Positions 1-64,000 of a stretch of DNA of 64,000 nucleotides are shown here, piece by piece. Positions within the stretch are counted from its first letter, which is position 1. The number at the start of each line of letters is the position of its first letter. Made by a program: the position numbers and the translations under genes. The notes below the pieces were generated by a model that was given only the letters and a program-made list of their open reading frames with translations, did no database searches and was not told the DNA's origin. Location of the stretch: NCBI RefSeq assembly GCF_019312595.1, contig NZ_JAHWDQ010000002.1:434001-498000 (forward strand), in the 5' to 3' direction. The stretch is from Zhongshania aquimaris (GTDB taxonomy: Bacteria > Pseudomonadota > Gammaproteobacteria > Pseudomonadales > Spongiibacteraceae).

Positions 1-545
1 ATTTGTGAAAAATGGATGCCTAGGCTGGCGAGGGCGGCATCGACCTTGTTCTCTGCATCGACCTCAAACAAAACATGGTCGCTCGCCGGCACCGTTAGCC
101 AGGTGTTGTCCTGCAATTCTTCTTCTAGCTGTCCTGCGTCCCAGCCGGCGTAACCCAAGGCAATCAGGCATTGGCGGGGGCCGCAATCACGCGCAATGGC
201 GTCGAGAATATCCAGTGAGGTGGTCAGCGTAACGGTGTCTGTCACGTCGACGCTGGCGTCCCATTGTTTGCCATCGCGGGGGTGCAGGACAAAGCCGCGG
301 TCGGTGTGCACCGGTCCGCCTGCGTAAACGGGTTGCTGGTGGTTGTAGACATGCCCATCCAATTCGAGTTGCTCTAGAATTTCATCGACGTCCATATCCA
401 GCGGCCGATTGATAATAATACCCATGGCGCCCTGTTCGTCATGTTCACAGAGATAGGTGATGCTATGGGTAAAAATGCCGTCTTTGAGCGCGGGGAGTGC
501 GATCAAAAAGTGATTTTTAAACGATGGGAAGGTGGTGTCGGTCAT
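1..545 (-). CDS. yqgE: YqgE/AlgH family protein (UPF0301), 3' end outside the window
   Basis: Translating the minus strand from the ATG at 545 gives MTDTTFPSFKNHFLIALP, followed by motifs typical of the family: THSITYLCEHDEQGAMGIIIN near residues 27-47 and YAGGPV near residue 75. The reading frame is still open at base 1 after 181 codons. The family is usually about 187 residues, so only the last few are missing. Its biochemical role is not settled; in Pseudomonas the homologue AlgH was linked to alginate regulation. The order gshB, tonB-like, yqgE matches Pseudomonas, where ruvX (yqgF) comes next, so ruvX probably lies just left of the window. A 61-bp gap separates it from the tonB-like gene, so co-transcription is likely. 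Confidence 0.93.
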   Translation of the reverse strand, partial: MTDTTFPSFKNHFLIALPALKDGIFTHSITYLCEHDEQGAMGIIINRPLDMDVDEILEQLELDGHVYNHQQPVYAGGPVHTDRGFVLHPRDGKQWDASVDVTDTVTLTTSLDILDAIARDCGPRQCLIALGYAGWDAGQLEEELQDNTWLTVPASDHVLFEVDAENKVDAALASLGIHFSQ

Positions 546-606
546 GACCCTAAGTATCGATGAAATTACAGTAAAAACAAGCTTGTTACGGATATTAAAC
601 GTGGAT

Positions 607-1491
607 TTAGCCTTGGTTTGTCTTGAGTGATTGACGCTCAAAACGCCAAGTGCGAACGATGCCGAGGCGGTTTTTGCCGTCCAGCACGTCACTGGGAATG
701 GCTTCATAAGGCGCTGCCAGGCGCACGATACGGTGAGCAGCTCGGTCTAATATCGGGTTGCCAGAGCTGCTGAGTATGCGGACTTCATCAATTCGGCCGT
801 CCGGCATGAGCATGAGCAGCAGCCTGAGCTCGCCCTCTATTCCTAGGCGGCGGGCCTCCTCGGGGTAATTGGCGTTGCCAACCGTTTCGACGCGTTTTTC
901 CCAGCGGTTTAAATAGAGTGCGTCGGGGGAGCCTTTAGTCGCCACTGAGGTAATGAACTTAGGTCGTGGCATGCGCGCGTAACTTTGGTTTAGATTTTCG
1001 AGCTGCGCTTCAAGAGCCGAAATATTTTCACTGAGTTGGTTTTGTGCGTCGCTGCCGTCCCACTGCTGCTGTTGATGAAGCATTCTGGTTTGCTGCGGCT
1101 TAGTGCTGCGAGTGGCGTCACCGGTGGTGCTAAGTAGTGCGGAACCCGCCGTTTCTGGAACCGACTTGGCTAATTTTAGGGCCTCCTCTTCCTTGGCGGT
1201 ATTGTCGTGGAAGGCACTTTCGCTGGTGGCGCTCAGTTCGGCCTTGTCTTTCAAGTTGCCACTGCCGATTTGGTCGTACTGGGCTAAATAGTCAGCGTTC
1301 TCGGGTGCATCTTTGCTTTGGTATTGCGCCAAGGTGATTTCTAGGTTCGGCAACTTAACACTCGGCTCGGGCGCCGCGAAGGTAATGCCCAATATGAGTG
1401 CGAGGTGCATTGCCGTGGCGACAACGATGATAAACCCCAGCCGTTCTGGCGGGGTGTGATCATCAGTCATGGGCAAAGTGGCTGCCGTCAT
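607..1491 (-). CDS. TonB-family energy transducer (TonB3-like)
   Basis: A protein of 294 residues with a single N-terminal membrane anchor at about residues 18-40, a long polar Gln/Ser-rich periplasmic linker, and a C-terminal TonB fold near residues 208-275 (YPEEARRLGIEGELRLL, then VRILSSSGNPILDRAA). TonB proteins carry proton-motive-force energy from ExbBD to outer-membrane receptors. The linker is not the usual Pro-Lys repeat. Its start codon overlaps the gshB stop by one base (TAATG), so the two are translationally coupled. In Pseudomonas aeruginosa the gene in this position, tonB3, is needed for twitching motility, which fits the Pil-Chp operon next door. That role is inferred from position here. 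Confidence 0.85.
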   Translation of the reverse strand: MTAATLPMTDDHTPPERLGFIIVVATAMHLALILGITFAAPEPSVKLPNLEITLAQYQSKDAPENADYLAQYDQIGSGNLKDKAELSATSESAFHDNTAKEEEALKLAKSVPETAGSALLSTTGDATRSTKPQQTRMLHQQQQWDGSDAQNQLSENISALEAQLENLNQSYARMPRPKFITSVATKGSPDALYLNRWEKRVETVGNANYPEEARRLGIEGELRLLLMLMPDGRIDEVRILSSSGNPILDRAAHRIVRLAAPYEAIPSDVLDGKNRLGIVRTWRFERQSLKTNQG

Positions 1492-2456
1492 TATGAACGA
1501 TGTTTCCCGGCAGCAAGCTTGGCGGCGATACAGTCCATGAGCTGGCCGCCGATATCGGTGCCAAACTGAGTGTCGATTTCACGGATGCAGGTCGGGCTGG
1601 TGACGTTAATTTCTGTGAGCGAGTCGCCGATGACGTCTAAGCCAACAAACAGCAGGCCTTTTTCGCGGGCGACAGGGCCAACTTCGGCTGCGATGCGGCG
1701 GTCCGCGTCGCTAAGGGCTTGGGCTCGACCGGTGCCGCCCGCCGCTAAATTACCGCGGGTTTCGCCTTTGGCCGGGATGCGGGCGAGGCAATACGGTACC
1801 GGTTCGCCATCTATCAGCAGGATCCGCTTATCGCCATCGCGAATTTCCGGCAGGTACACTTGGGCCATGATGGTAGTTTGGCCGTGATTGGTAAGGGTCT
1901 CTAAAATAACACCGACATTGGCATCATCCGGCTTTAGCCTGAATATCGAACTGCCACCCATGCCATCCAGAGGCTTCATGATCACGTCACCGTGTTCGGC
2001 GTGAAAAGCGCGCAAACGCGCCTGATCGCGGCTGACGAGGTGTACCGGGCCACACTGTGGGAACTGCAAAGCAAAGAGCTTTTCATTGCAGTCGCGCAGA
2101 CTGCGAGGTCTGTTTACTACCCATACGCCCTGTGTTTCAGCTAATTCAAGGATGTGTGTGGCGTAGAGAAATTCGTTATCAAACGGCGGGTCTTTGCGCA
2201 TTAAAATTACATCGAGATCGCCAAGTGCAATATCGACGCGGCTATCTAGCTCGTAAAAATGTGCTGGGTCTTTGAAGACGCGCAATGCCTGCGCTGACGA
2301 TCGAGCTTGTCCGCCGCTGATATACAGGTCGGCGGTGGTCATGTAGCTAATTTCCCAGTTGCGCTCCGCTGCAGCCCAAAGCATGGCGAGAGTTGAATCT
2401 TTTTTGTATGTAACGTGCTCAATCGGGTCCATTACGACGCCAAGGCGAATAGTCAT
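1491..2456 (-). CDS. gshB: Glutathione synthetase
   Basis: A protein of 321 residues, the usual GshB length. It ligates gamma-glutamylcysteine and glycine with ATP in the cytoplasm, the second step of glutathione synthesis. The prokaryotic GSH-synthetase N-terminal domain opens with IRLGVVMDPIEHVTYKKDST. The ATP-grasp domain shows VIMKPLDGMGGSSIFR near residue 155, then GDKRILLIDGEPVPYCLARIP and a C-terminal DVIGDSLTEINVTSPTC that carries metal and substrate ligands. It is the first gene of a minus-strand set (gshB, tonB-like, yqgE) and is divergent from pilG across about 240 bp that must hold both promoters. Confidence 0.97.
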   Translation of the reverse strand: MTIRLGVVMDPIEHVTYKKDSTLAMLWAAAERNWEISYMTTADLYISGGQARSSAQALRVFKDPAHFYELDSRVDIALGDLDVILMRKDPPFDNEFLYATHILELAETQGVWVVNRPRSLRDCNEKLFALQFPQCGPVHLVSRDQARLRAFHAEHGDVIMKPLDGMGGSSIFRLKPDDANVGVILETLTNHGQTTIMAQVYLPEIRDGDKRILLIDGEPVPYCLARIPAKGETRGNLAAGGTGRAQALSDADRRIAAEVGPVAREKGLLFVGLDVIGDSLTEINVTSPTCIREIDTQFGTDIGGQLMDCIAAKLAAGKHRS

Positions 2457-2700
2457 TTTGTTACCTGTATCGAAAACTTTGTAATTAGGCTGTATTCTGA
2501 AGGCCAGCTGCGTTAATAATTAGCGGTGATAGAATACCGCAAAAACAGCGAAAGTTTGTCTATTCGAGCAATTTTGCTTTACTGACAGTATTGGATGATG
2601 GTGTCAGAGGTCTTTACGTGGTAAAAAAACCAACACACTGCGATGAGACATTGGATTGTTGGCGCATCAATATGCAACCTTCACAAGGTTATCAATTCTT

Positions 2701-3093
2701 ATGGAAGTCAATTTTTCCGATTTGAAAGTTATGATTATCGACGATAGCAAAACGATTCGTCGTACCACTGAAACCCTATTGGCAAAAGAAGGTTGCACAG
2801 TTGTCACCGCCGTCGACGGCTTTGACGCCTTGGCGAAGATTGCCGATACTAAGCCGGATATTATCTTTGTTGATATTATGATGCCGCGCCTTGACGGCTA
2901 TCAAACCTGCGCCTTGATTAAAAATAATACCGAATTCAAGTCTACGCCGGTAATAATGCTGTCCAGTAAGGATGGCTTATTCGACAAAGCTAAAGGCCGT
3001 ATTGTTGGCTCTGATCAGTACCTGACTAAGCCTTTCAGTAAAGGTGAACTGCTTGAGGCCATTCAGAATCACGTGCATCTTACCCACGCTTGA
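2701..3093 (+). CDS. pilG: Twitching motility response regulator PilG
   Basis: A single REC domain of 130 residues. The acidic pair is in MIIDDSKTIRR, the phospho-acceptor is D58 in IFVDIMMPRLDG, and the conserved Lys is in YLTKPFSKGEL. It matches Pseudomonas PilG closely along its length. The frame extends upstream to a TTG at 2656, but the ATG at 2701 gives the known N-terminus (LKVMIIDDSKTIRR about nine residues in) and has AAGG upstream. PilG receives phosphate from ChpA and promotes pilus extension and cAMP production. It opens the Pil-Chp operon. Confidence 0.95.
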   Translation: MEVNFSDLKVMIIDDSKTIRRTTETLLAKEGCTVVTAVDGFDALAKIADTKPDIIFVDIMMPRLDGYQTCALIKNNTEFKSTPVIMLSSKDGLFDKAKGRIVGSDQYLTKPFSKGELLEAIQNHVHLTHA

Positions 3094-3159
3094 TTCGCGC
3101 ATTTGCCCAGCCTAATAAAATGTAAAGCCGGTTTTGATGTCGGTGTAAGGTCGCTCTAT

Positions 3160-3177
3160 GCGCCGCCGCTGCGGCGC
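3160..3177 (+). terminator. GC-rich hairpin between pilG and pilH
   Basis: A 7-bp perfect stem, GCGCCGC and GCGGCGC, with loop CGCT, followed by TTTC. It ends 18 bp before the pilH ATG. The short T-run makes it a weak intrinsic terminator at best. It could act as an attenuator or an mRNA processing or stability element that sets pilG output apart from the rest of the operon. Confidence 0.45.
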
Positions 3178-3195
3178 TTTCGATGAGGAAATAAC

Positions 3196-3558
3196 ATGCC
3201 ACGGGTTCTTATTATTGACGATTCACCAACTGAGATTTTTAAGATTTCAGAAATTCTAAGTAAGAATGGTTATGAAGTCCTTACGGCCGAAAGTGGTGAG
3301 TTGGGCTTGAATATTGCTAAGGAACAAATGCCGGACGTTGTTTTGATGGACATTGTTATGCCGGGCTTAAATGGTTTTCAGGCAACGCGGCAGTTAAGTC
3401 GCGACCCGGATACTAGTGGCATCCCCGTTATTATTGTCACCACCAAAGATCAAGAAACCGATCGCCTGTGGGGACAGCGCCAGGGCGCCAAGGGCTATTT
3501 AACGAAACCAGTTGATAGCAAGGGGCTGCTCAATGCGATTGATGCGGTACTAAATTAG
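3196..3558 (+). CDS. pilH: Twitching motility response regulator PilH
   Basis: A stand-alone REC domain of 120 residues starting MPRVLIIDDSPTE. The phospho-acceptor is D52 in VLMDIVMPGLNG and the conserved Lys is in YLTKPVDSKGL. A good ribosome site (GAGGAA) lies ahead of the ATG. In Pseudomonas, PilH counteracts PilG and supports pilus retraction, partly as a phosphate sink for ChpA. It is 102 bp after pilG and 19 bp before pilI. Confidence 0.95.
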   Translation: MPRVLIIDDSPTEIFKISEILSKNGYEVLTAESGELGLNIAKEQMPDVVLMDIVMPGLNGFQATRQLSRDPDTSGIPVIIVTTKDQETDRLWGQRQGAKGYLTKPVDSKGLLNAIDAVLN

Positions 3559-3577
3559 CCCAGAAACTGAGTGAGTT

Positions 3578-4117
3578 ATGTCTAACACGCTGTCATTTGA
3601 TTATTTGCAGGACCTAGATGCTCGATTCCGTGCAGGTCTTGCGGCACTGCCGAGTGCTCGCGACAATCGTGCAATTACGTGGAGCGGTGTCGGTTTTCGT
3701 ATCGGCAAACAGCACTGCGTGACGGCGATGGATGATATTGCTGAAGTGTTGACTGAGCCCGCGGCGACGCGTCTTCCGGGCGTAAAGCCTTGGGTTCGAG
3801 GTGTTGCCAATGTGCGGGGGCGACTGCTTCCGCTGGTAGATTTAAGTGCATTTCTTGGCGAGCAGGGAGCCCAAGATCAACGTCAGCGCCGGGTCTTGGT
3901 CATTGAAAAGGGTGAGATATATTTGGGCCTCATCGTCGATGACGTATTTGGCATGCAGCACTTTAATGCTGAGACCTTTCGTTTAGATGGCGAGCTGCAA
4001 GTTGCCGCAATAGCGAATTATGTTCAGGGCAGCTACGAGCACGCAAAACGTCAGTGGGTCGTGTTCCGCCCTGTTCAATTAATAGAAGATGATAATTTTT
4101 ATACCGTGGCAGCATAA
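3578..4117 (+). CDS. pilI: CheW-like adaptor PilI
   Basis: A CheW-domain protein of 179 residues with the signature stretch PGVKPWVRGVANVRGRLLPLVDL near residues 68-90 and IYLGLIVDDVFGM near 113. It should couple the PilJ receptor to the ChpA kinase. Its place between pilH and pilJ is the conserved order of the operon. It starts 19 bp after pilH. The second CheW-like protein, ChpC, is at the far end of the operon. Confidence 0.93.
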   Translation: MSNTLSFDYLQDLDARFRAGLAALPSARDNRAITWSGVGFRIGKQHCVTAMDDIAEVLTEPAATRLPGVKPWVRGVANVRGRLLPLVDLSAFLGEQGAQDQRQRRVLVIEKGEIYLGLIVDDVFGMQHFNAETFRLDGELQVAAIANYVQGSYEHAKRQWVVFRPVQLIEDDNFYTVAA

Positions 4118-4167
4118 GCTCGGATTGACACAAAATACCTAATATTTAGCACTGGGAGTTCGGGGAA

Positions 4168-6201
4168 ATGAAAGCAGGTAATCAAGGCGCTCTAGCACGA
4201 CTGCGAACCAGTCGAGTGGTGAGTGTACTCGTTATAGTTATTCTGGCGGGCTTTATTGGTGTCGGACTAAATACCTTCATTATTCTGCGAGACGCGGATT
4301 ATGATCAGAGCTACTTAGAGCTGACCAGTGAAATGCGTTTGTATGCTCAGCAAATAGCGAATACCTCAAGGGAGGCAGCGCTGGGTGATCAAGAAAGCTT
4401 TGACGCACTAGCACGCGCACAGCGAAATTTTGAACAGGCGCGCAGCAAGTTAGTGGATGGCAGCAAAGGTCTGCCGTCGCCAGCTGCCATGCTCGGTACG
4501 GATATCGATCGTTTGAACGTGCTTTGGGCGCAGGTTAACAGTGCCTCAGACACCATTACGAGTAATAAAGAGCGCATTATCTTTTTATATCAAGTTGCCG
4601 AAACCTTGAATCAGCAGCTTCCCCAGCTGCAGGACAACAATAATAAAGTTGTCGATATCTTATTGAAAAGCGGCGCATCGGCTAAACAGGCGGCTATTGC
4701 ACAGCGACAGTCTTGGTTGGCGGAGCGAATTGGTCGTCATGTCGACCGTATGATTGGCGGCGGTGAAGCCGCAACCCAGGCCGCAGAGCAATTTACAATT
4801 GATGCCAGCGAGTTTGCGACGGTCTTAAATGCCATGCTTAAAGGCAACAGTGCTATTGGCGTTGACCGCGTAACTCAGGGCCGAGCACCACAAATACTGG
4901 CTGAGATCGCCATGTCTTTCCAGCAGTTAAGCGGTTCAATGGAAAGTATTTTCGAGGTTTCTCCCGAGCTTTTAAAATCCTCTGAAGCGGCTATTTTGAT
5001 TGCTGCCAAGGTGCCAGAACTTACCCAAGTGACAAGTAATTTGTCGTCGGCAATTGGCAAATTGTCTGAAAAGCGGCCACTGTCTTTAGCGAGCGCGCTG
5101 ATCTTTGTTGGCGTGATATTAATTGGCCTGGGAGTGCTGGCGTGGCAATCGATGCGCAATACCCGCATGCGCCTGCGTGAAACAGCCGACGCCAATGAAA
5201 GAAACCAAACGGCAATCCTGCGTCTCCTCGACGAACTAGCCGATCTTGCAGATGGTGACCTTACGACCTCTGCCACGGTAACAGAAGATTTCACCGGCGC
5301 CATCGCCGACTCTATCAACTACACCATTGACCAGTTGCGGGTGCTGGTATCGCAGATTAACGAAACGGCGGTAGACGTATCGTCTGCTGCGCAGAGCTCC
5401 CAGTCCACAGCGTTAACGCTGGCTCAGGCATCGGAAAGTCAGGCCAAAGAGATCGCGGGCGCGTCGGCGGCTATTTCCGAAATGGCGCAAACCATCGATC
5501 GGGTATCGTCAAACGCCCGCGAGTCAGCGGCGGTTGCAGAGCGCTCGGTGGCGATCGCAAACACCGGCGCCGAAGTGGTGCAGAACACCATCAAAGGCAT
5601 GGACAATATTCGCGAGCAGATTCAAGAGACCTCCAAGCGTATTAAACGTCTGGGTGAGTCTTCACAGGAAATTGGCGACATCGTTTCTTTGATTAACGAT
5701 ATTGCTGACCAAACCAACATTTTGGCATTGAACGCGGCGATTCAGGCATCGATGGCGGGTGACGCCGGTCGAGGTTTCGCGGTTGTTGCGGACGAGGTTC
5801 AGCGGCTCGCAGAGCGTTCGTCGGGTGCAACCAAACAGATCGAAGCGCTAGTAAAAACCATCCAGTCAGATACCAATGAAGCTGTTATCTCGATGGAGCA
5901 AACCACGTCTGAGGTGGTGCGAGGAGCGCGGCTTGCACAGGACGCGGGTACGGCCCTGACCGAAATCGAAACGGTATCACAGGAACTGGCGGAGCTGATC
6001 CAAAACATCTCTAGCGCCGCTGCTGACCAGGCTGTCTCTGCCGGGCAAATATCGTCAACGATGCAGGTCATTCAGCAAATTACCTCGCAAACATCGGCGG
6101 GCTCTACTGAGACGGCTAGATCGATTGGTGCGCTGGCGGAAATGACCAATGACTTGCGTAGCTCGGTGGCCGGCTTCACGCTGCCGGAGCGACAATTCTG
6201 A
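4168..6201 (+). CDS. pilJ: Methyl-accepting chemotaxis protein PilJ
   Basis: A protein of 677 residues with transmembrane segments near residues 18-40 and 310-328 flanking a periplasmic PilJ-type helical sensor domain. A HAMP-like region follows ([20 protein letters not shown], near 355-375), then a long cytoplasmic coiled coil. The signalling tip reads [20 protein letters not shown], followed by [18 protein letters not shown] (about 510-545). Pseudomonas PilJ senses surface contact through pilin. No pentapeptide CheR-docking tail is visible at the C-terminus. The next gene is chpA directly, without the pilK methyltransferase found there in Pseudomonas. Confidence 0.95.
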
Positions 6202-6315
6202 TTGCCGCTGCCGTCGTGTTTGTGACACGTAACAGTTATAGATATAGCGTCGTTGCCGGCTCGGCTGGTAATGCTGTGGATATCGCGATGGTATGGGAAG
6301 CTAGAGTCCAAGGAC

Positions 6316-9300
6316 ATGACTGATCGTCGAGACTATATTGCGCTAGATTGGGTCGCCGGAGAGATTGCCGACGCCTTAGCCCAATGTGTGCCGCTAATTG
6401 ATGATTACATCCAAAATGGCCACAGCGCATCGTTAGATCGCGCCAGCATGCTTATGCATCAGGTGCAGGGCAGCTTGCGCATGATTGAGTTTAGCGGTGC
6501 CGCACTGTTAGTTGATGAAATGGAGCGTAGCGTCGCCGCCGTAAGTGGTGGTTTATGCACCGAGACTCATCAGCGCGGTGTCCTTGAGGCGGTGCAAACT
6601 AGCGCAGATGAATTGCCGGCGTATTTACGGCGAGTAAAAGACAGTAAAAGCGCCTTACCCGCTTCGTTAATAATGATATTTAACGAGTTGCGCGCCGCTA
6701 ATGATCAGCCTCTCTTGTCGTCGTTGCTGCTGTTTAATCCGCAATTAGATTTGAATCCCGGGCCCTCGGACGATGAGTCGAATTTGTCAGCGCAGACCTT
6801 TAACGAGCTTGCTGGCAAATTGCTAAAAATGTATCAAATCGCATTGCAAGCTTATGCGCGCGGCGATGGCGATAAGCAAAATTTGGTCTATCTCGGCAAA
6901 GTGTCGGGGCGCGCTGCCAAACTGTGTAGTGGACACCCACAGCAAGTATTGTGGTTATCTGCCCTGGCGTTAATCGAAGGTTTGCTTAATGAGTCAATTG
7001 CAAACCATGTCGCCGTTCGACATGTATTAAGTCGCTTAGGACGGGAGTTAAAAGTCCTTGCTAGCGATGGCTATGCGGCCGCGCAACGCGCCGTGTCGCT
7101 GCCGCTGCTAAAAGATATTCTGTTCTATATTGCCAGCAGTCCCGCCTCGTCGCGATATATTGAAAGTGAGCGTGAAAAGCATGGTCTGACTGGTGTGTTT
7201 GACGGCAGTGCTGCGTCGGCGGCTAACAGTGAGCACTTTATAGAGCGCGCGCGACAGGCGGTCGTTGCAGAGCTGATGCAGGCCGCCAGTGCGGTGACGG
7301 ACAATGAACTACTGTATAGCAGATGCAAAGGCGTCGCCGATACCCTGGCAGTGCTCGGATGGGTCGAGTCACTGTATCCATTAAAAGCGATTATCGAACA
7401 GGTTGAGCGCGGGCTGGCCGGTCAACAAATGCAGGCGGTGGCAACCTCATTGCAACGTTTGGCTGAGCGACTGGCGGCGAACCCAGATTCTGCCCTGCTA
7501 GCCACAGAGCAAGAGAGTGAGGCAGACGCCGCGGCTTCTTTTGGCAAGGTGATCTCGCAAAGCCGTTCGGTATTGTTTGATGCCCAAGAGGCGATTATCG
7601 CCTATGTGTCTGAGCAGTGGCAGAGTGAGCATTTGCAACAAGTGCCTGATCAGTTACGGGATTTGGCGGGCCAGTTGAGCTCGGTGGGATTCGCTGCGCC
7701 GGCACTAATATTAGAGAATTGCGCCGAATATCTTGCCAGCAATATTATCGCCCAACAGCTGGTGCCAGATTGGCAAAGCTTAGATGCCTTAGCTGACGCT
7801 CTGACCTCGGTAGACTATTACCTCGAGCGCAGCAGTAATGGCCGTCAGTATGACGATGACGCTCTGCTAGCGGGGGCGGAGGCCTGCGTAGCGCGCTTGG
7901 GTTACCCAATTAGCGGCGGAGGGGTAAGCGATAAAAATATATTGCATTGGCCGGGTGCTGGTGGCGATGAGCGCGAATCTGGAGACGCTGCTGGTAAACG
8001 CATTGACCTAGACCCAGATATTGCCGATGTCTTCCTTGAAGAGGCGCAGGAAGTTTTGACGCTGCTGAAGGACACTTTACCGATTTGGCATGAGCGCTTG
8101 GATTCCGACGATTACCTAGCAGTGGTCCGCCGCGCATTCCACACGCTCAAAGGCAGCGGTCGAATGGTCGGCGCGACTCAAGTGGGCGAGTTGGCCTGGT
8201 CGGTTGAGGCCATGTTAAACAAGGTGGTTGATAGTCATTTCGTAATGGATGACGCACGACTGCAATTGGTTGAAAACGTCACTGCTCTACTTCCTGATCT
8301 GATTGCGGCTTTAGCTCAGGGTCGTGAGCTGCCGGCATCATCCGTAGACGGCTTAATGACCTTCGCGGATGCCTTGGCGCAGGAGCAAATTCCCCAGTCT
8401 AACTCTAGCTCTGCCACTGACGAAGACGGCTTAACCGGTATCTTTATGGGCGAGGCTGACACGCATTTACGGGTGTTGGAAGCGTATGTTGAGGGGGTCG
8501 ATAGCTATCCCGCGCAGCTCACCGATGAGGTGCAGCGCGCCTTGCACACCCTAAAAGGCTCATCAAAAATGGCAGAGGTGTGGCCCGTTGCCAACATCAT
8601 TACGCCATTGGAGGGCTTGGTAAAAGAACTTCGTTCAATGCGGGTCGCGGCGGGCGAGAGCTTAGTCGCGCTGATTTCTGATGTGGTGCGTCAGGTGCGC
8701 CTCATGGTGACACAGCTGGCTGATACGCCGGTTTCATCACTGCATACGCCAAAAACCTTGCTGTCCTCTATCAACGCTCTTTCTGTGCAGCTTATTCACG
8801 AAGCGGAGTTTGCCGCTGATCGCAGTGAGCACGGTGAAGTGTCAGCTGGCGCTCTCGACGCGTTTTTAGCTAACCATAGCGAAAGTGTTCAGGGCTTGCT
8901 CGATATTCTTGATGAGCAGGAGAGCATCGCTGCGGCGACGCTAGTGGACTACGCGCAAACGATGGGCGTGTTTGCCCAGCGCGCTGAAGATATTAATTGC
9001 GAGCCAGTTGCTGAATTGGGGCAGGCATTACAGGTTTTACTTAGTCATGCTGAAGATCCCATACCCGTGCAGTTTGTTTTGCTGGTAAATGAAGCCTTAG
9101 AACAGCTGATGGACTATTTGAATCAGTTGGCTGCGGAACAGACCGTGGCGGAAAATAGCGATTTAATTGATCGCATTCGCAATGTCGATCTTAGCGGTTC
9201 GGCGTTTGCCACTGACAGCTCAGCAGTTATTGACGGCAGCGATATTGTTGAACTAGAACTTGCTGAACCTGTTAGTGAAGAGTCGGCCGATGACGTTGTC

Positions 9301-11679
9301 GTGGCGCCGACGCCAGAGCCTGAAGAGGATGATATTGATCTAGAGATATTAGAAATATTTCTAGAAGAAGCGGCGGATCTTTTAGAAAGCCTCGATGAGT
9401 CTATTCACCATTGGTCTGGTGCGCGGGATGAGGTGATTCATCTTGATAATATTCAGCGCTATTTGCATACCCTGAAAGGCGGTGCGCGTTTATCTGGCTT
9501 GCCTGCGGTCGGCGACTTGAGTCACAACTTTGAAACGGCGATTTCAATAGCGATAGCACAGCGCAATATCGGCAGTGAAGAGTTTTTCAATCAAGTACAG
9601 CAGTATCAAGATCAGTTAGTAAATTGTATTGCGGCAATAGATGACCCTACGGCTGTGGCGCCGATAGACGACTTTGCCGAAAGCATCCCGGAAGGTCCTG
9701 CGACGCCGGAGCATATTGAAAGCGTATCAACGGAGGTGGCAATTGCTCATGAGGAGCAAGCGCCGCTGCCAGTATTGACGCCAAAAGGTGGCGATGTTGG
9801 CGATGTTAGTTCACTGGCATCCTCTATGGCCCGCGCGACTCCTCAAGAAATGATAAAGGTACCGTCGCCACTGCTTGAACGACTGATCAATTTGGCGGGT
9901 GAAACCTCAATTGCCCGCGGTCGTGTTGAGGAGCAGGTGAACGAAATTCATTTCTCCCTGGAAGAAATGGAAATGACGGTTGAGCGCCTGCAGGGACAGG
10001 TGCGGCGCATGGATATTGAGACCGAAGCGCAAATTATTTTCCGCCAGGAGCAGGTTGAAAGTGAGGGTGCGGACGGTTTCGATCCGCTGGAGTTTGACCG
10101 CTACTCGCAACTGCAGCAGTTGTCGCGCTCACTACTTGAATCGGCATCAGACCTTGTCGACTTGCGAGCGACTCTGTTGGAAAAGAGCCGTGACATGGAG
10201 ACCCTGTTGGTTCAGCAGTCGCGTGTAAATACCGAGCTGCAGGAAGGCTTAATGCGCTCGCAGCTGGTTAATTTCTCGCGCATGGTGCCGCGCCTGCGAC
10301 GCGGTATTAGACAGATTGCTACTGAGCTGGATAAGCAGGTTGAATTTAACGTTTACAATGCCGATGGCGAGATGGACCGCCGAGTGTTGGAACGGATCAT
10401 TCCTGCGCTGGAGCATATGCTTCGCAATGCATTAGATCACGGCATTGAATCACCTGACATTCGCGCGGCGGCGGGCAAGCCTGCGGTGGGTGAAATTAAT
10501 ATGCGCTTTGATCGCCAAGGTGGTGATGTCGTGATTGTCATCAGCGACGATGGTGGCGGGATAAACTTGCAGGCGGTACGTCGTCGCGCCGAAGACTTGG
10601 GCTTAATTTCGGATGATGCAGAGCTCAGTGATAGACAATTGCTTGAATACATTTTCCACGCGGGCTTCAGTACCGCAAAAAATGTAACTCAAATTTCTGG
10701 TCGCGGCGTTGGTATGGACGTGGTGCGCAGCGAGATAAAGCAGTTGGGTGGTGCAATAGAGATTAGCACCGAAGTGGGTCGCGGCTCGCGCTTTGAAATC
10801 CGCTTGCCTTTCACCGTGTCGGTAAACCGCGCCTTGATGGTTAGTGTGGGCGGTGAAGTATTTGCCGTACCGCTTAATAATATTGAAGGTATTGTGCGGG
10901 TCAGTCCCTATGAGCTTGATGTGTATTATCAAGAGGGCGGCCCGGATTTTGAATACGCTAATCAGCAATATAATTTGCGTTATATGGGTAATTTGCTCGA
11001 CGCGAGTCGTGTCCCTCACCTTGAGGGCCAGGTGGAGTCGCGGCCAGTATTATTGATCCGCAATGCCGAGCCGCCAACGGCGATTCAAGTTGACTCGCTG
11101 CTGGGGTCTCGCGAGGTCGTGGTAAAAACCCTTGGACCACAGTTTGCGGCGGTGCCGGGTTTGTCGGGAGCCACCGTGCTGGGCGACGGTAGTGTGGTCG
11201 TTATTTTAGATATGTTAGCTAGTATTCGCGCTGATGTTGCCCGTCGCCTCGCGGGTAATCAGCGACAGCCACAGCCTAGCATTTCACGGAAGAATACGCG
11301 CTTGGTCATGGTAGTCGACGATTCGGTGACGGTAAGAAAAGTAACGTCAAGGTTGCTTGTTCGCCAGCATATGGAAGTTGCGTTAGCGCGGGACGGCTTA
11401 GACGCGGTTAATCAGCTGCAGGACAGTGAGCGCTTGCCAGATGTCATTTTGCTCGATATTGAAATGCCGCGCATGGATGGCTTTGAGGTCGCGAGCAGGA
11501 TACGCGGTAATCCGCGGATGAAAGATATTCCCATTATTATGATTAGCTCACGTACCGGACAGAAGCATCGTCAGCGCGCGCTTACCTTAGGTGTGCACAA
11601 CTTCCTTGGTAAACCTTATCAGGAAATACAGTTACTTAAGGCGATTGATGAAGTGACGTCGAACTTGGTGGATGCATGA
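6316..11679 (+). CDS. chpA: Hybrid chemosensory histidine kinase ChpA
   Basis: A CheA-type kinase of 1787 residues. A degenerate Hpt-like N-terminus has H48 in HQVQGS. Three canonical Hpt sites follow: H609 (FHTLKGSGR), H744 (LHTLKGSSK) and H1051 (LHTLKGGAR). The ATPase domain shows NALDHGIE, ISDDGGGI and GRGVGMDVV; a CheW-like domain and a C-terminal REC with phospho-acceptor D1714 in ILLDIEMPRMDG complete it. The frame is open to a TTG at 6253, but ATG 6316 yields MTDRRDYIALDWVAGEIA, which matches the Pseudomonas start. The Pseudomonas protein is about 2470 residues with more phosphotransfer domains, so this is a compact version. It should phosphorylate PilG and PilH. Confidence 0.95.
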   Translation: MTDRRDYIALDWVAGEIADALAQCVPLIDDYIQNGHSASLDRASMLMHQVQGSLRMIEFSGAALLVDEMERSVAAVSGGLCTETHQRGVLEAVQTSADELPAYLRRVKDSKSALPASLIMIFNELRAANDQPLLSSLLLFNPQLDLNPGPSDDESNLSAQTFNELAGKLLKMYQIALQAYARGDGDKQNLVYLGKVSGRAAKLCSGHPQQVLWLSALALIEGLLNESIANHVAVRHVLSRLGRELKVLASDGYAAAQRAVSLPLLKDILFYIASSPASSRYIESEREKHGLTGVFDGSAASAANSEHFIERARQAVVAELMQAASAVTDNELLYSRCKGVADTLAVLGWVESLYPLKAIIEQVERGLAGQQMQAVATSLQRLAERLAANPDSALLATEQESEADAAASFGKVISQSRSVLFDAQEAIIAYVSEQWQSEHLQQVPDQLRDLAGQLSSVGFAAPALILENCAEYLASNIIAQQLVPDWQSLDALADALTSVDYYLERSSNGRQYDDDALLAGAEACVARLGYPISGGGVSDKNILHWPGAGGDERESGDAAGKRIDLDPDIADVFLEEAQEVLTLLKDTLPIWHERLDSDDYLAVVRRAFHTLKGSGRMVGATQVGELAWSVEAMLNKVVDSHFVMDDARLQLVENVTALLPDLIAALAQGRELPASSVDGLMTFADALAQEQIPQSNSSSATDEDGLTGIFMGEADTHLRVLEAYVEGVDSYPAQLTDEVQRALHTLKGSSKMAEVWPVANIITPLEGLVKELRSMRVAAGESLVALISDVVRQVRLMVTQLADTPVSSLHTPKTLLSSINALSVQLIHEAEFAADRSEHGEVSAGALDAFLANHSESVQGLLDILDEQESIAAATLVDYAQTMGVFAQRAEDINCEPVAELGQALQVLLSHAEDPIPVQFVLLVNEALEQLMDYLNQLAAEQTVAENSDLIDRIRNVDLSGSAFATDSSAVIDGSDIVELELAEPVSEESADDVVVAPTPEPEEDDIDLEILEIFLEEAADLLESLDESIHHWSGARDEVIHLDNIQRYLHTLKGGARLSGLPAVGDLSHNFETAISIAIAQRNIGSEEFFNQVQQYQDQLVNCIAAIDDPTAVAPIDDFAESIPEGPATPEHIESVSTEVAIAHEEQAPLPVLTPKGGDVGDVSSLASSMARATPQEMIKVPSPLLERLINLAGETSIARGRVEEQVNEIHFSLEEMEMTVERLQGQVRRMDIETEAQIIFRQEQVESEGADGFDPLEFDRYSQLQQLSRSLLESASDLVDLRATLLEKSRDMETLLVQQSRVNTELQEGLMRSQLVNFSRMVPRLRRGIRQIATELDKQVEFNVYNADGEMDRRVLERIIPALEHMLRNALDHGIESPDIRAAAGKPAVGEINMRFDRQGGDVVIVISDDGGGINLQAVRRRAEDLGLISDDAELSDRQLLEYIFHAGFSTAKNVTQISGRGVGMDVVRSEIKQLGGAIEISTEVGRGSRFEIRLPFTVSVNRALMVSVGGEVFAVPLNNIEGIVRVSPYELDVYYQEGGPDFEYANQQYNLRYMGNLLDASRVPHLEGQVESRPVLLIRNAEPPTAIQVDSLLGSREVVVKTLGPQFAAVPGLSGATVLGDGSVVVILDMLASIRADVARRLAGNQRQPQPSISRKNTRLVMVVDDSVTVRKVTSRLLVRQHMEVALARDGLDAVNQLQDSERLPDVILLDIEMPRMDGFEVASRIRGNPRMKDIPIIMISSRTGQKHRQRALTLGVHNFLGKPYQEIQLLKAIDEVTSNLVDA

Positions 11680-12137
11680 ATACCACGCTAGAAAAGCCGT
11701 CTACTGTATCGGCAAATATTGTCCTGCCTTTAGTGAGTGGTGGATTGCTGCTTCCAAACGCGAGCGTGGCCGAAGTCGTCCTGGCTGGGCAGCTGAGTTC
11801 AGCCGTGTCATCACCCTTCCTGCTTGGCTATATGACGTGGCGCGAACAGGAAATTCCCGTCGTTAGCTTTGAAGGATTGTTAAATGGCCGTTTACCGGAG
11901 GGTTTGGTATTGCGGCAAATGGCGGTCTTCAACGGTTTAAGTGATCGGCAGAAAATGCCGTATTTTGGTGTGGTCTTGAGCGGCGTGCCGCGCCTGGTGC
12001 GGTTGCGTGAGAGTGATATTACGCCATTAGATACCGACCCACATCCACTGCTTCACAGCCAAGTTAGAGCGGTAGACTTAAAACTTATGATTCCAAACTG
12101 GGATGCGCTTGAGCAGGAAGTTCTTGCCGTTTTGTAG
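11676..12137 (+). CDS. chpC: CheW-like protein ChpC
   Basis: A CheW-domain protein of 153 residues beginning after a short polar N-terminus with IVLPLVSGGLLLPNASVAEV and containing SPFLLGYMTWREQEIPVVSFE, the CheW core. Its ATG overlaps the chpA stop (ATGA), so it is translationally coupled to chpA. In Pseudomonas, chpC follows chpB, a CheB-type methylesterase; chpB is missing here. It probably links additional receptors to ChpA. It is the last gene of the operon and converges on rsmE with a 30-bp gap. Confidence 0.85.
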   Translation: MNTTLEKPSTVSANIVLPLVSGGLLLPNASVAEVVLAGQLSSAVSSPFLLGYMTWREQEIPVVSFEGLLNGRLPEGLVLRQMAVFNGLSDRQKMPYFGVVLSGVPRLVRLRESDITPLDTDPHPLLHSQVRAVDLKLMIPNWDALEQEVLAVL

Positions 12138-12167
12138 GCAGTTCAAAATTATAGTCCGTACCCACAT

Positions 12168-12908
12168 TTAAACCCAGCCCATATCACCCCAGCGATGCTG
12201 AATAATACTAATAGCGGCAATGGGGGCCGTTTCGGTGCGCAGCACCCGCGGTCCCAATTGCAGTGCTTGGAAACCTTGTTTAATAGAGTACGTGATTTCG
12301 TCGTCGCTCAGTCCGCCTTCAGGGCCAACTAGCAGGGTGATGTGATTCGCGCCGCCGTCATCGACGCTAAGCTGCGCGTTTAAACTTGGGCACAGCACTA
12401 ATTTGATTTGCTCGCCTAAGCTTGCGCACCAAGTATCTAAGCGACATGCATCACCTATCTCGACTAAGTTGTTGCGGCCACTTTGTTCGCAGGCACTGAT
12501 CATAATTTGCTGCCAGTGGCGCTGTTTTTTTTCTTGTCGTTCACCGCTCAGTTTTACGTCGCAGCGCTCGGTAAATAGCGGCGTAATTTTATTGACGCCG
12601 AGCTCGGTTGCTTTTTGAATTACCCAGTCAAAACGGTCGCCCTTGGATATGCCGATGGCGAGTTCAATATAAAGCGGTGAGGGCGGTGCGGAGCTAAGTA
12701 CTTCGTCGCCAAGTTGACAGCGCAGCAATTTTTTTGCCGCTTCAATAATCGTTGCCGGATAAGCCGCGCCGTCACCGTTAAATACAATTAAGTCTCGCCC
12801 AGCTCGCATACGCAGCACCTGCGAAACATAATGTGCGGCGCGCTCGTCCAGAGAAATAAGCTGGCCGACGGCCAGCTCTTGTTCCACGTATATTCTTGGT
12901 ACGCGCAT
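12168..12908 (-). CDS. rsmE: 16S rRNA m3U1498 methyltransferase RsmE
   Basis: A SPOUT-fold methyltransferase of 246 residues, the normal RsmE length. The N-terminal PUA-like domain contains HYVSQVLRMRAGRDLIVFNGDG. The C-terminal SAM-binding trefoil knot contains ITLLVGPEGGLSDDEI near residue 192 and LQLGPRVLRTETAPIAAI near 219. It methylates N3 of U1498 in 16S rRNA. Its start is one base away from the argA stop upstream, so argA-rsmE form an operon on the minus strand. Confidence 0.95.
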   Translation of the reverse strand: MRVPRIYVEQELAVGQLISLDERAAHYVSQVLRMRAGRDLIVFNGDGAAYPATIIEAAKKLLRCQLGDEVLSSAPPSPLYIELAIGISKGDRFDWVIQKATELGVNKITPLFTERCDVKLSGERQEKKQRHWQQIMISACEQSGRNNLVEIGDACRLDTWCASLGEQIKLVLCPSLNAQLSVDDGGANHITLLVGPEGGLSDDEITYSIKQGFQALQLGPRVLRTETAPIAAISIIQHRWGDMGWV

Positions 12909-12909
12909 A

Positions 12910-14220
12910 TTAATTTAGCGTCTTTATAAAGGCTTTAGACTTGCGCTGAAAATTATAGAGTTGCTTTTTAGCCGGTGGTAAGTCGTCGATCTGGCATTCT
13001 ACATAGCCCTGTTCCTGGAACCAGTGCGCGGTTTGTGTGGTAAGCACAAACACCGAATCCAAGCCCTTTTTACGCGCTTCTTTTTCCAGCAATTCCAATA
13101 AGCGCTCGGCGCGATCTGCACCGCGATAATCTGGATGCGTCGCTACGCAGGCGATCTCGCCGCTGCGTTGCTCGGGGTAGGGGTAAAGCGCGGCGCACGC
13201 GACGACCATGCCGTCGCGGACGAGTATTTTGAAATGCTCAATTTCGTTTTCTAATAATTCCCGCGACCGTTTGAGCAAAACGCCTTTTGCCTCTAAGGGC
13301 TCGATGATGGCGAGTAAGCCACCCACATCATCGATATCGGCAGTCATAAACTGCTCATAGTGCTCTTGGGTGATTAGCGTTCCGGCACCGTCGCGGCTAA
13401 ACAACTCTTGCAGCAGGGCGCCATCGCTTTGGAAGGAAATCATATGGCAACGGTTGATACCAAGATCGCCGGCATCGACCACTGCTTGTACAATGCTATC
13501 GTGCCGCAATAGCTCTTGCTGCTCTAGTTCTTTATCGACATCGCGGTATTCACACTGCCGAATTAATTCGCCGTCGCTGTCTAATAAACCTGAATCGGCG
13601 GTAAACAATATGAGCTTGTCGGCTTTTAAGGCTGCAGCGGTGTGCACGGCTACATCTTCAGCGGTGAGGTTGAAAATCTCACCGGTAGGTGAATATCCCA
13701 GCGGTGATAACATCACGACGTGCTGATGGTTGAGCTGCTGCTGCAAAGCCTGGGCGTCGACTTTTCTGACCACGCCGGTATGACGCAAATCAATACCATC
13801 CACAACGCCAATCGGGCGCGCGGTGACGTAGTTGCCTGAGCACACTCTGATAGAGGCGCCATGCATAGGTGAGTTCGCCACACCCATCGACAGCAGTGCC
13901 TCGATATGGGCGCGCAAGGAGCCTGCGGCATCGGTAACACAGCGCAGCTCTATGTCGTCGGTGATACGCAGATCATTGTGGTAGCGACTTTCGATACCGG
14001 CGTCGCGCACCCGCTCTTCTATTTGCGGACGCGCGCCGTGAACTAAAACCAGTTTTACACCTAGGCTGTTTAGCAGGGCGACATCATGCACAATATTGGC
14101 AAAATTGGGGTGCGCAACGGCTTCGCCACCAAACATAATGACAAATGTTTTGCCACGGTGAGCATTAATATAAGGTGCTGAGTTGCGAAACCATTTTACG
14201 TAATCGGTATGTTCTGACAT
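12910..14220 (-). CDS. argA: N-acetylglutamate synthase (amino-acid N-acetyltransferase)
   Basis: A protein of 436 residues with an N-terminal amino-acid-kinase domain (FVIMFGGEAVAHPNFANIVHD; LVLVHGARPQIEERV) and a C-terminal GNAT domain (EIACVATHPDYRGADRAERLL near residue 360). This fusion is classical bacterial ArgA. It makes N-acetylglutamate from glutamate and acetyl-CoA, the first step of arginine synthesis, and the kinase-like domain is the usual arginine feedback site. It is upstream of rsmE with a one-base gap and divergent from the membrane protein gene at 14317. Confidence 0.97.
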   Translation of the reverse strand: MSEHTDYVKWFRNSAPYINAHRGKTFVIMFGGEAVAHPNFANIVHDVALLNSLGVKLVLVHGARPQIEERVRDAGIESRYHNDLRITDDIELRCVTDAAGSLRAHIEALLSMGVANSPMHGASIRVCSGNYVTARPIGVVDGIDLRHTGVVRKVDAQALQQQLNHQHVVMLSPLGYSPTGEIFNLTAEDVAVHTAAALKADKLILFTADSGLLDSDGELIRQCEYRDVDKELEQQELLRHDSIVQAVVDAGDLGINRCHMISFQSDGALLQELFSRDGAGTLITQEHYEQFMTADIDDVGGLLAIIEPLEAKGVLLKRSRELLENEIEHFKILVRDGMVVACAALYPYPEQRSGEIACVATHPDYRGADRAERLLELLEKEARKKGLDSVFVLTTQTAHWFQEQGYVECQIDDLPPAKKQLYNFQRKSKAFIKTLN

Positions 14221-14316
14221 GGCAGCGGTATATGTTATGAGTTTAAGCCCTCATTTTGTGTGTAATGTCATAGGCTTACAAGCCATTTTTATGCGCATTA
14301 TGCGGGGTTGGGATTT

Positions 14317-15210
14317 GTGAGCGCAGATCAGCCGGAAACTGAAATCAGCGATGCCGAGGCGCAGTGGCAGGCTGCACTGCGTCAGGCGATTAGCGCGCAT
14401 TTCGCTGCCGCTCACGCAAGGGTAGACGATGTGCACGCGCGTTATTTCAGCTCCATCTCAGCCGTTGCCTCCAGGCATTGGCAAAATAAAGCCGATGTGC
14501 CCGCAGATTTAATGAATATTCCGCGCGCGCTATGGCGTTTACTGCGCAGCCTCGGGCGGCGAGGTCAGACAGTGCATAGAGCACTGACCGGCAAAGAGCG
14601 GGCGATAGCCGATATATTGGCCGAGCAGGTGCTAGATCTGCCTGCTTTGCAGGCGCTGTTGTTTGAGCAGCTGCGCGCTCACCCAGATTATCAGCAGGGT
14701 GATATTGAGCGCTTGCGCGAGGCCTTAGCGCCTTACGATAGCGACGTCGCCGCCAAGCGTTTGCAGGCTGCCGTGGCGCAAATGGGTTTGCACCATGACA
14801 GCAGTCGAGATGTGTTGATGTTCTTAGGTGTCGGTCTATTAGGCCGGAGTGTCAGCGATAAAATTACCTTTGGCAGTGCGTCGATGATTGGTATGTCGGC
14901 GGCAAGCACGGTGTATTTGAGTCAACAAAGTGTCTGGGCGGCGCTGTGGGCGGGCTGGTTTGGTGTGCCGGCGTGGGTAGCGGTTAGCGGCGCTATCGCA
15001 GGCTTCGCGGTGATGTTTTTGGCAACACCGGTATTGGCTCCCGTTATCGAAGTGGGTGTGAGCCGTGCACAGGGTCGTCGCCGTCTGCATAAATTAATAG
15101 ATAAGGTTGAATGCGAAATGCGGCCGTCGGTATCGGCGCAGTTATGGCAGTACGGGAGTTATTTGCAGTTTATTCCGGATTTAGTCATGACCCTGCGTCA
15201 CCTCCGATAA
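14317..15210 (+). CDS. Hypothetical membrane protein, possibly DUF6635
   Basis: A protein of about 297 residues. A soluble, Ala/Arg-rich helical N-terminal part contains ARVDDVHARYFSS near residue 35. A hydrophobic part lies near residues 165-250, with segments around VLMFLGVGLLGRSVSD, TVYLSQQSVWAALWAGWFG and AIAGFAVMFLATPVLAP. A cytoplasmic tail follows. I chose the GTG at 14317 because GGGG lies a suitable distance ahead of it; the TTG at 14308 is also possible. The N-terminal pattern recalls DUF6635 proteins, but that is from memory and weak. No function can be given. Confidence 0.6.
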   Translation: MSADQPETEISDAEAQWQAALRQAISAHFAAAHARVDDVHARYFSSISAVASRHWQNKADVPADLMNIPRALWRLLRSLGRRGQTVHRALTGKERAIADILAEQVLDLPALQALLFEQLRAHPDYQQGDIERLREALAPYDSDVAAKRLQAAVAQMGLHHDSSRDVLMFLGVGLLGRSVSDKITFGSASMIGMSAASTVYLSQQSVWAALWAGWFGVPAWVAVSGAIAGFAVMFLATPVLAPVIEVGVSRAQGRRRLHKLIDKVECEMRPSVSAQLWQYGSYLQFIPDLVMTLRHLR

Positions 15211-15325
15211 GTGTTGAGATTCGCAGACGTATATTCGCTGCTAAATAATGCCGTTCTTAATAAAAATTAATTAGTGACAGCGTCGCGCTTAAGAGTAAAT
15301 ATGCAGTTTTTTCGGGGGCTGCATA

Positions 15326-15982
15326 GTGGAAGCTGAAGTACTCTTATCTGAGCTGGATACAGAGCGAGTTTTTGATCAAATCGCCGATGCTTTAACCGAA
15401 AAAGGCTATGTCGTTATACCGGCGGCCCTACCTATTGCGATGAGTGACGCGCTTTTTACTCGCATAGCCAGTTTTGAAGACGAGGTATTTAAACCCGCTG
15501 GCGTTGGTCGCGCAGGGGAGTTCCAGTTAAACCCTTTTGTCCGCAATGACGAAATCCGCTGGTTAGCAGCAAGCGATGAGGTTGAGGCGAGTTATCTGGG
15601 GTGGATGGAAAAATTACGCACCGGATTGAATCGTCGCCTCTTCATGGGCTTATTCGATTACGAGTGCCATTTTGCCCGCTACGTCCCCGGCGCTTTTTAT
15701 AAAAAGCATTTAGATGCCTTCAAAGGCCGCACAAACCGTGTGCTCTCGACCGTATTCTATTTAAACCCGAACTGGGCCCTGACTGACGGCGGGCATCTAG
15801 TGATGTTTGAAGATGATGTTGAGCCCATCGCAAAAATATCGCCCTTGATGGGCACCTTGGTGGTCTTTCTAAGCGATCGCTTCCCCCACGAAGTGACTAC
15901 CGCAAGTCGCTTGCGTTACAGCATAGCGGGTTGGTTTCGGGTAAACGCCACACTTGGGGCGCGTATTGATCCACCGCAGTAG
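15326..15982 (+). CDS. 2OG-Fe(II) oxygenase, prolyl-hydroxylase-like
   Basis: A protein of 218 residues with a double-stranded beta-helix core. The metal triad can be read as H and D in KKHLDAFKGR and the distal H in SDRFPHEVTTAS. The 2-oxoglutarate Arg is probably in RLRYSIAGWFR. Proteins of this type hydroxylate amino-acid side chains, often proline or aspartate of a translation factor or ribosomal protein; the target here is unknown. The start is GTG at 15326 with GGGGG eight bases upstream. It is monocistronic and followed by a hairpin at 16033-16068. Confidence 0.85.
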   Translation: MEAEVLLSELDTERVFDQIADALTEKGYVVIPAALPIAMSDALFTRIASFEDEVFKPAGVGRAGEFQLNPFVRNDEIRWLAASDEVEASYLGWMEKLRTGLNRRLFMGLFDYECHFARYVPGAFYKKHLDAFKGRTNRVLSTVFYLNPNWALTDGGHLVMFEDDVEPIAKISPLMGTLVVFLSDRFPHEVTTASRLRYSIAGWFRVNATLGARIDPPQ

Positions 15983-16032
15983 TTCGGCCAAATGCTAGAG
16001 TTGGTAGTCTGTTATGTTTAACGTACTTTGTG

Positions 16033-16068
16033 AGCTTTGGTTTCGCCCGGTTGGTCTAAACCAAAGCT
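16033..16068. terminator. Hairpin downstream of the 2OG oxygenase gene
   Basis: Perfect 11-bp arms AGCTTTGGTTT and AAACCAAAGCT are separated by a 14-nt loop, 51 bp after the oxygenase stop. There is no long T-run, so intrinsic termination would be weak. It may instead be an mRNA 3'-end stabiliser or part of a bidirectional terminator with the palindrome at 16182. Confidence 0.5.
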
Positions 16069-16181
16069 TCTAGATATCTACAGCAATAAGCCCAAGATAG
16101 GATGTCGAATAAAGACAATCGCTGTGCTCATCTGGATGCCCGATCGGTGTCGGGTATGGCGGCATACCACAACAAATTAAC

Positions 16182-16207
16182 GGCGATTATGCCTAGGCAT
16201 AATCGCC
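16182..16207. repeat. 26-bp perfect palindrome next to the methyltransferase stop
   Basis: The half-site GGCGATTATGCCT is followed at once by its exact reverse complement. It ends one base before the stop codon of the minus-strand methyltransferase. As RNA it could form a hairpin acting as a terminator for that gene, with AT-rich sequence beyond it. As DNA it could be a protein-binding site. Perfect symmetry with no loop is unusual for a terminator. Confidence 0.6.
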
Positions 16208-16825
16208 CTAAACCCGCCTCAACAAACCCAGCGTATTCACCCGCGCAATGGGTTCAAACAGCCCAGACGCTAATGCCATTTTGTAAATGGCATAGGGTGC
16301 TTGGCCGCCTTCTTCTGGCGCGGGAAATAGGTCGTGAATAGCGAGTACGCCGCCGGTGATGATTTTGCTCGCCCAGCAGCGGTAGTCGCACAGTGCGGCA
16401 TCAAGGCTGTGACCACCGTCGATAAAGACCATGGCAAGTGGTGTGTGCCAGTGTCGCGCGCTGACTTCTGATGTCGCCACGATGGGAACGACGGTGTCGT
16501 CTAATCCGGCTAGGCGGATATTGCGCCGAAATTCTTTGAAGGTGTCAAAGCGTCCTTCGCCAGCATCATACAGGTCGGGGTCGTGAAACATTTCGCCGAG
16601 CTGGTGCTCTTCTGAACCGACATGGTGATCGACCGCATACACCACGCTGTTTTTTTGCTGACAGGCCAAGCCCAAATAAATGGTTGATTTGCCACAGTAG
16701 CTGCCTACCTCTAGAACTGGGCCCCGCTCTGCCACGGACAGTGCGTACCCGTAAAGGGCGTGTGCCTCGTCGTCGGCCAAAAAGCCCTTAACGTCATTAA
16801 TGTGGGCGGGCAGGGTAATAGTCAT
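16208..16825 (-). CDS. Class I SAM-dependent methyltransferase (Methyltransf_24-like)
   Basis: A protein of 205 residues. Motif I is GPVLEVGSYCGKSTIYLG near residues 36-53, an acidic motif II is VVYAVDHHVGSEEHQ, and motif IV is MVFIDGGHSLDAALCDY near 132-148. The FIDGGHS motif and the acid-rich metal-binding region resemble O-methyltransferases and cephalosporin-hydroxylase-like methyltransferases. The substrate is unknown. It stands alone between the 26-bp palindrome and a 190-bp intergenic region shared with the divergent GST gene. Confidence 0.8.
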   Translation of the reverse strand: MTITLPAHINDVKGFLADDEAHALYGYALSVAERGPVLEVGSYCGKSTIYLGLACQQKNSVVYAVDHHVGSEEHQLGEMFHDPDLYDAGEGRFDTFKEFRRNIRLAGLDDTVVPIVATSEVSARHWHTPLAMVFIDGGHSLDAALCDYRCWASKIITGGVLAIHDLFPAPEEGGQAPYAIYKMALASGLFEPIARVNTLGLLRRV

Positions 16826-17011
16826 CGTATTGGTACCGTATAAATCTGAGCGGGAACAGTAGCCAACTTATGCCGTGGCGGCAACTTACCAAATTGTCAG
16901 CTTTCAGTCGCACACGAGGGTGGCGGTATGAAAATTGGATGATGTTGATACTGGTGTAGAGAAATCAATGCTGCGTATACTATTGGCCTATTCAGAATAA
17001 TACCTAACGGG

Positions 17012-17680
17012 ATGAACGCGATGCTTAAATTGTATGGGTTTGCAGTCAGTAATTATTTCAATATGGTAAAGCATGTCTTGCTTTATAAGGGCGTAGAGTT
17101 TGAGGAAGTGCTGACTTTCCCCGGAATGGATCCCGCGTATAACAGTAAAAGCCCCATGGGAAAGGTCCCTAGCATTGAAACAGAGCACGGCTGCCTAGCG
17201 GAGAGCAGCGTTATTCTTAGTTACCTTGAGGCGGCTTATCCTGCACGCCCGCTGTTACCTGCCGATGAGTGGCAGCGTGCCAAGGTGGGCGAGTTAATGA
17301 AAATGGCAGAATTGTATTTTGAGTTGCCAGCCCGACGTTTATTCCCTGAAGTTCTCGCCGGTAAGAAGGTGAGCGATGACGTTAAGGCAGAGGTTCGCGA
17401 AACAATCACTAAGGGTTGCCAGGCCCTGGCGTTGTTGGCAAAGCCCGCTCCGTATATGTTTGGTGAAGCAATGACGATGGCGGATGTGGCGCTACGCTAT
17501 TGCTTGTTGACCTGCAAATTGGCGACGGGCGCCATCTATAAGTGGGATGTGGTAGCGGACGTCCCCGGTCTTCGCGAATGGGATGAAATGATGGCTGCCT
17601 CAGATATATCCAAGCAATTGGATCAAGCAATGCAGGAAGGTATGGCGTCGTTCTTGGAAGCGGTCAAAGCCAAGGCATAA
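17012..17680 (+). CDS. Glutathione S-transferase family protein
   Basis: A protein of 222 residues. The thioredoxin-like N-terminal domain begins MLKLYGFAVSNYFNMVKHVL and contains the cis-Pro region GKVPSIETEHGCLAESSVI, where ESS binds the gamma-glutamyl part of glutathione. An all-helical C-terminal domain follows (PYMFGEAMTMADVALRYCLL). The family conjugates glutathione to electrophiles or works as an isomerase or reductase; the substrate is not evident. It is single-gene, ends at a strong shared terminator and converges on yheS. Confidence 0.88.
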   Translation: MNAMLKLYGFAVSNYFNMVKHVLLYKGVEFEEVLTFPGMDPAYNSKSPMGKVPSIETEHGCLAESSVILSYLEAAYPARPLLPADEWQRAKVGELMKMAELYFELPARRLFPEVLAGKKVSDDVKAEVRETITKGCQALALLAKPAPYMFGEAMTMADVALRYCLLTCKLATGAIYKWDVVADVPGLREWDEMMAASDISKQLDQAMQEGMASFLEAVKAKA

Positions 17681-17685
17681 GCATC

Positions 17686-17715
17686 TTTGCGGGCGGCGAA
17701 AGTGCCGCCCGCAAA
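17686..17715. terminator. Bidirectional terminator between GST gene and yheS
   Basis: Perfect 12-bp arms TTTGCGGGCGGC and GCCGCCCGCAAA with a 6-nt loop lie between two convergent stop codons. The A/T ends give short U-tracts on both strands, so it can serve both genes. Confidence 0.85.
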
Positions 17716-17724
17716 TTACCCGTT

Positions 17725-19617
17725 TTACAGTTCGGTTTCCAAGGCCTCAAGCTCTTCTTGAATCGCCAGCCACTGCTCTTCAGTTTCGTCATTTTGTTCG
17801 CGCAAGCTGGCTTGTTCTGCCAGTAATTTCTTCAGTTTTTCTTTATTGCTGTCATTGTATAAGTTGCTGTCCGCAAGCTGCTCTTCAATTTGAGTCAGTT
17901 GGTCGCTGAACTTTTGCATACTTTGTTCGAGCTTTTTAAGCTTTGATGTCAGCGGTGCCAGCTGGGCGCGGCGAGCGGCGGCCTGTTGGCGCGCTTGTTT
18001 TTTGTCGACCAGTGGCGCGTCGTTGTCGGTAGTTGCCTCATTGCTTGTTGGCGCGCTTTTGTCGCGGTTAAGTAGCCAGTGGCGGTAGTCTTCAAGGCTG
18101 CCGTCGAAGGGTTGTGCCTGCCCTGCATCGACAAGCAGAAACTCATCGACGGTGTTTCTTAGTAGGTGGCGGTCGTGGCTGACGAGAATTACCGCGCCTT
18201 CAAAATTTTGTAGCGCTGAGGTCAGTGCGTGACACATTTCCAAGTCGAGGTGGTTGGTTGGCTCGTCGAGCAGCAACATATTAGGCCGTTGCCACACAAT
18301 AATGGCGAGGGCCAGGCGCGCCTTTTCACCGCCGGAAAAATTCTCGCAGCTCTGCTCGGCATGTTTGCCGTGGAAATTAAAACCGCCAATAAAATTACGA
18401 ATTTCCTGTTCGCGTGCATCTGGGCGCAGGCGTTGCAATTGCAGTATTGGGCTGGCGCTTAAGTCTAAAGACTCCAGTTGATGCTGATGAAAATAGCCCA
18501 TGTGCAGGTGTTCACCTTGCTGGCGCTCGCCCTGAATGGGCTGCAGAGTACCGGCAAGGGTTTTCATTAAGGTGGATTTGCCCGCGCCATTGGCGCCAAG
18601 CAGCCCAAGTCGGGTACCTGGGTGAATGCTGATATTCAGCTTATTCAGTATTGGACTGCTGTAGCCCAAGGTAGCCTGCGACAGCGAAAGCAAGGGGTCA
18701 GAGAATTGCTTGGGTTCGTAGAAGCGAAAGTTAAAGGGCGAATCGATATGCGCCGGTGCAATATCAGCCATCCGCTCCAGCGCTTTTAAGCGGCTTTGGG
18801 CCTGCTTGGCTTTGGTGGCTTTGGCGCGGAAGCGTCGTACAAAATCTTCCATGTGGGCGCGAACGACCTGTTGTTTCTCAAACGCTTGTTGCTGCTGGGC
18901 GAGGCGTTCGCTGCGCTGGCGCTCAAAGGCGGTGTAGTTGCCGCGGTAGCGGGTCATGGTCTGTCTTTCTAAATGAACTACGTGGTCGCAACATGCGTCG
19001 ATAAAGTCGCGGTCGTGGGATATTAGAAACAAAGTCCCTTCGTAGCGGTGCAGCCACTGTTCAAGCCAGAGGCTGGCATCGAGGTCCAAGTGATTGGTTG
19101 GCTCGTCGAGCAACATCAAATCTGATGGACACATCAGCGCCTGTGCTAAATTTAAGCGAATGCGCCAGCCGCCGGAAAAGTCGTTAACCGGGCGTTCCAG
19201 CTCTGCTAGCTTGAAACCCAGGCCGGTGAGTAAGCGCTCAGCGTCGCTGCGAATTTGGTAGGCATTGATCAGGTCTAATTCGCCGTGTAACTCGGCAAGG
19301 CGATGATCGTCATTGCAGCTCGCTATTTGTGCTTCAATATTGCGGAAACGGTGATGGCCATCGATAACGTAGTCGATGGCGCAGCGATCGCTGGCATCAA
19401 CTTCCTGCCGCATTTGCGCGATTTGCCATTGCGCTGGAATGTTAAGCTCGCCGCTGTCTTGCACAAGCTTGCCACACATGAGCTGGAACAAGCTGGATTT
19501 ACCGGTGCCGTTAGCGCCAACGAGGGCAATATGCTCACCGGGATTAACGCGAAGGTCGACCGATTCGAGCAAAGCTTTGCCGCCGCGTTGTAAACTGAGG
19601 TTCTGGAGTTCAATCAT
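17725..19617 (-). CDS. yheS: ABC-F family ATPase YheS
   Basis: A protein of 630 residues with two ABC domains and no membrane segments. Walker A motifs are GANGTGKSS near residue 34 and GANGAGKST in the second half. Signature motifs are FSGGWRIRLNLAQAL and FSGGEKARLALAII, each followed by LLLDEPTNHLDL. An interdomain linker (near 245-300) and a C-terminal coiled coil (SKLKKLEQSMQKFSDQLTQ) are present. The sequence tracks E. coli YheS (637 residues), including GNYTAFERQRSERL. ABC-F proteins act on the ribosomal E site rather than in transport. The gene is divergent, by 33 bp, from the TIGR02444 gene. Confidence 0.94.
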   Translation of the reverse strand: MIELQNLSLQRGGKALLESVDLRVNPGEHIALVGANGTGKSSLFQLMCGKLVQDSGELNIPAQWQIAQMRQEVDASDRCAIDYVIDGHHRFRNIEAQIASCNDDHRLAELHGELDLINAYQIRSDAERLLTGLGFKLAELERPVNDFSGGWRIRLNLAQALMCPSDLMLLDEPTNHLDLDASLWLEQWLHRYEGTLFLISHDRDFIDACCDHVVHLERQTMTRYRGNYTAFERQRSERLAQQQQAFEKQQVVRAHMEDFVRRFRAKATKAKQAQSRLKALERMADIAPAHIDSPFNFRFYEPKQFSDPLLSLSQATLGYSSPILNKLNISIHPGTRLGLLGANGAGKSTLMKTLAGTLQPIQGERQQGEHLHMGYFHQHQLESLDLSASPILQLQRLRPDAREQEIRNFIGGFNFHGKHAEQSCENFSGGEKARLALAIIVWQRPNMLLLDEPTNHLDLEMCHALTSALQNFEGAVILVSHDRHLLRNTVDEFLLVDAGQAQPFDGSLEDYRHWLLNRDKSAPTSNEATTDNDAPLVDKKQARQQAAARRAQLAPLTSKLKKLEQSMQKFSDQLTQIEEQLADSNLYNDSNKEKLKKLLAEQASLREQNDETEEQWLAIQEELEALETEL

Positions 19618-19650
19618 GATGGGGCGCGATTATAGCGTGAGTACCGAGTA

Positions 19651-20160
19651 ATGAACGAAAAATGTAATGCCGGTGAGAATTCACCTAAAAAGACGCAAAG
19701 TACTCTATGGGAGTTTGCGCTGGCGGCTTACGCGGAGCCCATAATACAACGGCATTGCCATTATTTGCAGGACCATTATCAAATGGATGTGAATATCTTG
19801 CTGGCTGCCGGATTTTGCGGCCGCGAAGGGCGGCGCTGGACAAGTTCGCTATGCGGGGAATTGATAGATTTGGCGGCCCCCATTCGCGAGCGTTATGTGC
19901 TGCCGCTGCGCGCTTTACGCAGGGAGGCCGAGGCCAATGCTGGTTTATATGGCGCGCTGAAAGCGGCGGAGATCGAAGCGGAGCGCGTGGAGATTGACGC
20001 GCTATGTCATCATGTAGCGATAAAAACCGCCGCGAGCGAGGGGGATGCTCCTTACTTGGACAATATATTGACTTACGCCGCGTTGGTTAAGGGCGTAAGT
20101 CAATACGATCTTGCTCCGAAATTTAAAGAAATAGCGGAAAAGTTTGCCGATATTCCCTAA
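19651..20160 (+). CDS. TIGR02444 (DUF2390) family protein
   Basis: A helical cytoplasmic protein of 169 residues with the family core LWEFALAAYAEPIIQRHCHYL near residues 19-39, VNILLAAGFCGREGRRW near 48, and PIRERYVLPLRALRREAE near 77. The function is unknown. In Pseudomonas it is likewise next to the yheS-type ABC-F gene. The start lies only 33 bp from the divergent yheS start, and its last four bases overlap the end of the convergent AlgP-like gene. Confidence 0.82.
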   Translation: MNEKCNAGENSPKKTQSTLWEFALAAYAEPIIQRHCHYLQDHYQMDVNILLAAGFCGREGRRWTSSLCGELIDLAAPIRERYVLPLRALRREAEANAGLYGALKAAEIEAERVEIDALCHHVAIKTAASEGDAPYLDNILTYAALVKGVSQYDLAPKFKEIAEKFADIP

Positions 20161-20981
20161 AAATCGTCGAATAGGCTGGCAAGTCGGTCGCCGGCCTTAT
20201 CTGGATGGCTGGGGATATCGCTCATCCGTCTCACTCGTCGCTTCGGCGGAATGTAGTCCTCTTTTTCGACTGGGGCGACGACTTGTTTGACAGCAGCTGG
20301 CGGGGGTGGCGATGTCACTGGCGTATCGGTGTCGGTGCTCGCCGTGACATTACTATTTTTCTCGCTAGACTTCTCTTCTTTTGATGACGCGCTAGGTTTT
20401 GCGGCCGCACTGGTAGCTTTGGGTTTCTCCGCTGCGGCTTTTGCTGCCGGGGCTTTCGCTACTGGCGGTTTCTCCGTGTTTGGTTTTTTTACTGCTGGCT
20501 TCTCTGTTGGGGCCTTCGCCTTTGGCGCCGCCGGTTTGCTAGATTTTGCCGCTGGTTTTGCCGAGGGAGCCGCCTTTTCTGGCTTCTTGAGCGACTTTTC
20601 GGTATCGATAATCGCCTTTAGTACGGCTTTTTCTTTGCGGATGAGCAATTTTTGTTCAAATACCTTACTGCGTATATGCGCTAGCTCCGCTTGGTATTTA
20701 TCAAAATTGGCTTGATGGGTGTCGATGCTAGCTTGGTTGCGAGCTTGAATGCTGGGCTTTGCGCCCTGTTGTTCTTTTAGACGCTGTTTAGCCTGAGTTA
20801 GCTGGTCGCGGGTTTTGTCTATCCGTGATTTTTGAGAAACCTCTTCCTTTTCAAGAAGTAACAGCTCTTTTTCAAGTGCTGCGATGTGCTTTTCCCTAAG
20901 CGAGTGCAATTCGGATTGCAGGTTTTGCAGCTCAACAAGTGGGGTTTTGGCCGTTCTACTCTTGTTTTTATTACCAATCAT
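20157..20981 (-). CDS. Coiled-coil protein with Ala/Pro/Lys-rich tail (AlgP-like)
   Basis: A protein of 274 residues. Residues about 15-130 form a highly charged coiled coil. Residues about 135-215 are a low-complexity tail with repeated AKPAAKSSKPAAPKAKAPTE-like units, resembling eukaryotic histone H1 tails. A short basic C-terminus has PPKRRVRRMSDIPSHPDKAG. Pseudomonas AlgP (AlgR3), a histone-H1-like protein linked to alginate, sits in the same neighbourhood between the yheS-type gene and an FKBP gene. Homology is inferred from architecture and synteny, since low-complexity sequence does not prove descent. DNA binding is plausible, not shown. Confidence 0.7.
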   Translation of the reverse strand: MIGNKNKSRTAKTPLVELQNLQSELHSLREKHIAALEKELLLLEKEEVSQKSRIDKTRDQLTQAKQRLKEQQGAKPSIQARNQASIDTHQANFDKYQAELAHIRSKVFEQKLLIRKEKAVLKAIIDTEKSLKKPEKAAPSAKPAAKSSKPAAPKAKAPTEKPAVKKPNTEKPPVAKAPAAKAAAEKPKATSAAAKPSASSKEEKSSEKNSNVTASTDTDTPVTSPPPPAAVKQVVAPVEKEDYIPPKRRVRRMSDIPSHPDKAGDRLASLFDDF

Positions 20982-21176
20982 GAGATTTAACCCTACAAAT
21001 GTTCAAAAAAACATCAATCTGCATTATACAAACTTGTCGCAGAGAATCTATCTCCCCAATCAATAGGATTTATCTCTTGGGACACTGTGTCTGCAGGAAC
21101 GCTTGTGGCAGACTACGGTCTGAGTATGCATGTCGAATTCGCGACAGTATTTTTTCTTCATAAATAAGGTAGTTAC

Positions 21177-21884
21177 ATGAATAAGACACTGGTTTGTGCG
21201 GTGGTAATGAGTGGTCTGCTAACGGCTTGTGGTAGTGAAACTTCGTCTAAGGCTGACTTGAATACTGAAATTTCGAAAGTGAGTTACGGTATCGGCGCAA
21301 ATATTGGTGCGCGATTCGGTGATGACCTTCCCTTAGATGTAGATGCCTTCAGTGCAGGTGTGCGCGATGCCCTTGCTGGCGGCGAGCTGCAGATGAGCGA
21401 AGAAGAGATTATGAGCACGCTGCAAGAGTATCAGCAGAAGCAATTAGCAGTTCGTCAGGAAGAAGCGCAGGCGGCCGGCTCTGAGAATCAAGCAGCAGCA
21501 GATGCGTTCTTTGCAAAAAATGCCTCTGTGGAAGGTGTGAAGACGACCGAAAGTGGTTTGCAGTATCAAGTGTTGACCGAAGCTGAGGGCGCAAAACCTG
21601 GCCCCGACGATACAGTAGAGGTGCATTACCACGGTACGTTGCTCGACGGTACGGTATTCGACAGCTCTTATCAGCGTGGTGAGACGGTAAGTTTTCCAGT
21701 TGGCGGTGTAATTCCTGGTTGGACTGAGGCATTGCAGATGATGCCAGTTGGTTCTAAGTGGAAATTATTTATTCCACCAGCCTTGGCTTACGGTCCAGGT
21801 GGTGCGGGTCAAATGATTGGTCCAAATTCAGCGTTAATTTTTGATGTTGAATTAATTAGCATTGCCGGTGAAGACAAAGAGTAG
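21177..21884 (+). CDS. FKBP-type peptidyl-prolyl isomerase, lipoprotein (Mip/FkpA-like)
   Basis: A protein of 235 residues with a lipoprotein signal, MNKTLVCAVVMSGLLTACGS, where LTAC is the lipobox. A dimerisation domain of FKBP_N type follows (VSYGIGANIGARFGDDLPLD, near residue 38), then the FKBP fold from about 120 (DTVEVHYHGTLLDGTVFDSS; GGVIPGWTEALQMMPVGSKW; PALAYGPGGAG). It should assist folding of envelope proteins in the periplasm, anchored to a membrane. It is monocistronic with its own terminator. Pseudomonas has an FKBP gene in the same spot beside algP. Confidence 0.93.
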   Translation: MNKTLVCAVVMSGLLTACGSETSSKADLNTEISKVSYGIGANIGARFGDDLPLDVDAFSAGVRDALAGGELQMSEEEIMSTLQEYQQKQLAVRQEEAQAAGSENQAAADAFFAKNASVEGVKTTESGLQYQVLTEAEGAKPGPDDTVEVHYHGTLLDGTVFDSSYQRGETVSFPVGGVIPGWTEALQMMPVGSKWKLFIPPALAYGPGGAGQMIGPNSALIFDVELISIAGEDKE

Positions 21885-21906
21885 TCGATAGATATTGCTC
21901 AAGTAG

Positions 21907-21932
21907 AAAAGGCCCCATGTGGGCCTTTTTTA
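21907..21932 (+). terminator. Intrinsic terminator of the FKBP gene
   Basis: Stem AAAAGGCCC and GGGCCTTTT with a 5-nt loop, followed by further Ts, 23 bp after the FKBP stop. This is a textbook rho-independent terminator. Confidence 0.93.
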
Positions 21933-22132
21933 TGCTCGGCTTAGTCACGTGATGCGGTAATCACGGTTTTACTCCTGTCATCAATACCCCCGCCTAGTTT
22001 CGATTCCTCTGTTTAAATCGGCGATCGCTTGTGCAGGGTGAGCGTTAATCTGTATCAGTAGCTTGAGGTTCTCTGTAATCGCCAAGAGTCATCGCTAAGA
22101 AATTCCTTGTGCAGCCCTCTGTGCGGTACCGT

Positions 22133-23536
22133 TCATTCAAAGCGAGATAAGGTGGCGAATGTCCAATTCCGGAGTTGCTGGATTTCGGCTGCGCTCGATT
22201 TCGTTCCTGGCAAAACGTCGCAGGTATGAGGTTGACGATCAAACCACAGTTCAGCTTGGTCGCTGCGGGACAGTTCCGGTGCGGTGGCCAGCCATATCAT
22301 GGTGTCGGCCCCCATTCGGCCATCGCGCATAAAGTGTTTTAATTTTTTATTGAAGGCCGGCAGGGATTTGGCGACACCTGGTGTGGCAGCCCAGCCGGGA
22401 TGCATGGTGTAGTAACTCGTCTTACCGGTGCTTTCCTGGCTCATGTAAAGCAGGGCTCGTTTGGCGCGAGCATAGGCCTTGCTGCCGTCGTATGCTTCGT
22501 TGCGGAACTGCAAGTCATCGAGATTTACGCCTTGGAAATATAAACCGCCAGATACTACGTTGATAACGCGGCTGGCATCTGTGAAATGGCCGTCTAATAA
22601 TTTGCTAAGTAGTACTGGGGCAAGGAAATTTACCGCCAGTGCCTGCTCAAACCCTTCTGCGGTTTCCTCTCGTGTGGCAAATAATGCGCCGGCGTTGTTA
22701 ATAAGAACGTCGATACGAGGCTGGGTTTGTAGGATTGCTTTAGCGGCCGCAGACGTAGCATGCAGGGAGCTAAGATCGGCTTCAACAATATGAAGTGAAT
22801 TTGTTTCGCAGCCGCTGAAGTTTTGAATATCGGTGGCTGCTTGCTGAAGTTTCTCTCCGTCGCGTCCTATTAAGATCAGCGTCGCCCCTAATCTCGATAG
22901 TTCGCAAGCCGCATCTAGGCCTAAGCCAGCGGTTGGGCCGGTGATCGCGACGACCTTGCCGTCCATTCTGTTGGAGTGGGACTTGCGCGGCTGTGAGAGA
23001 TAGCCGCGTTTGCCAAAGCCGAGAGCCGCGGGGACGACGAGCTTGTCGCAAATGTCATTTTTTAGGCGTCTGCTGGCGGGAGCGTCAGGATTGCTAAGCG
23101 CGACCTGAAGTCCGTTTACGGCCTTAGTGCCGATGCGCTTTAGCAGTGGCTTGAAAATCCAGAGGGTAGACGGTTGCAGCCAAGCTAGATCGAGTTCGGC
23201 TCGGTAATCAATACTCGTGCGATTCTTATTAAGTGCGGTAAGGGTAATGGTATCGAGGGCGCTGAAATTGTCACCTACGCCTTCTAATATCAGTTGCCGC
23301 GGCTGTTCAATTGCGATTTGACGGTAGTGCATTGCTGCCTGCTTATTCGCTGGCAACTTGAGTAAAATTTCATACTCGGTGCCGACTTTGGGGCTGCCCG
23401 GAGTGAGTTTGCGCGAGCGATAAACGCCGGGATCCCATTGTTCGATAGTTGAAAAATCTTTCAGGTAGGCAAAGCAGTCTTCGATTGGTCGGTCTACGAC
23501 GATGGCCTCATTCAGAGTGTATTTCATCGGTGTCAT
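22133..23536 (-). CDS. SRPBCC domain-SDR fusion protein
   Basis: A protein of 467 residues. Residues about 1-145 are an SRPBCC (polyketide-cyclase/START-like) domain: YTLNEAIVVDRPIEDCFAYL, then DFSTIEQWDPGV. Residues about 190-460 are a short-chain dehydrogenase: VVAITGPTAGLGLDAACELS is the Rossmann glycine motif, INNAGALFATREE the NNAG motif, and AYARAKRALLY fits YxxxK. The SDR half resembles retinol-dehydrogenase/WW-oxidoreductase types. SRPBCC domains bind hydrophobic ligands, so the fusion may present a lipid-like substrate to the reductase (inference). Start could be codon 1 or the Met at codon 4. It marks the change from conserved synteny to accessory catabolism. Confidence 0.82.
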   Translation of the reverse strand: MTPMKYTLNEAIVVDRPIEDCFAYLKDFSTIEQWDPGVYRSRKLTPGSPKVGTEYEILLKLPANKQAAMHYRQIAIEQPRQLILEGVGDNFSALDTITLTALNKNRTSIDYRAELDLAWLQPSTLWIFKPLLKRIGTKAVNGLQVALSNPDAPASRRLKNDICDKLVVPAALGFGKRGYLSQPRKSHSNRMDGKVVAITGPTAGLGLDAACELSRLGATLILIGRDGEKLQQAATDIQNFSGCETNSLHIVEADLSSLHATSAAAKAILQTQPRIDVLINNAGALFATREETAEGFEQALAVNFLAPVLLSKLLDGHFTDASRVINVVSGGLYFQGVNLDDLQFRNEAYDGSKAYARAKRALLYMSQESTGKTSYYTMHPGWAATPGVAKSLPAFNKKLKHFMRDGRMGADTMIWLATAPELSRSDQAELWFDRQPHTCDVLPGTKSSAAEIQQLRNWTFATLSRFE

Positions 23537-23735
23537 CTCGCTGCTCGCCGTGGTGCACGGGTGGGGTGTTGGTATCGCTGAGTGTTACGAGTGTGCCGAG
23601 TTTCCGGATCAATAAGATTCCTGGATGGCGCGATTTTGTGGTAGTTCGATGTTTTTAGCGGATTGAGATGGGGTTTTCGATGGGAGGGGTGTTGGCGGCC
23701 TTAGTTATTATTTGTATGCCGCCTTTAGGTGTTAA

Positions 23736-23846
23736 CTAACTGATCTCAGGAATAAAAAGTGTCAGTACGACCATAATGCCAATGAGAATTGCTAAGTGTG
23801 TATTGAGTGTGTTTTTCAGAATAGCGTCATCCGTGCTAATAGACAT
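23736..23846 (-). CDS. Candidate 36-residue single-pass membrane peptide
   Basis: The minus strand from ATG at 23846 encodes 36 residues, MSISTDDAILKNTLNTH then a hydrophobic stretch LAILIGIMVVLTLFI and the end PEIS. An excellent ribosome site, AGGAGAG, lies about eight bases upstream of the ATG. The layout of polar N-terminus, one membrane span and very short tail is typical of bacterial small membrane proteins. It lies 200 bp upstream of the SRPBCC-SDR gene on the same strand. No family is recognised. Support rests on the strong ribosome site and the membrane-span pattern; conservation has not been tested. Confidence 0.55.
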   Translation of the reverse strand: MSISTDDAILKNTLNTHLAILIGIMVVLTLFIPEIS

Positions 23847-24709
23847 AGTCTTCTCTCCTGTCGAAGTGTCTAAATTATTATCTAGAAATTATGGCGTGAT
23901 CGGCCATGGATTTACTTGGTATTAGTTCGTGAAATTTTCGTGATCTAGGGCTTGATATAGCAACAGCGCATAAGAGCTAGCGGTGGATATATTAATCGAC
24001 ATGATATATGCCTTATAAGGGTGCATAACTTGTCGGCGAACTGAATATTGATTGTGTAAAGGTGGGTATCGTTTCCAGTTTTTCATGCACAGATATTTGT
24101 TTTAAGAAAACAATAGAAAAAACAAATAGTTAACTATTTGGAATAGCCCTGAGTCCCAAGACGGAGCAATGTTTGTGTCGCCTGATCTCAAGTAATAGTA
24201 AACATTGTCGTGAGTATTCGATACCTTATAGAACGCAGTGCTGATGACATTCATCGAAACCTTGTATAACACGCGCGGCTTGATGCATTATTGCCAGCCT
24301 GCATCCAATAGTTGTGAGTAGTCTCTCTGGATAAAAAGCATTGTCTGCCATTGGGGTTTGTGTTTTTACTAATTATATAATTTAAATAATAAATATTTAT
24401 TCAGGGTTTAATGTATCCAAATTTGGAATCGGAGTTAGGTTTTCTTTACCTAAAAATTCTTATTTTCAAATTTTTGGGGCTTGGCGGGAGCTGCATATAA
24501 AGGCTTATGCTAGGGTGTTGGGGGTCGGTAGTGAGAGTTCGTCGAGATACCGGCTATCACGTTATATAAATATATTTTGAAACTTGTTGGTGATTTGCTA
24601 GGCGCGACTTCTGCTGTTCGGTAATTTTGTGATCGGATATGCGCGGCTTTAAGGGTTGTGCTAATTCTTAAGAGTGCCCGGGTAATGTAGGCACTCAAAA
24701 GATAGGTTC
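23847..24709. other. AT-rich intergenic region without a convincing gene
   Basis: This stretch of 863 bp lies upstream of the small peptide ORF and downstream of the epoxide hydrolase gene, both on the minus strand. It contains AT-rich blocks (around 24360-24480) and no reading frame with plausible protein features on either strand. The only longish frame, 24510-24698 minus, has no ribosome site or recognisable motif. It probably holds the promoter of the small ORF and decayed sequence. Confidence 0.5.
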
Positions 24710-25870
24710 CTAGCGCAAGCTCGCAAAAAACTGCTGTATATCACAGAGTAGCACTTCTGGCTCTTCCATCGCTGCAAAATGTCCGCCGCTCTCCATGCGC
24801 GATATTTGCTTTAGGTTGTAGTAATGATTTATCCATGCCTCGGGTTGGCATAGTATTTCTTCTGGAAAAATGGCAATGCCACAGGGCGCTTCCACTACTG
24901 GCTCGCGGTTATGTGATGGCGCCCACGGCCGGTGCGCCGCCTCGTAGTAGTATCTAGCCGAAGTGCCAAAGCTGTCGGTTAGCCAGTAGAGCATGACGGT
25001 CGTGATTAAGTCGTCTTTTGAGAATCGACTTTCTACGTTGCCGCCGCAGTCGCTCCAATCCCGTCGCTTTTCTAAAATCCACGAACACAGTCCTACCGGT
25101 GAATCACTCAAGGCATTGGCCAGGGTTTGCGGGCGCGTCGTTTGCAGTGCAAAGTAGCCACCCCCATCAGTAAAGAAATTTACATTCTTTTCTGCAATGT
25201 CCATTTCCTCTTCGCTAAAAAATGATCCATCGACGGTGCCACCGCTAAAGGCATCAAGCGGTATCATAGTAGTGAAGTGAGCGCCGATTAACTTGTCTGC
25301 GTACTTGTGACCCAGCTGCGCTGTGATGATGGCGCCCCAGTCGTGGCCATGGGCGGCGAATTTTTTATAGCCTAAACCGTCCATAAGTTTTACGAAAATA
25401 TCGGCGGTGCTCTCAAAGTTAATGCCAGTGGTGGTGAGGGGGGTAGAAAAGCCGTAGCCAGGTAGCGAGGGGATGACCACATCGAAAGCATCCGCCGCAT
25501 CGCCGCCGTAGGCCGCGGGGTCGGTAAGTGGGTCGATGAGTTTTTGGTAGTCCCAGAACGTCCACGGCCAGCCGTGGCTCAGCAGCAGCGGTGTCGACGA
25601 CGGGCCCTTACCTTTTTTATAAAGGAAATGAATAGTAAGACCATCTATTTCTGTTTTGAAGTGTTCGAACCGATTCATTTCTTCTTCGTGTTTGCGCCAG
25701 TCGTAGTCTTCACGCCAATACTCAACTAATTCAGTTAAGTAATTGGTGTTGGTGCCGTATTCCCAATTGCTGTTCCCAAAGTCAGGAGTGATTCGTGCAT
25801 TCTTTAATCGTGACGCTAGGTCATCTAGGCGTGATTGGTCTATGTCGATTACGAAACGTTCAATATCCAT
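24710..25870 (-). CDS. Epoxide hydrolase (EHN plus alpha/beta hydrolase)
   Basis: A protein of 386 residues. The N-terminal EHN domain (RLKNARITPDF; LTELVEYWREDYDWRKHEEE) precedes an alpha/beta-hydrolase fold with oxyanion motif SHGWPWTFWDY near residue 98 and nucleophile D177 in FAAHGHDWGAII. The general-base His is in MESGGHFAAMEEP near the end. This is the microsomal/juvenile-hormone epoxide hydrolase family, which opens epoxides to diols by an ester intermediate. It lies 37 bp downstream of an aldehyde dehydrogenase on the same strand, so the two probably form an operon for oxidising an epoxidised or terpenoid substrate. Confidence 0.88.
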   Translation of the reverse strand: MDIERFVIDIDQSRLDDLASRLKNARITPDFGNSNWEYGTNTNYLTELVEYWREDYDWRKHEEEMNRFEHFKTEIDGLTIHFLYKKGKGPSSTPLLLSHGWPWTFWDYQKLIDPLTDPAAYGGDAADAFDVVIPSLPGYGFSTPLTTTGINFESTADIFVKLMDGLGYKKFAAHGHDWGAIITAQLGHKYADKLIGAHFTTMIPLDAFSGGTVDGSFFSEEEMDIAEKNVNFFTDGGGYFALQTTRPQTLANALSDSPVGLCSWILEKRRDWSDCGGNVESRFSKDDLITTVMLYWLTDSFGTSARYYYEAAHRPWAPSHNREPVVEAPCGIAIFPEEILCQPEAWINHYYNLKQISRMESGGHFAAMEEPEVLLCDIQQFFASLR

Positions 25871-25907
25871 ATTCTGATCTCAAAATGTATTTATACGAGG
25901 CTCTACA

Positions 25908-27359
25908 CTAGCCCATCATTTTTTCAAGTAGTGCGAGCATCTTGTCGGTGTGCGGTGCTTTAAAGAACGGCGTTAAGCTTAGTATACCTTGCTTGTAAAA
26001 ACCTTTGCCGTGACTTAATTGGCGGAAGCCATCGAAGCCGTGGTAAGAGCCCATGCCGCTATGACCTACACCACCTAATGGCATAGTGTCTTGAAGAACA
26101 TGGGCGGCGATGTCATTGACGACCATGCCGCCAGATGTGGTATTGGTTTTTAGTAGATTAATTTCAGGTTTTGATTTTCCGAAATAGTAGAGGGCTAATG
26201 GGCGTTCACCGCGATTGATGTGGGCGGCAACTTGCCTGATGTCGGTATAGGTTTTAATTGGCATTGCGGGGCCGAATATCTCATCGGTCATGATTTTGCA
26301 GTCGTCGGCAGGGTCAATGACAAGCGTCGGTGCCAATTTGTGGTTGTGGGCTAACTTTTCTAAACCAATATCATCGCTAAGTGGGATAGTTTGATAGCCC
26401 CTGTCCATTGCTTCTTGAATATAGCCAGCAATACGCGCGCGATGACGCTCATTAATAATCGAGCCGTAATCGTCGTTGTCTGCCAAGGTGCCGAAGTTGT
26501 CAGCGACAAACTTTTTGGCAAGCTCAATAAATTGTGGCAGCACCTCGGCTTGTACAAAGGTGTAATCGGGAGCGAGACAAATTTGCCCCGCATTCATGGT
26601 TTTAAACGTGAAAATGCGCTCAACAGCGGCTTTTAGATCTGCGCCTTGGCCGATAATAACCGGACATTTACCGCCTAACTCTAAGGTGAGTGGTACAAGA
26701 TTCTCTGCGGCCGCTCGCATAACGTGCTTGGCGACCGATGGTGCGCCAGTAAACACGAGGTGATCAAAGGCCTGCGCAGTAAATGCAGCGGCGACATCGG
26801 GGCCGCCATTTACAACACAAATTTCTTCAGGGCCAAAGTCGGCAGTGAACAATTCTTGTAGCAGAGCGGAGGTTTCCGGAGTCAGCTCGGAAGGCTTTAT
26901 GATGGCGCGATTGCCCGCTGAGATTGCATTGCCCAAAGGTGAAAATGTGAGCTGAATTGGGAAATTCCACGGAGCGACTATACCAACTACTCCCATAGGT
27001 TGATAAAACACATGCGCGTCAGCGCCCAGAAGATTAAGGGGGAACTTAGCGCCGCGCTTTTCTGGTTTCATCCATTTGGCAGTATTTTTTCTGCAGTATT
27101 TAAGGCTTTCTATTGGCACTAAAATATCAAAAACAACGCTATCGAAATGTGAGCGTGCGCTGTAGTCGTTCTTCAGTGCGGTTGTCAGCTTTAGTTTGTT
27201 TTTGCGAAGCATCGCAATAAGACGATCAAGGCGTTCGAGCCGGGTCTTAAGATTTGGATAGCCGTCTTGAATGAAACTGCTGCGCTGCAACTCGACCAAA
27301 TTCTTAATGTAATGAAAATCGCTGTTCTCTTCTTGGGTGTTCAGTAGGGCGCTGTTCAT
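25908..27359 (-). CDS. Aldehyde dehydrogenase, coniferyl-aldehyde type
   Basis: An ALDH of 483 residues. It contains VVGIVAPWNFPIQLTFSPLG, the catalytic Glu in PLTLELGGKCPVII and the catalytic Cys in MNAGQICLAPDYTFV. The GQICLAPDY form is characteristic of the coniferyl-aldehyde dehydrogenase (CalB-like) branch, which also takes long or branched aldehydes. The frame is open upstream to a TTG at 27401, but ATG at 27359 with GAGG ahead is the better start. It is first in an apparent operon with the epoxide hydrolase. Confidence 0.88.
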   Translation of the reverse strand: MNSALLNTQEENSDFHYIKNLVELQRSSFIQDGYPNLKTRLERLDRLIAMLRKNKLKLTTALKNDYSARSHFDSVVFDILVPIESLKYCRKNTAKWMKPEKRGAKFPLNLLGADAHVFYQPMGVVGIVAPWNFPIQLTFSPLGNAISAGNRAIIKPSELTPETSALLQELFTADFGPEEICVVNGGPDVAAAFTAQAFDHLVFTGAPSVAKHVMRAAAENLVPLTLELGGKCPVIIGQGADLKAAVERIFTFKTMNAGQICLAPDYTFVQAEVLPQFIELAKKFVADNFGTLADNDDYGSIINERHRARIAGYIQEAMDRGYQTIPLSDDIGLEKLAHNHKLAPTLVIDPADDCKIMTDEIFGPAMPIKTYTDIRQVAAHINRGERPLALYYFGKSKPEINLLKTNTTSGGMVVNDIAAHVLQDTMPLGGVGHSGMGSYHGFDGFRQLSHGKGFYKQGILSLTPFFKAPHTDKMLALLEKMMG

Positions 27360-28097
27360 GTTTTTAATCCTCGCGTTGAGGGCGATCGTAATGAGTGGCA
27401 AAGGCTGAGTTACTAAGCCACAACGATAGGTCTAATGTGATCAATGATATGTATTTATGGAGGCTGCGACGGAGATTTGTTGCGCTTTATTGTTGATGAT
27501 TTACGTATTGCCGAATGCAGTCTACGAGCTTAATTGCATGAGATATTCGCAGTTAATGACCTTTAAGTCAATAACTGCGGGCAGCACATTCCCTCTCTGC
27601 GATCAGGTTTCTAACTGTTCTCTAAATTTAGGCGGGGTGGATCTCGTCCGATTCTCGACGCTTGGCATGAATGTATTTGGTTAAGCGTGGCCAGTTTTAC
27701 TCTAAGCATAAATGCAGTTTTCTCCACGCTATTTGTAGAAGACTTTCATTGATCCAAGCGGCTGCACTGTTGATGGCCTAAGATTTGAGTTGCCTGCTGA
27801 GCTAAGTCAAAAGTTGTCTTTAATCATTATTGATGTTCAAATCAATATAGGCCCGCATAACGCAGGGGATGAACCCGTGCCAGCGAGGTCTGCCTTCGTC
27901 CCTTGCGTGCTAAGCGAAGACGGGTGCGCGTATTGGGGCATGGATAGATGCCGAGAAAGAGTCATGGTGAACGTAGTGCGCCACCGCAAACTGCCATTGT
28001 CAAAGTCGGTGATGGGGTCTTGGTCCAATAAGCTTGAAAACATAGCAAGCCTAAGGCTTGGTGAATTTAAAAATTATGATTGCCGGAGTACAGCGCG
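27360..28097. other. Intergenic region between divergent ALDH and acyl-CoA synthetase genes
   Basis: A stretch of 738 bp with no supported gene. Plus-strand frames at 27457-27684 and 27790-28101 lack ribosome sites and family motifs. The second contains LIIIDVQ, which recalls isochorismatase starts, but nothing after it fits. The region should hold promoters for both flanking genes. Confidence 0.5.
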
Positions 28098-29729
28098 ATG
28101 AGCGATGTGATAAAAACACCATTAGAAATGCTCTATCAGTGGGAGTCGACCGCGGCTGAGCAAGTATTTTTGCGTCAGCCTAAGGCTTTGCAGTGGACAG
28201 AATATACGTGGGCGCAGGTTGCTGATCGGGCTCGCCGCCTGGCGACATATCTTTCCGCTCAAGACTACGAGCCCGGCAGTCGGATCGCAGTGTTCGCAAA
28301 AAATTGCGCAGACTGGGTAGTGGTTGATTTTGCAATTATGCTCAGTGGCCACGTTAGCGTGCCTTTGTATCCAGGTCAGGACGCCCCCTCGTCTAAATAC
28401 ATTTTAGAGCACAGTGAAAGCCGGCTAATTTTTCTCGGCCAGTTTGATATCGCTGAGCAAGCGGACACGGTGCTGCCTGCAGGAATTAAACGAATTGGTA
28501 TTTCAGGCTGTAGCTGCGAGGTTGAAGCAGATTTAGAAACCATTATTGCGAGTCATGAACCGATGGCAGACTCTCCGACACCGCATCTCGATGCCTTGAT
28601 GACCATTCTGTATACCTCTGGCACGACCGGTAATCCCAAAGGGGTAATGCATGTTCACGGTACGCCAGGGCGTATTTTGCCGCGTATGCAAAAGGACTGG
28701 AAAATTGGTGGCGGTCCAGAGCGCGAGCGCCTGATTTCATACTTGCCCTTGTCGCACGCAGCTGAGCGCTGCATTGTTGAAATGAATGCGCTTTACTGCA
28801 ACGGCATCATCTCGTTCTCTGAAGGATTGGAGACCTTTGCCGCGGAGCTGCGAGAAGTCGAACCTACCTTCTTCTTTTCGGTGCCTCGTTTGTGGGTGAA
28901 ATTTAAAGCGGCGGTTGACGCGAAAATCCCGCCATCTGTGCAGGCGGGGTTTGGCGAGGAGCAGAAGGAGCAGGTTAGAAAGCAGCTCGGCTTAAATAAA
29001 GCTCGAATGGTGTTGACGGGTTCGGCACCTTGCCCGCGTGACGTGCAAAACTGGTTTATCGATATGGGCGTGGTGTTACGTGAGGGATACTCCATGACTG
29101 AGAATTTTTGCGACGGAACATTTTGGTTGTCGGATGAGCGGCCGCAGGCCGGATGTGTGGGTATACCTTTGCAGGGTGTGCAAATTAAAATTACCGATGA
29201 CGAAGAAGTGTGTTTCAAAAGTGATGGCCTAATGACCGGCTACTATAAAAATCCAGAGAAAACCGCAGAGGCTTTAGTTGACGGCTGGTACCACACTGGT
29301 GACACAGGCAAGCTCGATGAAAATGGAAATTTATGGATTACCGGGCGTATTAGTGAAGTCTTCAAGACCACAAAAGGAAAGTTTATACAGCCGATAAAGT
29401 TAGAGGACGATTTCGGCTCGTTAATTGAGTTAGAGCAAGTCTGCGTTTGTGGTCACGGTCTTGACCAGCCTCTATTGTTGGCGACATTGTCAGAGTTAGC
29501 GCGTGGTTTGTCACGCGATGAATTGATTGCCAGTTTGGAAGCTTCATTGTCGTGTATTAACGCAACACTAGCGGCGTATGAGCGAGTAAATCAAATTGTT
29601 ATAACGCCAGAGTGGACGATTATGAACGGCCTACTTACACCGACCATGAAGCTCAAACGAAAAAGTATTATTGCGCATTTTAAAGATCAAATTGAGGCGA
29701 AGCACGAAAGTACGGTTGTGTTTATGTAG
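28098..29729 (+). CDS. AMP-binding acyl-CoA synthetase (long-chain type)
   Basis: A protein of 543 residues. Motif I is TILYTSGTTGNPKGVMHVHG near residue 172. The adenylate motif is REGYSMTENFCDGTF near 332, followed by DGWYHTGDTGKLDENGNLWI and GRISEVFKTTKGKFIQP. The TTKGKFI element is typical of long-chain fatty acyl-CoA synthetases. It activates a carboxylic acid to its CoA ester with ATP. I preferred ATG 28098 with GGAG nine bases upstream over the TTG at 28080. It could supply CoA esters to the TetR-controlled locus at 31-39 kb, and the aldehyde dehydrogenase upstream could make the acid (inference). Confidence 0.88.
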   Translation: MSDVIKTPLEMLYQWESTAAEQVFLRQPKALQWTEYTWAQVADRARRLATYLSAQDYEPGSRIAVFAKNCADWVVVDFAIMLSGHVSVPLYPGQDAPSSKYILEHSESRLIFLGQFDIAEQADTVLPAGIKRIGISGCSCEVEADLETIIASHEPMADSPTPHLDALMTILYTSGTTGNPKGVMHVHGTPGRILPRMQKDWKIGGGPERERLISYLPLSHAAERCIVEMNALYCNGIISFSEGLETFAAELREVEPTFFFSVPRLWVKFKAAVDAKIPPSVQAGFGEEQKEQVRKQLGLNKARMVLTGSAPCPRDVQNWFIDMGVVLREGYSMTENFCDGTFWLSDERPQAGCVGIPLQGVQIKITDDEEVCFKSDGLMTGYYKNPEKTAEALVDGWYHTGDTGKLDENGNLWITGRISEVFKTTKGKFIQPIKLEDDFGSLIELEQVCVCGHGLDQPLLLATLSELARGLSRDELIASLEASLSCINATLAAYERVNQIVITPEWTIMNGLLTPTMKLKRKSIIAHFKDQIEAKHESTVVFM

Positions 29730-29831
29730 CCGCAATAGTCTTCAGCGGGTCATAAAAAATTGCCTGTGTCGATTGCGTATGCAGGTGGCTAATTTATTAG
29801 CACTTGACTTGGATGTATATGGTGGCAATAG

Positions 29832-29990
29832 CATAGCCACGATGAAGCGCTTTACCACGCGCTGAGGAAGAGCGACGATGCTAGATTGCTGCTTATAACG
29901 TTTACCCTCCGCGCCAATGATACTTTGGTTCGTGTAATCTCGGCTCGTGATATGCACCGAAAAGAGAGGAATGTTTATGAGCAAAGTTAA
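29832..29990 (+). pseudogene. Truncated BrnT-type toxin, C-terminal half only
   Basis: An open frame of 52 codons ends at TAA 29988-29990. Its last part, RLLLITFTLRANDTLVRVIS followed by ARDMHRKERNVYEQ, is the conserved C-terminal half of BrnT ribonuclease toxins (VISAR and KER-Y motifs). A stop codon lies immediately upstream at 29829, and no N-terminal half with the usual WDPxKAxxNxxKHG pattern is found in any frame back to the acyl-CoA synthetase. The fragment has no start codon with a ribosome site. It overlaps the antitoxin start by 14 bases, the normal BrnT-BrnA layout, which supports the identification. Confidence 0.72.
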
Positions 29991-30249
29991 ACCCACGCCC
30001 GAATTCAAAACGGAAGCTGAAGAGCGAGCATTTTGGAAGAAGCATGATTCAAGCGATTATATTGATTGGGCGAAGGCGCAATCAGTTTCAATGCCAAAAC
30101 TGAAGCCGTCAATTAAAACCATTTCGCTCAGACTACCCGAGGGTTTGCTGGATAGCATAAAAATTGAAGCGAATAAGCGCGACATGCCCTATCAGTCTCT
30201 TATCAAGTCATGGCTTACCGATGATGTTAAACAGAGCCGCAATGTTTGA
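29977..30249 (+). CDS. BrnA/CopG-type antitoxin (orphan)
   Basis: A protein of 90 residues. The N-terminal part reads EERAFWKKHDSSDYIDWAKA, the hallmark of this CopG/BrnA antitoxin family (PF12441-like), followed by the ribbon-helix-helix region TISLRLPEGLLDSIKIEANK and MPYQSLIKSWL. It should bind DNA as a dimer and neutralise a BrnT-type toxin. The cognate toxin upstream is truncated, so this is an orphan antitoxin. The chosen ATG has GAGAGGA six bases ahead; an in-frame ATG at 29971 is also possible. It may persist as a regulator or to protect against related toxins. Confidence 0.85.
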   Translation: MSKVKPTPEFKTEAEERAFWKKHDSSDYIDWAKAQSVSMPKLKPSIKTISLRLPEGLLDSIKIEANKRDMPYQSLIKSWLTDDVKQSRNV

Positions 30250-30392
30250 TGATGTGCTAATTACTTCGCGTCTGCGCACCGCAGATAAACGCTAATTGGT
30301 TGCTGACCAGCATATTCTACAAATGCTTCTTAGCTTTCGGGTGAATCAACATCTGTAGACAATTTTGATGACTTATTTTTAGTTCGAATTTC

Positions 30393-30812
30393 TTACAGTG
30401 GCGGGTTGCCTGGAAGCTGCGCTAAGCCGTCATTCAGCTTTAGCCACGAAACCATAGAATCGCACCACATATGGCCCTGCAGATCGACTGAGCTTGGCTT
30501 GTCTAGCGATCCCACTTTTATGAATAAGAGATCGGGCATTTCAGTTGCGACAGAATACAGCGGCGTGCCGCAGTTACCACAGAAGTGACGATTTATCGTC
30601 AAGCCGGCATCGCCCTTCACGGTATACGCTTTAGATTCGCCGGTCATTTCGCAGCTAGCGGCAGGGAAGAAGGCGACCGTGGCAAAGGCGCTGCCAGACG
30701 CATATTGGCAATCGCGGCAATGACAGGCCATCACGCTAACGGGTTCGCTGCTGCAGGTGTAGCGGACGTCGCCACAGGCACACTGGCCTTGATGTATCGT
30801 ATGGTCGCTCAT
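30393..30812 (-). CDS. GFA family zinc protein
   Basis: A protein of 139 residues with the zinc-binding cysteines of the GFA/CENP-V domain: GQCACGDVRYTC, ACHCRDCQYASGSAF and RHFCGNCGTPLY. The founding member was called glutathione-dependent formaldehyde-activating enzyme, but most homologues have no proven reaction. It starts 25 bp after the stop of tetR on the same strand and may be co-transcribed with it. Confidence 0.88.
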   Translation of the reverse strand: MSDHTIHQGQCACGDVRYTCSSEPVSVMACHCRDCQYASGSAFATVAFFPAASCEMTGESKAYTVKGDAGLTINRHFCGNCGTPLYSVATEMPDLLFIKVGSLDKPSSVDLQGHMWCDSMVSWLKLNDGLAQLPGNPPL

Positions 30813-30837
30813 AAAAATTCTCCCGATATTTTATTTA

Positions 30838-31518
30838 TTAGTCGATCAATTTGTTGAGTTTATTAATAAGATGATTTATTTCGCCGCGTGAGTTTTCTGG
30901 GCTGCTAATAATGCCATTGAAAACAAGATGGGTGAGTTGATCTGCTATCGTTTCGCTACTTTCACGTTTTGTACCCGCAACGATGTCCCACAAATAATGC
31001 TCAATCGCGCCAAACACCACATTTCGAATGAGCACTGGCGATGCTGATTCAGTAATTTCGCCGCTTTGTTTTCCTTCACGTACTACATTGATAACAACGT
31101 TACTGTAGCGACGATTAAAGTCGTGAACCTTTTCCAGTAGTTCTGTCTGTGCGCCACGGGACTCGTTGAGAATAACCGTACATAGGTCGCTGTTATTGTC
31201 TAGCAGCGACATGTGAGTGTGGATAATGTAGCGCAGTTTGTTTTGTGCGCCAGAAATACCGCTGACACCGCCTTCCATGGTGGCGGTAATCTCCTCGTAA
31301 AACTCCTCAATGACTTTCACCATCAGCGCGCGTTTGCTTTTGAAGTAATGCAATACTGTGCCTTCGACGACACCAACGGCATCCGCTATTTCGGCAATCG
31401 TCGCGTCTTCATAGCCGCGGCTGATGAAGACTTTGCGGGCCGAGCTGACAATCTCTTTTTCGCGATGCTCTCGTGACAGGCGAGTGCGGGTGCCGGGCTT
31501 TTTTGTTTTAGTAACCAC
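30838..31518 (-). CDS. TetR/AcrR family transcriptional regulator
   Basis: A protein of 226 residues. The N-terminal HTH covers about residues 18-65: KEIVSSARKVFISRGYEDAT, then IAEIADAVGVVEGTVLHYFK. The rest is the ligand-binding and dimerisation domain. It is the third gene of the SDR-crotonase-tetR operon, so it is likely to regulate itself. Inverted repeats at 33201-33225 and 33719-33735, ahead of both arms of the divergent locus, are the likely operators (inference). A CoA ester or free acid of the pathway would be a typical inducer. By position it corresponds to AtuR of the Pseudomonas acyclic-terpene cluster. Confidence 0.9.
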   Translation of the reverse strand: MVTKTKKPGTRTRLSREHREKEIVSSARKVFISRGYEDATIAEIADAVGVVEGTVLHYFKSKRALMVKVIEEFYEEITATMEGGVSGISGAQNKLRYIIHTHMSLLDNNSDLCTVILNESRGAQTELLEKVHDFNRRYSNVVINVVREGKQSGEITESASPVLIRNVVFGAIEHYLWDIVAGTKRESSETIADQLTHLVFNGIISSPENSRGEINHLINKLNKLID

Positions 31519-31553
31519 GTTGTTATCTCTTCGTTGTGTTATCGCGTGGAAAC

Positions 31554-32345
31554 TTAATCGTCTCCGTGCGCAATAAAATCTGCTTCGCGTCGCTCTTTAA
31601 ACGAACGTAAGCCCTCTTGGAAGGCATTGCCTCCAAAGCTTAGGGTTTGAAGCTGCTGCTCTAATTTTAGCTGCGTGCCAAAGCTACTTTCGCAGGCGGA
31701 CCGCAATGCTTCTTTGGTTCTGCGTATCGCTGCGGGGGAAAGCTTAGCCAAGTTTGCCGCCAAGGTCGACGCTTCCTTCATTAGCTCTGCATCGTCTACG
31801 CACTTCCAAATCATGCCGCTGCGTGCGGCAACTTCGGCAGGCATCGCTTCGCCAGTTAAAAACAGCGCTAGCGCCTGATTATAGTTTAATCCGCGGCTGA
31901 CCAGCCAGGAGCAGCCCATATCGGGGATCACGCCAAGCTTGGGAACAAAGGGTAGTGAAAAGTAGGCCGATTTGGCAGCTAATACAATATCGGCATTCAA
32001 GCCCAAGCCCACGCCGGCACCAATTGCAGGGCCGTTAATAGCAGACACCACGGGTTTTGGCATCGCCATCAGATATTCCGCCAAGGGGTTATATGTGTCT
32101 TCGATCACCTTGTTAACGTAGTCGTCTAAAGGGCCTTCTTGGCTCATAAAGGTTTTGAGATTGCCTCCGGCACTAAAGAGTTTGCCTCTGCCAGTAAGTA
32201 GCACCGCGCGAATTTGATCGTCTGCTACTGCGGCCTTCAATGCTGCCAGCAAAGCATTGGCCATTTCTTCAGTAATGCTATTGAAGGAGCTCGGGTCATA
32301 TAGCGCAATGGTGCGCACGTAATCGTTGTCGCTGATTTCAATCAT
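31554..32345 (-). CDS. Enoyl-CoA hydratase/isomerase family protein, PaaG-like
   Basis: A crotonase-fold protein of 263 residues. The oxyanion-hole elements are LLTGRGKLFSAGGNLKTF near residue 50 and AINGPAIGAGVGLGLNADI near 103. The active-site segment is FSLPFVPKLGVIPDMGCSWL. Both Glu residues of true hydratases are absent (PF in place of PE, and no Glu 20 residues on), while the Asp in IPDMG matches isomerases such as PaaG. It is therefore more likely an enoyl- or dienoyl-CoA isomerase than a hydratase. It lies between the SDR (10-bp gap) and tetR (35-bp gap) in one operon. Confidence 0.85.
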   Translation of the reverse strand: MIEISDNDYVRTIALYDPSSFNSITEEMANALLAALKAAVADDQIRAVLLTGRGKLFSAGGNLKTFMSQEGPLDDYVNKVIEDTYNPLAEYLMAMPKPVVSAINGPAIGAGVGLGLNADIVLAAKSAYFSLPFVPKLGVIPDMGCSWLVSRGLNYNQALALFLTGEAMPAEVAARSGMIWKCVDDAELMKEASTLAANLAKLSPAAIRRTKEALRSACESSFGTQLKLEQQLQTLSFGGNAFQEGLRSFKERREADFIAHGDD

Positions 32346-32355
32346 GTTCTTATCC

Positions 32356-33159
32356 TTACTTTTTGCTAGAACTTAGGCAGTCGATTGTGGCATCGCCGAT
32401 TTGGTAGCCACCGTCAATATCGAGAATGGTGCCGGTAATGTATTTGCCCAAATCACTGCTTAAATACACCGCTGCGGCGCCGATATCGTCCACGGAACCC
32501 AGGTACCTCAGTGGTAATGCGTTGACGAGTTTTTGGCCGGCTTCAGGTTCGGTGGCAAACAAACGTTTTAGGCCTTCTGTCTCCGCCGTAAGACCCGGTG
32601 AAATACCGTTCACACAGATACCCGCTGGCCCCCACTCCATGGCCAGCGTTTTAAGCAGAGCGTTGACGCCGGCTTTGGCGGCGCAAACATGTGCCTGCAG
32701 CGGGGTTGGGTTGACGGCTTGCGGCGCGGTAATGGCAATAAAACGCGCGCCGGGCGTATTACAGTGGTCAAAAGCGGCGCGGAAGACGTGATAGCTGCCG
32801 ATAAGGTCGATATCAATGATGGTTTTAAAGCCGTTGGGGCTGATATCGATGGCGGGGGCAAAAAAGTTACCTGCGGCGCCGGCGACCACGATATCCAGGG
32901 GGCCAAATTTTTCAACGGTCGCCAATATCGCACTGTCTACCGCAGCATAGTCGCGGACATCGGCGCTGAAGGCGATCGCCTCGTATTTACCCTCCGCGCT
33001 AATTTCTCCAGCAGCTTTGACTGCCTTATCTAAATCGCGGCCAATGACGCTGATTTTTGCACCGAGTCTGGCCATCGATTTGGCTATGCCCAGATTGATT
33101 CCACTGGTGCCGCCAGAGATGAAAGCTACTTTGCCTTCTAGAGTATTTTCTTGAAACAC
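32356..33159 (-). CDS. SDR family oxidoreductase, 2,4-dienoyl-CoA reductase-like
   Basis: A protein of 267 residues. The NADP-binding motif is VAFISGGTSGINLGIAKSMA, and GAAGNFFAPAIDIS takes the NNAG place. The catalytic Tyr of YxxxK is replaced: the segment reads QAHVCAAKAGVNALLKTLAM, keeping the Lys. That pattern is typical of 2,4-dienoyl-CoA reductases, which also end in an IDGGYQIG-like tail. It would reduce or rearrange an unsaturated acyl-CoA. It is the first gene of the minus-strand operon, with the palindromic operator candidate 42 bp upstream. Confidence 0.85.
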   Translation of the reverse strand: MFQENTLEGKVAFISGGTSGINLGIAKSMARLGAKISVIGRDLDKAVKAAGEISAEGKYEAIAFSADVRDYAAVDSAILATVEKFGPLDIVVAGAAGNFFAPAIDISPNGFKTIIDIDLIGSYHVFRAAFDHCNTPGARFIAITAPQAVNPTPLQAHVCAAKAGVNALLKTLAMEWGPAGICVNGISPGLTAETEGLKRLFATEPEAGQKLVNALPLRYLGSVDDIGAAAVYLSSDLGKYITGTILDIDGGYQIGDATIDCLSSSKK

Positions 33160-33200
33160 GAGACTGTTCCCTTTAACTGAGATTTGATTGTAATTTAGCG

Positions 33201-33225
33201 CATAATTGAGTAAAGCTCAATTATG
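33201..33225. promoter_or_regulatory. Inverted repeat, candidate TetR operator O1
   Basis: Perfect 10-bp arms CATAATTGAG and CTCAATTATG flank the 5-bp spacer TAAAG. It lies 42 bp ahead of the SDR start on the minus strand, where a repressor would cover the promoter. The core ATTGAG-N5-CTCAAT recurs at 33719 ahead of the divergent carboxylase operon, which argues for a shared regulator, most simply the TetR protein encoded at 30838. Confidence 0.75.
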
Positions 33226-33415
33226 TTGGGGGTGCGTCTTTGGGGTGTAAAATTTGTCCCGCGATATTGCTTGTGTGGCTTATATTCGCCTTTAAAAAAT
33301 AAACTCGTTTTAAATCAGTATTTTGCGCTGTAAATCCATAAGAGAGGGGTGCGATTATTATCCGCTGAGAATGAGGTGGAGTGGCCACTCAATAAAGTTG
33401 CGAGCATTATCAATA

Positions 33416-33444
33416 TTGATCTTTTAGTCATTATATTCTATATT
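33416..33444 (+). promoter_or_regulatory. Sigma-70-like promoter for a candidate small RNA
   Basis: A -35 box TTGATC (33416-33421) and a -10 box TATATT (33439-33444) are separated by 17 bp, giving a predicted start near 33451. A degenerate copy of the TetR-type repeat (ATTAAC, CTTTG, CTCAAT at 33442-33458) overlaps the -10 box and start, so the promoter may be repressed by the same regulator. Confidence 0.5.
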
Positions 33445-33450
33445 AACCTT

Positions 33451-33526
33451 TGCTCAATAGCGGGTTTTCGCGGTGTATTGTATTAGGTGCGACTCTTCCC
33501 CGCCGTTTACGGCGGGTCTTTTTTAT
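33451..33526 (+). ncRNA. Candidate small RNA or attenuated leader of about 75 nt
   Basis: A well-spaced promoter (33416-33444) is followed about 50 bp later by a strong intrinsic terminator (33499-33524) with no reading frame between them. The transcript would be about 75 nt, ending in a hairpin and U-run, the usual form of an Hfq-type small RNA. Alternatively it is a leader ending ahead of the carboxylase operon, whose ATG is 250 bp further on. No known RNA family is recognised. Confidence 0.5.
33499..33526 (+). terminator. Intrinsic terminator with no upstream protein gene
   Basis: Stem CCCGCCG and CGGCGGG with loop TTTA is followed by TCTTTTTTATTTTT. The T-run is on the plus strand, but the nearest plus-strand gene upstream ends more than 3 kb away and the genes to the left are on the minus strand. 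It must end a non-coding transcript or read-through. Confidence 0.88.
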
Positions 33527-33718
33527 TTTTCCTCGGTTGTTGCGAAAAGTACGGCGCCATATGGAGTTTTGGTGTCTAGCGGCTCAATTTCTAGAGCTCA
33601 TCTCTCCTCTATTGAATAATAACTAATAGTGTTAATCCGTAATATTTTACATTTTAATAAGATTTTTACGTGATTTTCGTAAATATATTTTATTGCGTTC
33701 GTCCTTTTTTGTATTTAT

Positions 33719-33735
33719 ATTGAGTGTTGCTCAAT
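33719..33735. promoter_or_regulatory. Inverted repeat, candidate TetR operator O2
   Basis: ATTGAG, spacer TGTTG, CTCAAT: the same arms and spacer length as O1 at 33205-33221. It lies 46 bp ahead of the biotin carboxylase ATG, in the expected promoter zone of the plus-strand operon. Confidence 0.72.
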
Positions 33736-33781
33736 TGTATTGTTTGAATATTGTCGATAACTAAGCACACTGGAAAATTCA

Positions 33782-35269
33782 ATGTCTGCTGTACGAAGTT
33801 TTAAAAAAGTACTTGTCGCCAACCGCGGCGAAATTGCCATGCGGATCTTGCGGACGCTCAAGGAGTTGGGGCTGCAGTCTGCTGTCCTTTACCACCGTCA
33901 GGAAATCGAAAGTCCTGCGCTTACACTTGCTGACGAGGCCTACGAAGTATTCGGTGATACGCCGGTAGGCGCTTATCTCGATATTCCGCAGATTGTTGGT
34001 TTGTGTAAAAGTCACGGCGTCGATGCCGTTCACCCGGGTTATGGGTTCTTGGCAGAGAACGCGAATTTCGTCCGCGCTTTAGATGAAGCGGGCGTATGTT
34101 TTATTGGGCCGCGTCCAGAAGTGATGAATTTGATGGGCGATAAGATCGGCTCGCGTGACTTTGTTGCTGAGCGCGGTTTTCCCATCGCGCCCTCGGTTAT
34201 TGATGATGGTGACGAAGACAAGCTTATTGCTGCCATTATCGAGATCGGTTTTCCGGTGTTGATTAAAGCCTCCGCAGGTGGCGGTGGTAAGGGTATGCAA
34301 ATCGTCCGTGAGGCCGGTGGCCTGCGAGACATAGTCGCTACGGCCAAGGTTGAAGCGCAGCGTTACTTTGGTGACCCGCGAGTATATGCGGAGCGCTATA
34401 TTGAAAGCCCCCGCCATATTGAAGTTCAGGTTTTGGGCGACGAGCACGGCAACTGCGTACATTTGTGGGAGCGCGAGTGCTCCATTCAGCGCCGCTTCCA
34501 GAAGGTTATAGAAGAAACGCCATCACCGGCCTTGAGCCCAGAGTTACGTCGCGATATTTGCGAGTCCGCAGTGGGTATTGCAAAGGCCACTAATTACACC
34601 GGCGCAGGCACCATTGAATTTATTTTCTCGCCAAACGGCGATTACTACTTCTTAGAGATGAATACGCGCATACAGGTTGAGCACCCCATTACCGAAATGG
34701 TCACGGGCGTCGATTTGGTTGCCGAGCAAGTGCGAGTCGCCATGGGTGAGCCGCTGAGCTTTAAGCAAGAAGATATAAAACAAATAGGTCACGCCATTGA
34801 GTGTCGTATTTGTGCAGAAATTCCTGACGATGACTTTGCGCCCTCCGCCGGTAAGGTGCTGATGTTGCGTCCGCCTGTTGGCGAAGGCATGCGGTTTGAT
34901 AGCGGTAGTTACGAGGGTCAAAAAGTCGGTACCGCGTTTGACTCAATGATCGCCAAGCTTATTGTTCACGCTGATGACCGCGATGCGGCCATTGCCCGTG
35001 CCGGTGAGGCGTTGGATCAACTCGTGCTACTGGGTGTGGAAACAAACGCTGATTATTTAGGGCGCTTGCTCCGTCATCCCGCATTTAAATCTGGTGAAAC
35101 TAATACCGGTTTTATTAAAGAGCATGCCGCAGATATAGGGCCGTCGCTTGCGAGTGCTGACGTGCAAACAGCTGTATTGGCAACCGCAGCGCTGAGTGAT
35201 CGCCAGTTTGTGGCGATGATGGATGACGTGCCGTATCCATATCGTCTCATGAAAGAATGGAGAAACTGA
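33782..35269 (+). CDS. Acyl-CoA carboxylase, biotin carboxylase subunit
   Basis: A protein of 495 residues. The biotin carboxylase starts FKKVLVANRGEIAMRILRTL, has the ATP-grasp glycine loop KASAGGGGKGMQIVREAGGL near residue 162, and the catalytic stretch EMNTRIQVEHPITEMVTGVD near 295. It carboxylates biotin with ATP and bicarbonate. It is followed one base later by a biotin-carrier ORF in a different frame, together equalling the length of a fused alpha subunit such as MccA/LiuD/AtuF (about 655-660). First gene of the plus-strand operon, under candidate operator O2. Confidence 0.92.
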   Translation: MSAVRSFKKVLVANRGEIAMRILRTLKELGLQSAVLYHRQEIESPALTLADEAYEVFGDTPVGAYLDIPQIVGLCKSHGVDAVHPGYGFLAENANFVRALDEAGVCFIGPRPEVMNLMGDKIGSRDFVAERGFPIAPSVIDDGDEDKLIAAIIEIGFPVLIKASAGGGGKGMQIVREAGGLRDIVATAKVEAQRYFGDPRVYAERYIESPRHIEVQVLGDEHGNCVHLWERECSIQRRFQKVIEETPSPALSPELRRDICESAVGIAKATNYTGAGTIEFIFSPNGDYYFLEMNTRIQVEHPITEMVTGVDLVAEQVRVAMGEPLSFKQEDIKQIGHAIECRICAEIPDDDFAPSAGKVLMLRPPVGEGMRFDSGSYEGQKVGTAFDSMIAKLIVHADDRDAAIARAGEALDQLVLLGVETNADYLGRLLRHPAFKSGETNTGFIKEHAADIGPSLASADVQTAVLATAALSDRQFVAMMDDVPYPYRLMKEWRN

Positions 35270-35270
35270 G

Positions 35271-35762
35271 TTGAGATACACATTCAAAATTGGTGATGAA
35301 CTGGTAAAAGTTGCACCGCGTAGTTTGGCCGATGAGTTGGTTCTAACGATTGGTGATAAAGACTGCGACGTTAAGTTTGAGCACGGTAAAGAAGGCCGTT
35401 GTCAATTGACGCTCGATGGCAAATCCTATGAGTCTTGGGTGGCCCGGGATGGCGATGACATTTACATCAAAATGTCTGGCAGCTACTTCAAAGTCACCGC
35501 TATTGATCCCTGTGCCGCTGCTGCAGGTGCTAGCGCGGGTGCTGGCGCAATTAGCGCGCCGATGCCCGGTGTTGTGGTTGAAGTGCTGGTAGCCGAAGGC
35601 GATAGCGTCGTTGAAGGCGATAAATTATTGACGATTGAAAGTATGAAATTGCAATCGACTGTTAGGGCCGCCTGCGACGGTGTCGTTGGCCGCATACATG
35701 TTAGTGCGGGTTCCGAATTCAACAAGGACGATGTTCTTGTTGAGATCGAAAGCGACGACTAA
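35271..35762 (+). CDS. Acyl-CoA carboxylase, biotin carrier subunit (split alpha subunit)
   Basis: A protein of 163 residues. The first 75 or so residues look like the beta-barrel BT linker domain of MCC/PCC alpha subunits (RYTFKIGDELVKVAPRSLAD). An Ala/Gly hinge and a biotinyl domain follow (SAPMPGVVVEVLVAEGDSVV; TIESMKLQSTVRAA, where the Lys after Met is biotinylated). No ATG is available near the start; TTG 35271, with GGAG about nine bases ahead and one base after the biotin carboxylase stop, is the likely coupled start. Its frame is +1 relative to the preceding gene. Confidence 0.88.
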   Translation: MRYTFKIGDELVKVAPRSLADELVLTIGDKDCDVKFEHGKEGRCQLTLDGKSYESWVARDGDDIYIKMSGSYFKVTAIDPCAAAAGASAGAGAISAPMPGVVVEVLVAEGDSVVEGDKLLTIESMKLQSTVRAACDGVVGRIHVSAGSEFNKDDVLVEIESDD

Positions 35763-35800
35763 ACCCTTAGACATTCACAGAAATCGGCTGGACTATCGCC

Positions 35801-37408
35801 ATGCGTAGAATTCAATCGCGAGTGAACATTAACTCGCCAGAGTACCAAGAAAATCTTAAAGCGAACGAAGCACGCTTGGGCGAGTTTCATCGTCGCCAAA
35901 ATGCCGCTCGTCACGAGCGTCCGCAACGGGATTTAGACCGCCTAGCGCGCCAAGGAAAAATGCTGCCGCGCGAGCGTTTGGAAATGTTGCTCGATCCGGG
36001 CACGCCATTTTTAGAGTTGTCTACTCTGGCGGCGGGCGAGCATTACGATGGTGATTCACCGTCGGCCAGCTGCATCACCGGGATCGGTATTGTGGCTGGT
36101 CGCGAAGTGCTCATTCATGCCAATGACAGCACGGTAAAAGGTGGTGCTTGGTATCCAATGACAATCAAAAAGATTGTACGCGCTATGGATATCGCCATTG
36201 AAAATCACCTGCCAGTGATTCACCTGTGCGACAGTGCTGGTGGCTTCTTGCCTCTGCAATCAGAATTATTTGGCGACAAATATTTTGCCGGTCGTATTTT
36301 CCGTAACCAAGCCATTCTAAGTAAGATGGGTTGTAAGCAATTATCTCTGGTGTTTGGACACTGCACGGCCGGTGGCGCGTATGTGCCTGCGCTGAGTGAC
36401 TACAGCGTTATTGTTCGCGGCACTGGTGCGGTATTCCTCGGTGGTCCACCACTTGTTAAAGCGGCAACTGGCGAAGAAGTTACTGTTGAAGAGCTGGGCG
36501 GTGCAGACATGCACACCTCGGTAAGCGGAACCTGCGATTACCCAGCCGATACCGAAGAGCAAGCGATTGCGATTGGTCGCGAAATTGTTGCTCAGTGGAG
36601 CAAAAAGAAAAAATGGGATGCTCAGCAGCAAGCCCCGGAAGCACCTTACTACGACCCTAAAGAGTTGTATGGAATTATCCCCGCTAACATTAAAACTCAG
36701 TTCGATATGATGGAAGTGATTGCCCGTGTAGTCGACGGCAGTCGTTTCCATGAGTACCAACCTGCCTACGGTAAAACGCTGATCTGCGGTTTTGCTCATA
36801 TCTGGGGTTATAAGGTCGGCGTTATCGGTAACAACGGTATTCTGTTCAACGACAGCTCTAAAAAAGCCGCGCACTTTATTCAGCTTTGTAACCAGAATAA
36901 AACGCCACTTGTATTTCTGCAGAATATCACCGGCTATATGGTGGGTCGCGAATACGAGCGCGAAGGTATTACTAAAGACGGCGCGAAAATGATTATGGTG
37001 CAGGCGGGTAGTGAAGTGCCTAAGTTCACCATTATGACGAATGGCTCATACGGTGCGGGTAACTACGGTATGTGCGGTCGTGCCTTTGATAGTCGTTTCT
37101 TGTTCAGCTGGCCGAACAGCGAAATCTCGGTGATGGGTGGCGAGCAAGCGGCAAAAACCTTGGCGACCATTAAAACCACCCAGCTTGAGCGCGAAGGAAA
37201 AAGCCTGAGTGAAGAAGAGCGCGCGAAAATATACAGCGATGTGACTGACGACTACGAGCATCAAAGCAGCGCTTACTACACCTCTTCTCTGATTTGGGAT
37301 GACGGCATTATAGATCCTGCCGACACTCGTAATGCATTGGGCATGGCAATAGCCACAGCGATGAACGCGCCGATTGAAGACCCGCGTTACGGCGTACTGC
37401 GTATTTAA
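35801..37408 (+). CDS. Acyl-CoA carboxylase, carboxyltransferase (beta) subunit, MCC type
   Basis: A protein of 535 residues, the length of methylcrotonyl-CoA/geranyl-CoA carboxylase beta subunits. N-terminal and C-terminal carboxyltransferase domains are clear: HLCDSAGGFLPLQSELFGDK, SLVFGHCTAGGAYVPALSDY, VFLGGPPLVKAATGEEV, and later FLQNITGYMVGREYEREGIT and SYGAGNYGMCGRAFDSRF. It moves carboxyl from biotin to the acyl-CoA. MCC, GCC and other specificities cannot be told apart by eye. The company of an isovaleryl-type dehydrogenase and two SDRs but no HMG-CoA lyase favours an isoprenoid acyl-CoA over leucine. Confidence 0.92.
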   Translation: MRRIQSRVNINSPEYQENLKANEARLGEFHRRQNAARHERPQRDLDRLARQGKMLPRERLEMLLDPGTPFLELSTLAAGEHYDGDSPSASCITGIGIVAGREVLIHANDSTVKGGAWYPMTIKKIVRAMDIAIENHLPVIHLCDSAGGFLPLQSELFGDKYFAGRIFRNQAILSKMGCKQLSLVFGHCTAGGAYVPALSDYSVIVRGTGAVFLGGPPLVKAATGEEVTVEELGGADMHTSVSGTCDYPADTEEQAIAIGREIVAQWSKKKKWDAQQQAPEAPYYDPKELYGIIPANIKTQFDMMEVIARVVDGSRFHEYQPAYGKTLICGFAHIWGYKVGVIGNNGILFNDSSKKAAHFIQLCNQNKTPLVFLQNITGYMVGREYEREGITKDGAKMIMVQAGSEVPKFTIMTNGSYGAGNYGMCGRAFDSRFLFSWPNSEISVMGGEQAAKTLATIKTTQLEREGKSLSEEERAKIYSDVTDDYEHQSSAYYTSSLIWDDGIIDPADTRNALGMAIATAMNAPIEDPRYGVLRI

Positions 37409-37437
37409 GTGGCATTAAAAGAATTGAGGAAGAGTGT

Positions 37438-38607
37438 ATGAGCAATATGTTTGAGCTCGGCGAAGAACATCAAGGTTTACTCGACCACGCTGACCGCATT
37501 GCACGGGATATGCTGTATCCGCTGTCTGAGCGTATGGACAACGAAGAGTGGTGGCCGTCGGAATTATTCCCCAAGCTCGGCGAGCTCGGTTTGCTTGGCG
37601 TTACCGTGGACCCTGAGTACGGCGGTGCCGGTATGGACTTTTTGTCTTGCGGTGTTATTGCTCAGGCCTTTTCGCGCTGGAACCACGCCCTGGGTTTAAG
37701 TTGGGTGGTTCACGACAATTTATTTGCCAATAATATTTACGCAAACGGCAGTGAGTTTCTGAAAAGGAAATATTTACCTGATGTGTGCGCGGGAACTAAA
37801 ATTGGCGCGCTGGGTTTGACGGAGCCCGGTGCAGGTTCTGATGCCTTAGGCTCCATGCGCACAACGGCTAGAAAAGACGGCGATCACTACGTGCTTAACG
37901 GTAGCAAAATCTACATCACCAACGGCCCCATTGCCGACGTGTTGCTGGTGTACGCGAAAACTGAAAAAGACGCCGGCTCAAAAGGCATTACTGCGTTTTT
38001 GATTGAGAAAGAGTTCCCTGGATTTAAAGTGGCGCAAAAGCTCACCAAAATGGGCTTCCGTGGCAGCCAAACAGCAGAGTTGGTTTTTGAGGAGTGTCGT
38101 GTACCGGTAGAGAATATCGTTGGCGAACTTGGCCAGGGTCATCGCGTGGTGATGAGTGGCTTGGATCTTGAGCGCGCGATGATTAACCCCATATGCGTTG
38201 GCATTGCCGAACGCGCTTTAGAATTGTCGGTGGATTACGCCAAAACCCGGCAACAATTTGGCAAGCCCATCGCGTCCTTCCAGATGGTCCAAAGCCGCTT
38301 GGCGGATATGTATGCCAATGTCGAAACCATGAAATTGATGACCTACCGCGCACTCTCTGCCTGCCAAGGCGTGGGACATGGCGAAGCGGGGCGTGGCGAA
38401 ATTCATAAGCTAACGGCTGCGGCAATTATGTTTGTCGCGAATACCTTAAACAAAGTCCTCGACGACGGCGTGCAAGTGCATGGCGGTAGCGGCTATATTT
38501 GGGAATCTGAAATTAATCGTTTGTTCCGTGCGACTAAATTGTTAGAAATTGGTGCCGGTACCACCGAAGTTCGAAAATTAATTATCGCCGGTGAATTACT
38601 GCGCTAA
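37438..38607 (+). CDS. Acyl-CoA dehydrogenase, isovaleryl/citronellyl-CoA type
   Basis: A protein of 389 residues. It shows GALGLTEPGAGSDALGSMRT near residue 123, YITNGPIADVLLVYAKT, MGFRGSQTAELVFEECRVP and QVHGGSGYIWESEINRLFRA. The usual C-terminal catalytic Glu is absent (EIGAGTTEVRK), while E245 in GLDLERAMIN occupies the position used by isovaleryl-CoA dehydrogenase. It therefore belongs to the branched-chain branch that also contains AtuD. It forms the alpha-beta double bond that the carboxylase then needs. It starts 29 bp after the carboxyltransferase. Confidence 0.92.
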   Translation: MSNMFELGEEHQGLLDHADRIARDMLYPLSERMDNEEWWPSELFPKLGELGLLGVTVDPEYGGAGMDFLSCGVIAQAFSRWNHALGLSWVVHDNLFANNIYANGSEFLKRKYLPDVCAGTKIGALGLTEPGAGSDALGSMRTTARKDGDHYVLNGSKIYITNGPIADVLLVYAKTEKDAGSKGITAFLIEKEFPGFKVAQKLTKMGFRGSQTAELVFEECRVPVENIVGELGQGHRVVMSGLDLERAMINPICVGIAERALELSVDYAKTRQQFGKPIASFQMVQSRLADMYANVETMKLMTYRALSACQGVGHGEAGRGEIHKLTAAAIMFVANTLNKVLDDGVQVHGGSGYIWESEINRLFRATKLLEIGAGTTEVRKLIIAGELLR

Positions 38608-38634
38608 GTATGGTTGTCGGTAGAGAGAATGAAA

Positions 38635-39483
38635 ATGAGTAAACCGATGTCCGTACCCAGTGACGCTGATTTTGCCAGTGCCCCGCTACCATTTAGTGGG
38701 GGCGGCTTTAACGGACAGGTAGTATTAGTCAGCGGTGGTGGCAGCGGTATTGGCAAGGCCACCGCCTGGTGTTTTGCCCGTCTTGGCGCTCACGTCATTA
38801 TTACAGGTCGTACGGAAGAGAAGCTAATTGATACGGTCGCGGCGCTAAGCGATGCGGGTTTACTCGCGAGCTACAAACTTCAAGATATTCGCGATTACGA
38901 CGGTATTGCCGCAATGTATGCGGCAATTTTTGAGGAGCACGGGCGCCTAGATGTTTTAGTGAATAACGCCGGTGGCCAGTTTCCTCAGTCGGCTATCGAT
39001 TTTTCTAAAAATGGCTGGGATGCCGTGGTCAATAATAATCTCAACGGCAGCTGGTATATGATGCAGCACGTGGCGCGTCAATGGCGTGACCGCAAGCAGC
39101 AGGGCAGTATTGTGAATATTGTTGCCGTGGTGCCGCGTGGAATGAGTGGCGGCGCGCATACCTGTGCTGCTCGCGCTGGCGTAATTCACCTGTCGAAAAC
39201 CGTCGCGGTAGAATGGGCGGAATATAATATCCGCGTTAACTGTGTCGCGCCTGGCGTTATTTTTAGCGAGGGGATGCGGGCCTACTCACCGGAAGCCTTG
39301 AGCGAGTTTGATAAGTCGAATCCCATGAAGCGTTTCGGCACACCCTGGGATATTGCCCAAGCTTGTGTTTATCTCGGTGGCCCCAGCGGCAGCTTTATAA
39401 CCGGCGAGGTACTCACTTTAGATGGTGGCGGCCAGTTGTGGGGTGATTTGTGGATGCAGGGTAGGCCGGATTACTTTCGTTAA
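38635..39483 (+). CDS. SDR family oxidoreductase with atypical active site (AtuB/AtuG-like)
   Basis: A protein of 282 residues. The cofactor motif is VVLVSGGGSGIGKATAWCFA, and DVLVNNAGGQFPQSAIDF follows. The catalytic YxxxK is replaced: the segment is GGAHTCAARAGVIHLSKTVA, with His for Tyr and Arg for Lys. It ends with the ITGEVLTLDGGGQLWGDLW tail seen in dienoyl-CoA-reductase-like SDRs. The ATG at 38635 has GAGAGAA ahead; the TTG at 38614 and ATG at 38629 are alternatives. It is the last gene of the carboxylase operon. Its reaction is unknown. Confidence 0.82.
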   Translation: MSKPMSVPSDADFASAPLPFSGGGFNGQVVLVSGGGSGIGKATAWCFARLGAHVIITGRTEEKLIDTVAALSDAGLLASYKLQDIRDYDGIAAMYAAIFEEHGRLDVLVNNAGGQFPQSAIDFSKNGWDAVVNNNLNGSWYMMQHVARQWRDRKQQGSIVNIVAVVPRGMSGGAHTCAARAGVIHLSKTVAVEWAEYNIRVNCVAPGVIFSEGMRAYSPEALSEFDKSNPMKRFGTPWDIAQACVYLGGPSGSFITGEVLTLDGGGQLWGDLWMQGRPDYFR

Positions 39484-39562
39484 AGATATTATATTTACAG
39501 CGAGAGTTGCCTGACTAGGCCGGCGGTTTATCCGTTAAATTCTGATTCGTTATAGGTCTTTT

Positions 39563-39605
39563 AACAGTTCGACTCTATTGAAAATCTCGATAGGGTCGAA
39601 CTGTT
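39563..39605. terminator. Long hairpin between convergent SDR and TonB-receptor genes
   Basis: Arms of 16 bp (AACAGTTCGACTCTAT and ATAGGGTCGAACTGTT, one G-T pair) enclose an 11-nt loop. It lies midway between two convergent stop codons. There is no clean T-run, so it may act as a bidirectional transcript-end stabiliser rather than a strong terminator. Confidence 0.65.
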
Positions 39606-39631
39606 GCGCTCAATGCTACTTTCCTTTGTTC

Positions 39632-42025
39632 TTAGAATCCAACTTTAAAGTCTAGCTGATAGGTCGTTTGGTCCGGATGCGGTGTTTTTGTGTAGTTGCC
39701 GGGAATAAGCGGTTGATCAAGAATCAATACTGCATCTTGTTCTTTGGTTAAGTTGCGCGCCTGAAAATTAACTGACCAGCCGTTTGTTTCTGAGCGTAGA
39801 CCAAGGCCGGCATCGATGCGGGTAATGGCTTCTTGCAAGGTGTTGGGATCGATGTCGGAATCTAGATAGCGCTCGCCGCTATAAGATACGTTCATTCGAA
39901 TGCTGCCGAGCAGGTCGGAACTGCCAAACATCGGAAATTCCCAGCGCGGCGATAGTGAGCCCGACCAGCGCGGTGCGTAGGGCAATGATTTGCCACTTAG
40001 ATCCTGGGTTTGATTTTGCTCTGCGGTGAATAGTGGTGGGCCTTCGGTAAAGCTATCGTATTTGGCGTCGAGGTAGGCAAGGCTACCGGCTAAGCTTACG
40101 CCGTCGATTGGCGGTAGCCAGAAAAAGTCCATTTCTGCACCCTGACTAGACGATTCAGGCGCATTAAATGTGGTTAGTGTTACACCCGAAAAGGTGCGTA
40201 TTTGCAGATTCTTAACATCGCTGTCAAATACCGCCATATTCAATGTTAGTGATCCGCCGAGTAGTCGCGATTTTATACCGGCTTCATATGTCAGCGTTTC
40301 CTCGCCTTTGTAAGTTAAATTGTTGTCATTTAGTGGCGCGGGATCAAAGCCCCCAGCTTTAAAGCCCTTTGCGGCATTCACGTAGACATTTATGTCTGGC
40401 AGTATTTCGTAATTAAAGGCCAGCTTAGGTGACACATTGGTTTCTTTGTTTTTCAGGTTTGGTGCGCTGAAGTCGCTTTGATTAAGTGAGCCGCCGGAAA
40501 TGCTGGCGCCGGCCGCGACGCGAGAATAAGATGAACCCTCAGACTCGTCTTCGCCATAACGTATGCCAGCTGTTGCCGTTAGGCGGTCAGTCAGAATCCA
40601 ATTAAACTGCGAGAAAATAGCAAAGGATTGGGTTGTGGACTGGGTGGCAGAAATATAGCGCTCGCGCTCAATAATGCCAGGGATCAAATCTGGAAGTGAG
40701 ATTGGCAGGTCAATTAACAGTGGATCAAACGGCAGTTGAATGTTTTGAACAATTGCACCTGCGCGGGCAAACGCGATCAAGCCGTTCAGACTCACATCGA
40801 TATCTTGGAATACATCGTTGGTGGATTCTTGACCAAATACACCCACTACAAAGTCAATGCCTTCACCCCAATCAAACGGCGCGTCTAATCCGCCAGCGAG
40901 ACGAACTTCTATCGCCTTTGCGGTATAGGGGTTACCCTTCGGTGGCTCGTTGAATGCCACCAAGGGCACCGGTGAGTAATCCACATCGAGCGAGTAGGGG
41001 GTAATAACTTCAGACCACGACGCAATAGTGGTGAGTTCCGGTGCCGTAATACCCATTAGCTCGTCTGGTCGCCAGATCAGGCTTAAGGAAGCGGCTTTAA
41101 CCTCGCGGTCTGAGCGAGTTGGGGCATCGGTCGAGGTGTTTTGGTCGTAGGGATCAGCTTCGGTCTTCGGGTCGTATTCGCGGAACACGCGCAAGCTTCG
41201 TTCGCTGGCAATAAACAATGACTGGGTATAGCCCTTAGTTAGTGATTCTGCATACAGGCCAGTAAAATCTGCCGTTAGAGTATCGCTTAAAAACCAGCTT
41301 AGCTTTAAGCGAACCGCTTTGTCTTCCTGGGTTTGCTGTTCATCGCGGGTGCTATTGTATTCAAGGGTGTCAGCGTCATTATAGCGGAATGCGATCCGGC
41401 CTAAGAGGCTGTCGCCCACGATGGGGCCAGAAATTGCGCCCTCTATATTGTTACTTTCAACGTTTTCACCGTGGCCATACTTGATGAAACCTTCTGGCTC
41501 TGAGGTCGGGTCCTTGGTGTGAAAGTTAAGTACCCCACCAAGAGTATTTTTTCCGAATAGTGTTCCCTGTGGCCCGCGCAGTACTTCTAAACGATCAATA
41601 TCAAATACCGCATCTTGTGCAAATGTTGAGCGGCCGTAGGGCACATCGTCTATAACTAGTCCAATAGACGGCTCAAAGCCAACACCTAGCGGCGGTGTGC
41701 CAAAGCCGCGAATGGTAATGCTGGTGTACAGGGCCAGGGATGCATCAAAGCTAACGTTGGGGATATAGCGCGTGATCTCACCAACGTCGGAAAGGCCGGA
41801 GTCTTCAATAAAATCCGCCCCGATGACCGAAATCGACAGGGGTACGTCCTGTGCGCTCTCCGCCTTTTTATTGGCGGTCACAATCACTTCCTCAATAATA
41901 CGCGGCGCCGCATGCAGGGGCGAACTCAGCATTGTTGCTCCAGTTGCAAATAGTGCTGAGGCGCTTGTCAGCCGGATTGCCTTGCTGATAAGGCGCATTG
42001 TTGGGGTGTGCTGTTGGGGCATCAT
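39632..42025 (-). CDS. TonB-dependent outer-membrane receptor
   Basis: A protein of 797 residues. A signal peptide ends near LSSPLHAAPR, and the TonB box is EEVIVTANKKAESAQDVPLS. The plug domain runs to DVPYGRSTFAQDAVFDIDRL and VLRGPQGTLFGKNTLGGVLN, followed by a beta-barrel ending in TTYQLDFKVGF with a terminal Phe. This form of receptor is common in Sphingomonas-type and marine catabolic bacteria, where it takes up hydrophobic carbon sources. Its position beside the carboxylase operon suggests it imports the substrate; this is inference. Energy would come from a TonB such as that at 607-1491. Confidence 0.93.
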   Translation of the reverse strand: MMPQQHTPTMRLISKAIRLTSASALFATGATMLSSPLHAAPRIIEEVIVTANKKAESAQDVPLSISVIGADFIEDSGLSDVGEITRYIPNVSFDASLALYTSITIRGFGTPPLGVGFEPSIGLVIDDVPYGRSTFAQDAVFDIDRLEVLRGPQGTLFGKNTLGGVLNFHTKDPTSEPEGFIKYGHGENVESNNIEGAISGPIVGDSLLGRIAFRYNDADTLEYNSTRDEQQTQEDKAVRLKLSWFLSDTLTADFTGLYAESLTKGYTQSLFIASERSLRVFREYDPKTEADPYDQNTSTDAPTRSDREVKAASLSLIWRPDELMGITAPELTTIASWSEVITPYSLDVDYSPVPLVAFNEPPKGNPYTAKAIEVRLAGGLDAPFDWGEGIDFVVGVFGQESTNDVFQDIDVSLNGLIAFARAGAIVQNIQLPFDPLLIDLPISLPDLIPGIIERERYISATQSTTQSFAIFSQFNWILTDRLTATAGIRYGEDESEGSSYSRVAAGASISGGSLNQSDFSAPNLKNKETNVSPKLAFNYEILPDINVYVNAAKGFKAGGFDPAPLNDNNLTYKGEETLTYEAGIKSRLLGGSLTLNMAVFDSDVKNLQIRTFSGVTLTTFNAPESSSQGAEMDFFWLPPIDGVSLAGSLAYLDAKYDSFTEGPPLFTAEQNQTQDLSGKSLPYAPRWSGSLSPRWEFPMFGSSDLLGSIRMNVSYSGERYLDSDIDPNTLQEAITRIDAGLGLRSETNGWSVNFQARNLTKEQDAVLILDQPLIPGNYTKTPHPDQTTYQLDFKVGF

Positions 42026-42717
42026 AGACCGTCCATCGTTATTATATTTGGCTTTTAACTTCGCAAGTTACAGGGTGTTAGCTTTATGCCTATTCAAGGT
42101 AGCACTACGCGGCGTGTTTTGCATGTTCGCAGGTGCGTAATTATGACTTTGGGCGACATGGAGGTTGGCGCGGTAGGACAGTCGTTGTGAAGTAGTGCGC
42201 AGTTTTTTCCACATTGATAAGCAGTTTCGCATCAGATTTGCTGGGGAAGCGAGGCATCAGGTTGGGTCTTGAGCTGTTATTTATCAACCTTTTCGATGGT
42301 CATTATCGCCGCTGCCGTGATTCATGTGCCTATGCCCCCCAACCATTCTCGGTGGTTTGCGAATCTCACCGGATGACTTTCAGGCGATGACCGCAGCGGA
42401 CTCTTTGCGGAGCGCAAGCATGCCGTGGTCTAAAATTAAGATGCGAGTTTGCGTGGGATTGTTGTTAGCAGCATTTTGGCTGCAAGAAATACCTATTCAC
42501 TAATGAGTTTGTATTCGTAACTGGCTGCATAAGTTATGTTTGAGTTGCTGTGTATTAGGCGTCATATTTCTCAGTCATTGGGTAAGATGATGAGTGGCAT
42601 AAAATAATTCTTAGTGAGAATTTAAGCAGCTCGGCAGTTGATTGTATAAGACGGTCATATTCTATGTCGGATTTCAAAATGGCAAGACAAATTTCAATAA
42701 CATGAAGGAAGTAATCC
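42026..42717. other. Intergenic region between divergent TonB receptor and serine dehydratase
   Basis: A stretch of 692 bp with no supported gene. It must carry both promoters. A GC-richer block at about 42300-42430 contrasts with AT-rich flanks, and GGACTCTTTGCGGAG within it faintly recalls a glycine-riboswitch P1, but the conserved aptamer core is missing. Confidence 0.5.
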
Positions 42718-44139
42718 GTGTTACCCCAAGCTATAAGTATTTTCGATATGTTGAAAATAGGTGTTGGTCCGTCTAGTTCGCATACGCTTGGGCCTTGGCG
42801 AGCGATACAGCGATGGCAACGCGAACAGCTTGCTAATTTAGATAAAATAGATGAGATAGAAGTGATTCTGTTTGGCTCACTCGCCCTAACGGGAAAAGGT
42901 CATTGTACAGATACAGCCATATGTCTTGCTTTACTGGGGTATGACCCAGAGACAATAGACGTTGATTCTATTGCGCGTTTTATTAAAGAATTAAAAATAA
43001 ATAAGTCGCTGCAAGTGAATGCTGAAAATGTAATAAATTTCGATCCTGATCAAGCCATAAAATTTTACTGTGACCAAAGGTTACCCGAGCATCCGAATGC
43101 GATGACATGTCGGGTGCGTAGCGCAGGGCAGTGGTTGGAGGCCAGCTATTTTTCAGTGGGCGGTGGCTTTATCGTGTGCAGCAATGACACCGATGTGATT
43201 GCCAACCCTGTGAACTTACCGTTTCCAGCGCAGACTCCTAATGAACTTCTAACACATTGTGAGCGGGAGCTGTTATCGATCTCGGCGCTGGTGAGATTAA
43301 ATGAATTGGCTTGGCGAAATTCAGCGGAAATCAACTCGCAGCTCGACCGGCTGTGGCACGTGATGAAGGATTGTATTTGGCGGGGGAGTCAGCGTGTGGG
43401 CACCTTGCCAGGTGGCTTGAGCGTTAGTCGTCGAGCGGCGGGGCTGCAAAAGTCACTTCTGAGCGGATTTCATGCAGATAATGTTGATGAGTGGATCGAT
43501 GAAATTAAACGCCGCAAACTTTCATTCTCCGAAATACTGCGCTGGGTGAGTTGTTTCGCGCTTGCCGTTAACGAAGAAAATGCGAGTTTGGCTAGAGTGG
43601 TCACCGCACCAACAAATGGCGCTGCCGGCGTCATCCCCGCTGTACTTATGTACCACATCTGCTTTTCTGGTCAGGTGGTAAACGCTGAAGAGATTCGAAG
43701 GTTTTTAATAGTGGCTGGCGAAGTTGGCACTTACTTTAAGAAGGGAGCAACAATATCTGCGGCGATGGGCGGCTGCCAGGCTGAGATCGGGGTTTCTTCC
43801 GCCATGGCCGCGGCGGCACTCACCGAAAGTTTGGGAGGCACCCCGCGCCAGGCGCTCATAGCGGCGGAGATCGCCATTGAGCATCATCTTGGTATGACCT
43901 GTGATCCCGTTGCCGGCTTGGTGCAGATTCCATGCATAGAGCGAAATGCGATGGGCGCCGTTAAAGCGGTGAATGCCGCACAGCTTGCCTTGGCTGGGGA
44001 TCCGTATCAAACCAAAGTGACATTGGATGCCGCCATCAAAGTCATGGCCGATACCGCAAGAGACATGCATAGTAGCTATAAGGAAACCTCGCAAGGCGGT
44101 TTGGCGGTGGTAGTACCTGTTGCGCTTTCTGAGTGTTAG
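42718..44139 (+). CDS. sdaA: L-serine dehydratase, iron-sulfur dependent, single chain
   Basis: A protein of 473 residues. The N-terminal beta domain starts [20 protein letters not shown]. The alpha domain has [20 protein letters not shown] near residue 302 and the cluster-binding cysteines in MGGCQAEIG and [20 protein letters not shown]. It deaminates serine to pyruvate and ammonia with an oxygen-sensitive [4Fe-4S] cluster. The start is GTG with AAGGAAG seven bases upstream. It converges on the amino-acid dehydrogenase, suggesting a small amino-acid catabolism pair. Confidence 0.93.
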
Positions 44140-44349
44140 GGCTTTATATTTTTTCTTATTTTATAAAAATATTAAATTTTTTATCGTCGTAATTTCCATA
44201 AGCACCCGCGAGCATTGAGTAAAACAGCTCAACAAATGAGGACGATAATTATTCTAGGTGGGGATGCGGTTCGGCCGAAAAATCAGCTTAACCATTTATG
44301 CATTGGTTTTAAGTTGCGGAAAATGTGGTCGAGATAATTTCGTAGGCCG

Positions 44350-44372
44350 AAAAAAGCCCAGCAAAGCTGGGC
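44350..44372 (-). terminator. Intrinsic terminator of the Leu/Phe/Val dehydrogenase gene
   Basis: On the minus strand, GCCCAGC, loop TTT, GCTGGGC and then TTTTTT lie about 50 bp after the dehydrogenase stop. A classic rho-independent terminator. Confidence 0.92.
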
Positions 44373-44420
44373 AAAGTCCTCAATGGAATCGTGGTCGAGA
44401 TGTTAGGAACTTTGCGTCAC

Positions 44421-45491
44421 TTATGACGCGGCTTTAATCAGTTGTGTTTCCGGGTTCATAAAAATTTCTTCTGCTAGCTTTTCTGCAATAGAGGCGGTCG
44501 TCATTTTTTCTGAATCGGCACGTTTAAATATTTCCGCCAAGGTCGCGCCGATTTCCTTGGTTTTTGTTTCGCTCTCTTGAGTTGTTGCGCCCACTCTTTG
44601 GTAGTGAACATCAATAATGCCGCCCGCATTAATAACGAAGTCGGGTGCGTATAGAATCCCTCGCTGCCGCAATCTTTCGCCGTGTTCACTTGCGGCTAAT
44701 TGGTTGTTTGCCGCACCCGCAATAATTTCCGCCCGAATAAGATCGACCGTATCGTCATTAATCACGCCTCCCATTGCACAGGGGGTGAATACGTCTACAT
44801 CTAGAGAAATAATGCTGTTGTTATCAACAATCTGGGCGCCCAAGGCGGTAGCCTTTTCAAGGTTTGCCTTATTCACATCTGATACAAAGACGGTCGCGCC
44901 ATTTTTTACCAACATGTCAATTAAGTGGCGGCCGACGGAGCCCGCACCTTGCAGGGCAATACGAACTCCCTTCAGGCTGTCAGTGCCTCTTTTATGTTTC
45001 AGCGCCGACAGTATTCCGCAGTAGACGCCGTAGGCGGTGTAAGGAGATGGGTCGCCGCCATATTTTTGATTGTCACACACGCCCGCGACGTACTTGGTCT
45101 TTCTGCCCATTGTTTTAAGGTCACTGACACATGTACCTGAGTCTTCTGCGGAAATATATTTGCCGCCAAGACTATCGATAAACTCACCCATCGCTAACAG
45201 TAACTCAGTCGATTTCTCGGTGTTGGGGTTGCCAATAATGACGGATTTGCCGCCACCAAGCGGTAGTCCGGCAAGCGCAGATTTATAGGTCATGCCCAGT
45301 GAAAGTCGCAGTACATCGTTAAGCGCTAGATCATCATTGAGGTAGGGGTACATTCTGCAGCCGCCGAGAGAGGGGCCAAGATTGGTGTTGTGAACGGCAA
45401 TAATTGCCTTCAAACCTGTTTTCGAGTCTTCCTTAAAGGCAACGAGTTCGTGTTGATTAAATGAGGGGCAGCTAAAGGTACTCATTGTCAC
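44421..45491 (-). CDS. Leu/Phe/Val dehydrogenase family protein
   Basis: A protein of 356 residues. The catalytic Lys segment is SALAGLPLGGGKSVIIGNPN near residue 75, with VAFKEDSKTGLKAIIAVHNT at the N-terminus and the dinucleotide motif IALQGAGSVGRHLIDMLV near 180. It reversibly deaminates a branched or aromatic amino acid to the 2-oxo acid with NAD. Leucine versus phenylalanine preference cannot be told by eye. It starts from a roughly 590-bp upstream region and has its own terminator, so it is monocistronic. Confidence 0.9.
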   Translation of the reverse strand: MTMSTFSCPSFNQHELVAFKEDSKTGLKAIIAVHNTNLGPSLGGCRMYPYLNDDLALNDVLRLSLGMTYKSALAGLPLGGGKSVIIGNPNTEKSTELLLAMGEFIDSLGGKYISAEDSGTCVSDLKTMGRKTKYVAGVCDNQKYGGDPSPYTAYGVYCGILSALKHKRGTDSLKGVRIALQGAGSVGRHLIDMLVKNGATVFVSDVNKANLEKATALGAQIVDNNSIISLDVDVFTPCAMGGVINDDTVDLIRAEIIAGAANNQLAASEHGERLRQRGILYAPDFVINAGGIIDVHYQRVGATTQESETKTKEIGATLAEIFKRADSEKMTTASIAEKLAEEIFMNPETQLIKAAS

Positions 45492-46084
45492 TCCAGTTGT
45501 TTGACTTGTTGGTCTGAAGGCGCCGGACTATCGTAACCGAATGCCTTGTGCGTCCATGTTTGTTTATTGGTATATCTTAGCGAGTTTTTCTGAATAATTT
45601 AGTTTAAATAAGACGGGTTTTACGATGAGTGTGAAATATTATTTCTTAATACATCGATAATAGGTATTAATTTATTTTTTAGACTGCCGTGTTGCGTGAG
45701 ACTGTGCGAAAGGTGGGGATAGAGTTCTCTATATTTGTCTTTAAGGACTGTTAGGGAAGATGGCTAATCTAGTCGCAGCCGCTGATGGTAGTACCTTTGC
45801 AGTCCCGACGATTGCGGTTCACGAGTAGATACTTCGCCATGCGCCAGATCTCTGCTTATTCTGTAGTGATTTATTTTTAGCGAAATACCATTCTATAAGG
45901 AATCACTAGTTTAATTATTGCGCAGAAGAATTTTCGATGATTTTTAAGCTCAGAGGACGCAGAGTGTTACAGCCTCCAATGTTCGGTAAAAATAGGTGTC
46001 GAAAATCCATAAAATCTTATCAATGGCAGGCTCTTAAGTGAAATTTATTGGGTAGGTGAATGTTGTATATTTGTGGAGGTGGCC
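45492..46084. other. Intergenic region upstream of the amino-acid dehydrogenase
   Basis: A stretch of 593 bp, AT-rich near 45590-45690, without a supported gene. It holds the dehydrogenase promoter and one copy of the 15-bp repeat (45891-45905) also found at 49732-49746. Confidence 0.5.
45891..45905. repeat. 15-bp repeat copy 1, TTCTATAAGGAATCA
   Basis: Identical to 49732-49746, 3.8 kb away. Both copies are in intergenic DNA on either side of the minus-strand folE operon. The outer bases TTC and GAA form a partial dyad, so it may be a regulator site. Confidence 0.6.
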
Positions 46085-46450
46085 ATGCGCGTCAAAGCGT
46101 TGAAAAGTAGAGTCAGGCTCCGTATCAACAAGAGCAAGGGTTCGGTATTTATGCCTGGGGATTTCTTTGACCTCTCGGGTCGTGATCAGGTGGGCTGCGG
46201 CTTGCGTGAGCTGGTAGCAGAGGACACGATAATTCGATTTGGACAGGGTCTCTACGCAGTGCTGCTGCTTTTTTCATGGTTGGCCTCTCTGCGCCTGCTA
46301 GGGGAACTGATATATTCCTCTGAAACATCCCGCTTGGGGAGAGGGGTGGACCATTCCATTAAATCAACACGGCTGTTACATTATCCCCCTTTTGAAATTG
46401 GTATTAGTGCCCCAGATATTGATCGCGCGGCAGTTGAAGATAAAAATTGA
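46085..46450 (+). pseudogene. Decayed AbiEi/DUF6088-like winged-helix gene
   Basis: The frame encodes 121 residues. The first 55 or so, RVRLRINKSKGSVFMPGDFF, then DLSGRDQVGCGLRELVAEDT and IIRFGQGLYAV, match the winged-helix N-terminal domain of DUF6088/AbiEi-type antitoxin proteins. The next part of the family (a domain of over 100 residues) is not recognisable; the frame instead runs on through unrelated sequence and overlaps the 3' end of the convergent SDR by 70 bp. The ATG has a perfect GGAGGT five bases ahead, so it was once, or still is, expressed. No partner toxin is present. Confidence 0.6.
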
Positions 46451-47064
46451 ATCACGTCGGCGATGGATTCAGGTTTTACCCAGCTACTTGTGTCGGCGTC
46501 AGGCATCGCTGCACGATTCGTTTTTGTGTCGATAGTGCTGGGCAAAATAGCGTTTACCGTTGTATTGGTGTCTGCCAGTTCTTTGGCCAGAGATTCGGTG
46601 AATTTGTGTATGCTTGCTTTAGAAGACGCATAGGCGCCCATACCTGCATCCGCTGATAATGCGCCTATGGCGCCGATATTGATGATTCTACCTGCGTGAC
46701 TTTGTTTTATTTCTGGCAGTGCCGCTTTGGTCATCGACACCGCAGTTAACAAATTCATTCCGAACATCCGCTCCCAGTCCGATAGTTCACTGTTGTCTAG
46801 CATCCCCCAGGAGAATCCGCCTGCGATATTTACCAGTACATCTATGCCGCCGAATTTGTCCTTTACCGCGTTCGTGACCTTCTGGCAATCTAGGGGTTTG
46901 TTGAGGTCTACACCGGCTAGATCCAGCGTGTGATCAATGATGGTTACTGGCGCCGAGGCAAAGTCTACTCGGCAAACATTGTGACCATTTAGCGAAAACG
47001 CATGTGATACCGCTGTGCCTAGTTCGCCAAACCCTCCGGTTACGATGATGTTTAATTGGGTCAT
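46381..47064 (-). CDS. SDR family oxidoreductase, short form
   Basis: A protein of 227 residues. The Rossmann motif is NIIVTGGFGELGTAVSHAFS, the NNAG variant is DVLVNIAGGFSWGMLD, and the active site is MGAYASSKASIHKFTESLAK (Tyr and Lys of YxxxK). The small size and the sequence pattern are compatible with pteridine- or quinonoid-dihydropteridine-reductase-like SDRs, but this is not decisive. It is the last gene of the minus-strand operon that contains folE, 33 bp after the preceding reductase. Confidence 0.82.
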   Translation of the reverse strand: MTQLNIIVTGGFGELGTAVSHAFSLNGHNVCRVDFASAPVTIIDHTLDLAGVDLNKPLDCQKVTNAVKDKFGGIDVLVNIAGGFSWGMLDNSELSDWERMFGMNLLTAVSMTKAALPEIKQSHAGRIINIGAIGALSADAGMGAYASSKASIHKFTESLAKELADTNTTVNAILPSTIDTKTNRAAMPDADTSSWVKPESIADVIQFLSSTAARSISGALIPISKGG

Positions 47065-47097
47065 GTGTGAATCTCCAGTGTTATTTATTTGACGGGC

Positions 47098-48126
47098 TCA
47101 ATTAGATTTCTCTAAGGAGGTAATTTGTCGTGCAGATTCAAGAATTGAATTTCTAATATCCCGTGGCGACCAAGCTAAGATGTTCTTCGCTTTATTTGCC
47201 GATGTTATACGTTTCTGCCCTAGGATTTTTGTGGTGCTTCTGGCTTCTGCATTGAACAGACCAAAGAGCTGAGTAAGAAAGTTGGGTAGTTCAATGCTGG
47301 GTGCTTTTTTATAACCATTTTTTCGGAGTAGTTTGGCGACATCTTTGAGCCACATTTCCCGCTCTGAGACAATTAAGCGCTCGCCGTCTGAGTGGTCGTT
47401 TTGCATTGCCAGTACATGGGCTTCGGCGACGTCGCGAACATCTACATAGCCAAAGTGCAAGGCGATTGTTACAGGTGTGGAGCCATCGATCATTCTTTTA
47501 ATGATGTCATTTGATACGCCTAAATCGTCGCTTAGAGATGGCCCAACAATCATGCTCGGATTGATGACAGTCAGTGCCATCTTTGAATTTTCTCCAGCGC
47601 TTGATACGAATGCCCACGCGGCGAGTTCCGCCATGGTTTTACTTTTAAAGTAGGTAGATACTCTCGCTAATGCTGGGTCAGTCCAGTTATTTTCGCTAAA
47701 GGATTCCGCCTTGCTGGTACTTTCGGTAATGGCGCCGCAGGAGGATGTGAGGACGACTTTTTTTACACCGGCTGCGCTGGCAGCACGCAGTACCCTTAAA
47801 GTACCGTCGCTTGCCAAGTTTATCCAATGCTCAGGATCTTTCGGTTCGCCGATAAAAAACGGTGATGCGACGTGCAGTACATAGTCGCAGTTGTCTGTTG
47901 CATCCTTCCAGCCCGCGTCGTCGGCAAGATCGGCTTCTAATAGCGACAGATTTTCATGGTTAATGTTGGCTTTCGACAGCGACTCTCGTATTTCGGCTTC
48001 TCTGCTTAAAGACCGAACTGTGCCCTTTACTAAATATCCCTGTGCTAATAATTTCGCGACGCAATGGAGGCCAAGGTAGCCTGATGCGCCTGTAACTAGT
48101 ACGCACTCCATATGTTCTTCCTTCAA
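47098..48126 (-). CDS. Extended SDR, dihydroflavonol-reductase/cinnamoyl-CoA-reductase-like
   Basis: A protein of 342 residues, from a start codon that overlaps the folE stop (ATGA). The NADP motif is [34 protein letters not shown] supplies the catalytic Ser and [20 protein letters not shown] the YxxxK. A proline- and substrate-loop region [15 protein letters not shown] follows. This group reduces ketones or aldehydes of aromatic or CoA-bound substrates; the substrate here is unknown. Tight coupling to folE suggests a shared function, possibly with a pterin. Confidence 0.85.
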
Positions 48127-48665
48127 AGATTTATTAGCGAGAGAAATTCATTGCGGGTGGCTTGATTCGTTTTAAATTCACCAATCATTGCAGAGGTGCG
48201 CATAACCGAGTTTTGCTTTTGCACACCGCGCATCATCATGCACATATGGCTGGCTTCAATAATAACGCCAACACCGAGTGCGTTCGTTACTTCCATTATT
48301 GTGTCGGCGATCTGGGTGGTTAGTTGTTCTTGAATTTGAAGGCGTCGCGAGTAGAGATCGACAACTCTCGCGATCTTCGATAATCCTAATACCTTTCCGT
48401 TTGGTATATAGGCCACATGTGCTTTGCCGATAAAGGGTAATAAATGGTGTTCACAAAGTGAATACAGTTCGATGTTCGAAACCACAACCATTTCATTGGC
48501 GTCTGAAGTGAAGAGCGCGCCGTTTATGACTTCGTCTATGGTTTTTCTGTAGCCTTCGGTCAAGTATTGCATTGCCTTGGCAGCGCGTAATGGTGTGTCA
48601 ATCAGACCGTCTCGGTTAACGTCTTCACCGACTGACTTGATGATTTCAAAATAGGATCTTTCCAT
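48123..48665 (-). CDS. folE: GTP cyclohydrolase I
   Basis: A protein of 180 residues, typical FolE length. Zinc ligands are the Cys and His of [20 protein letters not shown] near residue 70 and the Cys of [20 protein letters not shown] near 140. It converts GTP to dihydroneopterin triphosphate, the entry to folate and pterin cofactors. Its place inside a catabolic operon, overlapping a reductase gene, is unusual for a folate gene and suggests an extra copy that feeds a reduced pterin to a neighbouring enzyme. Upstream is the acetoacetate-decarboxylase-like gene, 160 bp away. Confidence 0.95.
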
Positions 48666-48825
48666 AAGTTACTTGGCTACTATTCTTGTTTTTATTGATT
48701 TCGCTTAAAGATATTGAGCGAGGAAACATTGCATTGATGGTGGAAAAGCCACCTCCATCACTACTACTTGCTGGAGATGACTTTTCCGCGCAGTCGTCTA
48801 CATCACATAGACCGAATGTCGAGGG

Positions 48826-49599
48826 TTACTTATTTTTTGGTGGTGCACCTAGATGGCCTGGCCATCTGCTGCCGCCTATGGTGTCTACAAAGGGCCAAAA
48901 TGCTTTTGGATCTAGCTCGCCAGCGATCGTGACTGACCGGCTTCGATATTCTGGCCACCATAAATGAGATGAGATCTGTTCTCTTAATGGTAGCATCGTG
49001 GCAATCGGGTCCCATGGGCTGTCAAGCAGCGTCAGTTTGCCGTCGAGGGCCAAGCGGTAGCCGGGGCCGTACTTGCCATGCACTTTAACGACATGGGGTG
49101 GAAAGTCATAGCCTTCTTCGCCGCCCACTTTGCGAGAATATTTTGTCCACCATTCAAACCGCTCTGGGTCGCCCTTGATCTGGTCTTCTTCCCCCACCGT
49201 GGCAGTGAAGTTAAGAAAGGTATAGCCCTGATGATGACAACGTGCAGTAACGTTCGGTCCAAGGCGATAGTATTCAGTAGTAGCCGGGAATTTTGGTTGG
49301 CCATTCATCATGACGCTGATATGAATCGCTGCTTCCTGATCAATGCCGTAGCCAATCGCGTACTCGCCGCTTTGACCTTGGTAGTCCGCATTGACAGTAA
49401 TGAGAACGCCATACTCAGGCTCTTCATTCACGGGGAGGTTGTAGATGGTTAAATTTACGTTCGGGGTTTCACCGGGATCTATACCTGGTGGTAAGAGGTT
49501 CGCGATGGCTTCTTTGTCTGTGCGATACACAATCTTTAGCATTGGCCATTGGGCAATCTCACCAGGAGTTGTCAGTGGTGCATTTGCGGGATCCGTCAT
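48826..49599 (-). CDS. Acetoacetate decarboxylase family protein
   Basis: A protein of 257 residues with the ADC-fold pattern: MLKIVYRTDKEAIANLLPPG near residue 20, a GVLITVNADYQGQSGEYAIG strand region, and EYYRLGPNVTARCHHQGYTF. Members of this superfamily include decarboxylases, dehydratases and aldolases, and many lack decarboxylase activity, so the reaction is open. It is the first gene of the minus-strand set. A copy of the 15-bp repeat lies 133 bp ahead of its start. Confidence 0.8.
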   Translation of the reverse strand: MTDPANAPLTTPGEIAQWPMLKIVYRTDKEAIANLLPPGIDPGETPNVNLTIYNLPVNEEPEYGVLITVNADYQGQSGEYAIGYGIDQEAAIHISVMMNGQPKFPATTEYYRLGPNVTARCHHQGYTFLNFTATVGEEDQIKGDPERFEWWTKYSRKVGGEEGYDFPPHVVKVHGKYGPGYRLALDGKLTLLDSPWDPIATMLPLREQISSHLWWPEYRSRSVTIAGELDPKAFWPFVDTIGGSRWPGHLGAPPKNK

Positions 49600-50259
49600 G
49601 TTAAGTAGACCTCATCTATTTGGTAATTATTTTAAGTGGGTTTCATGTGGGTAATGTAAATGCACCCAGCTTCGAAGTTACACTGCCGCGTTCTTTAGTC
49701 GACGCTGGAGATACTAGCACTTGGAATTCTGTTCTATAAGGAATCAAACGTAATATGACTGTTCTCAGCCTTGGGCCAATTATGTCCCGTTGATTGTGCG
49801 CTATTCAGCGACAATGAGTTTACATTAGGTGCTTTATTGTTATGACTGGGTCGGGATAAAGTCGTGCAATCAAATTGTCACAAGTGAAAATGCTCAGGGG
49901 CATAGAGAATAATAAGTGAAGAGACCCTTGGTTCTCCAGTGTAGGGTTGAGAGGCGAATGCTGTAAATAATCTGTGGTCCGGGAAGATGCGCGATTGATG
50001 AAGTCATAATGTGGCCAGGTAGGTGAACGATTTCCGAGATACTGATAATTTCATATTCCGTTTCGGTAATGTGTGAATTCAGTAGTTGATGTAGTTGCTA
50101 GGGCCGAATTAATAAAAATTAACGATTGGGTTTATCTGCATATATGAGTGCTAGTATCCGGTCATCATGAATAAATGATTTTGGCTTTGGATTAGGTGAA
50201 GTGGTTAGCGCATGATCCTAAATTCAATGAATAATAAGTGCTAGCCATTGGGAGTAAGT
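49600..50259. other. Intergenic region between divergent ADC-like and SDR genes
   Basis: A stretch of 660 bp without a supported gene. It includes repeat copy 2 (49732-49746) and must carry promoters for both divergent catabolic operons. The LysR regulator encoded at 51134 is a candidate to bind here. Confidence 0.5.
49732..49746. repeat. 15-bp repeat copy 2, TTCTATAAGGAATCA
   Basis: Identical to 45891-45905. It is placed 133 bp upstream of the acetoacetate-decarboxylase-like gene on the minus strand and about 510 bp upstream of the plus-strand SDR. Confidence 0.6.
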
Positions 50260-51096
50260 GTGGATAATTTTGAGGGATTAACAGCGGTTGTAACTGGCTC
50301 GGCAAGTGGTATTGGTCGAGCCTTAGCGGTTAAGGCTGCAAGCGAAGGGATGAATGTCTGCATAGCAGATATGAATTCATCGGCGCTCGAAATATTGGCT
50401 GACGAGCTAAAAGCAAAGGGCGTAAATGTATATGCGCAGAAGTTAGATGTGTCCAGCTCAGAGTCAGTTAAGAGTTTTGCTGCCGAGTGTTTTTCTCGAT
50501 TTAACACAGTGGAGTTGCTGTTTAATAATGCCGGAATTCTCAGTCTCGGATGCGCCTGGGAGCAAAGTGTAGAGGATTGGGAGCGTTTGCTATCAATAAA
50601 CGTCATGGGCGTAGTGAATGGCATAAATGCATTTCTTCCCGCCATGGTCGAGGCGGAAAAAGCCGCTCATATTGTAAACACCGGCTCGGTCGGCTCATTG
50701 GTCGCTGCGGCCGGTATGGCGCAATACACTGCATCTAAAATGGCGGTTCGCGGTATTACAGAATGTTTGAGCGTTGAGCTGCAATTACAGCAAGCCCCAA
50801 TAGGTGTGTCATTGCTGTGCCCGGGGCCTGTAGCGACTAATATTGCTGAAGGCGTTATAACTCGAGCGCTAGGTGATGATGCGAGCGCAGAAATGATTGC
50901 CGAGGCGAAAGCGGCGACAGTGGCGGGAGATCCAAATTTTATAACCCCTGATGTGTGTGCAGAGCTTGTATTTAGCGCGATTAGAGATAATAAATTTTGG
51001 ATATTTACCCACCCTTTCAATAGATATTACAAGGGTTTGACAGACGCAGTTCTAAATGGGGAGAATCCTAGCTATAGCGATGTAGAATTCGACTAA
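50260..51096 (+). CDS. SDR family oxidoreductase
   Basis: A protein of 278 residues. The NAD motif is AVVTGSASGIGRALAVKAAS, followed by LLFNNAGILSLG and active site AQYTASKMAVRGITECLSVE. A C-terminal extension FWIFTHPFNRYYKGLTDAVL places it in the same subfamily as the SDR at 58771, which ends the ring-cleavage operon. The start GTG 50260 has GGGAG five bases ahead; an upstream TTG at 50248 is weaker. It is followed after 37 bp by the LysR gene and probably co-transcribed with it. Confidence 0.88.
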   Translation: MDNFEGLTAVVTGSASGIGRALAVKAASEGMNVCIADMNSSALEILADELKAKGVNVYAQKLDVSSSESVKSFAAECFSRFNTVELLFNNAGILSLGCAWEQSVEDWERLLSINVMGVVNGINAFLPAMVEAEKAAHIVNTGSVGSLVAAAGMAQYTASKMAVRGITECLSVELQLQQAPIGVSLLCPGPVATNIAEGVITRALGDDASAEMIAEAKAATVAGDPNFITPDVCAELVFSAIRDNKFWIFTHPFNRYYKGLTDAVLNGENPSYSDVEFD

Positions 51097-51133
51097 CAAT
51101 AAAGCTGGGAATCGCGCCCGCAAAAGGAGCAGT

Positions 51134-52069
51134 GTGTCTAAATTCGTGAGTTCGTCAATCGGCAGGTGGGATGGTATCGACGAGTTTGTGCAGTCGGTTT
51201 CTTCGGGAAGCTTTACTGCTGCAGCTGAGAATCTTGGGGTGTCAAAGTCCTATGTCAGCAAGCAGGTGGGAAAGCTTGAAGATAGGTTGAACGCAAGATT
51301 ACTTCAGCGTTCAACCAGGCAGCTGGCATTGACCGATGTGGGTGAAATTTTTTATCAAGAATGTCTCACGCTTTCGAGAAGGTTTGAAAATCTCGAATCA
51401 GTAATATCGGAAATGCAAAATAGTCCCAAGGGTATTCTTAAGGTGGCGATAAATTGCCGCTTTGGTGTTCAGTATATGGCTGGTGCGATTGCGTCATTTG
51501 CTCGTCTTCACCCCGATATGTCAATCACGGTGCATTCTAGTTTCAGAGACGTTGATCTAATTGCTGAGGGTTACGACCTAACTATACGTTACGGCGAACT
51601 AGAGGATTCCTCCTTGGTCGCTAGAAAGCTCGGTGGCTACACCATGAGTCTATACGCCTCTCCGGCTTACTGGGACGAACACGGGATGCCGTTGAATGTT
51701 GAAGATCTTCAGCACTACAACTCACTGTGTACCCCCGATCGAGTTTGGCATTTTAGTTCGTCTAGGGTGGTTAACAAAGTTCGGGTCACCGGCAACTGGA
51801 TTAGTGAGGACGGTGCGGCGCTTAAGGCGGGTGCAGTTGCTGGAATAGGTATCGTTCAGCTGCCAGATTTTTTCGTTGTGAATGAGGTGGAGTCTGGTCA
51901 GCTTGTGCGACTGCCGCGACCGTGGAACTTTTATTGGCGTACTGCGTGGGCGGTTTATTCCGGAAACCAGCACTTGTCAGCGAAAATTCGATTTTTCATC
52001 GATTTCTTGTGTAAAAGTATGGCCGGTGAAGCATGGCTAGAGAATAAAAGTCTATTTCATCAGGTGTGA
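51134..52069 (+). CDS. LysR family transcriptional regulator
   Basis: A protein of 311 residues. The N-terminal winged HTH reads GIDEFVQSVSSGSFTAAAEN, LGVSKSYVSKQVGKLEDRLN and RLLQRSTRQLALTDVGEIFY. A periplasmic-binding-like effector domain of the CrgA/DsdC type follows (YDLTIRYGELEDSSLVARKL). The start is GTG with AGGAG six bases ahead. It is likely to control the neighbouring aromatic or steroid-type operon; the binding sites are not known. LysR regulators often sense pathway intermediates. Confidence 0.92.
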   Translation: MSKFVSSSIGRWDGIDEFVQSVSSGSFTAAAENLGVSKSYVSKQVGKLEDRLNARLLQRSTRQLALTDVGEIFYQECLTLSRRFENLESVISEMQNSPKGILKVAINCRFGVQYMAGAIASFARLHPDMSITVHSSFRDVDLIAEGYDLTIRYGELEDSSLVARKLGGYTMSLYASPAYWDEHGMPLNVEDLQHYNSLCTPDRVWHFSSSRVVNKVRVTGNWISEDGAALKAGAVAGIGIVQLPDFFVVNEVESGQLVRLPRPWNFYWRTAWAVYSGNQHLSAKIRFFIDFLCKSMAGEAWLENKSLFHQV

Positions 52070-52172
52070 TTTATAAATCGTGAGAGGTGAATCTATAGAA
52101 CTATTTTGGTTGATTAATGTTTTCAAGAAGAACTAAGTGTAAAAAAATGTATATTATAAAAGGAGAATAGCG

Positions 52173-52472
52173 ATGAGCATTGCAGGATCTTGGGACGTTA
52201 TACTGAATACGCCAATGGGCAAGCAGAAAGGCAAGATGACAGTAACTCTAAATGGGGATGAAATAGTTGGCGAGATTCAGTCGCCAATGGGTAATATTCC
52301 TATGAAAGAGGGAAAGTTAGATGGTGATAAAGGAACGTGGCTCTGTGGCGTGACAAAACCAATTTCTATGAATCTTGAATTTGATGTTTTGTTTGAGGGT
52401 GACGCGTTTACTGGCACTGTAAAGGTGGGGCCAATGGGAAAAAATGTAGTCGAAGGGAAACGGGCATCGTAA
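52173..52472 (+). CDS. Small beta-rich protein of unknown function
   Basis: A protein of 99 residues made of alternating strands, starting MSIAGSWDVILNTPMGKQKG and containing repeated units (TPMGKQKGKM, SPMGNIPMKEG, GPMGKNVVEG). It has no signal peptide. AGGAG precedes the ATG. Similar small proteins occur in steroid and aromatic catabolic clusters of actinobacteria and proteobacteria, as I recall, without assigned function. A lipocalin-like ligand-binding role is possible. Confidence 0.75.
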   Translation: MSIAGSWDVILNTPMGKQKGKMTVTLNGDEIVGEIQSPMGNIPMKEGKLDGDKGTWLCGVTKPISMNLEFDVLFEGDAFTGTVKVGPMGKNVVEGKRAS

Positions 52473-52687
52473 GCCGTTCTAATTCGCTATTGCCGTTTCT
52501 CGGGTGGTTTCTTCAACCCCGGTTATGGATGGTCCGGCGAAGACCTCACGATGACTTACTCTAGACTTCAGTTAGTTGGGGCTTCGTCGGATATAAAAAG
52601 TTATACAGGTCTAGAAAGATATCTTCTAATATTCTCAAAACTTTGATCAGTAATTTCCAATTCTTGGCGTCATATGATATTCCTGTT

Positions 52688-52981
52688 TTATGGCGTGTAC
52701 GGCTGAAGTGTCAGGGCATTTTCGGGGCAGGCGTCAATACATAGTTTGCACGCGTGGCAGGCTGATGGGTTGACGACAAATGCTTGCATTCCGCCGTGAT
52801 TAAACGCCTTTATTTTCCCAATAATAGAAAGCTTGGCGCGTTGCTCTTTTGATATTTTGGAGACTTCAAATACGTCAAATGGGCACACCTGTACGCAATC
52901 ATCCTTTCCTTCGCAGCGGTTCCTGTTGACCACCGGTGCTACTCTGCCTGATATGTCGCTACAAAGTTCCTTGTCTTTCAT
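52688..52981 (-). CDS. Ferredoxin with two [4Fe-4S] cluster motifs
   Basis: A protein of 97 residues from the ATG at 52981. Cluster motifs are NRCEGKDDCVQVCPFDVFEV and SACHACKLCIDACPENALTL, each a CxxCxxC-type set with a distal CP (the first is CxxxxxC). It carries electrons in the cytoplasm. The longer frame start at 53077 adds a hydrophobic piece with no family match, so the inner ATG was taken. It is on the opposite strand to its neighbours. It could donate to the Rieske oxygenase or another enzyme of the cluster, although Rieske oxygenases normally use [2Fe-2S] donors. Confidence 0.85.
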   Translation of the reverse strand: MKDKELCSDISGRVAPVVNRNRCEGKDDCVQVCPFDVFEVSKISKEQRAKLSIIGKIKAFNHGGMQAFVVNPSACHACKLCIDACPENALTLQPYTP

Positions 52982-53312
52982 GCTTAGTATCTCGTTGTGA
53001 GTATTATTTTTATATCGTATTAGTATTAAAAATACAGATATATCTTTTATAAAATTATAATTTGGATCATAGAGCACAAGTGATAAGTTTTACAATGCTT
53101 CGCTTTATTTTTGGGTTTCGGCGGAAGTCTAACTCTTTGTGAAAGAGTAATCCGCTCATTAATTTGTGTGATTTCATTCATTGACCGTCGTGTGGATCCT
53201 ATTGAGGTCCATTGTCCCTCGATTGTGAACAATGTAATTACGTTTAGATTCTTCTCGCACTTGTTTTGCTGAACTATAGTTTGCGGATGTTGGTGTTAAT
53301 AGAGAATAAAAA

Positions 53313-54488
53313 ATGGATCGTTATCTAATCGTATCTACAGATGGTCATGCAGGGCTCCCCATGGAGCGTTACAGGGATTATCTTGAATCAAAATATCATG
53401 CGGCTTTTGATGAGGCTCTGCCTATCCAGCGAGAAAAGACTCGCAGGGCCGAAGAGTTTCTGTTGTTAACAGATTTTAATGACAAGTGGCGTGAGCAAGT
53501 CGAAGACAACTTGTCCGGCGCATGGGACGGCGCGGTTCGCAATAAGGTTATTGATAAGGACGGTGTGGCTGCAGAAGTACTCTTTCCAGATGGAATAACG
53601 GAAATGAACGCACCTCCATTTGGTGCGGATCTAGGGCTTCGTCCATGGGGTGTCGATCCCGAATTGCAGTGGGCCGGTGCGCGGGCGCACAACCGCTGGA
53701 TGGCGGAGTTCATGAAGGAAGATCCGATTCGCAGAATCGGTGTTGCGATAGTGTTGATGCTATACGATGTGGATGAGGCCTTAAATGAAATTAAATGGGC
53801 GCATAAAAATGGCTTTCGTGGAATTCTGATTCCGCCATTGATGGGAGACCGGGACGCCTACAACCACCCTAAGTATTACCCAATATGGGAATACTGTCAG
53901 GAATACGGAATTGTAGTTCACACTCATTCTGGCCCATCGCCTGATTATGACTACACTTTGCCAGGTGCTATTGGGGTGTTCGTTACTGAATTTGCGTGGT
54001 GGGCTGCGCGTCCGCTGTGGTTCATGATCTTTGGTGGTGTGTTTGAGCTTTTCCCACGACTGAAGTTTGCTTTAACGGAAGTTAGTGAGTTCTGGATACC
54101 GCATTTGATGGAGTTGATGGATGTTCGCGCGTCCGTTAAGCACACATCGGGCAAGTTGGGTGATTTCAGAAGTAATCTAACTATGGCGCCGAGCGAGTAT
54201 TTTAAGCGGAATGTATGGGTTGGCGCGTCTGCCCTGTTTGATGAGGGGTCAACGGCTGTGCGGCATGAAATAGGCATAAACAATGTCATGTGGGGTACCG
54301 ACTATCCCCATCCTGAAGGAAGCTGGCCAAACACGCACGACAAAATGGTTAAGTACTTGAAGGGGGTGCCTGAGGACGAGCTAACGCTAATGCTAAGTAA
54401 AAACGCTATCGAGTGTTACAACTTGGACGAGGCAGAGCTTAATAAAATTGCGGCGCGGGTTGGACCCTTAAAATCTGTTTTTGCGTAA
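53313..54488 (+). CDS. Amidohydrolase family protein (ACMSD-like)
   Basis: A protein of 391 residues. It starts DRYLIVSTDGHAGLPMERYR, where the DGH is in the metal-site position. HTHSGPSPDYDYTL near residue 205 and NNVMWGTDYPHPEGSWPNTH near 324 supply further His and the catalytic Asp. This is the branch with aminocarboxymuconate-semialdehyde decarboxylase, often found in aromatic catabolism, where members act as decarboxylases or hydrolases. It is the first gene of a six-gene plus-strand operon that ends at the hairpin 59648. Confidence 0.85.
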   Translation: MDRYLIVSTDGHAGLPMERYRDYLESKYHAAFDEALPIQREKTRRAEEFLLLTDFNDKWREQVEDNLSGAWDGAVRNKVIDKDGVAAEVLFPDGITEMNAPPFGADLGLRPWGVDPELQWAGARAHNRWMAEFMKEDPIRRIGVAIVLMLYDVDEALNEIKWAHKNGFRGILIPPLMGDRDAYNHPKYYPIWEYCQEYGIVVHTHSGPSPDYDYTLPGAIGVFVTEFAWWAARPLWFMIFGGVFELFPRLKFALTEVSEFWIPHLMELMDVRASVKHTSGKLGDFRSNLTMAPSEYFKRNVWVGASALFDEGSTAVRHEIGINNVMWGTDYPHPEGSWPNTHDKMVKYLKGVPEDELTLMLSKNAIECYNLDEAELNKIAARVGPLKSVFA

Positions 54489-54520
54489 ATAATAGATAAT
54501 AATTAGATGAGGATAGCAGC

Positions 54521-55516
54521 GTGACTGAGCGTTTTCCTATGCCTATGCCCTACGGTTGGTTTTGTGTAGGGTTTAGCAATGAGCTAGAGAAGAACGAAGT
54601 TAAAAATATCCATTATTTTGAACGCGATATGGTTCTTTTTAGAACCGCTTCGGGGAAGCTCGGCTTGACCAGTCCCGTTTGTCCTCATTTGGGTGCCCAT
54701 CTCGGTCATGGCGGCACCGTGCAGGGGGAGTCAATTCGGTGTCCATTCCATCACTGGCATTATGATGCCGAGGGTGTGATTACCGAAATCCCCTATGCTT
54801 CGCGTATACCGCCTAAGTGGGAAGGAAAGCCCTGTCTAAAAACCTATCCGGTGTGTGAAAAGAATGGCGTTATTTGGGCTTGGTATCACCCCAATGAAAC
54901 CAAGCCAGAGTACGACGTAATCGAATTGCCTGAGGCTCATGATCCGAGCTGGACGCATGAGCGTCGGTATTTTTGGGAGTTCAATTCTTGCCCTCAGGAA
55001 ATCGCCGAGAACGGTGTAGATGTAGCGCATTTCCAATTTGTACACAAAATGGAAGCGGTACCACTCGGTAAAACCGAATATGACGGTCATATCCGACGTA
55101 GTTTGGTTACCGGGACTCATATGATTCCGGATGAGACCGGTGAAGTTAAAGAGGTAGAAATTAGCGTGAGCGTCGTCCAGAACGGCGCTGGCCAGAAGTG
55201 GACTCGGTTTACAGGGGTGGGTGACTACCTTGTACAGGTCCTTGTGACGCCGGTCGCTAGAGAGAAGGTTGAAGTTAGATTTGCGTACAGCTACCCAATA
55301 CATGAAAAGGGGAGCTATCTAGACGCGGTAATGGAGTACTCGATAGCGACGACCAATGGCCAGCAAGGTCTAGAAGGCGATATTCCTATATGGCATAACA
55401 AATTTCATTTGGTGAATCCTGTGTTGTGTGATGGCGATGGTCCAATCATGAAATTCCGAAAGTATTTTTCACAGTTTTATAATTTCGAAGTAACGGACGC
55501 TGTGAAAATAGTTTGA
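54521..55516 (+). CDS. Rieske non-heme iron oxygenase, KshA-like
   Basis: A protein of 331 residues. The Rieske [2Fe-2S] ligands are C54, H56, C74 and H77 (CPHLGAH and CPFHHWH). The mononuclear iron site is ENGVDVAHFQFVH with N164, D167, H170 and H175. Length and pattern resemble KshA, the oxygenase of 3-ketosteroid 9-alpha-hydroxylase, and the related cholesterol 7-desaturase branch. It needs an external reductase, which is not in the operon. The start is GTG with GAGGA seven bases ahead. The substrate is probably polycyclic, by inference from family and neighbours. Confidence 0.87.
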   Translation: MTERFPMPMPYGWFCVGFSNELEKNEVKNIHYFERDMVLFRTASGKLGLTSPVCPHLGAHLGHGGTVQGESIRCPFHHWHYDAEGVITEIPYASRIPPKWEGKPCLKTYPVCEKNGVIWAWYHPNETKPEYDVIELPEAHDPSWTHERRYFWEFNSCPQEIAENGVDVAHFQFVHKMEAVPLGKTEYDGHIRRSLVTGTHMIPDETGEVKEVEISVSVVQNGAGQKWTRFTGVGDYLVQVLVTPVAREKVEVRFAYSYPIHEKGSYLDAVMEYSIATTNGQQGLEGDIPIWHNKFHLVNPVLCDGDGPIMKFRKYFSQFYNFEVTDAVKIV

Positions 55517-55674
55517 TTTTGATATTTTAGATGGCGAAAAAATTATTTATTTTTAACTATCAAATTATCGAGATAATAAGATATTAATAATTTGGCATAA
55601 CCTGAGGCCACTTAAATTGGTTCTTTGCAATTATAGCTTTCGGTAAATACAAATAATTATTTTGGGAGTTCAAT

Positions 55675-56886
55675 ATGAACAGCATGTCGATCAGTAATTC
55701 AACGTCCACAATGCATAGCTTGGGATCACCTCGTGCAAATGAGTTGCTAGAAAAGGCGAGAGCTTTGCATCCGGTACTGAAAGAAAGAGCGGCCAAGTGT
55801 GCTGCAGATGCAAAGGTACCCGAAGAAACTATCGCTGATTTTAAAGAGGCGGGATTTTTCAAGATTCTTCAGTCTGAAGCCTACGGCGGATATGAAATGG
55901 ATCCCCAGGTTTATTATTCCGTCGTCATTGAAATCGCGAAAGCGTGTATGTCGTCGGCTTGGGTATTGAGTGTTGTAGGTGTGCATAACTGGCAGCTTAA
56001 TTTGTTCGATCCTGAAGCTGCAAAAGAGGTTTGGGGAGATGATCCGAGTGTGCTTATCTCGTCTTCCTATGCACCAGTTGGTTTGGTTTCGCGAGTGGAA
56101 GGCGGCTTCACATTGAGCGGTTGCTGGAGTTTTTCTAGCGGCTGTGAGCATTGTGACTGGGTTTATCTTGGCGCGGTCGCTCCGGGAGAAGACGGCTCTT
56201 GGGAGATAGAGAACTACAGAACATTTTTACTTCCGCGCAAAGACTACAAGATTATTAAAAACTGGGATGTGGTAGGTCTTAAGGGTACCGGGAGCCACGA
56301 TATCGATGTGGATAATGTGTTTGTTCCTGAGCATAGAACGCATTTTATGTTTGGTGATGTTGGCTCGGATAAACATAAAAATAAGCGCCCTGTATACCAG
56401 TTGCCCTTTATGCAGGTCTTTTCTCGCGCTGTATGCACGGCCACATTGGGGGCGCTGGAAGCTGCGCTGGATGACTATATTCATGTCGCCAATAATCGCT
56501 TGGCGGGCCGTGTAATGATGAGAGATGACGCGGATTCAAAACGTATCGCCGCGCAAGTTAAATCAGAAATAGAAACTATGAAACTAATCATGATTTCTAA
56601 TTTTGACGCTATGTTGGAGAGCGCTAGAACCGGTGTTGAAATCAGCATGGCTGATCGCGCACGGTTTCGTTATGAAAGTTCAATGGTGGCAGATCGCTGC
56701 ATCGCATTGTCATCAAAAATGCTCAAAGCTTCTGGATCTGGCTCAATTCGTAATAAGAGTGCGTTGCTGGCAAAGCATCTAGATATGTTGGCTAGCCAAG
56801 CACACGTTGCAAACGTGTCGGATGCCTTCGAGATTAATCTAGGCGGCGTATTGTTTGGCCATGAAACCACTGAGCTGGGGCTTTAA
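55675..56886 (+). CDS. Flavin-dependent monooxygenase of acyl-CoA-dehydrogenase fold (HsaA-like)
   Basis: A protein of 403 residues. It starts ANELLEKARALHPVLKERAA and contains SSAWVLSVVGVHNWQLNLFD, LSGCWSFSSGCEHCDWVYLG and WDVVGLKGTGSHDIDVDNVF. These match the group D two-component monooxygenases such as HsaA and TesA2, which hydroxylate a phenolic steroid ring before meta-cleavage. They need FADH2 or FMNH2 from a small flavin reductase (HsaB), not found in the window. The ATG has GGGAG ahead. It is placed between the Rieske oxygenase and the hydrolase, the expected chemical order. Confidence 0.88.
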   Translation: MNSMSISNSTSTMHSLGSPRANELLEKARALHPVLKERAAKCAADAKVPEETIADFKEAGFFKILQSEAYGGYEMDPQVYYSVVIEIAKACMSSAWVLSVVGVHNWQLNLFDPEAAKEVWGDDPSVLISSSYAPVGLVSRVEGGFTLSGCWSFSSGCEHCDWVYLGAVAPGEDGSWEIENYRTFLLPRKDYKIIKNWDVVGLKGTGSHDIDVDNVFVPEHRTHFMFGDVGSDKHKNKRPVYQLPFMQVFSRAVCTATLGALEAALDDYIHVANNRLAGRVMMRDDADSKRIAAQVKSEIETMKLIMISNFDAMLESARTGVEISMADRARFRYESSMVADRCIALSSKMLKASGSGSIRNKSALLAKHLDMLASQAHVANVSDAFEINLGGVLFGHETTELGL

Positions 56887-56953
56887 GTTAGTAGATAGGC
56901 AGCATGGTATTTGGTTCAACGCTGTATAAATGCAAAAAAATCACGAAGGATGA

Positions 56954-57790
56954 ATGACAATGACAATGAATGGTGTTCTGCCAGATGAAAATTATGCGAT
57001 CTGCCCCAACGGCTACCGTATTCATTATATCGATAAAGGTGACGGTCCAGTCATTGTGTTTCTTCATGGCTCCGGGCCGGGTGCAAGCGGTCACAGTAAT
57101 TTTAAGCAAAATTATCAATTTATCGCTGAGCAGGGGTATCGTTGCATTGTTCCCGATCTAATCGGCTTTGGCTTTTCGGATAAGCCCGACGATGTCGATC
57201 ATCCGCTAAGCTTCTTCGTAGAGTGCGTTAAGCAAACACTGGATTTAGCTGGTGTGAGTGAATGCATTGTGGTGGGTAATTCCCTGGGGGGTGCCGTTGC
57301 GATTGGACTTGCCCTAGAGCATCCAAAGCTTGTTAAAAAGTTGGTTCTGCTGGCGCCGGGTGGCATGAGTCAAACCGAAGAATACTTCACCATGCCAGGC
57401 ATGCAGAAAATGTTCGAGGTCTACGGCTCTGGTGATGATATTACTCCGGAGATTATGAAAGAACTGTTTTCCTTCGGTTTAATGTACGACCCGAAATATG
57501 CGACAGATCAGTTAGTTGCAGAGCGATTCCAAATTATGGGGCTCATGAATGGCCACGTAATGATCACTATGCAAATACCCTATTTGGCAGAACGTCTTAG
57601 TGAGCTGAGCTGTCCGGTATTGGCCTTTTGGGGCGCTAATGAGCGAATGATGCCAGATAGCGGAATCATGGCACTTAAGAATAACTGTTCGAATCTAGAG
57701 TTGATAATTCTATCTGAGTGCGGTCACTGGGTTATGGTCGAGCATGAGGCTCTTTTTAATAGTGAATGTTTAAAATTTTTCGCGGCATAG
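56954..57790 (+). CDS. Meta-cleavage-product hydrolase (HsaD/BphD-like)
   Basis: A protein of 278 residues with an alpha/beta-hydrolase fold. The oxyanion region is FLHGSGPGASGHSNF near residue 36, the nucleophile is S110 in VVGNSLGGAVA, and the base is H258 in SECGHWVMVEH. The acid position, Asp in BphD/HsaD (WGxxDR), here reads FWGANERMMP, so Glu seems to replace Asp. The family splits the C-C bond of vinylogous 1,5-diketones formed by extradiol dioxygenases. The dioxygenase gene follows at 57805, 14 bp after its stop. Confidence 0.9.
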   Translation: MTMTMNGVLPDENYAICPNGYRIHYIDKGDGPVIVFLHGSGPGASGHSNFKQNYQFIAEQGYRCIVPDLIGFGFSDKPDDVDHPLSFFVECVKQTLDLAGVSECIVVGNSLGGAVAIGLALEHPKLVKKLVLLAPGGMSQTEEYFTMPGMQKMFEVYGSGDDITPEIMKELFSFGLMYDPKYATDQLVAERFQIMGLMNGHVMITMQIPYLAERLSELSCPVLAFWGANERMMPDSGIMALKNNCSNLELIILSECGHWVMVEHEALFNSECLKFFAA

Positions 57791-57804
57791 AAGGTAGCGT
57801 CATT

Positions 57805-58701
57805 ATGAATATCCGCAGTTTAGGTTATGCGTTTATCGAGTCTAAAGACCCAAGCGAATGGCGAGTATTTGGCACTGAAGTACTTGGGATGATGGAGGTT
57901 CCAGGAGTCGGTGACGAGAATGTGTTTCTCAAAATAGATGAGCGGCCATTTCGATTTGCGATTGTTCCCGGTGCGGAGAACCGTCTTAAGTTGCTGGGCT
58001 TAGAGCTGTATGACGAGAATGATTTTGTTAAAGCGATCCAAGAGTTAGAAGCTAGCGGAACTAGCTATACGCGCGGTAGTCGAGCTGATTTGAAAATGCG
58101 AGGTGTGCTTGATTTAGTGCGTTTTAATGATCCAGCGGGCAATACCTTAGAGTTGTATCACGGCGCGGATCTCGATTATGCCAAGTTCATTTCACCTTTA
58201 GGTATATCAGGGTTTGAAACGGGTGATTTTGGCTCGTCGGGTTTCGGGCATGCTGTTCTGCCCGCAGAAAACTTAGATGAAACACATACCTTTTATAAGA
58301 ATGTACTGGGATTTGGAGACTCAGATTATATGCACTTCAAGTTTAGCGATGACCCGGATGAGCCGGGCTTGGCATTGAAGTTTATGCATGTGAACAATCC
58401 GCGCCATCACTCGGTTGCGTTATTTGGCGGCGAGAGCCTCGCTGGCTGTATTCACTTGATGCTTGAAGTTAAAACGATTGATGAAGTGGGGGAGTGTTTA
58501 CAGCGCGTTATCGAGCGCGAGATACCTATCACCTCAACATTAGGTCGGCATACCAATGATAATATGTTGTCTTTTTATATGATGACGCCGGGTGATTTTC
58601 CACTTGAGTTTGGCTGCGAAGGGCTGCAAATGGACTGGGATAATTACACGCCAACGAAAACCACCTTACCAAGTCATTGGGGCCACAAGTTCGCGCTGTA
58701 A
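57805..58701 (+). CDS. Extradiol ring-cleavage dioxygenase (BphC/HsaC-like)
   Basis: A two-domain vicinal-oxygen-chelate protein of 299 residues. Iron ligands appear as H149 (GFGHAVL), H217 (GCIHLMLEV) and E268 (PLEFGCEG), with H202 in PRHHSVAL as the acid-base. The spacing matches BphC (146/210/260 and 195). It cleaves a catechol ring next to the hydroxyls. The frame is open 39 bp upstream into the hydrolase gene, but ATG 57805 with AAGG ahead gives the normal N-terminus IRSLGYAFIES. It follows the hydrolase closely, as in hsa and bph operons. Confidence 0.92.
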   Translation: MNIRSLGYAFIESKDPSEWRVFGTEVLGMMEVPGVGDENVFLKIDERPFRFAIVPGAENRLKLLGLELYDENDFVKAIQELEASGTSYTRGSRADLKMRGVLDLVRFNDPAGNTLELYHGADLDYAKFISPLGISGFETGDFGSSGFGHAVLPAENLDETHTFYKNVLGFGDSDYMHFKFSDDPDEPGLALKFMHVNNPRHHSVALFGGESLAGCIHLMLEVKTIDEVGECLQRVIEREIPITSTLGRHTNDNMLSFYMMTPGDFPLEFGCEGLQMDWDNYTPTKTTLPSHWGHKFAL

Positions 58702-58770
58702 TTAGCAAGGAGATTGGATATTCCGGAAGCGGTTCTTCAAATCAGATAGAAAAATAATATGGTGGATTAA

Positions 58771-59637
58771 ATGCAGGAATTTTCAGGAAAAACGATAGTC
58801 GTCACCGGCGGAGCAAGCGGAGTTGGCTTTGCACTTTGCAATCGGTTTGGCAAAGAAGGTATGAATGTCGTAGTAGCAGACATTGAGCAAAAGGCTTTAG
58901 ATAAGGCGGTCGACACACTTAAGTCATCTGGGATAAATGCGATTGGCGTTGTGACAGATGTAACAAGTGCCGCTTCAGTTGAGAATTTAGCTGCCAAGGC
59001 GTATGGAAGCTTCGGTAATGTGCATGTTCTATGTAATAACGCGGGTGTGGGCGTTAAGGAAGCGGACCGGAAAATATGGGCGCTCTCTGCAAATGACTGG
59101 AACTGGGGGTACTCAGTGAATGTTATGGGGATAGCCAATGGTATTCGGGCTTTTGTTCCAAAAATGCTCGCCGCAGGCCTTGAGGGCCATATTATCAATA
59201 CGACCTCTTTCAATGGTGGTTGTATCGCATTTCCTACAACGCCTATTTACGCATCCTCTAAGGCGGCGGTGACCAGCCTAACCGAAGTTTTATACGCTCA
59301 GCTAAGCAAGGAGTCTTCTAAACTCAAGGTGCATTTGCTTTTCCCTGGGCCGCATATGGTTAACACGCAGATTTTGGCATCGCAACGTAATCGTCAAGCT
59401 GAGTTTCAGGATGACGTCAAGGTTGATGATTACATGACAATGGAGGACCTTAAGAAATCTGCTCTTGGGGCCAACGTTGAGTTCCAGCTTACAGAGCCGG
59501 TCGAGGTAGCTGATGCGTGCTTTGACGGCGTTTGTAATAATAATTTTTGGATCAGACCGTATCTGGATAGTCATCAAGCCATGATTACGGCGCGCTGTGA
59601 TAGCGTTCTTACAAATAGTAATCCTGCTGTCATGTAG
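58771..59637 (+). CDS. SDR family oxidoreductase
   Basis: A protein of 288 residues. The NAD motif is IVVTGGASGVGFALCNRFGK, NNAG is in HVLCNNAGVGVKEAD, and the active site is TPIYASSKAAVTSLTEVLYA. The C-terminal extension FWIRPYLDSHQAMITARCDS is shared with the SDR at 50260, so the two look like paralogues at either end of the gene set. It probably oxidises or reduces a hydroxyl on the ring substrate. It is the last gene of the operon, ahead of a strong terminator. Confidence 0.88.
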   Translation: MQEFSGKTIVVTGGASGVGFALCNRFGKEGMNVVVADIEQKALDKAVDTLKSSGINAIGVVTDVTSAASVENLAAKAYGSFGNVHVLCNNAGVGVKEADRKIWALSANDWNWGYSVNVMGIANGIRAFVPKMLAAGLEGHIINTTSFNGGCIAFPTTPIYASSKAAVTSLTEVLYAQLSKESSKLKVHLLFPGPHMVNTQILASQRNRQAEFQDDVKVDDYMTMEDLKKSALGANVEFQLTEPVEVADACFDGVCNNNFWIRPYLDSHQAMITARCDSVLTNSNPAVM

Positions 59638-59647
59638 GATGAATACA

Positions 59648-59690
59648 GTGGAATTTAAGGGGCAATCTTGCCCTTAAATTCCACGTTTTC
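59648..59690 (+). terminator. Terminator closing the ring-cleavage operon
   Basis: Perfect 14-bp arms GTGGAATTTAAGGG and CCCTTAAATTCCAC with a 9-nt loop, 10 bp after the SDR stop, followed by GTTTTC. A strong hairpin with a short T-run. Confidence 0.82.
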
Positions 59691-59827
59691 GGTATTCGCT
59701 ACACCAAAATATAACAATAAATTGTTGCACGGCATTTATATAAATACACTGTTAGATAACTAGCGCAGACCTGTACCTGGTAGCCTATTTGGGCGCCTTA
59801 CATAACTGATCTCTTCTTGATGTGCCT

Positions 59828-61612
59828 ATGAGGAACGTGTTGTTGATTAGTCTCGCAAGATTCCACGCCACATTGCTATACCCCTTGTTTGCGTTAGTTT
59901 TTGCTACTAATACTTATGCAGAGAAGACCGAGCGGCCTAACTTTATTGTCATTGTCGCTGATGATATGGGGTGGTCCGATATTGGTGCATTTGGTAGTGA
60001 AATTAGAACACCGACGTTAGATTCGCTTGCCGAGCAAGGTGTAACAATGACTAACTTCTATGTTGCTCCAACATGCTCGCCAACGCGCTCAATGCTGATG
60101 ACGGGAGTAGATAGCCACCTCGCAGGGCTGGGCACAATGGAGGGTGTTCAGGCTGAAAATCAAACCCATTCAGATGCCTATTCAGGTCAGCTGCGCGATG
60201 ACGTTGTCACTGTCGCAGAAGCTCTTAAGGCGTCAGGCTACGCTACGCTGATGAGCGGTAAATGGCACTTGGCCAAGGATGCCAGTCAATATCCTAGTAA
60301 TCGAGGTTTTGACCGTTCGTTTACTTTGATTGAAGGTGGCGCTAGCCATTTTAGTGACGCGGCTCCGCTGTACCGTACAGAGAAGGCGACATATCTTGCA
60401 GATGGCGTAGTCACCGTCTTGCCAGACGACTTTTATTCCTCGAAGGCCTACACCGATAAAATGTTGGGCTACCTGAATTCACTGGATTCAGAAACGCCAT
60501 TTTTCGCCTACGTTGCCTACACCGCTCCCCATGACCCATTGCAGGTGCCTGATTCTTGGCTTGATAAATATTCTGGTGTCTACGAGCAGGGCCCGGAATC
60601 GCTTCGGGCACAACGTGCTCAAGCTCTGTTAGATCGAGGTTTTATCCCGGAAGGTACTGAATTGTGGGCGCCACCAACATTTCCGAAATTTTTGCCTGCG
60701 TATGTTAAGCCGTGGTCAATGATGGATGATGTGGCGCATAAATCGGCAAGTAGGCCGATGGAGATATACGCGGCAATGGTCGAGTATATGGATGACCAAA
60801 TTCATCGGCTGATCGACGAGCTAGAGCGTACTGGTCATTTAGAAAATACCTATATCGTCTTTCTTTCTGACAATGGTGCCAATGGCGCGACACCTTTGTC
60901 GTACCCAGGAAGTACGCGGGAATGGTTTTTAAATGAGTACAAACAGGGTGTAGAAAATCAGGGGCGCCGTGGTTCTCACACTTATATGGGCCGCGATTGG
61001 GCGTCAGTGTCGGCGTCGCCGTTTAAATTGTATAAAGGCGCAATTGCCGAGGGAGGAATACGCGCTCCCTTGATTGTGACCGGTCCCTTAGTTGAAAAGA
61101 ATAAAATATCAAAGCAGGTCTCGCACATAACGGATCTCACTGCGACACTGTATGCATTAGCGGGTATTAATACTTCGTCAAATATTTTGTTCAAAGATAA
61201 AATTCGGCCCGAAGGACAATCACTATTTGAAAACTGGAAGGACATTAGCAACGAAAAAAGCCGCACGTTTGCCACAGAGCTTTTCGGACATAGATCCGTA
61301 GTGTCGGATCGTTGGAAAGCGACAAATATGAGGCCTCCGTTGGGGAGCGGTAAATGGGAGCTTTATGATCTGAGTGAGGATCCGAGCGAAGTAAACAACC
61401 TTGCTGAAGTATACCCGGATAAACTCACTGAGTTAGTTGCGTATTACGATAACTATAAAAAAAGAGTTGGTGTGATCTTGCCTGACCCGCCAATCTCGGT
61501 GTCTCTCGGAGACTTATTTACTACAGAATGTAATTGGTACTGCCAGATAATAGTCAGTGTTGTCGATTTTACAATTGATCTATGGGTGAGCCTATTCGTT
61601 AGTGATGAGTGA
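59828..61612 (+). CDS. Periplasmic arylsulfatase-type sulfatase
   Basis: A protein of 594 residues. A signal peptide covers about residues 1-31. Metal-binding D45 and D46 lie in FIVIVADDMGWSDIGAFG, and the formylglycine Cys is C83 in APTCSPTRSMLMTG, the C-x-P-x-R signature. Further motifs are LMSGKWHLAKDASQYPSNRG, YTAPHDPLQVPDSW and VFLSDNGANGATP. It hydrolyses sulfate esters and needs a formylglycine-generating enzyme elsewhere. A hydrophobic C-terminal segment, CQIIVSVVDFTIDLWVSLFV, may anchor it to a membrane. ATG 59828 was preferred to the GTG at 59822. It overlaps the acyltransferase start by eight bases. Confidence 0.9.
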   Translation: MRNVLLISLARFHATLLYPLFALVFATNTYAEKTERPNFIVIVADDMGWSDIGAFGSEIRTPTLDSLAEQGVTMTNFYVAPTCSPTRSMLMTGVDSHLAGLGTMEGVQAENQTHSDAYSGQLRDDVVTVAEALKASGYATLMSGKWHLAKDASQYPSNRGFDRSFTLIEGGASHFSDAAPLYRTEKATYLADGVVTVLPDDFYSSKAYTDKMLGYLNSLDSETPFFAYVAYTAPHDPLQVPDSWLDKYSGVYEQGPESLRAQRAQALLDRGFIPEGTELWAPPTFPKFLPAYVKPWSMMDDVAHKSASRPMEIYAAMVEYMDDQIHRLIDELERTGHLENTYIVFLSDNGANGATPLSYPGSTREWFLNEYKQGVENQGRRGSHTYMGRDWASVSASPFKLYKGAIAEGGIRAPLIVTGPLVEKNKISKQVSHITDLTATLYALAGINTSSNILFKDKIRPEGQSLFENWKDISNEKSRTFATELFGHRSVVSDRWKATNMRPPLGSGKWELYDLSEDPSEVNNLAEVYPDKLTELVAYYDNYKKRVGVILPDPPISVSLGDLFTTECNWYCQIIVSVVDFTIDLWVSLFVSDE

Positions 61613-62525
61613 AAATATGAGCATGGACGATGGTGATAAAATAATAATAGAGACTACCACTCTAGCTAAAGACGATCATAAAGATATTGACGTTGCTGAG
61701 ATAGTTGCAGATTCACTGGCGGCCGAGGGAGCAGCACGACAGCGCCACACAACATTATATTCAATACTTAGGCGTATATTTTCACCTACTGTTGTGGGGC
61801 AAGAAAATATACCCCCCACACCGGTACTGCTCGTTGGTAATCATGCGCTTCTCGCGCTCGACGTACCGTTGATTCAATCGACATTTCTGCATGAATCTGG
61901 TCGCTTGGTTCGCGCAATGGGTGATCGGGTTTTGTTTGGCAATCCGACGGTGAGAAAAGCGATGATAAGCCAAGGTGGAATATTGGGGCATCCTGAGATT
62001 TGCGCCAAGATGATGGAGGCTGGGAAAGATCTCCTAGTTTTTCCAGGTGGATCATATGAAGTGAATAAGCCTGCTAATCAGCGCTACCAGCTTAAATGGA
62101 AAGAGCGGTATGGCTTTGTAAAGCTAGCTGCAATGCATGGCTACACCATACTTCCCTTTGCAACGATCGGCCCTGATGAATTTTACGGCCGCTATATGGA
62201 AAGCGCACAGTGGTATAACTCAGCTTTGGGAAAACTACTTATCAGGCTTGGCGTGCTGAGCGGAGATGGGCGTACTGATTTGCTGCCGCCTATTCCTAAG
62301 GGCGTGTGGGGTACATTAATTCCTAAGCCCGAGCGCTTTTATATGAGTATTGGAAAACCGATTTATCTGCGTGAGTATAAAGGACAAACTCTTGCGCAAA
62401 ATCAACTTGAGGCAATACGCAACGAGACATCTGCAAGCATAGAAACGCAAATTCGAGACTTGCTATTAGCTAGAGCACAAAATGCAGAGCAAGAGGGTTG
62501 GTTGAGGCGTCTACTTATACGGTAA
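61605..62525 (+). CDS. Lysophospholipid/diacylglycerol-type acyltransferase
   Basis: A protein of 306 residues. The catalytic block is VLLVGNHALLALDVPLIQST near residue 75 (an NHxxxxxD form of the HX4D motif), followed by VFPGGSYEVNKPANQRYQLK near 145, the glycine-rich FPGG motif of LPLAT proteins. The pattern is closest to the MGAT/DGAT/TMEM68-like branch, which acylates glycerol or other alcohols. The ATG lies inside the sulfatase stop region, so the genes are translationally coupled. It may acylate the alcohol released by the sulfatase, or a lipid (inference). Confidence 0.82.
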   Translation: MSENMSMDDGDKIIIETTTLAKDDHKDIDVAEIVADSLAAEGAARQRHTTLYSILRRIFSPTVVGQENIPPTPVLLVGNHALLALDVPLIQSTFLHESGRLVRAMGDRVLFGNPTVRKAMISQGGILGHPEICAKMMEAGKDLLVFPGGSYEVNKPANQRYQLKWKERYGFVKLAAMHGYTILPFATIGPDEFYGRYMESAQWYNSALGKLLIRLGVLSGDGRTDLLPPIPKGVWGTLIPKPERFYMSIGKPIYLREYKGQTLAQNQLEAIRNETSASIETQIRDLLLARAQNAEQEGWLRRLLIR

Positions 62526-62582
62526 ACGTGGAGTTCTTTCTGATGATGGCCAGTTTTCTCAGTATGGATGCGCGTCTGATAG

Positions 62583-63431
62583 CTATGCAACGTTTGGTCG
62601 TCTGACCACGACAATGACCATGCCTATGATAATCATGAAGACAGAGTAAAGCGCTGAAGGAATTGCGATGCTCATATTATTTAAAATAGTAGCTGCAATC
62701 ATAAACGCCATAGCGCCATTCTGTATTCCGACTTCAATAAGCATGGTGGTGATTTCTTGCTCCTGGAGGCGGGCGATTTTCCCGCTGAGAAAGCCAGCTG
62801 TATTACTCAATACGAGTAGTAATGCGACTGCGGTGCCGGCTACATTTACAGAGGATTTTATATTCTCCCATTGATCTATCCAGGTTAGTACCACCAGCAA
62901 TATAAAGAACAGGGCGGTGATAAGTACCATCTTGGACTCAAGGTGAGATACCACATCAGGATACTTGTTCCGCAGTACCATGCCAATAACAAGGGGAAGT
63001 GCGGTAAGAGCAGAAATCTGAAGAATAATATTTAAAAATGAGAGTTCGAACGATTCAAGCTCGCCGCCTATAAGACGTGCGAAAGCTCCCATGATCAGTG
63101 GGATGATGAAAACGCTAGTAAGACTGGTAATTGCCGTTAAACCTATCGATAGCGCGGTATCACCTTTAGCTAGCCGCGTTAGCATATTCGAGGTGATACC
63201 GCCTGGGCAGGAGGCGATTAATACAAGGCCAAGACCTAGCGATGGGGAGAGGTCAATCGCCAAACTTATGGCGATAGCGAGTAGAGGCAAAAAAAGTAGC
63301 TGGACTAGCAATATAACGAATACCGCCTTGGGGCGATTTAAGAGCTCCTTGAAGTCATTTACTGTTAGACCTAGCCCCATACTCAGCATGATTAAGAAAA
63401 GACCGAGTGGAATTAAAGATTGAATGAGCAT
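62583..63431 (-). CDS. Bile acid:sodium symporter (BASS) family protein
   Basis: A protein of 282 residues with about eight to nine membrane segments. The family motif is LGLGLVLIASCPGGITSNML near residue 85, and it starts LIPLGLFLIMLSMGLGLTVN. Relatives move organic anions, including bile acids, pyruvate or pantothenate, with sodium across the inner membrane. It lies beside a sulfatase and a TonB-dependent receptor, and is convergent with the acyltransferase gene and divergent from the receptor gene. A role in uptake of an organic acid of this pathway is inferred from position. Confidence 0.88.
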   Translation of the reverse strand: MLIQSLIPLGLFLIMLSMGLGLTVNDFKELLNRPKAVFVILLVQLLFLPLLAIAISLAIDLSPSLGLGLVLIASCPGGITSNMLTRLAKGDTALSIGLTAITSLTSVFIIPLIMGAFARLIGGELESFELSFLNIILQISALTALPLVIGMVLRNKYPDVVSHLESKMVLITALFFILLVVLTWIDQWENIKSSVNVAGTAVALLLVLSNTAGFLSGKIARLQEQEITTMLIEVGIQNGAMAFMIAATILNNMSIAIPSALYSVFMIIIGMVIVVVRRPNVA

Positions 63432-63775
63432 TGGATTGGATCTTTTCTCTGATTGGAATTTGAGTTTAGAACTATATTTGTACTGAGCGATTGAGTGGTT
63501 ATTGTAAACACATAAATTACGATATACGACTTACTGGATTGCTTATTAAAAATTACACTTCCTTAATGATAATAAGGATTATAGCTCGTCATGCAGAGTA
63601 TGTGTAGTAAGGGTCGTTTGTAAGCTGAGTTATTAGTAGCTTAATTATCCTTTGATAAAAGCTCCTTATAATCATAAGTGCAATGTTGCAATGATACAGA
63701 TTCGAATATCTCTAAAAATATAATAAATGGCGTATTTTTAATACCATAAATATATGCCCATTCTAAGTGGGAGAA
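63432..63775. other. Intergenic region between divergent BASS and TonB-receptor genes
   Basis: A stretch of 344 AT-rich bases, with no gene seen. It must hold both promoters. No clear palindrome was found. Confidence 0.5.
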
Positions 63776-64000
63776 ATGATGAATAATAAAGCCCTGTTAG
63801 CTGGTCTTGCTGTAAATATGGCATTTTCCGGCCTTACTTTTGCAGAAACCTCAAAGAAAGGAATGCAGATAGAAGAGGTGGTGGTTACGGCTCGTAAAAG
63901 AGACGAAAGCCTGCAAGAGGTCCCCGTCGCCGTTACCGCTGTTTCAACTGCCGAAATGGCAGCAAACAATATATCAACCATTGCTGATTTGGCAAAAATT
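63776..64000 (+). CDS. TonB-dependent receptor, 5' end only
   Basis: The first 75 residues are in the window. A signal peptide ends near AFSGLTFAETS, the TonB box region is IEEVVVTARKRDESLQEVPV, and the plug domain begins with AVTAVSTAEMAANNISTIAD. The frame is open at the right edge, and a full receptor would be 700-850 residues. Tandem ATGs at 63776 and 63779 follow AGTGGGAG. It resembles the receptor at 39632 in its start and may import the substrate of the sulfatase and ring-cleavage genes. Confidence 0.9.
   Translation, partial: MMNNKALLAGLAVNMAFSGLTFAETSKKGMQIEEVVVTARKRDESLQEVPVAVTAVSTAEMAANNISTIADLAKI

Follow-up and report, generated by a model that had tools for sequence, protein, structure and literature searches.

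A four-gene cassette with a candidate dinuclear oxygenase joined to steroid-type ring-cleavage genes in Zhongshania aquimaris

Genes of the island and its flanks

The window, a 64,000-nucleotide stretch of contig NZ_JAHWDQ010000002.1 of Zhongshania aquimaris, contains six intact open reading frames at 53313-59637, all on the + strand and separated by intergenic gaps of 14 to 158 bases. A sequence-only reading of this DNA had described a unidirectional run that starts with an amidohydrolase and a Rieske oxygenase, continues with HsaA-, HsaD- and HsaC-like enzymes and closes with a short-chain dehydrogenase (SDR); the frames match Pfam families of the corresponding kinds. The run and its surroundings comprise the following features, with the evidence in parentheses (L numbers are loci of related genomes):

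46381..47064, - strand: SDR3 (in two congeners adjacent to the ADC-like gene; 58-61% identity in L091, L092)
48826..49599, - strand: acetoacetate decarboxylase-like (ADC-like) protein, cassette gene (PF06314, 5.3e-28)
50248..51096, + strand: SDR1 (Pfam; 54-63% matches in L091, L092, L093, L094, L010, L012)
51134..52069, + strand: LysR-type regulator (Pfam; within 6 kb of the amidohydrolase gene in 9/10 close-relative regions)
52173..52472, + strand: 99-aa protein, non-conserved (only in L009/L090)
52688..53077, - strand: Fer4 ferredoxin, possible electron carrier, non-conserved (Pfam; only in L009/L090)
53313..54488, + strand: Amidohydro_2 protein, PtmU3-like, candidate dinuclear oxygenase, cassette gene (Pfam, metal-site residues, PDB profile)
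54521..55516, + strand: Rieske oxygenase, KshA_C family, outside the KshA clade, cassette gene (Pfam, trees)
55675..56886, + strand: HsaA-type flavin-dependent phenol monooxygenase (NF045629, PDB, tree)
56954..57790, + strand: meta-cleavage product hydrolase, HsaD/BphD-like (NF045632, bphD model, PDB)
57805..58701, + strand: HsaC-type extradiol dioxygenase, conserved start (NF045631, PDB, tree)
58771..59637, + strand: SDR2, short-chain dehydrogenase, cassette gene (Pfam adh_short; linkage in relatives)
59648..59684, + strand: hairpin 3' of SDR2, probable terminator with a weak T run (folding energy against shuffles)
59822..61612, + strand: sulfatase containing a CSPTR motif, its start resembling a signal peptide (Pfam; conserved in some relatives)
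61602..62525, + strand: acyltransferase, overlapping the sulfatase gene (Pfam; 54% in L092)
63767..64000, + strand: first part of a TonB-dependent receptor gene cut off by the window end (in L091, a 68% match over 751 aa lies near the sulfatase)

The HsaC frame as listed begins at 57766, within the HsaD-like gene; the conserved start is M14, at 57805, which aligns with residue 1 of Mycobacterium tuberculosis HsaC and recurs in no fewer than 95% of the 21 rows of the alignment. The run had been said to end at a strong terminator. There is indeed a stable hairpin (-25.6 kcal/mol; z -6.06 relative to 200 shuffled sequences), but its T run is weak, and it is absent from the list of a terminator scan that needs five T, where four are present.

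The ADC-like gene lies outside the range covered by the sequence-only reading (50260-59690). Between it and SDR3 lie genes for EpiHSD (47098-48126) and GTP cyclohydrolase I (48123-48665), both found only in L090 among the 10 close-relative regions; of SDR1, L090 retains only a 46-aa piece. Loci L009 and L090 most probably come from a single genome, and L090 alone was counted. The 99-aa protein and the ferredoxin were rejected as parts of the module since they occur in 1/10 close-relative regions (that of G361) and 0/29 distant ones, so the small beta-rich protein once counted into the island drops out of it. The LysR-type regulator is the probable regulator of the module. Downstream, the CSPTR motif presumably marks the sulfatase active site, and this gene has 57.7-59.5% identical counterparts beside SDR2 in L091 and L092 and a 37% one in L094.

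Ring-cleavage enzymes and the Rieske oxygenase

The HsaA-like protein carries the acyl-CoA dehydrogenase N and C domains (Pfam, 3.4e-10 and 1.6e-11). Its best NCBIfam model is HsaA (NF045629), at 341.5 bits versus 193.9 for p-hydroxyphenylacetate hydroxylase; the HsaA cut-off of 450 is non-discriminating here, because the HsaA copies of sets B and C, the two other KshA/HsaA/HsaC sets of the same genome, also fall below it (361.2 and 379.9). The best PDB matches are 3-HSA hydroxylases (4.3e-71 and 3.2e-64); an RHA1 hydroxylase follows (1.4e-61), and p-hydroxyphenylacetate hydroxylase ranks lower (2.5e-39). In a tree of 20 rows the protein groups with the set C copy; since this tree has no monoaromatic outgroup, the steroid-type grouping of HsaA rests on the PDB and NCBIfam ranks together with the set C and B copies. 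The HsaC-like protein combines BphC_D1 and Glyoxalase domains (Pfam), and NCBIfam gives a near tie between HsaC (NF045631, 276.8 bits, cut-off 450) and the biphenyl-2,3-diol dioxygenase model (271.6). However, its best PDB match is M. tuberculosis HsaC (2.3e-69, versus 1.3e-48 for BphC), and in a tree of 25 rows it clusters with that protein and with copies from set B, separate from the three BphC references. The names HsaA-like and HsaC-like are upheld by these placements. For the third enzyme, an abhydrolase (Pfam, 1.2e-27), the name HsaD-like is ambiguous: HsaD is its best NCBIfam model (NF045632, 147.1 bits, cut-off 400), but bphD is a near tie (143.1) and the PDB search puts BphD (1.3e-36) closer than HsaD (2e-28).

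Because of the HsaC tree placement and of the grouping and best solved relatives of HsaA, we do not assign these two proteins to simple monoaromatic branches, an outcome that would have told against the sequence-only reading, even with an HsaA tree lacking the outgroup; HsaD is ambiguous on this point. A steroid-free origin, with the enzymes drawn into a pathway for a simple phenol, a biphenyl or an aryl sulfate, would suit the resemblance of HsaD to BphD, the near ties of HsaC and HsaD with biphenyl models and the adjoining sulfatase. It is nonetheless very improbable, given the nearness of HsaC to its M. tuberculosis counterpart and its distance from BphC in the tree, the preference of HsaA for the HsaA model over that of p-hydroxyphenylacetate hydroxylase, and the co-occurrence with HsaC described below.

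The Rieske protein has a Rieske domain (1.5e-19) and a KshA_C domain (2.6e-28; Pfam). Residues C54, H56, C74 and H77, which we take to be the Rieske CxH...CxxH motif, and D167, H170, H175 and D287, presumably including the 2-His-1-carboxylate residues, are conserved in 95% or more of 44 aligned rows. Its KshA_C score is 100 bits, versus 239 bits for both other KshA copies in the genome. In a first tree of 47 rows, the KshA references and sets B and C fell together (97/97), with the window protein apart from them in a clade of 12 rows (100/99). Because long-branch warnings in this tree involved KshA reference rows, it was rebuilt without the two longest rows, both paralogs from the same genome, and a clade test was added. 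The KshA references and sets B and C then formed one clade (100/100), and a single clade uniting the window protein with the KshA references was rejected (p-AU 9e-38, with one long-branch warning persisting). In the strict sense, therefore, the label KshA-like must be withdrawn: the very placement proposed as its check puts the protein outside the clade of the references and sets B and C. The best NCBIfam match is the SdmA model, at 55.4 bits (cut-off 600) and covering residues 13-137, the Rieske domain. For Rieske proteins of this kind, a KshA_C domain alone is insufficient ground for the name KshA.

Elsewhere, the genome carries a fuller 9,10-seco-type set at C5:535-565k, with HsaF, HsaG, HsaE, the flavin reductase HsaB, KshA, HsaA, HsaD, an extradiol dioxygenase and KstD-like flavoproteins, and a second set, KshA-HsaC-HsaA, at C1:826.5-829.8k. 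The usual partners reported as missing are thus absent from the island but present in its host.

The amidohydrolase and the cassette in relatives

The amidohydrolase is an Amidohydro_2 protein (Pfam, E 1.4e-30) whose best solved match in a PDB profile search is PtmU3 (5.6e-49), ahead of ACMSD (~2e-15) by more than 30 orders of magnitude in E-value; this makes its description as ACMSD-like doubtful. The AibH1/AibH2 chains (~1e-14 to 3e-15) score no better than ACMSD. Residues D10, H12, H205, E256, D330, H333 and E335 are present in 44/44 aligned rows, the window's own included. These positions align with PtmU3 and correspond to the D,H,H,E,D,H set of six metal ligands together with an acidic residue, E335, of binuclear members, according to the reference residues of amidohydrolase-related dinuclear oxygenases (AROs) in the accessible part of PMC7782822. 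The pattern is also found in both other amidohydrolases of this genome that were aligned, which are ~30% identical. Because all seven metal-site positions of PtmU3/AibH2-type monooxygenases are in place and PtmU3 is the best match, the amidohydrolase may, judging from its sequence, be an oxygenase. A small Rieske ferredoxin adjoins 90% of AibH2-like proteins (PMC10401708, available in part); none lies beside the amidohydrolase at this locus, where its Rieske neighbor is an oxygenase of 331 aa that includes a catalytic domain. A structure model built from five orthologs reached a mean pLDDT of 35.5 and was kept out of fold searches.

Might the island simply be a near-ordinary 9,10-seco isoenzyme set, its Rieske protein a divergent 9alpha-hydroxylase and its amidohydrolase a plain ACMSD/LigY-like hydrolase or decarboxylase acting on a pathway product? 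The KshA_C domain would fit, and the PF04909 members in the PDB profile list include decarboxylases as well as a hydrolase of meta-cleavage compounds (5vn5, which we take to be LigY). Moreover, a single Rhodococcus genome can carry several kshA copies, probably each for another steroid (PMC4064121, available in part). We consider this unlikely, however, in view of the rejected KshA clade and low KshA_C score, the invariance of E335 and the wide margin of PtmU3 over ACMSD.

In the ADC-like protein, G100, Q101, P102 and K103 are present in at least 95% of 29 rows and align with GfPK of solved ADCs. The match to 3c8w and 3bgt is weak (E 0.0004 and 0.0009); in it K103 falls opposite the first K of their PKK, presumably the Schiff-base lysine position of the acetoacetate decarboxylase superfamily.

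Since a phylum-wide amidohydrolase search with a limit of E <= 1e-60 yielded only 2/398 genomes, including that of the host, the cassette was studied at the order level, where 54 matches in 36 genomes were obtained. We compared 40 regions: 7 from close relatives, 29 distant ones (several shortened by contig ends and several from one genus) and 4 outside the tally (L108, L127, L128 and L129, with 32-39% amidohydrolases). The host's own region and other, mostly partial or weaker, matches were left out. With the named loci L010, L012 and L013, the close group numbers 10. The four cassette genes, for amidohydrolase, Rieske oxygenase, SDR2 and ADC-like protein, occur together in 7/10 close-relative and 15/29 distant-relative regions; within 6 kb of the amidohydrolase gene, SDR2 is found in 10/10 and 21/29 and the ADC-like gene in 7/10 and 18/29, respectively. 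HsaA, HsaD and HsaC genes, in contrast, lie near the cassette only in close relatives (0/29 distant regions). The island is thus two modules joined, the cassette and HsaA/HsaD/HsaC. The Halioglobus-type loci L010, L012 and L013 have both in a different gene order, and in G174 HsaF-G-E genes adjoin the module. In a plasmid collection, the top-ranked amidohydrolase match was 36% identical, and on a Rhodococcus gordoniae plasmid HsaA-, HsaC-, KstD- and HsaD-like genes surround a 36% relative; the ADC-like protein had two weak archaeal matches there. The neighborhoods of plasmid matches H2 and H3 were uninformative.

Amidohydrolases scoring above 600 bits occur in 8/390 genomes of the order, and 7 of these 8 have HsaC, versus 34/382 others; outside the genus the figures are 3/4 versus 24/369 (p 0.0013). 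Likewise, HsaC is found in 30/47 carriers of the Rieske subfamily and 11/343 non-carriers, and among the 17 genus genomes searched for both, the subfamily is present in 14/14 with HsaC and 0/3 without. Genomes with only the distant cassette form behave differently: 20/28 are without HsaC at the threshold used, although the remaining 8/28 still exceed the background of 33/362 (p 0.005). The cassette itself is not steroid-specific, because its distant form lacks HsaA/C/D neighbors and mostly occurs without HsaC.

Its presence in many genomes without HsaC would agree with degradation of a cyclic diterpenoid or triterpenoid, one ring of which would be aromatized and then cleaved by HsaA/C/D-type enzymes; PtmU3 itself hydroxylates a diterpenoid (PMC7782822, in the part available). 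Such a substrate is nevertheless quite unlikely: HsaA and HsaC group with steroid-set copies, HsaF-G-E adjoin the module in G174, HsaC co-occurs with it, and a Pfam search of the island genes found no diterpenoid dioxygenase.

Proposed role and known systems

On balance we lean toward reading the island as an accessory module for the substrate-specific catabolism of a polycyclic, steroid-like compound, probably one beyond the reach of the host's standard steroid pathway. Of the variant pathway for a terpenoid, steroid or polycyclic aromatic compound suggested earlier, the steroid-like option is best backed by the HsaA and HsaC placements; its KshA-like step does not stand in the strict sense, and its ACMSD-like one is doubtful. 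In the following scheme the substrate, the sequence of reactions and each enzyme activity are our inference. The TonB-dependent receptor and sulfatase would import and desulfate the substrate, which the cassette would then oxidize: the PtmU3-like amidohydrolase, probably as a dinuclear-metal hydroxylase, and the non-KshA Rieske oxygenase as the second oxidation enzyme. The SDR would make ketones, the ADC-like protein would decarboxylate or cleave a beta-keto acid, and a phenolic ring would result. HsaA, with HsaB encoded elsewhere, would convert this ring to a catechol, HsaC would open it, HsaD would split the product, and the shared HsaE-G would finish the small fragment.

A bolder and distinctly improbable version makes the cassette an as yet undescribed machine for C-demethylation or deacylation. 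A methyl beside a ring alcohol, e.g., at C-4 of a 4-methyl sterol or triterpenoid, would be oxidized to a carboxylate by the two oxygenases. The SDR would make the neighboring ketone, and the ADC-like protein would decarboxylate the beta-keto acid. Demethylation would lift a block to ring A aromatization, and HsaA/C/D could therefore open the ring without a KshA first step. If true, this would be a dedicated bacterial route to 4-methyl sterols such as dinosterol and lanosterol.

In the accessible part of PMC5790920, marine Spongiibacteraceae and Halieaceae are confirmed, little-studied steroid degraders. The favored reading, a module for a steroid-like compound, suggests that steroid-type ring cleavage exists in more than one version in these families and that a four-gene, candidate-dinuclear-oxygenase cassette can be joined to it; the module also offers a short list of enzymes for substrate finding. 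Among the open-licence papers matched by a search on this combination, none brings an acetoacetate decarboxylase, a Rieske protein and an amidohydrolase together.

With the 9,10-seco clusters (kshA-hsaABCD / tes) the island shares HsaA-, HsaC- and HsaD-type ring cleavage and a KshA_C-family Rieske protein, and its host has a fuller seco-type set. Unlike them, it places its Rieske protein outside the KshA clade, lacks HsaB, HsaEFG and KstD, and has, in addition, an ARO-like amidohydrolase along with an ADC-like protein. The multiple kshA clusters of Rhodococcus jostii RHA1 presumably encode KshA-clade oxygenases. RHA1 resembles the host in having several paralogous ring-opening clusters, which, as far as described in the available part of PMC4064121, contain no amidohydrolase-Rieske-SDR-ADC cassette. 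Bacterial sterol C-4 demethylation (the SdmA Rieske protein with SdmB/SdmC reductases) likewise pairs a Rieske oxygenase with SDR-type enzymes; unlike the island module, however, it is biosynthetic, the SdmA match falls far below cut-off and is confined to the Rieske domain, and the partial description available to us has no ADC-like or ARO partner. The AROs (PtmU3, AibH2 and SfbO) differ in that the island amidohydrolase, a candidate oxygenase, adjoins a full Rieske oxygenase in place of a small Rieske ferredoxin; it shares with them the six metal ligands of AibH2 and the binuclear acidic residue, and PtmU3 is its best solved relative.

Placement of the ring-cleavage enzymes

The six genes that a sequence-only reading assigned to one operon at 53313-59637 on the forward strand, encoding the amidohydrolase, Rieske oxygenase, HsaA-, HsaD- and HsaC-like enzymes and a short-chain dehydrogenase (SDR2), are real and lie where it put them, as judged from ORF calls and Pfam, with intergenic gaps of 14-158 bases. 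The start of the HsaC-like gene is moved from 57766 to 57805, because it is residue 14 that pairs with residue 1 of M. tuberculosis HsaC in the alignment, and at least 95% of 21 aligned rows keep it. A strong terminator had been claimed at the operon end; a 37-base hairpin is indeed present 3' of SDR2 (z -6.06), but its T run is short, and a terminator scan demanding five T did not list it. The enzymes were compared with those of two further KshA/HsaA/HsaC sets in the same genome:

Set B, C1:826.5-829.8k: KshA-HsaC-HsaA, beside a gene that we take to encode pyruvate kinase
Set C, C5:535-565k, same contig as the window: extradiol dioxygenase, FAD_binding_2 proteins that are presumably KstD-like, HsaF, presumed HsaG, HsaE, flavin reductase (HsaB type), KshA, HsaA and HsaD (HsaE and HsaF named through their scanned relatives in the genome G174)

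In a first Rieske tree of 47 rows, three KshA references grouped with sets B and C (97/97) and the window protein fell in a separate 12-row clade (100/99). Long-branch warnings touched the KshA rows, so the tree was rebuilt without the two longest paralogs of this genome. In the rebuilt tree, where one such warning persists, the KshA references cluster with sets B and C (100/100). On the opposite side lie the window protein, the Rieske proteins of the other cassettes (defined below) and three paralogs from this genome (C5:118k, C9:97k and C1:890k); uniting the window clade with the KshA references is rejected (p-AU 9e-38). On KshA_C the window protein reaches 100 bits, versus 239.2 for set B and 239.5 for set C. 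The "KshA-like" label is therefore withdrawn, and on sequence grounds the name KshA does not suit this protein.

The HsaA- and HsaC-like assignments hold up. The window HsaA, the set C copy and two further gammaproteobacterial ones group together (92/88); since this tree has no monoaromatic outgroup, the steroid-type call rests on the best PDB rank, 3-HSA hydroxylase, and on NCBIfam scores of 341.5 bits for HsaA versus 193.9 for p-hydroxyphenylacetate hydroxylase. The window HsaC lies apart from BphC, in a group that also contains set B copies (96/95). Both the monooxygenase and the dioxygenase of the module thus look steroid-type, and the placement of HsaD among meta-cleavage product hydrolases is ambiguous. 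In the HsaC tree, the copy on a contig titled as a Klebsiella pneumoniae MAG (L021) groups with uncultured gammaproteobacteria; the record is apparently mislabelled.

The host genome and its other steroid genes

The host genome (4.25 Mb, estimated 100% complete), in which the window occupies C5:434001-498000, encodes four extradiol dioxygenases of the HsaC family, the window copy and others 62%, 48% and 42% identical to it. The usual pathway partners had been reported absent, which is true at the locus but not genome-wide, because the rest of the pathway is encoded elsewhere: HsaB-type, HsaE/F/G, KshA and KstD-like genes are present in sets B and C. A candidate KshB-type reductase, presumed from its architecture, is encoded at C8:185k. 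The steroid interpretation as a whole is partly supported, through HsaA and HsaC, and fails on KshA identity. Rhodococcus is known to carry several seco-type clusters in a single genome (PMC4064121).

Zhongshania sp. BJYM1 has close counterparts of the main module proteins, at 96-99% identity (ferredoxin 93%, a 99-aa protein 90%). The HsaC type of set C occurs in only this one of 17 genus genomes, and the set ends (C5:564174-567423) beside what we take to be an integrase gene; it may have been gained as mobile DNA. Elsewhere in the window, at 33782-38607 on the forward strand, a run of genes presumably encoding biotin carboxylase, carboxyltransferase and acyl-CoA dehydrogenase resembles leucine or acyclic terpene catabolism.

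Conservation of the cassette and association with HsaC

One further gene, outside the range of the sequence-only reading and on the strand opposite to the module, completes what we call the cassette (amidohydrolase, Rieske, SDR2 and ADC):

48826-49599, reverse strand: acetoacetate-decarboxylase-like (ADC-like) gene

A search of 390 genomes of the order (E <= 1e-60; first pass scoring at most four candidates per genome) found the amidohydrolase in 36, of which 8, this genome included, exceed 600 bits (close) and 28 have weaker matches only (distant). Ten close regions were compared: seven came from this search, and L010, L012 and L013 were added. Within 6 kb of the amidohydrolase they carry Rieske and SDR2 (10/10 each), LysR (9/10), ADC, HsaA and HsaD (7/10 each; L094 has an eighth HsaA at a distance of about 6 kb) and HsaC (6/10). 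The 29 distant regions, some from one genus and hence non-independent and some on short contigs, have Rieske in 20, SDR2 in 21 and ADC in 18, with HsaA, HsaC and HsaD near the amidohydrolase in none. All three cassette partners are present in 7/10 close and 15/29 distant regions. L010, L012 and L013 each have a single run that unites the cassette with HsaA, HsaD and HsaC in a different gene order; this speaks for a functional unit and against inheritance of a single stretch of chromosome.

Several local features were noted. The module HsaA of G174 (L093, ~12.8 kb) is frameshifted into pieces, whether in reality or by sequencing error. SDR1, intact in the window, appears in the near-identical relative G361 (L090, ~8.69 kb) only as a 46-aa match and seems mostly lost there. 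Between SDR3 and ADC (47098-48665, reverse strand), the genes for GTP cyclohydrolase I and an epimerase/3-beta-HSD share 4 bases; among close-relative regions both occur only in G361. Another ADC-like gene, 53% identical to that of the window, is found at C1:883857-891511 of this genome; its neighbours are a Rieske paralog (42%) and genes that we take to be of DUF1552/DUF1587 type and for cytochrome c. Rieske proteins at about this 42% level recur in HsaC-positive genus members.

HsaC (E <= 1e-80) occurs in 41/390 genomes. Under the assumption, which does not hold, that the genomes are independent, it is found in 7/8 close-amidohydrolase carriers versus 34/382 others (p 6e-7) and, outside the genus, in 3/4 versus 24/369 (p 0.0013). 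The Rieske subfamily (E <= 1e-72) is present in 47 genomes, with HsaC in 30 of these carriers versus 11/343 non-carriers, or 16/33 versus 11/340 outside the genus. Among 17 genus genomes searched for both, HsaC occurs in 14, all with the Rieske subfamily, which is absent from the other three; the module itself is in four. Where only the distant cassette is found, 20/28 genomes lack HsaC at this threshold, which counts against a steroid link; the remaining 8/28 exceed the background of 33/362 (p 0.005, again with genomes taken as independent). In G174, HsaF-G-E genes adjoin the module, no HsaC lies near it, and the genome's HsaC is on another contig. On a Rhodococcus gordoniae plasmid, a relative of the amidohydrolase (36%) is surrounded by HsaA-, HsaC-, KstD- and HsaD-like genes (31-37% identity). 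A sponge-derived Halieaceae isolate, BC51, grew on cholesterol (PMC5790920); by its name, the source of L010 (Halioglobus japonicus isolate BC5_1) would be the same strain.

Proposed substrate and chemistry, and known systems

In G212 and G192, both congeners, SDR2 is followed by a sulfatase (58-60% identical). Next to the sulfatase of G212 is a TonB-dependent receptor that shares 68% identity with the one whose gene begins at 63767 in the window, and a 158-aa piece of such a receptor (75% identical) stands at the edge of the G192 region. Sulfatase and receptor near the module therefore suggest a large, perhaps sulfated substrate. After the TonB receptor of this genome comes a DUF3604 protein (728 bits; C5:500401-502287), a 55% relative of which is beside the cassette in G003 (L094). 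Most likely, the substrate would be imported and desulfated, the cassette would oxidise it to a phenolic ring, HsaA, HsaC and HsaD would cleave that ring, and the resulting fragment would pass to the shared HsaE-G.

An oxygenase role is likely for the amidohydrolase, judging from its sequence. Profile search of solved structures ranked PtmU3 first (5.6e-49), followed by an uncharacterised protein (3.5e-44) and DitZ (4.9e-44); SfbO-type entries 8sm6-8sm9 scored 1.5e-20 to 9e-15, and ACMSD and AibH1/AibH2 chains were both near 1e-14 to 2e-15. D10, H12, H205, E256, D330, H333 and E335 are kept in 44/44 aligned rows. Two other amidohydrolases of this genome, about 30% identical, share the metal-site residues, so the pattern characterises a wide subgroup. 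For the ADC-like protein, decarboxylation of a beta-keto acid would be chemically apt: K103 aligns, in a weak match, with the GfPK lysine of solved ADCs, presumably the functional one.

Bacterial sterol synthesis, in which a Rieske enzyme and SDR-type reductases demethylate C-4 (PMC10202945), prompted another reading, in which the cassette turns a methyl beside a ring alcohol into a carboxylate, an SDR makes the ketone and ADC decarboxylates. We consider this improbable. Rieske and SDR-type enzymes are found in both systems, but the window Rieske resembles SdmA in the Rieske domain only (55.4 bits, cut-off 600). Oxidation to a phenolic ring remains the preferred role of the cassette, and for its amidohydrolase the nearest framework is the amidohydrolase-related dinuclear oxygenases, a class so named in PMC10811679. 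The AibH2 metal ligands are D25, H27, H211, E265, D337 and H340, and binuclear members are marked by an acidic residue (D342 in AibH2, E313 in PtmU3; PMC7782822). The metal-site residues are common to AibH2 and the window amidohydrolase. Of AibH2-like proteins, 90% have a small Rieske ferredoxin alongside (PMC10401708), which is absent from the window locus.
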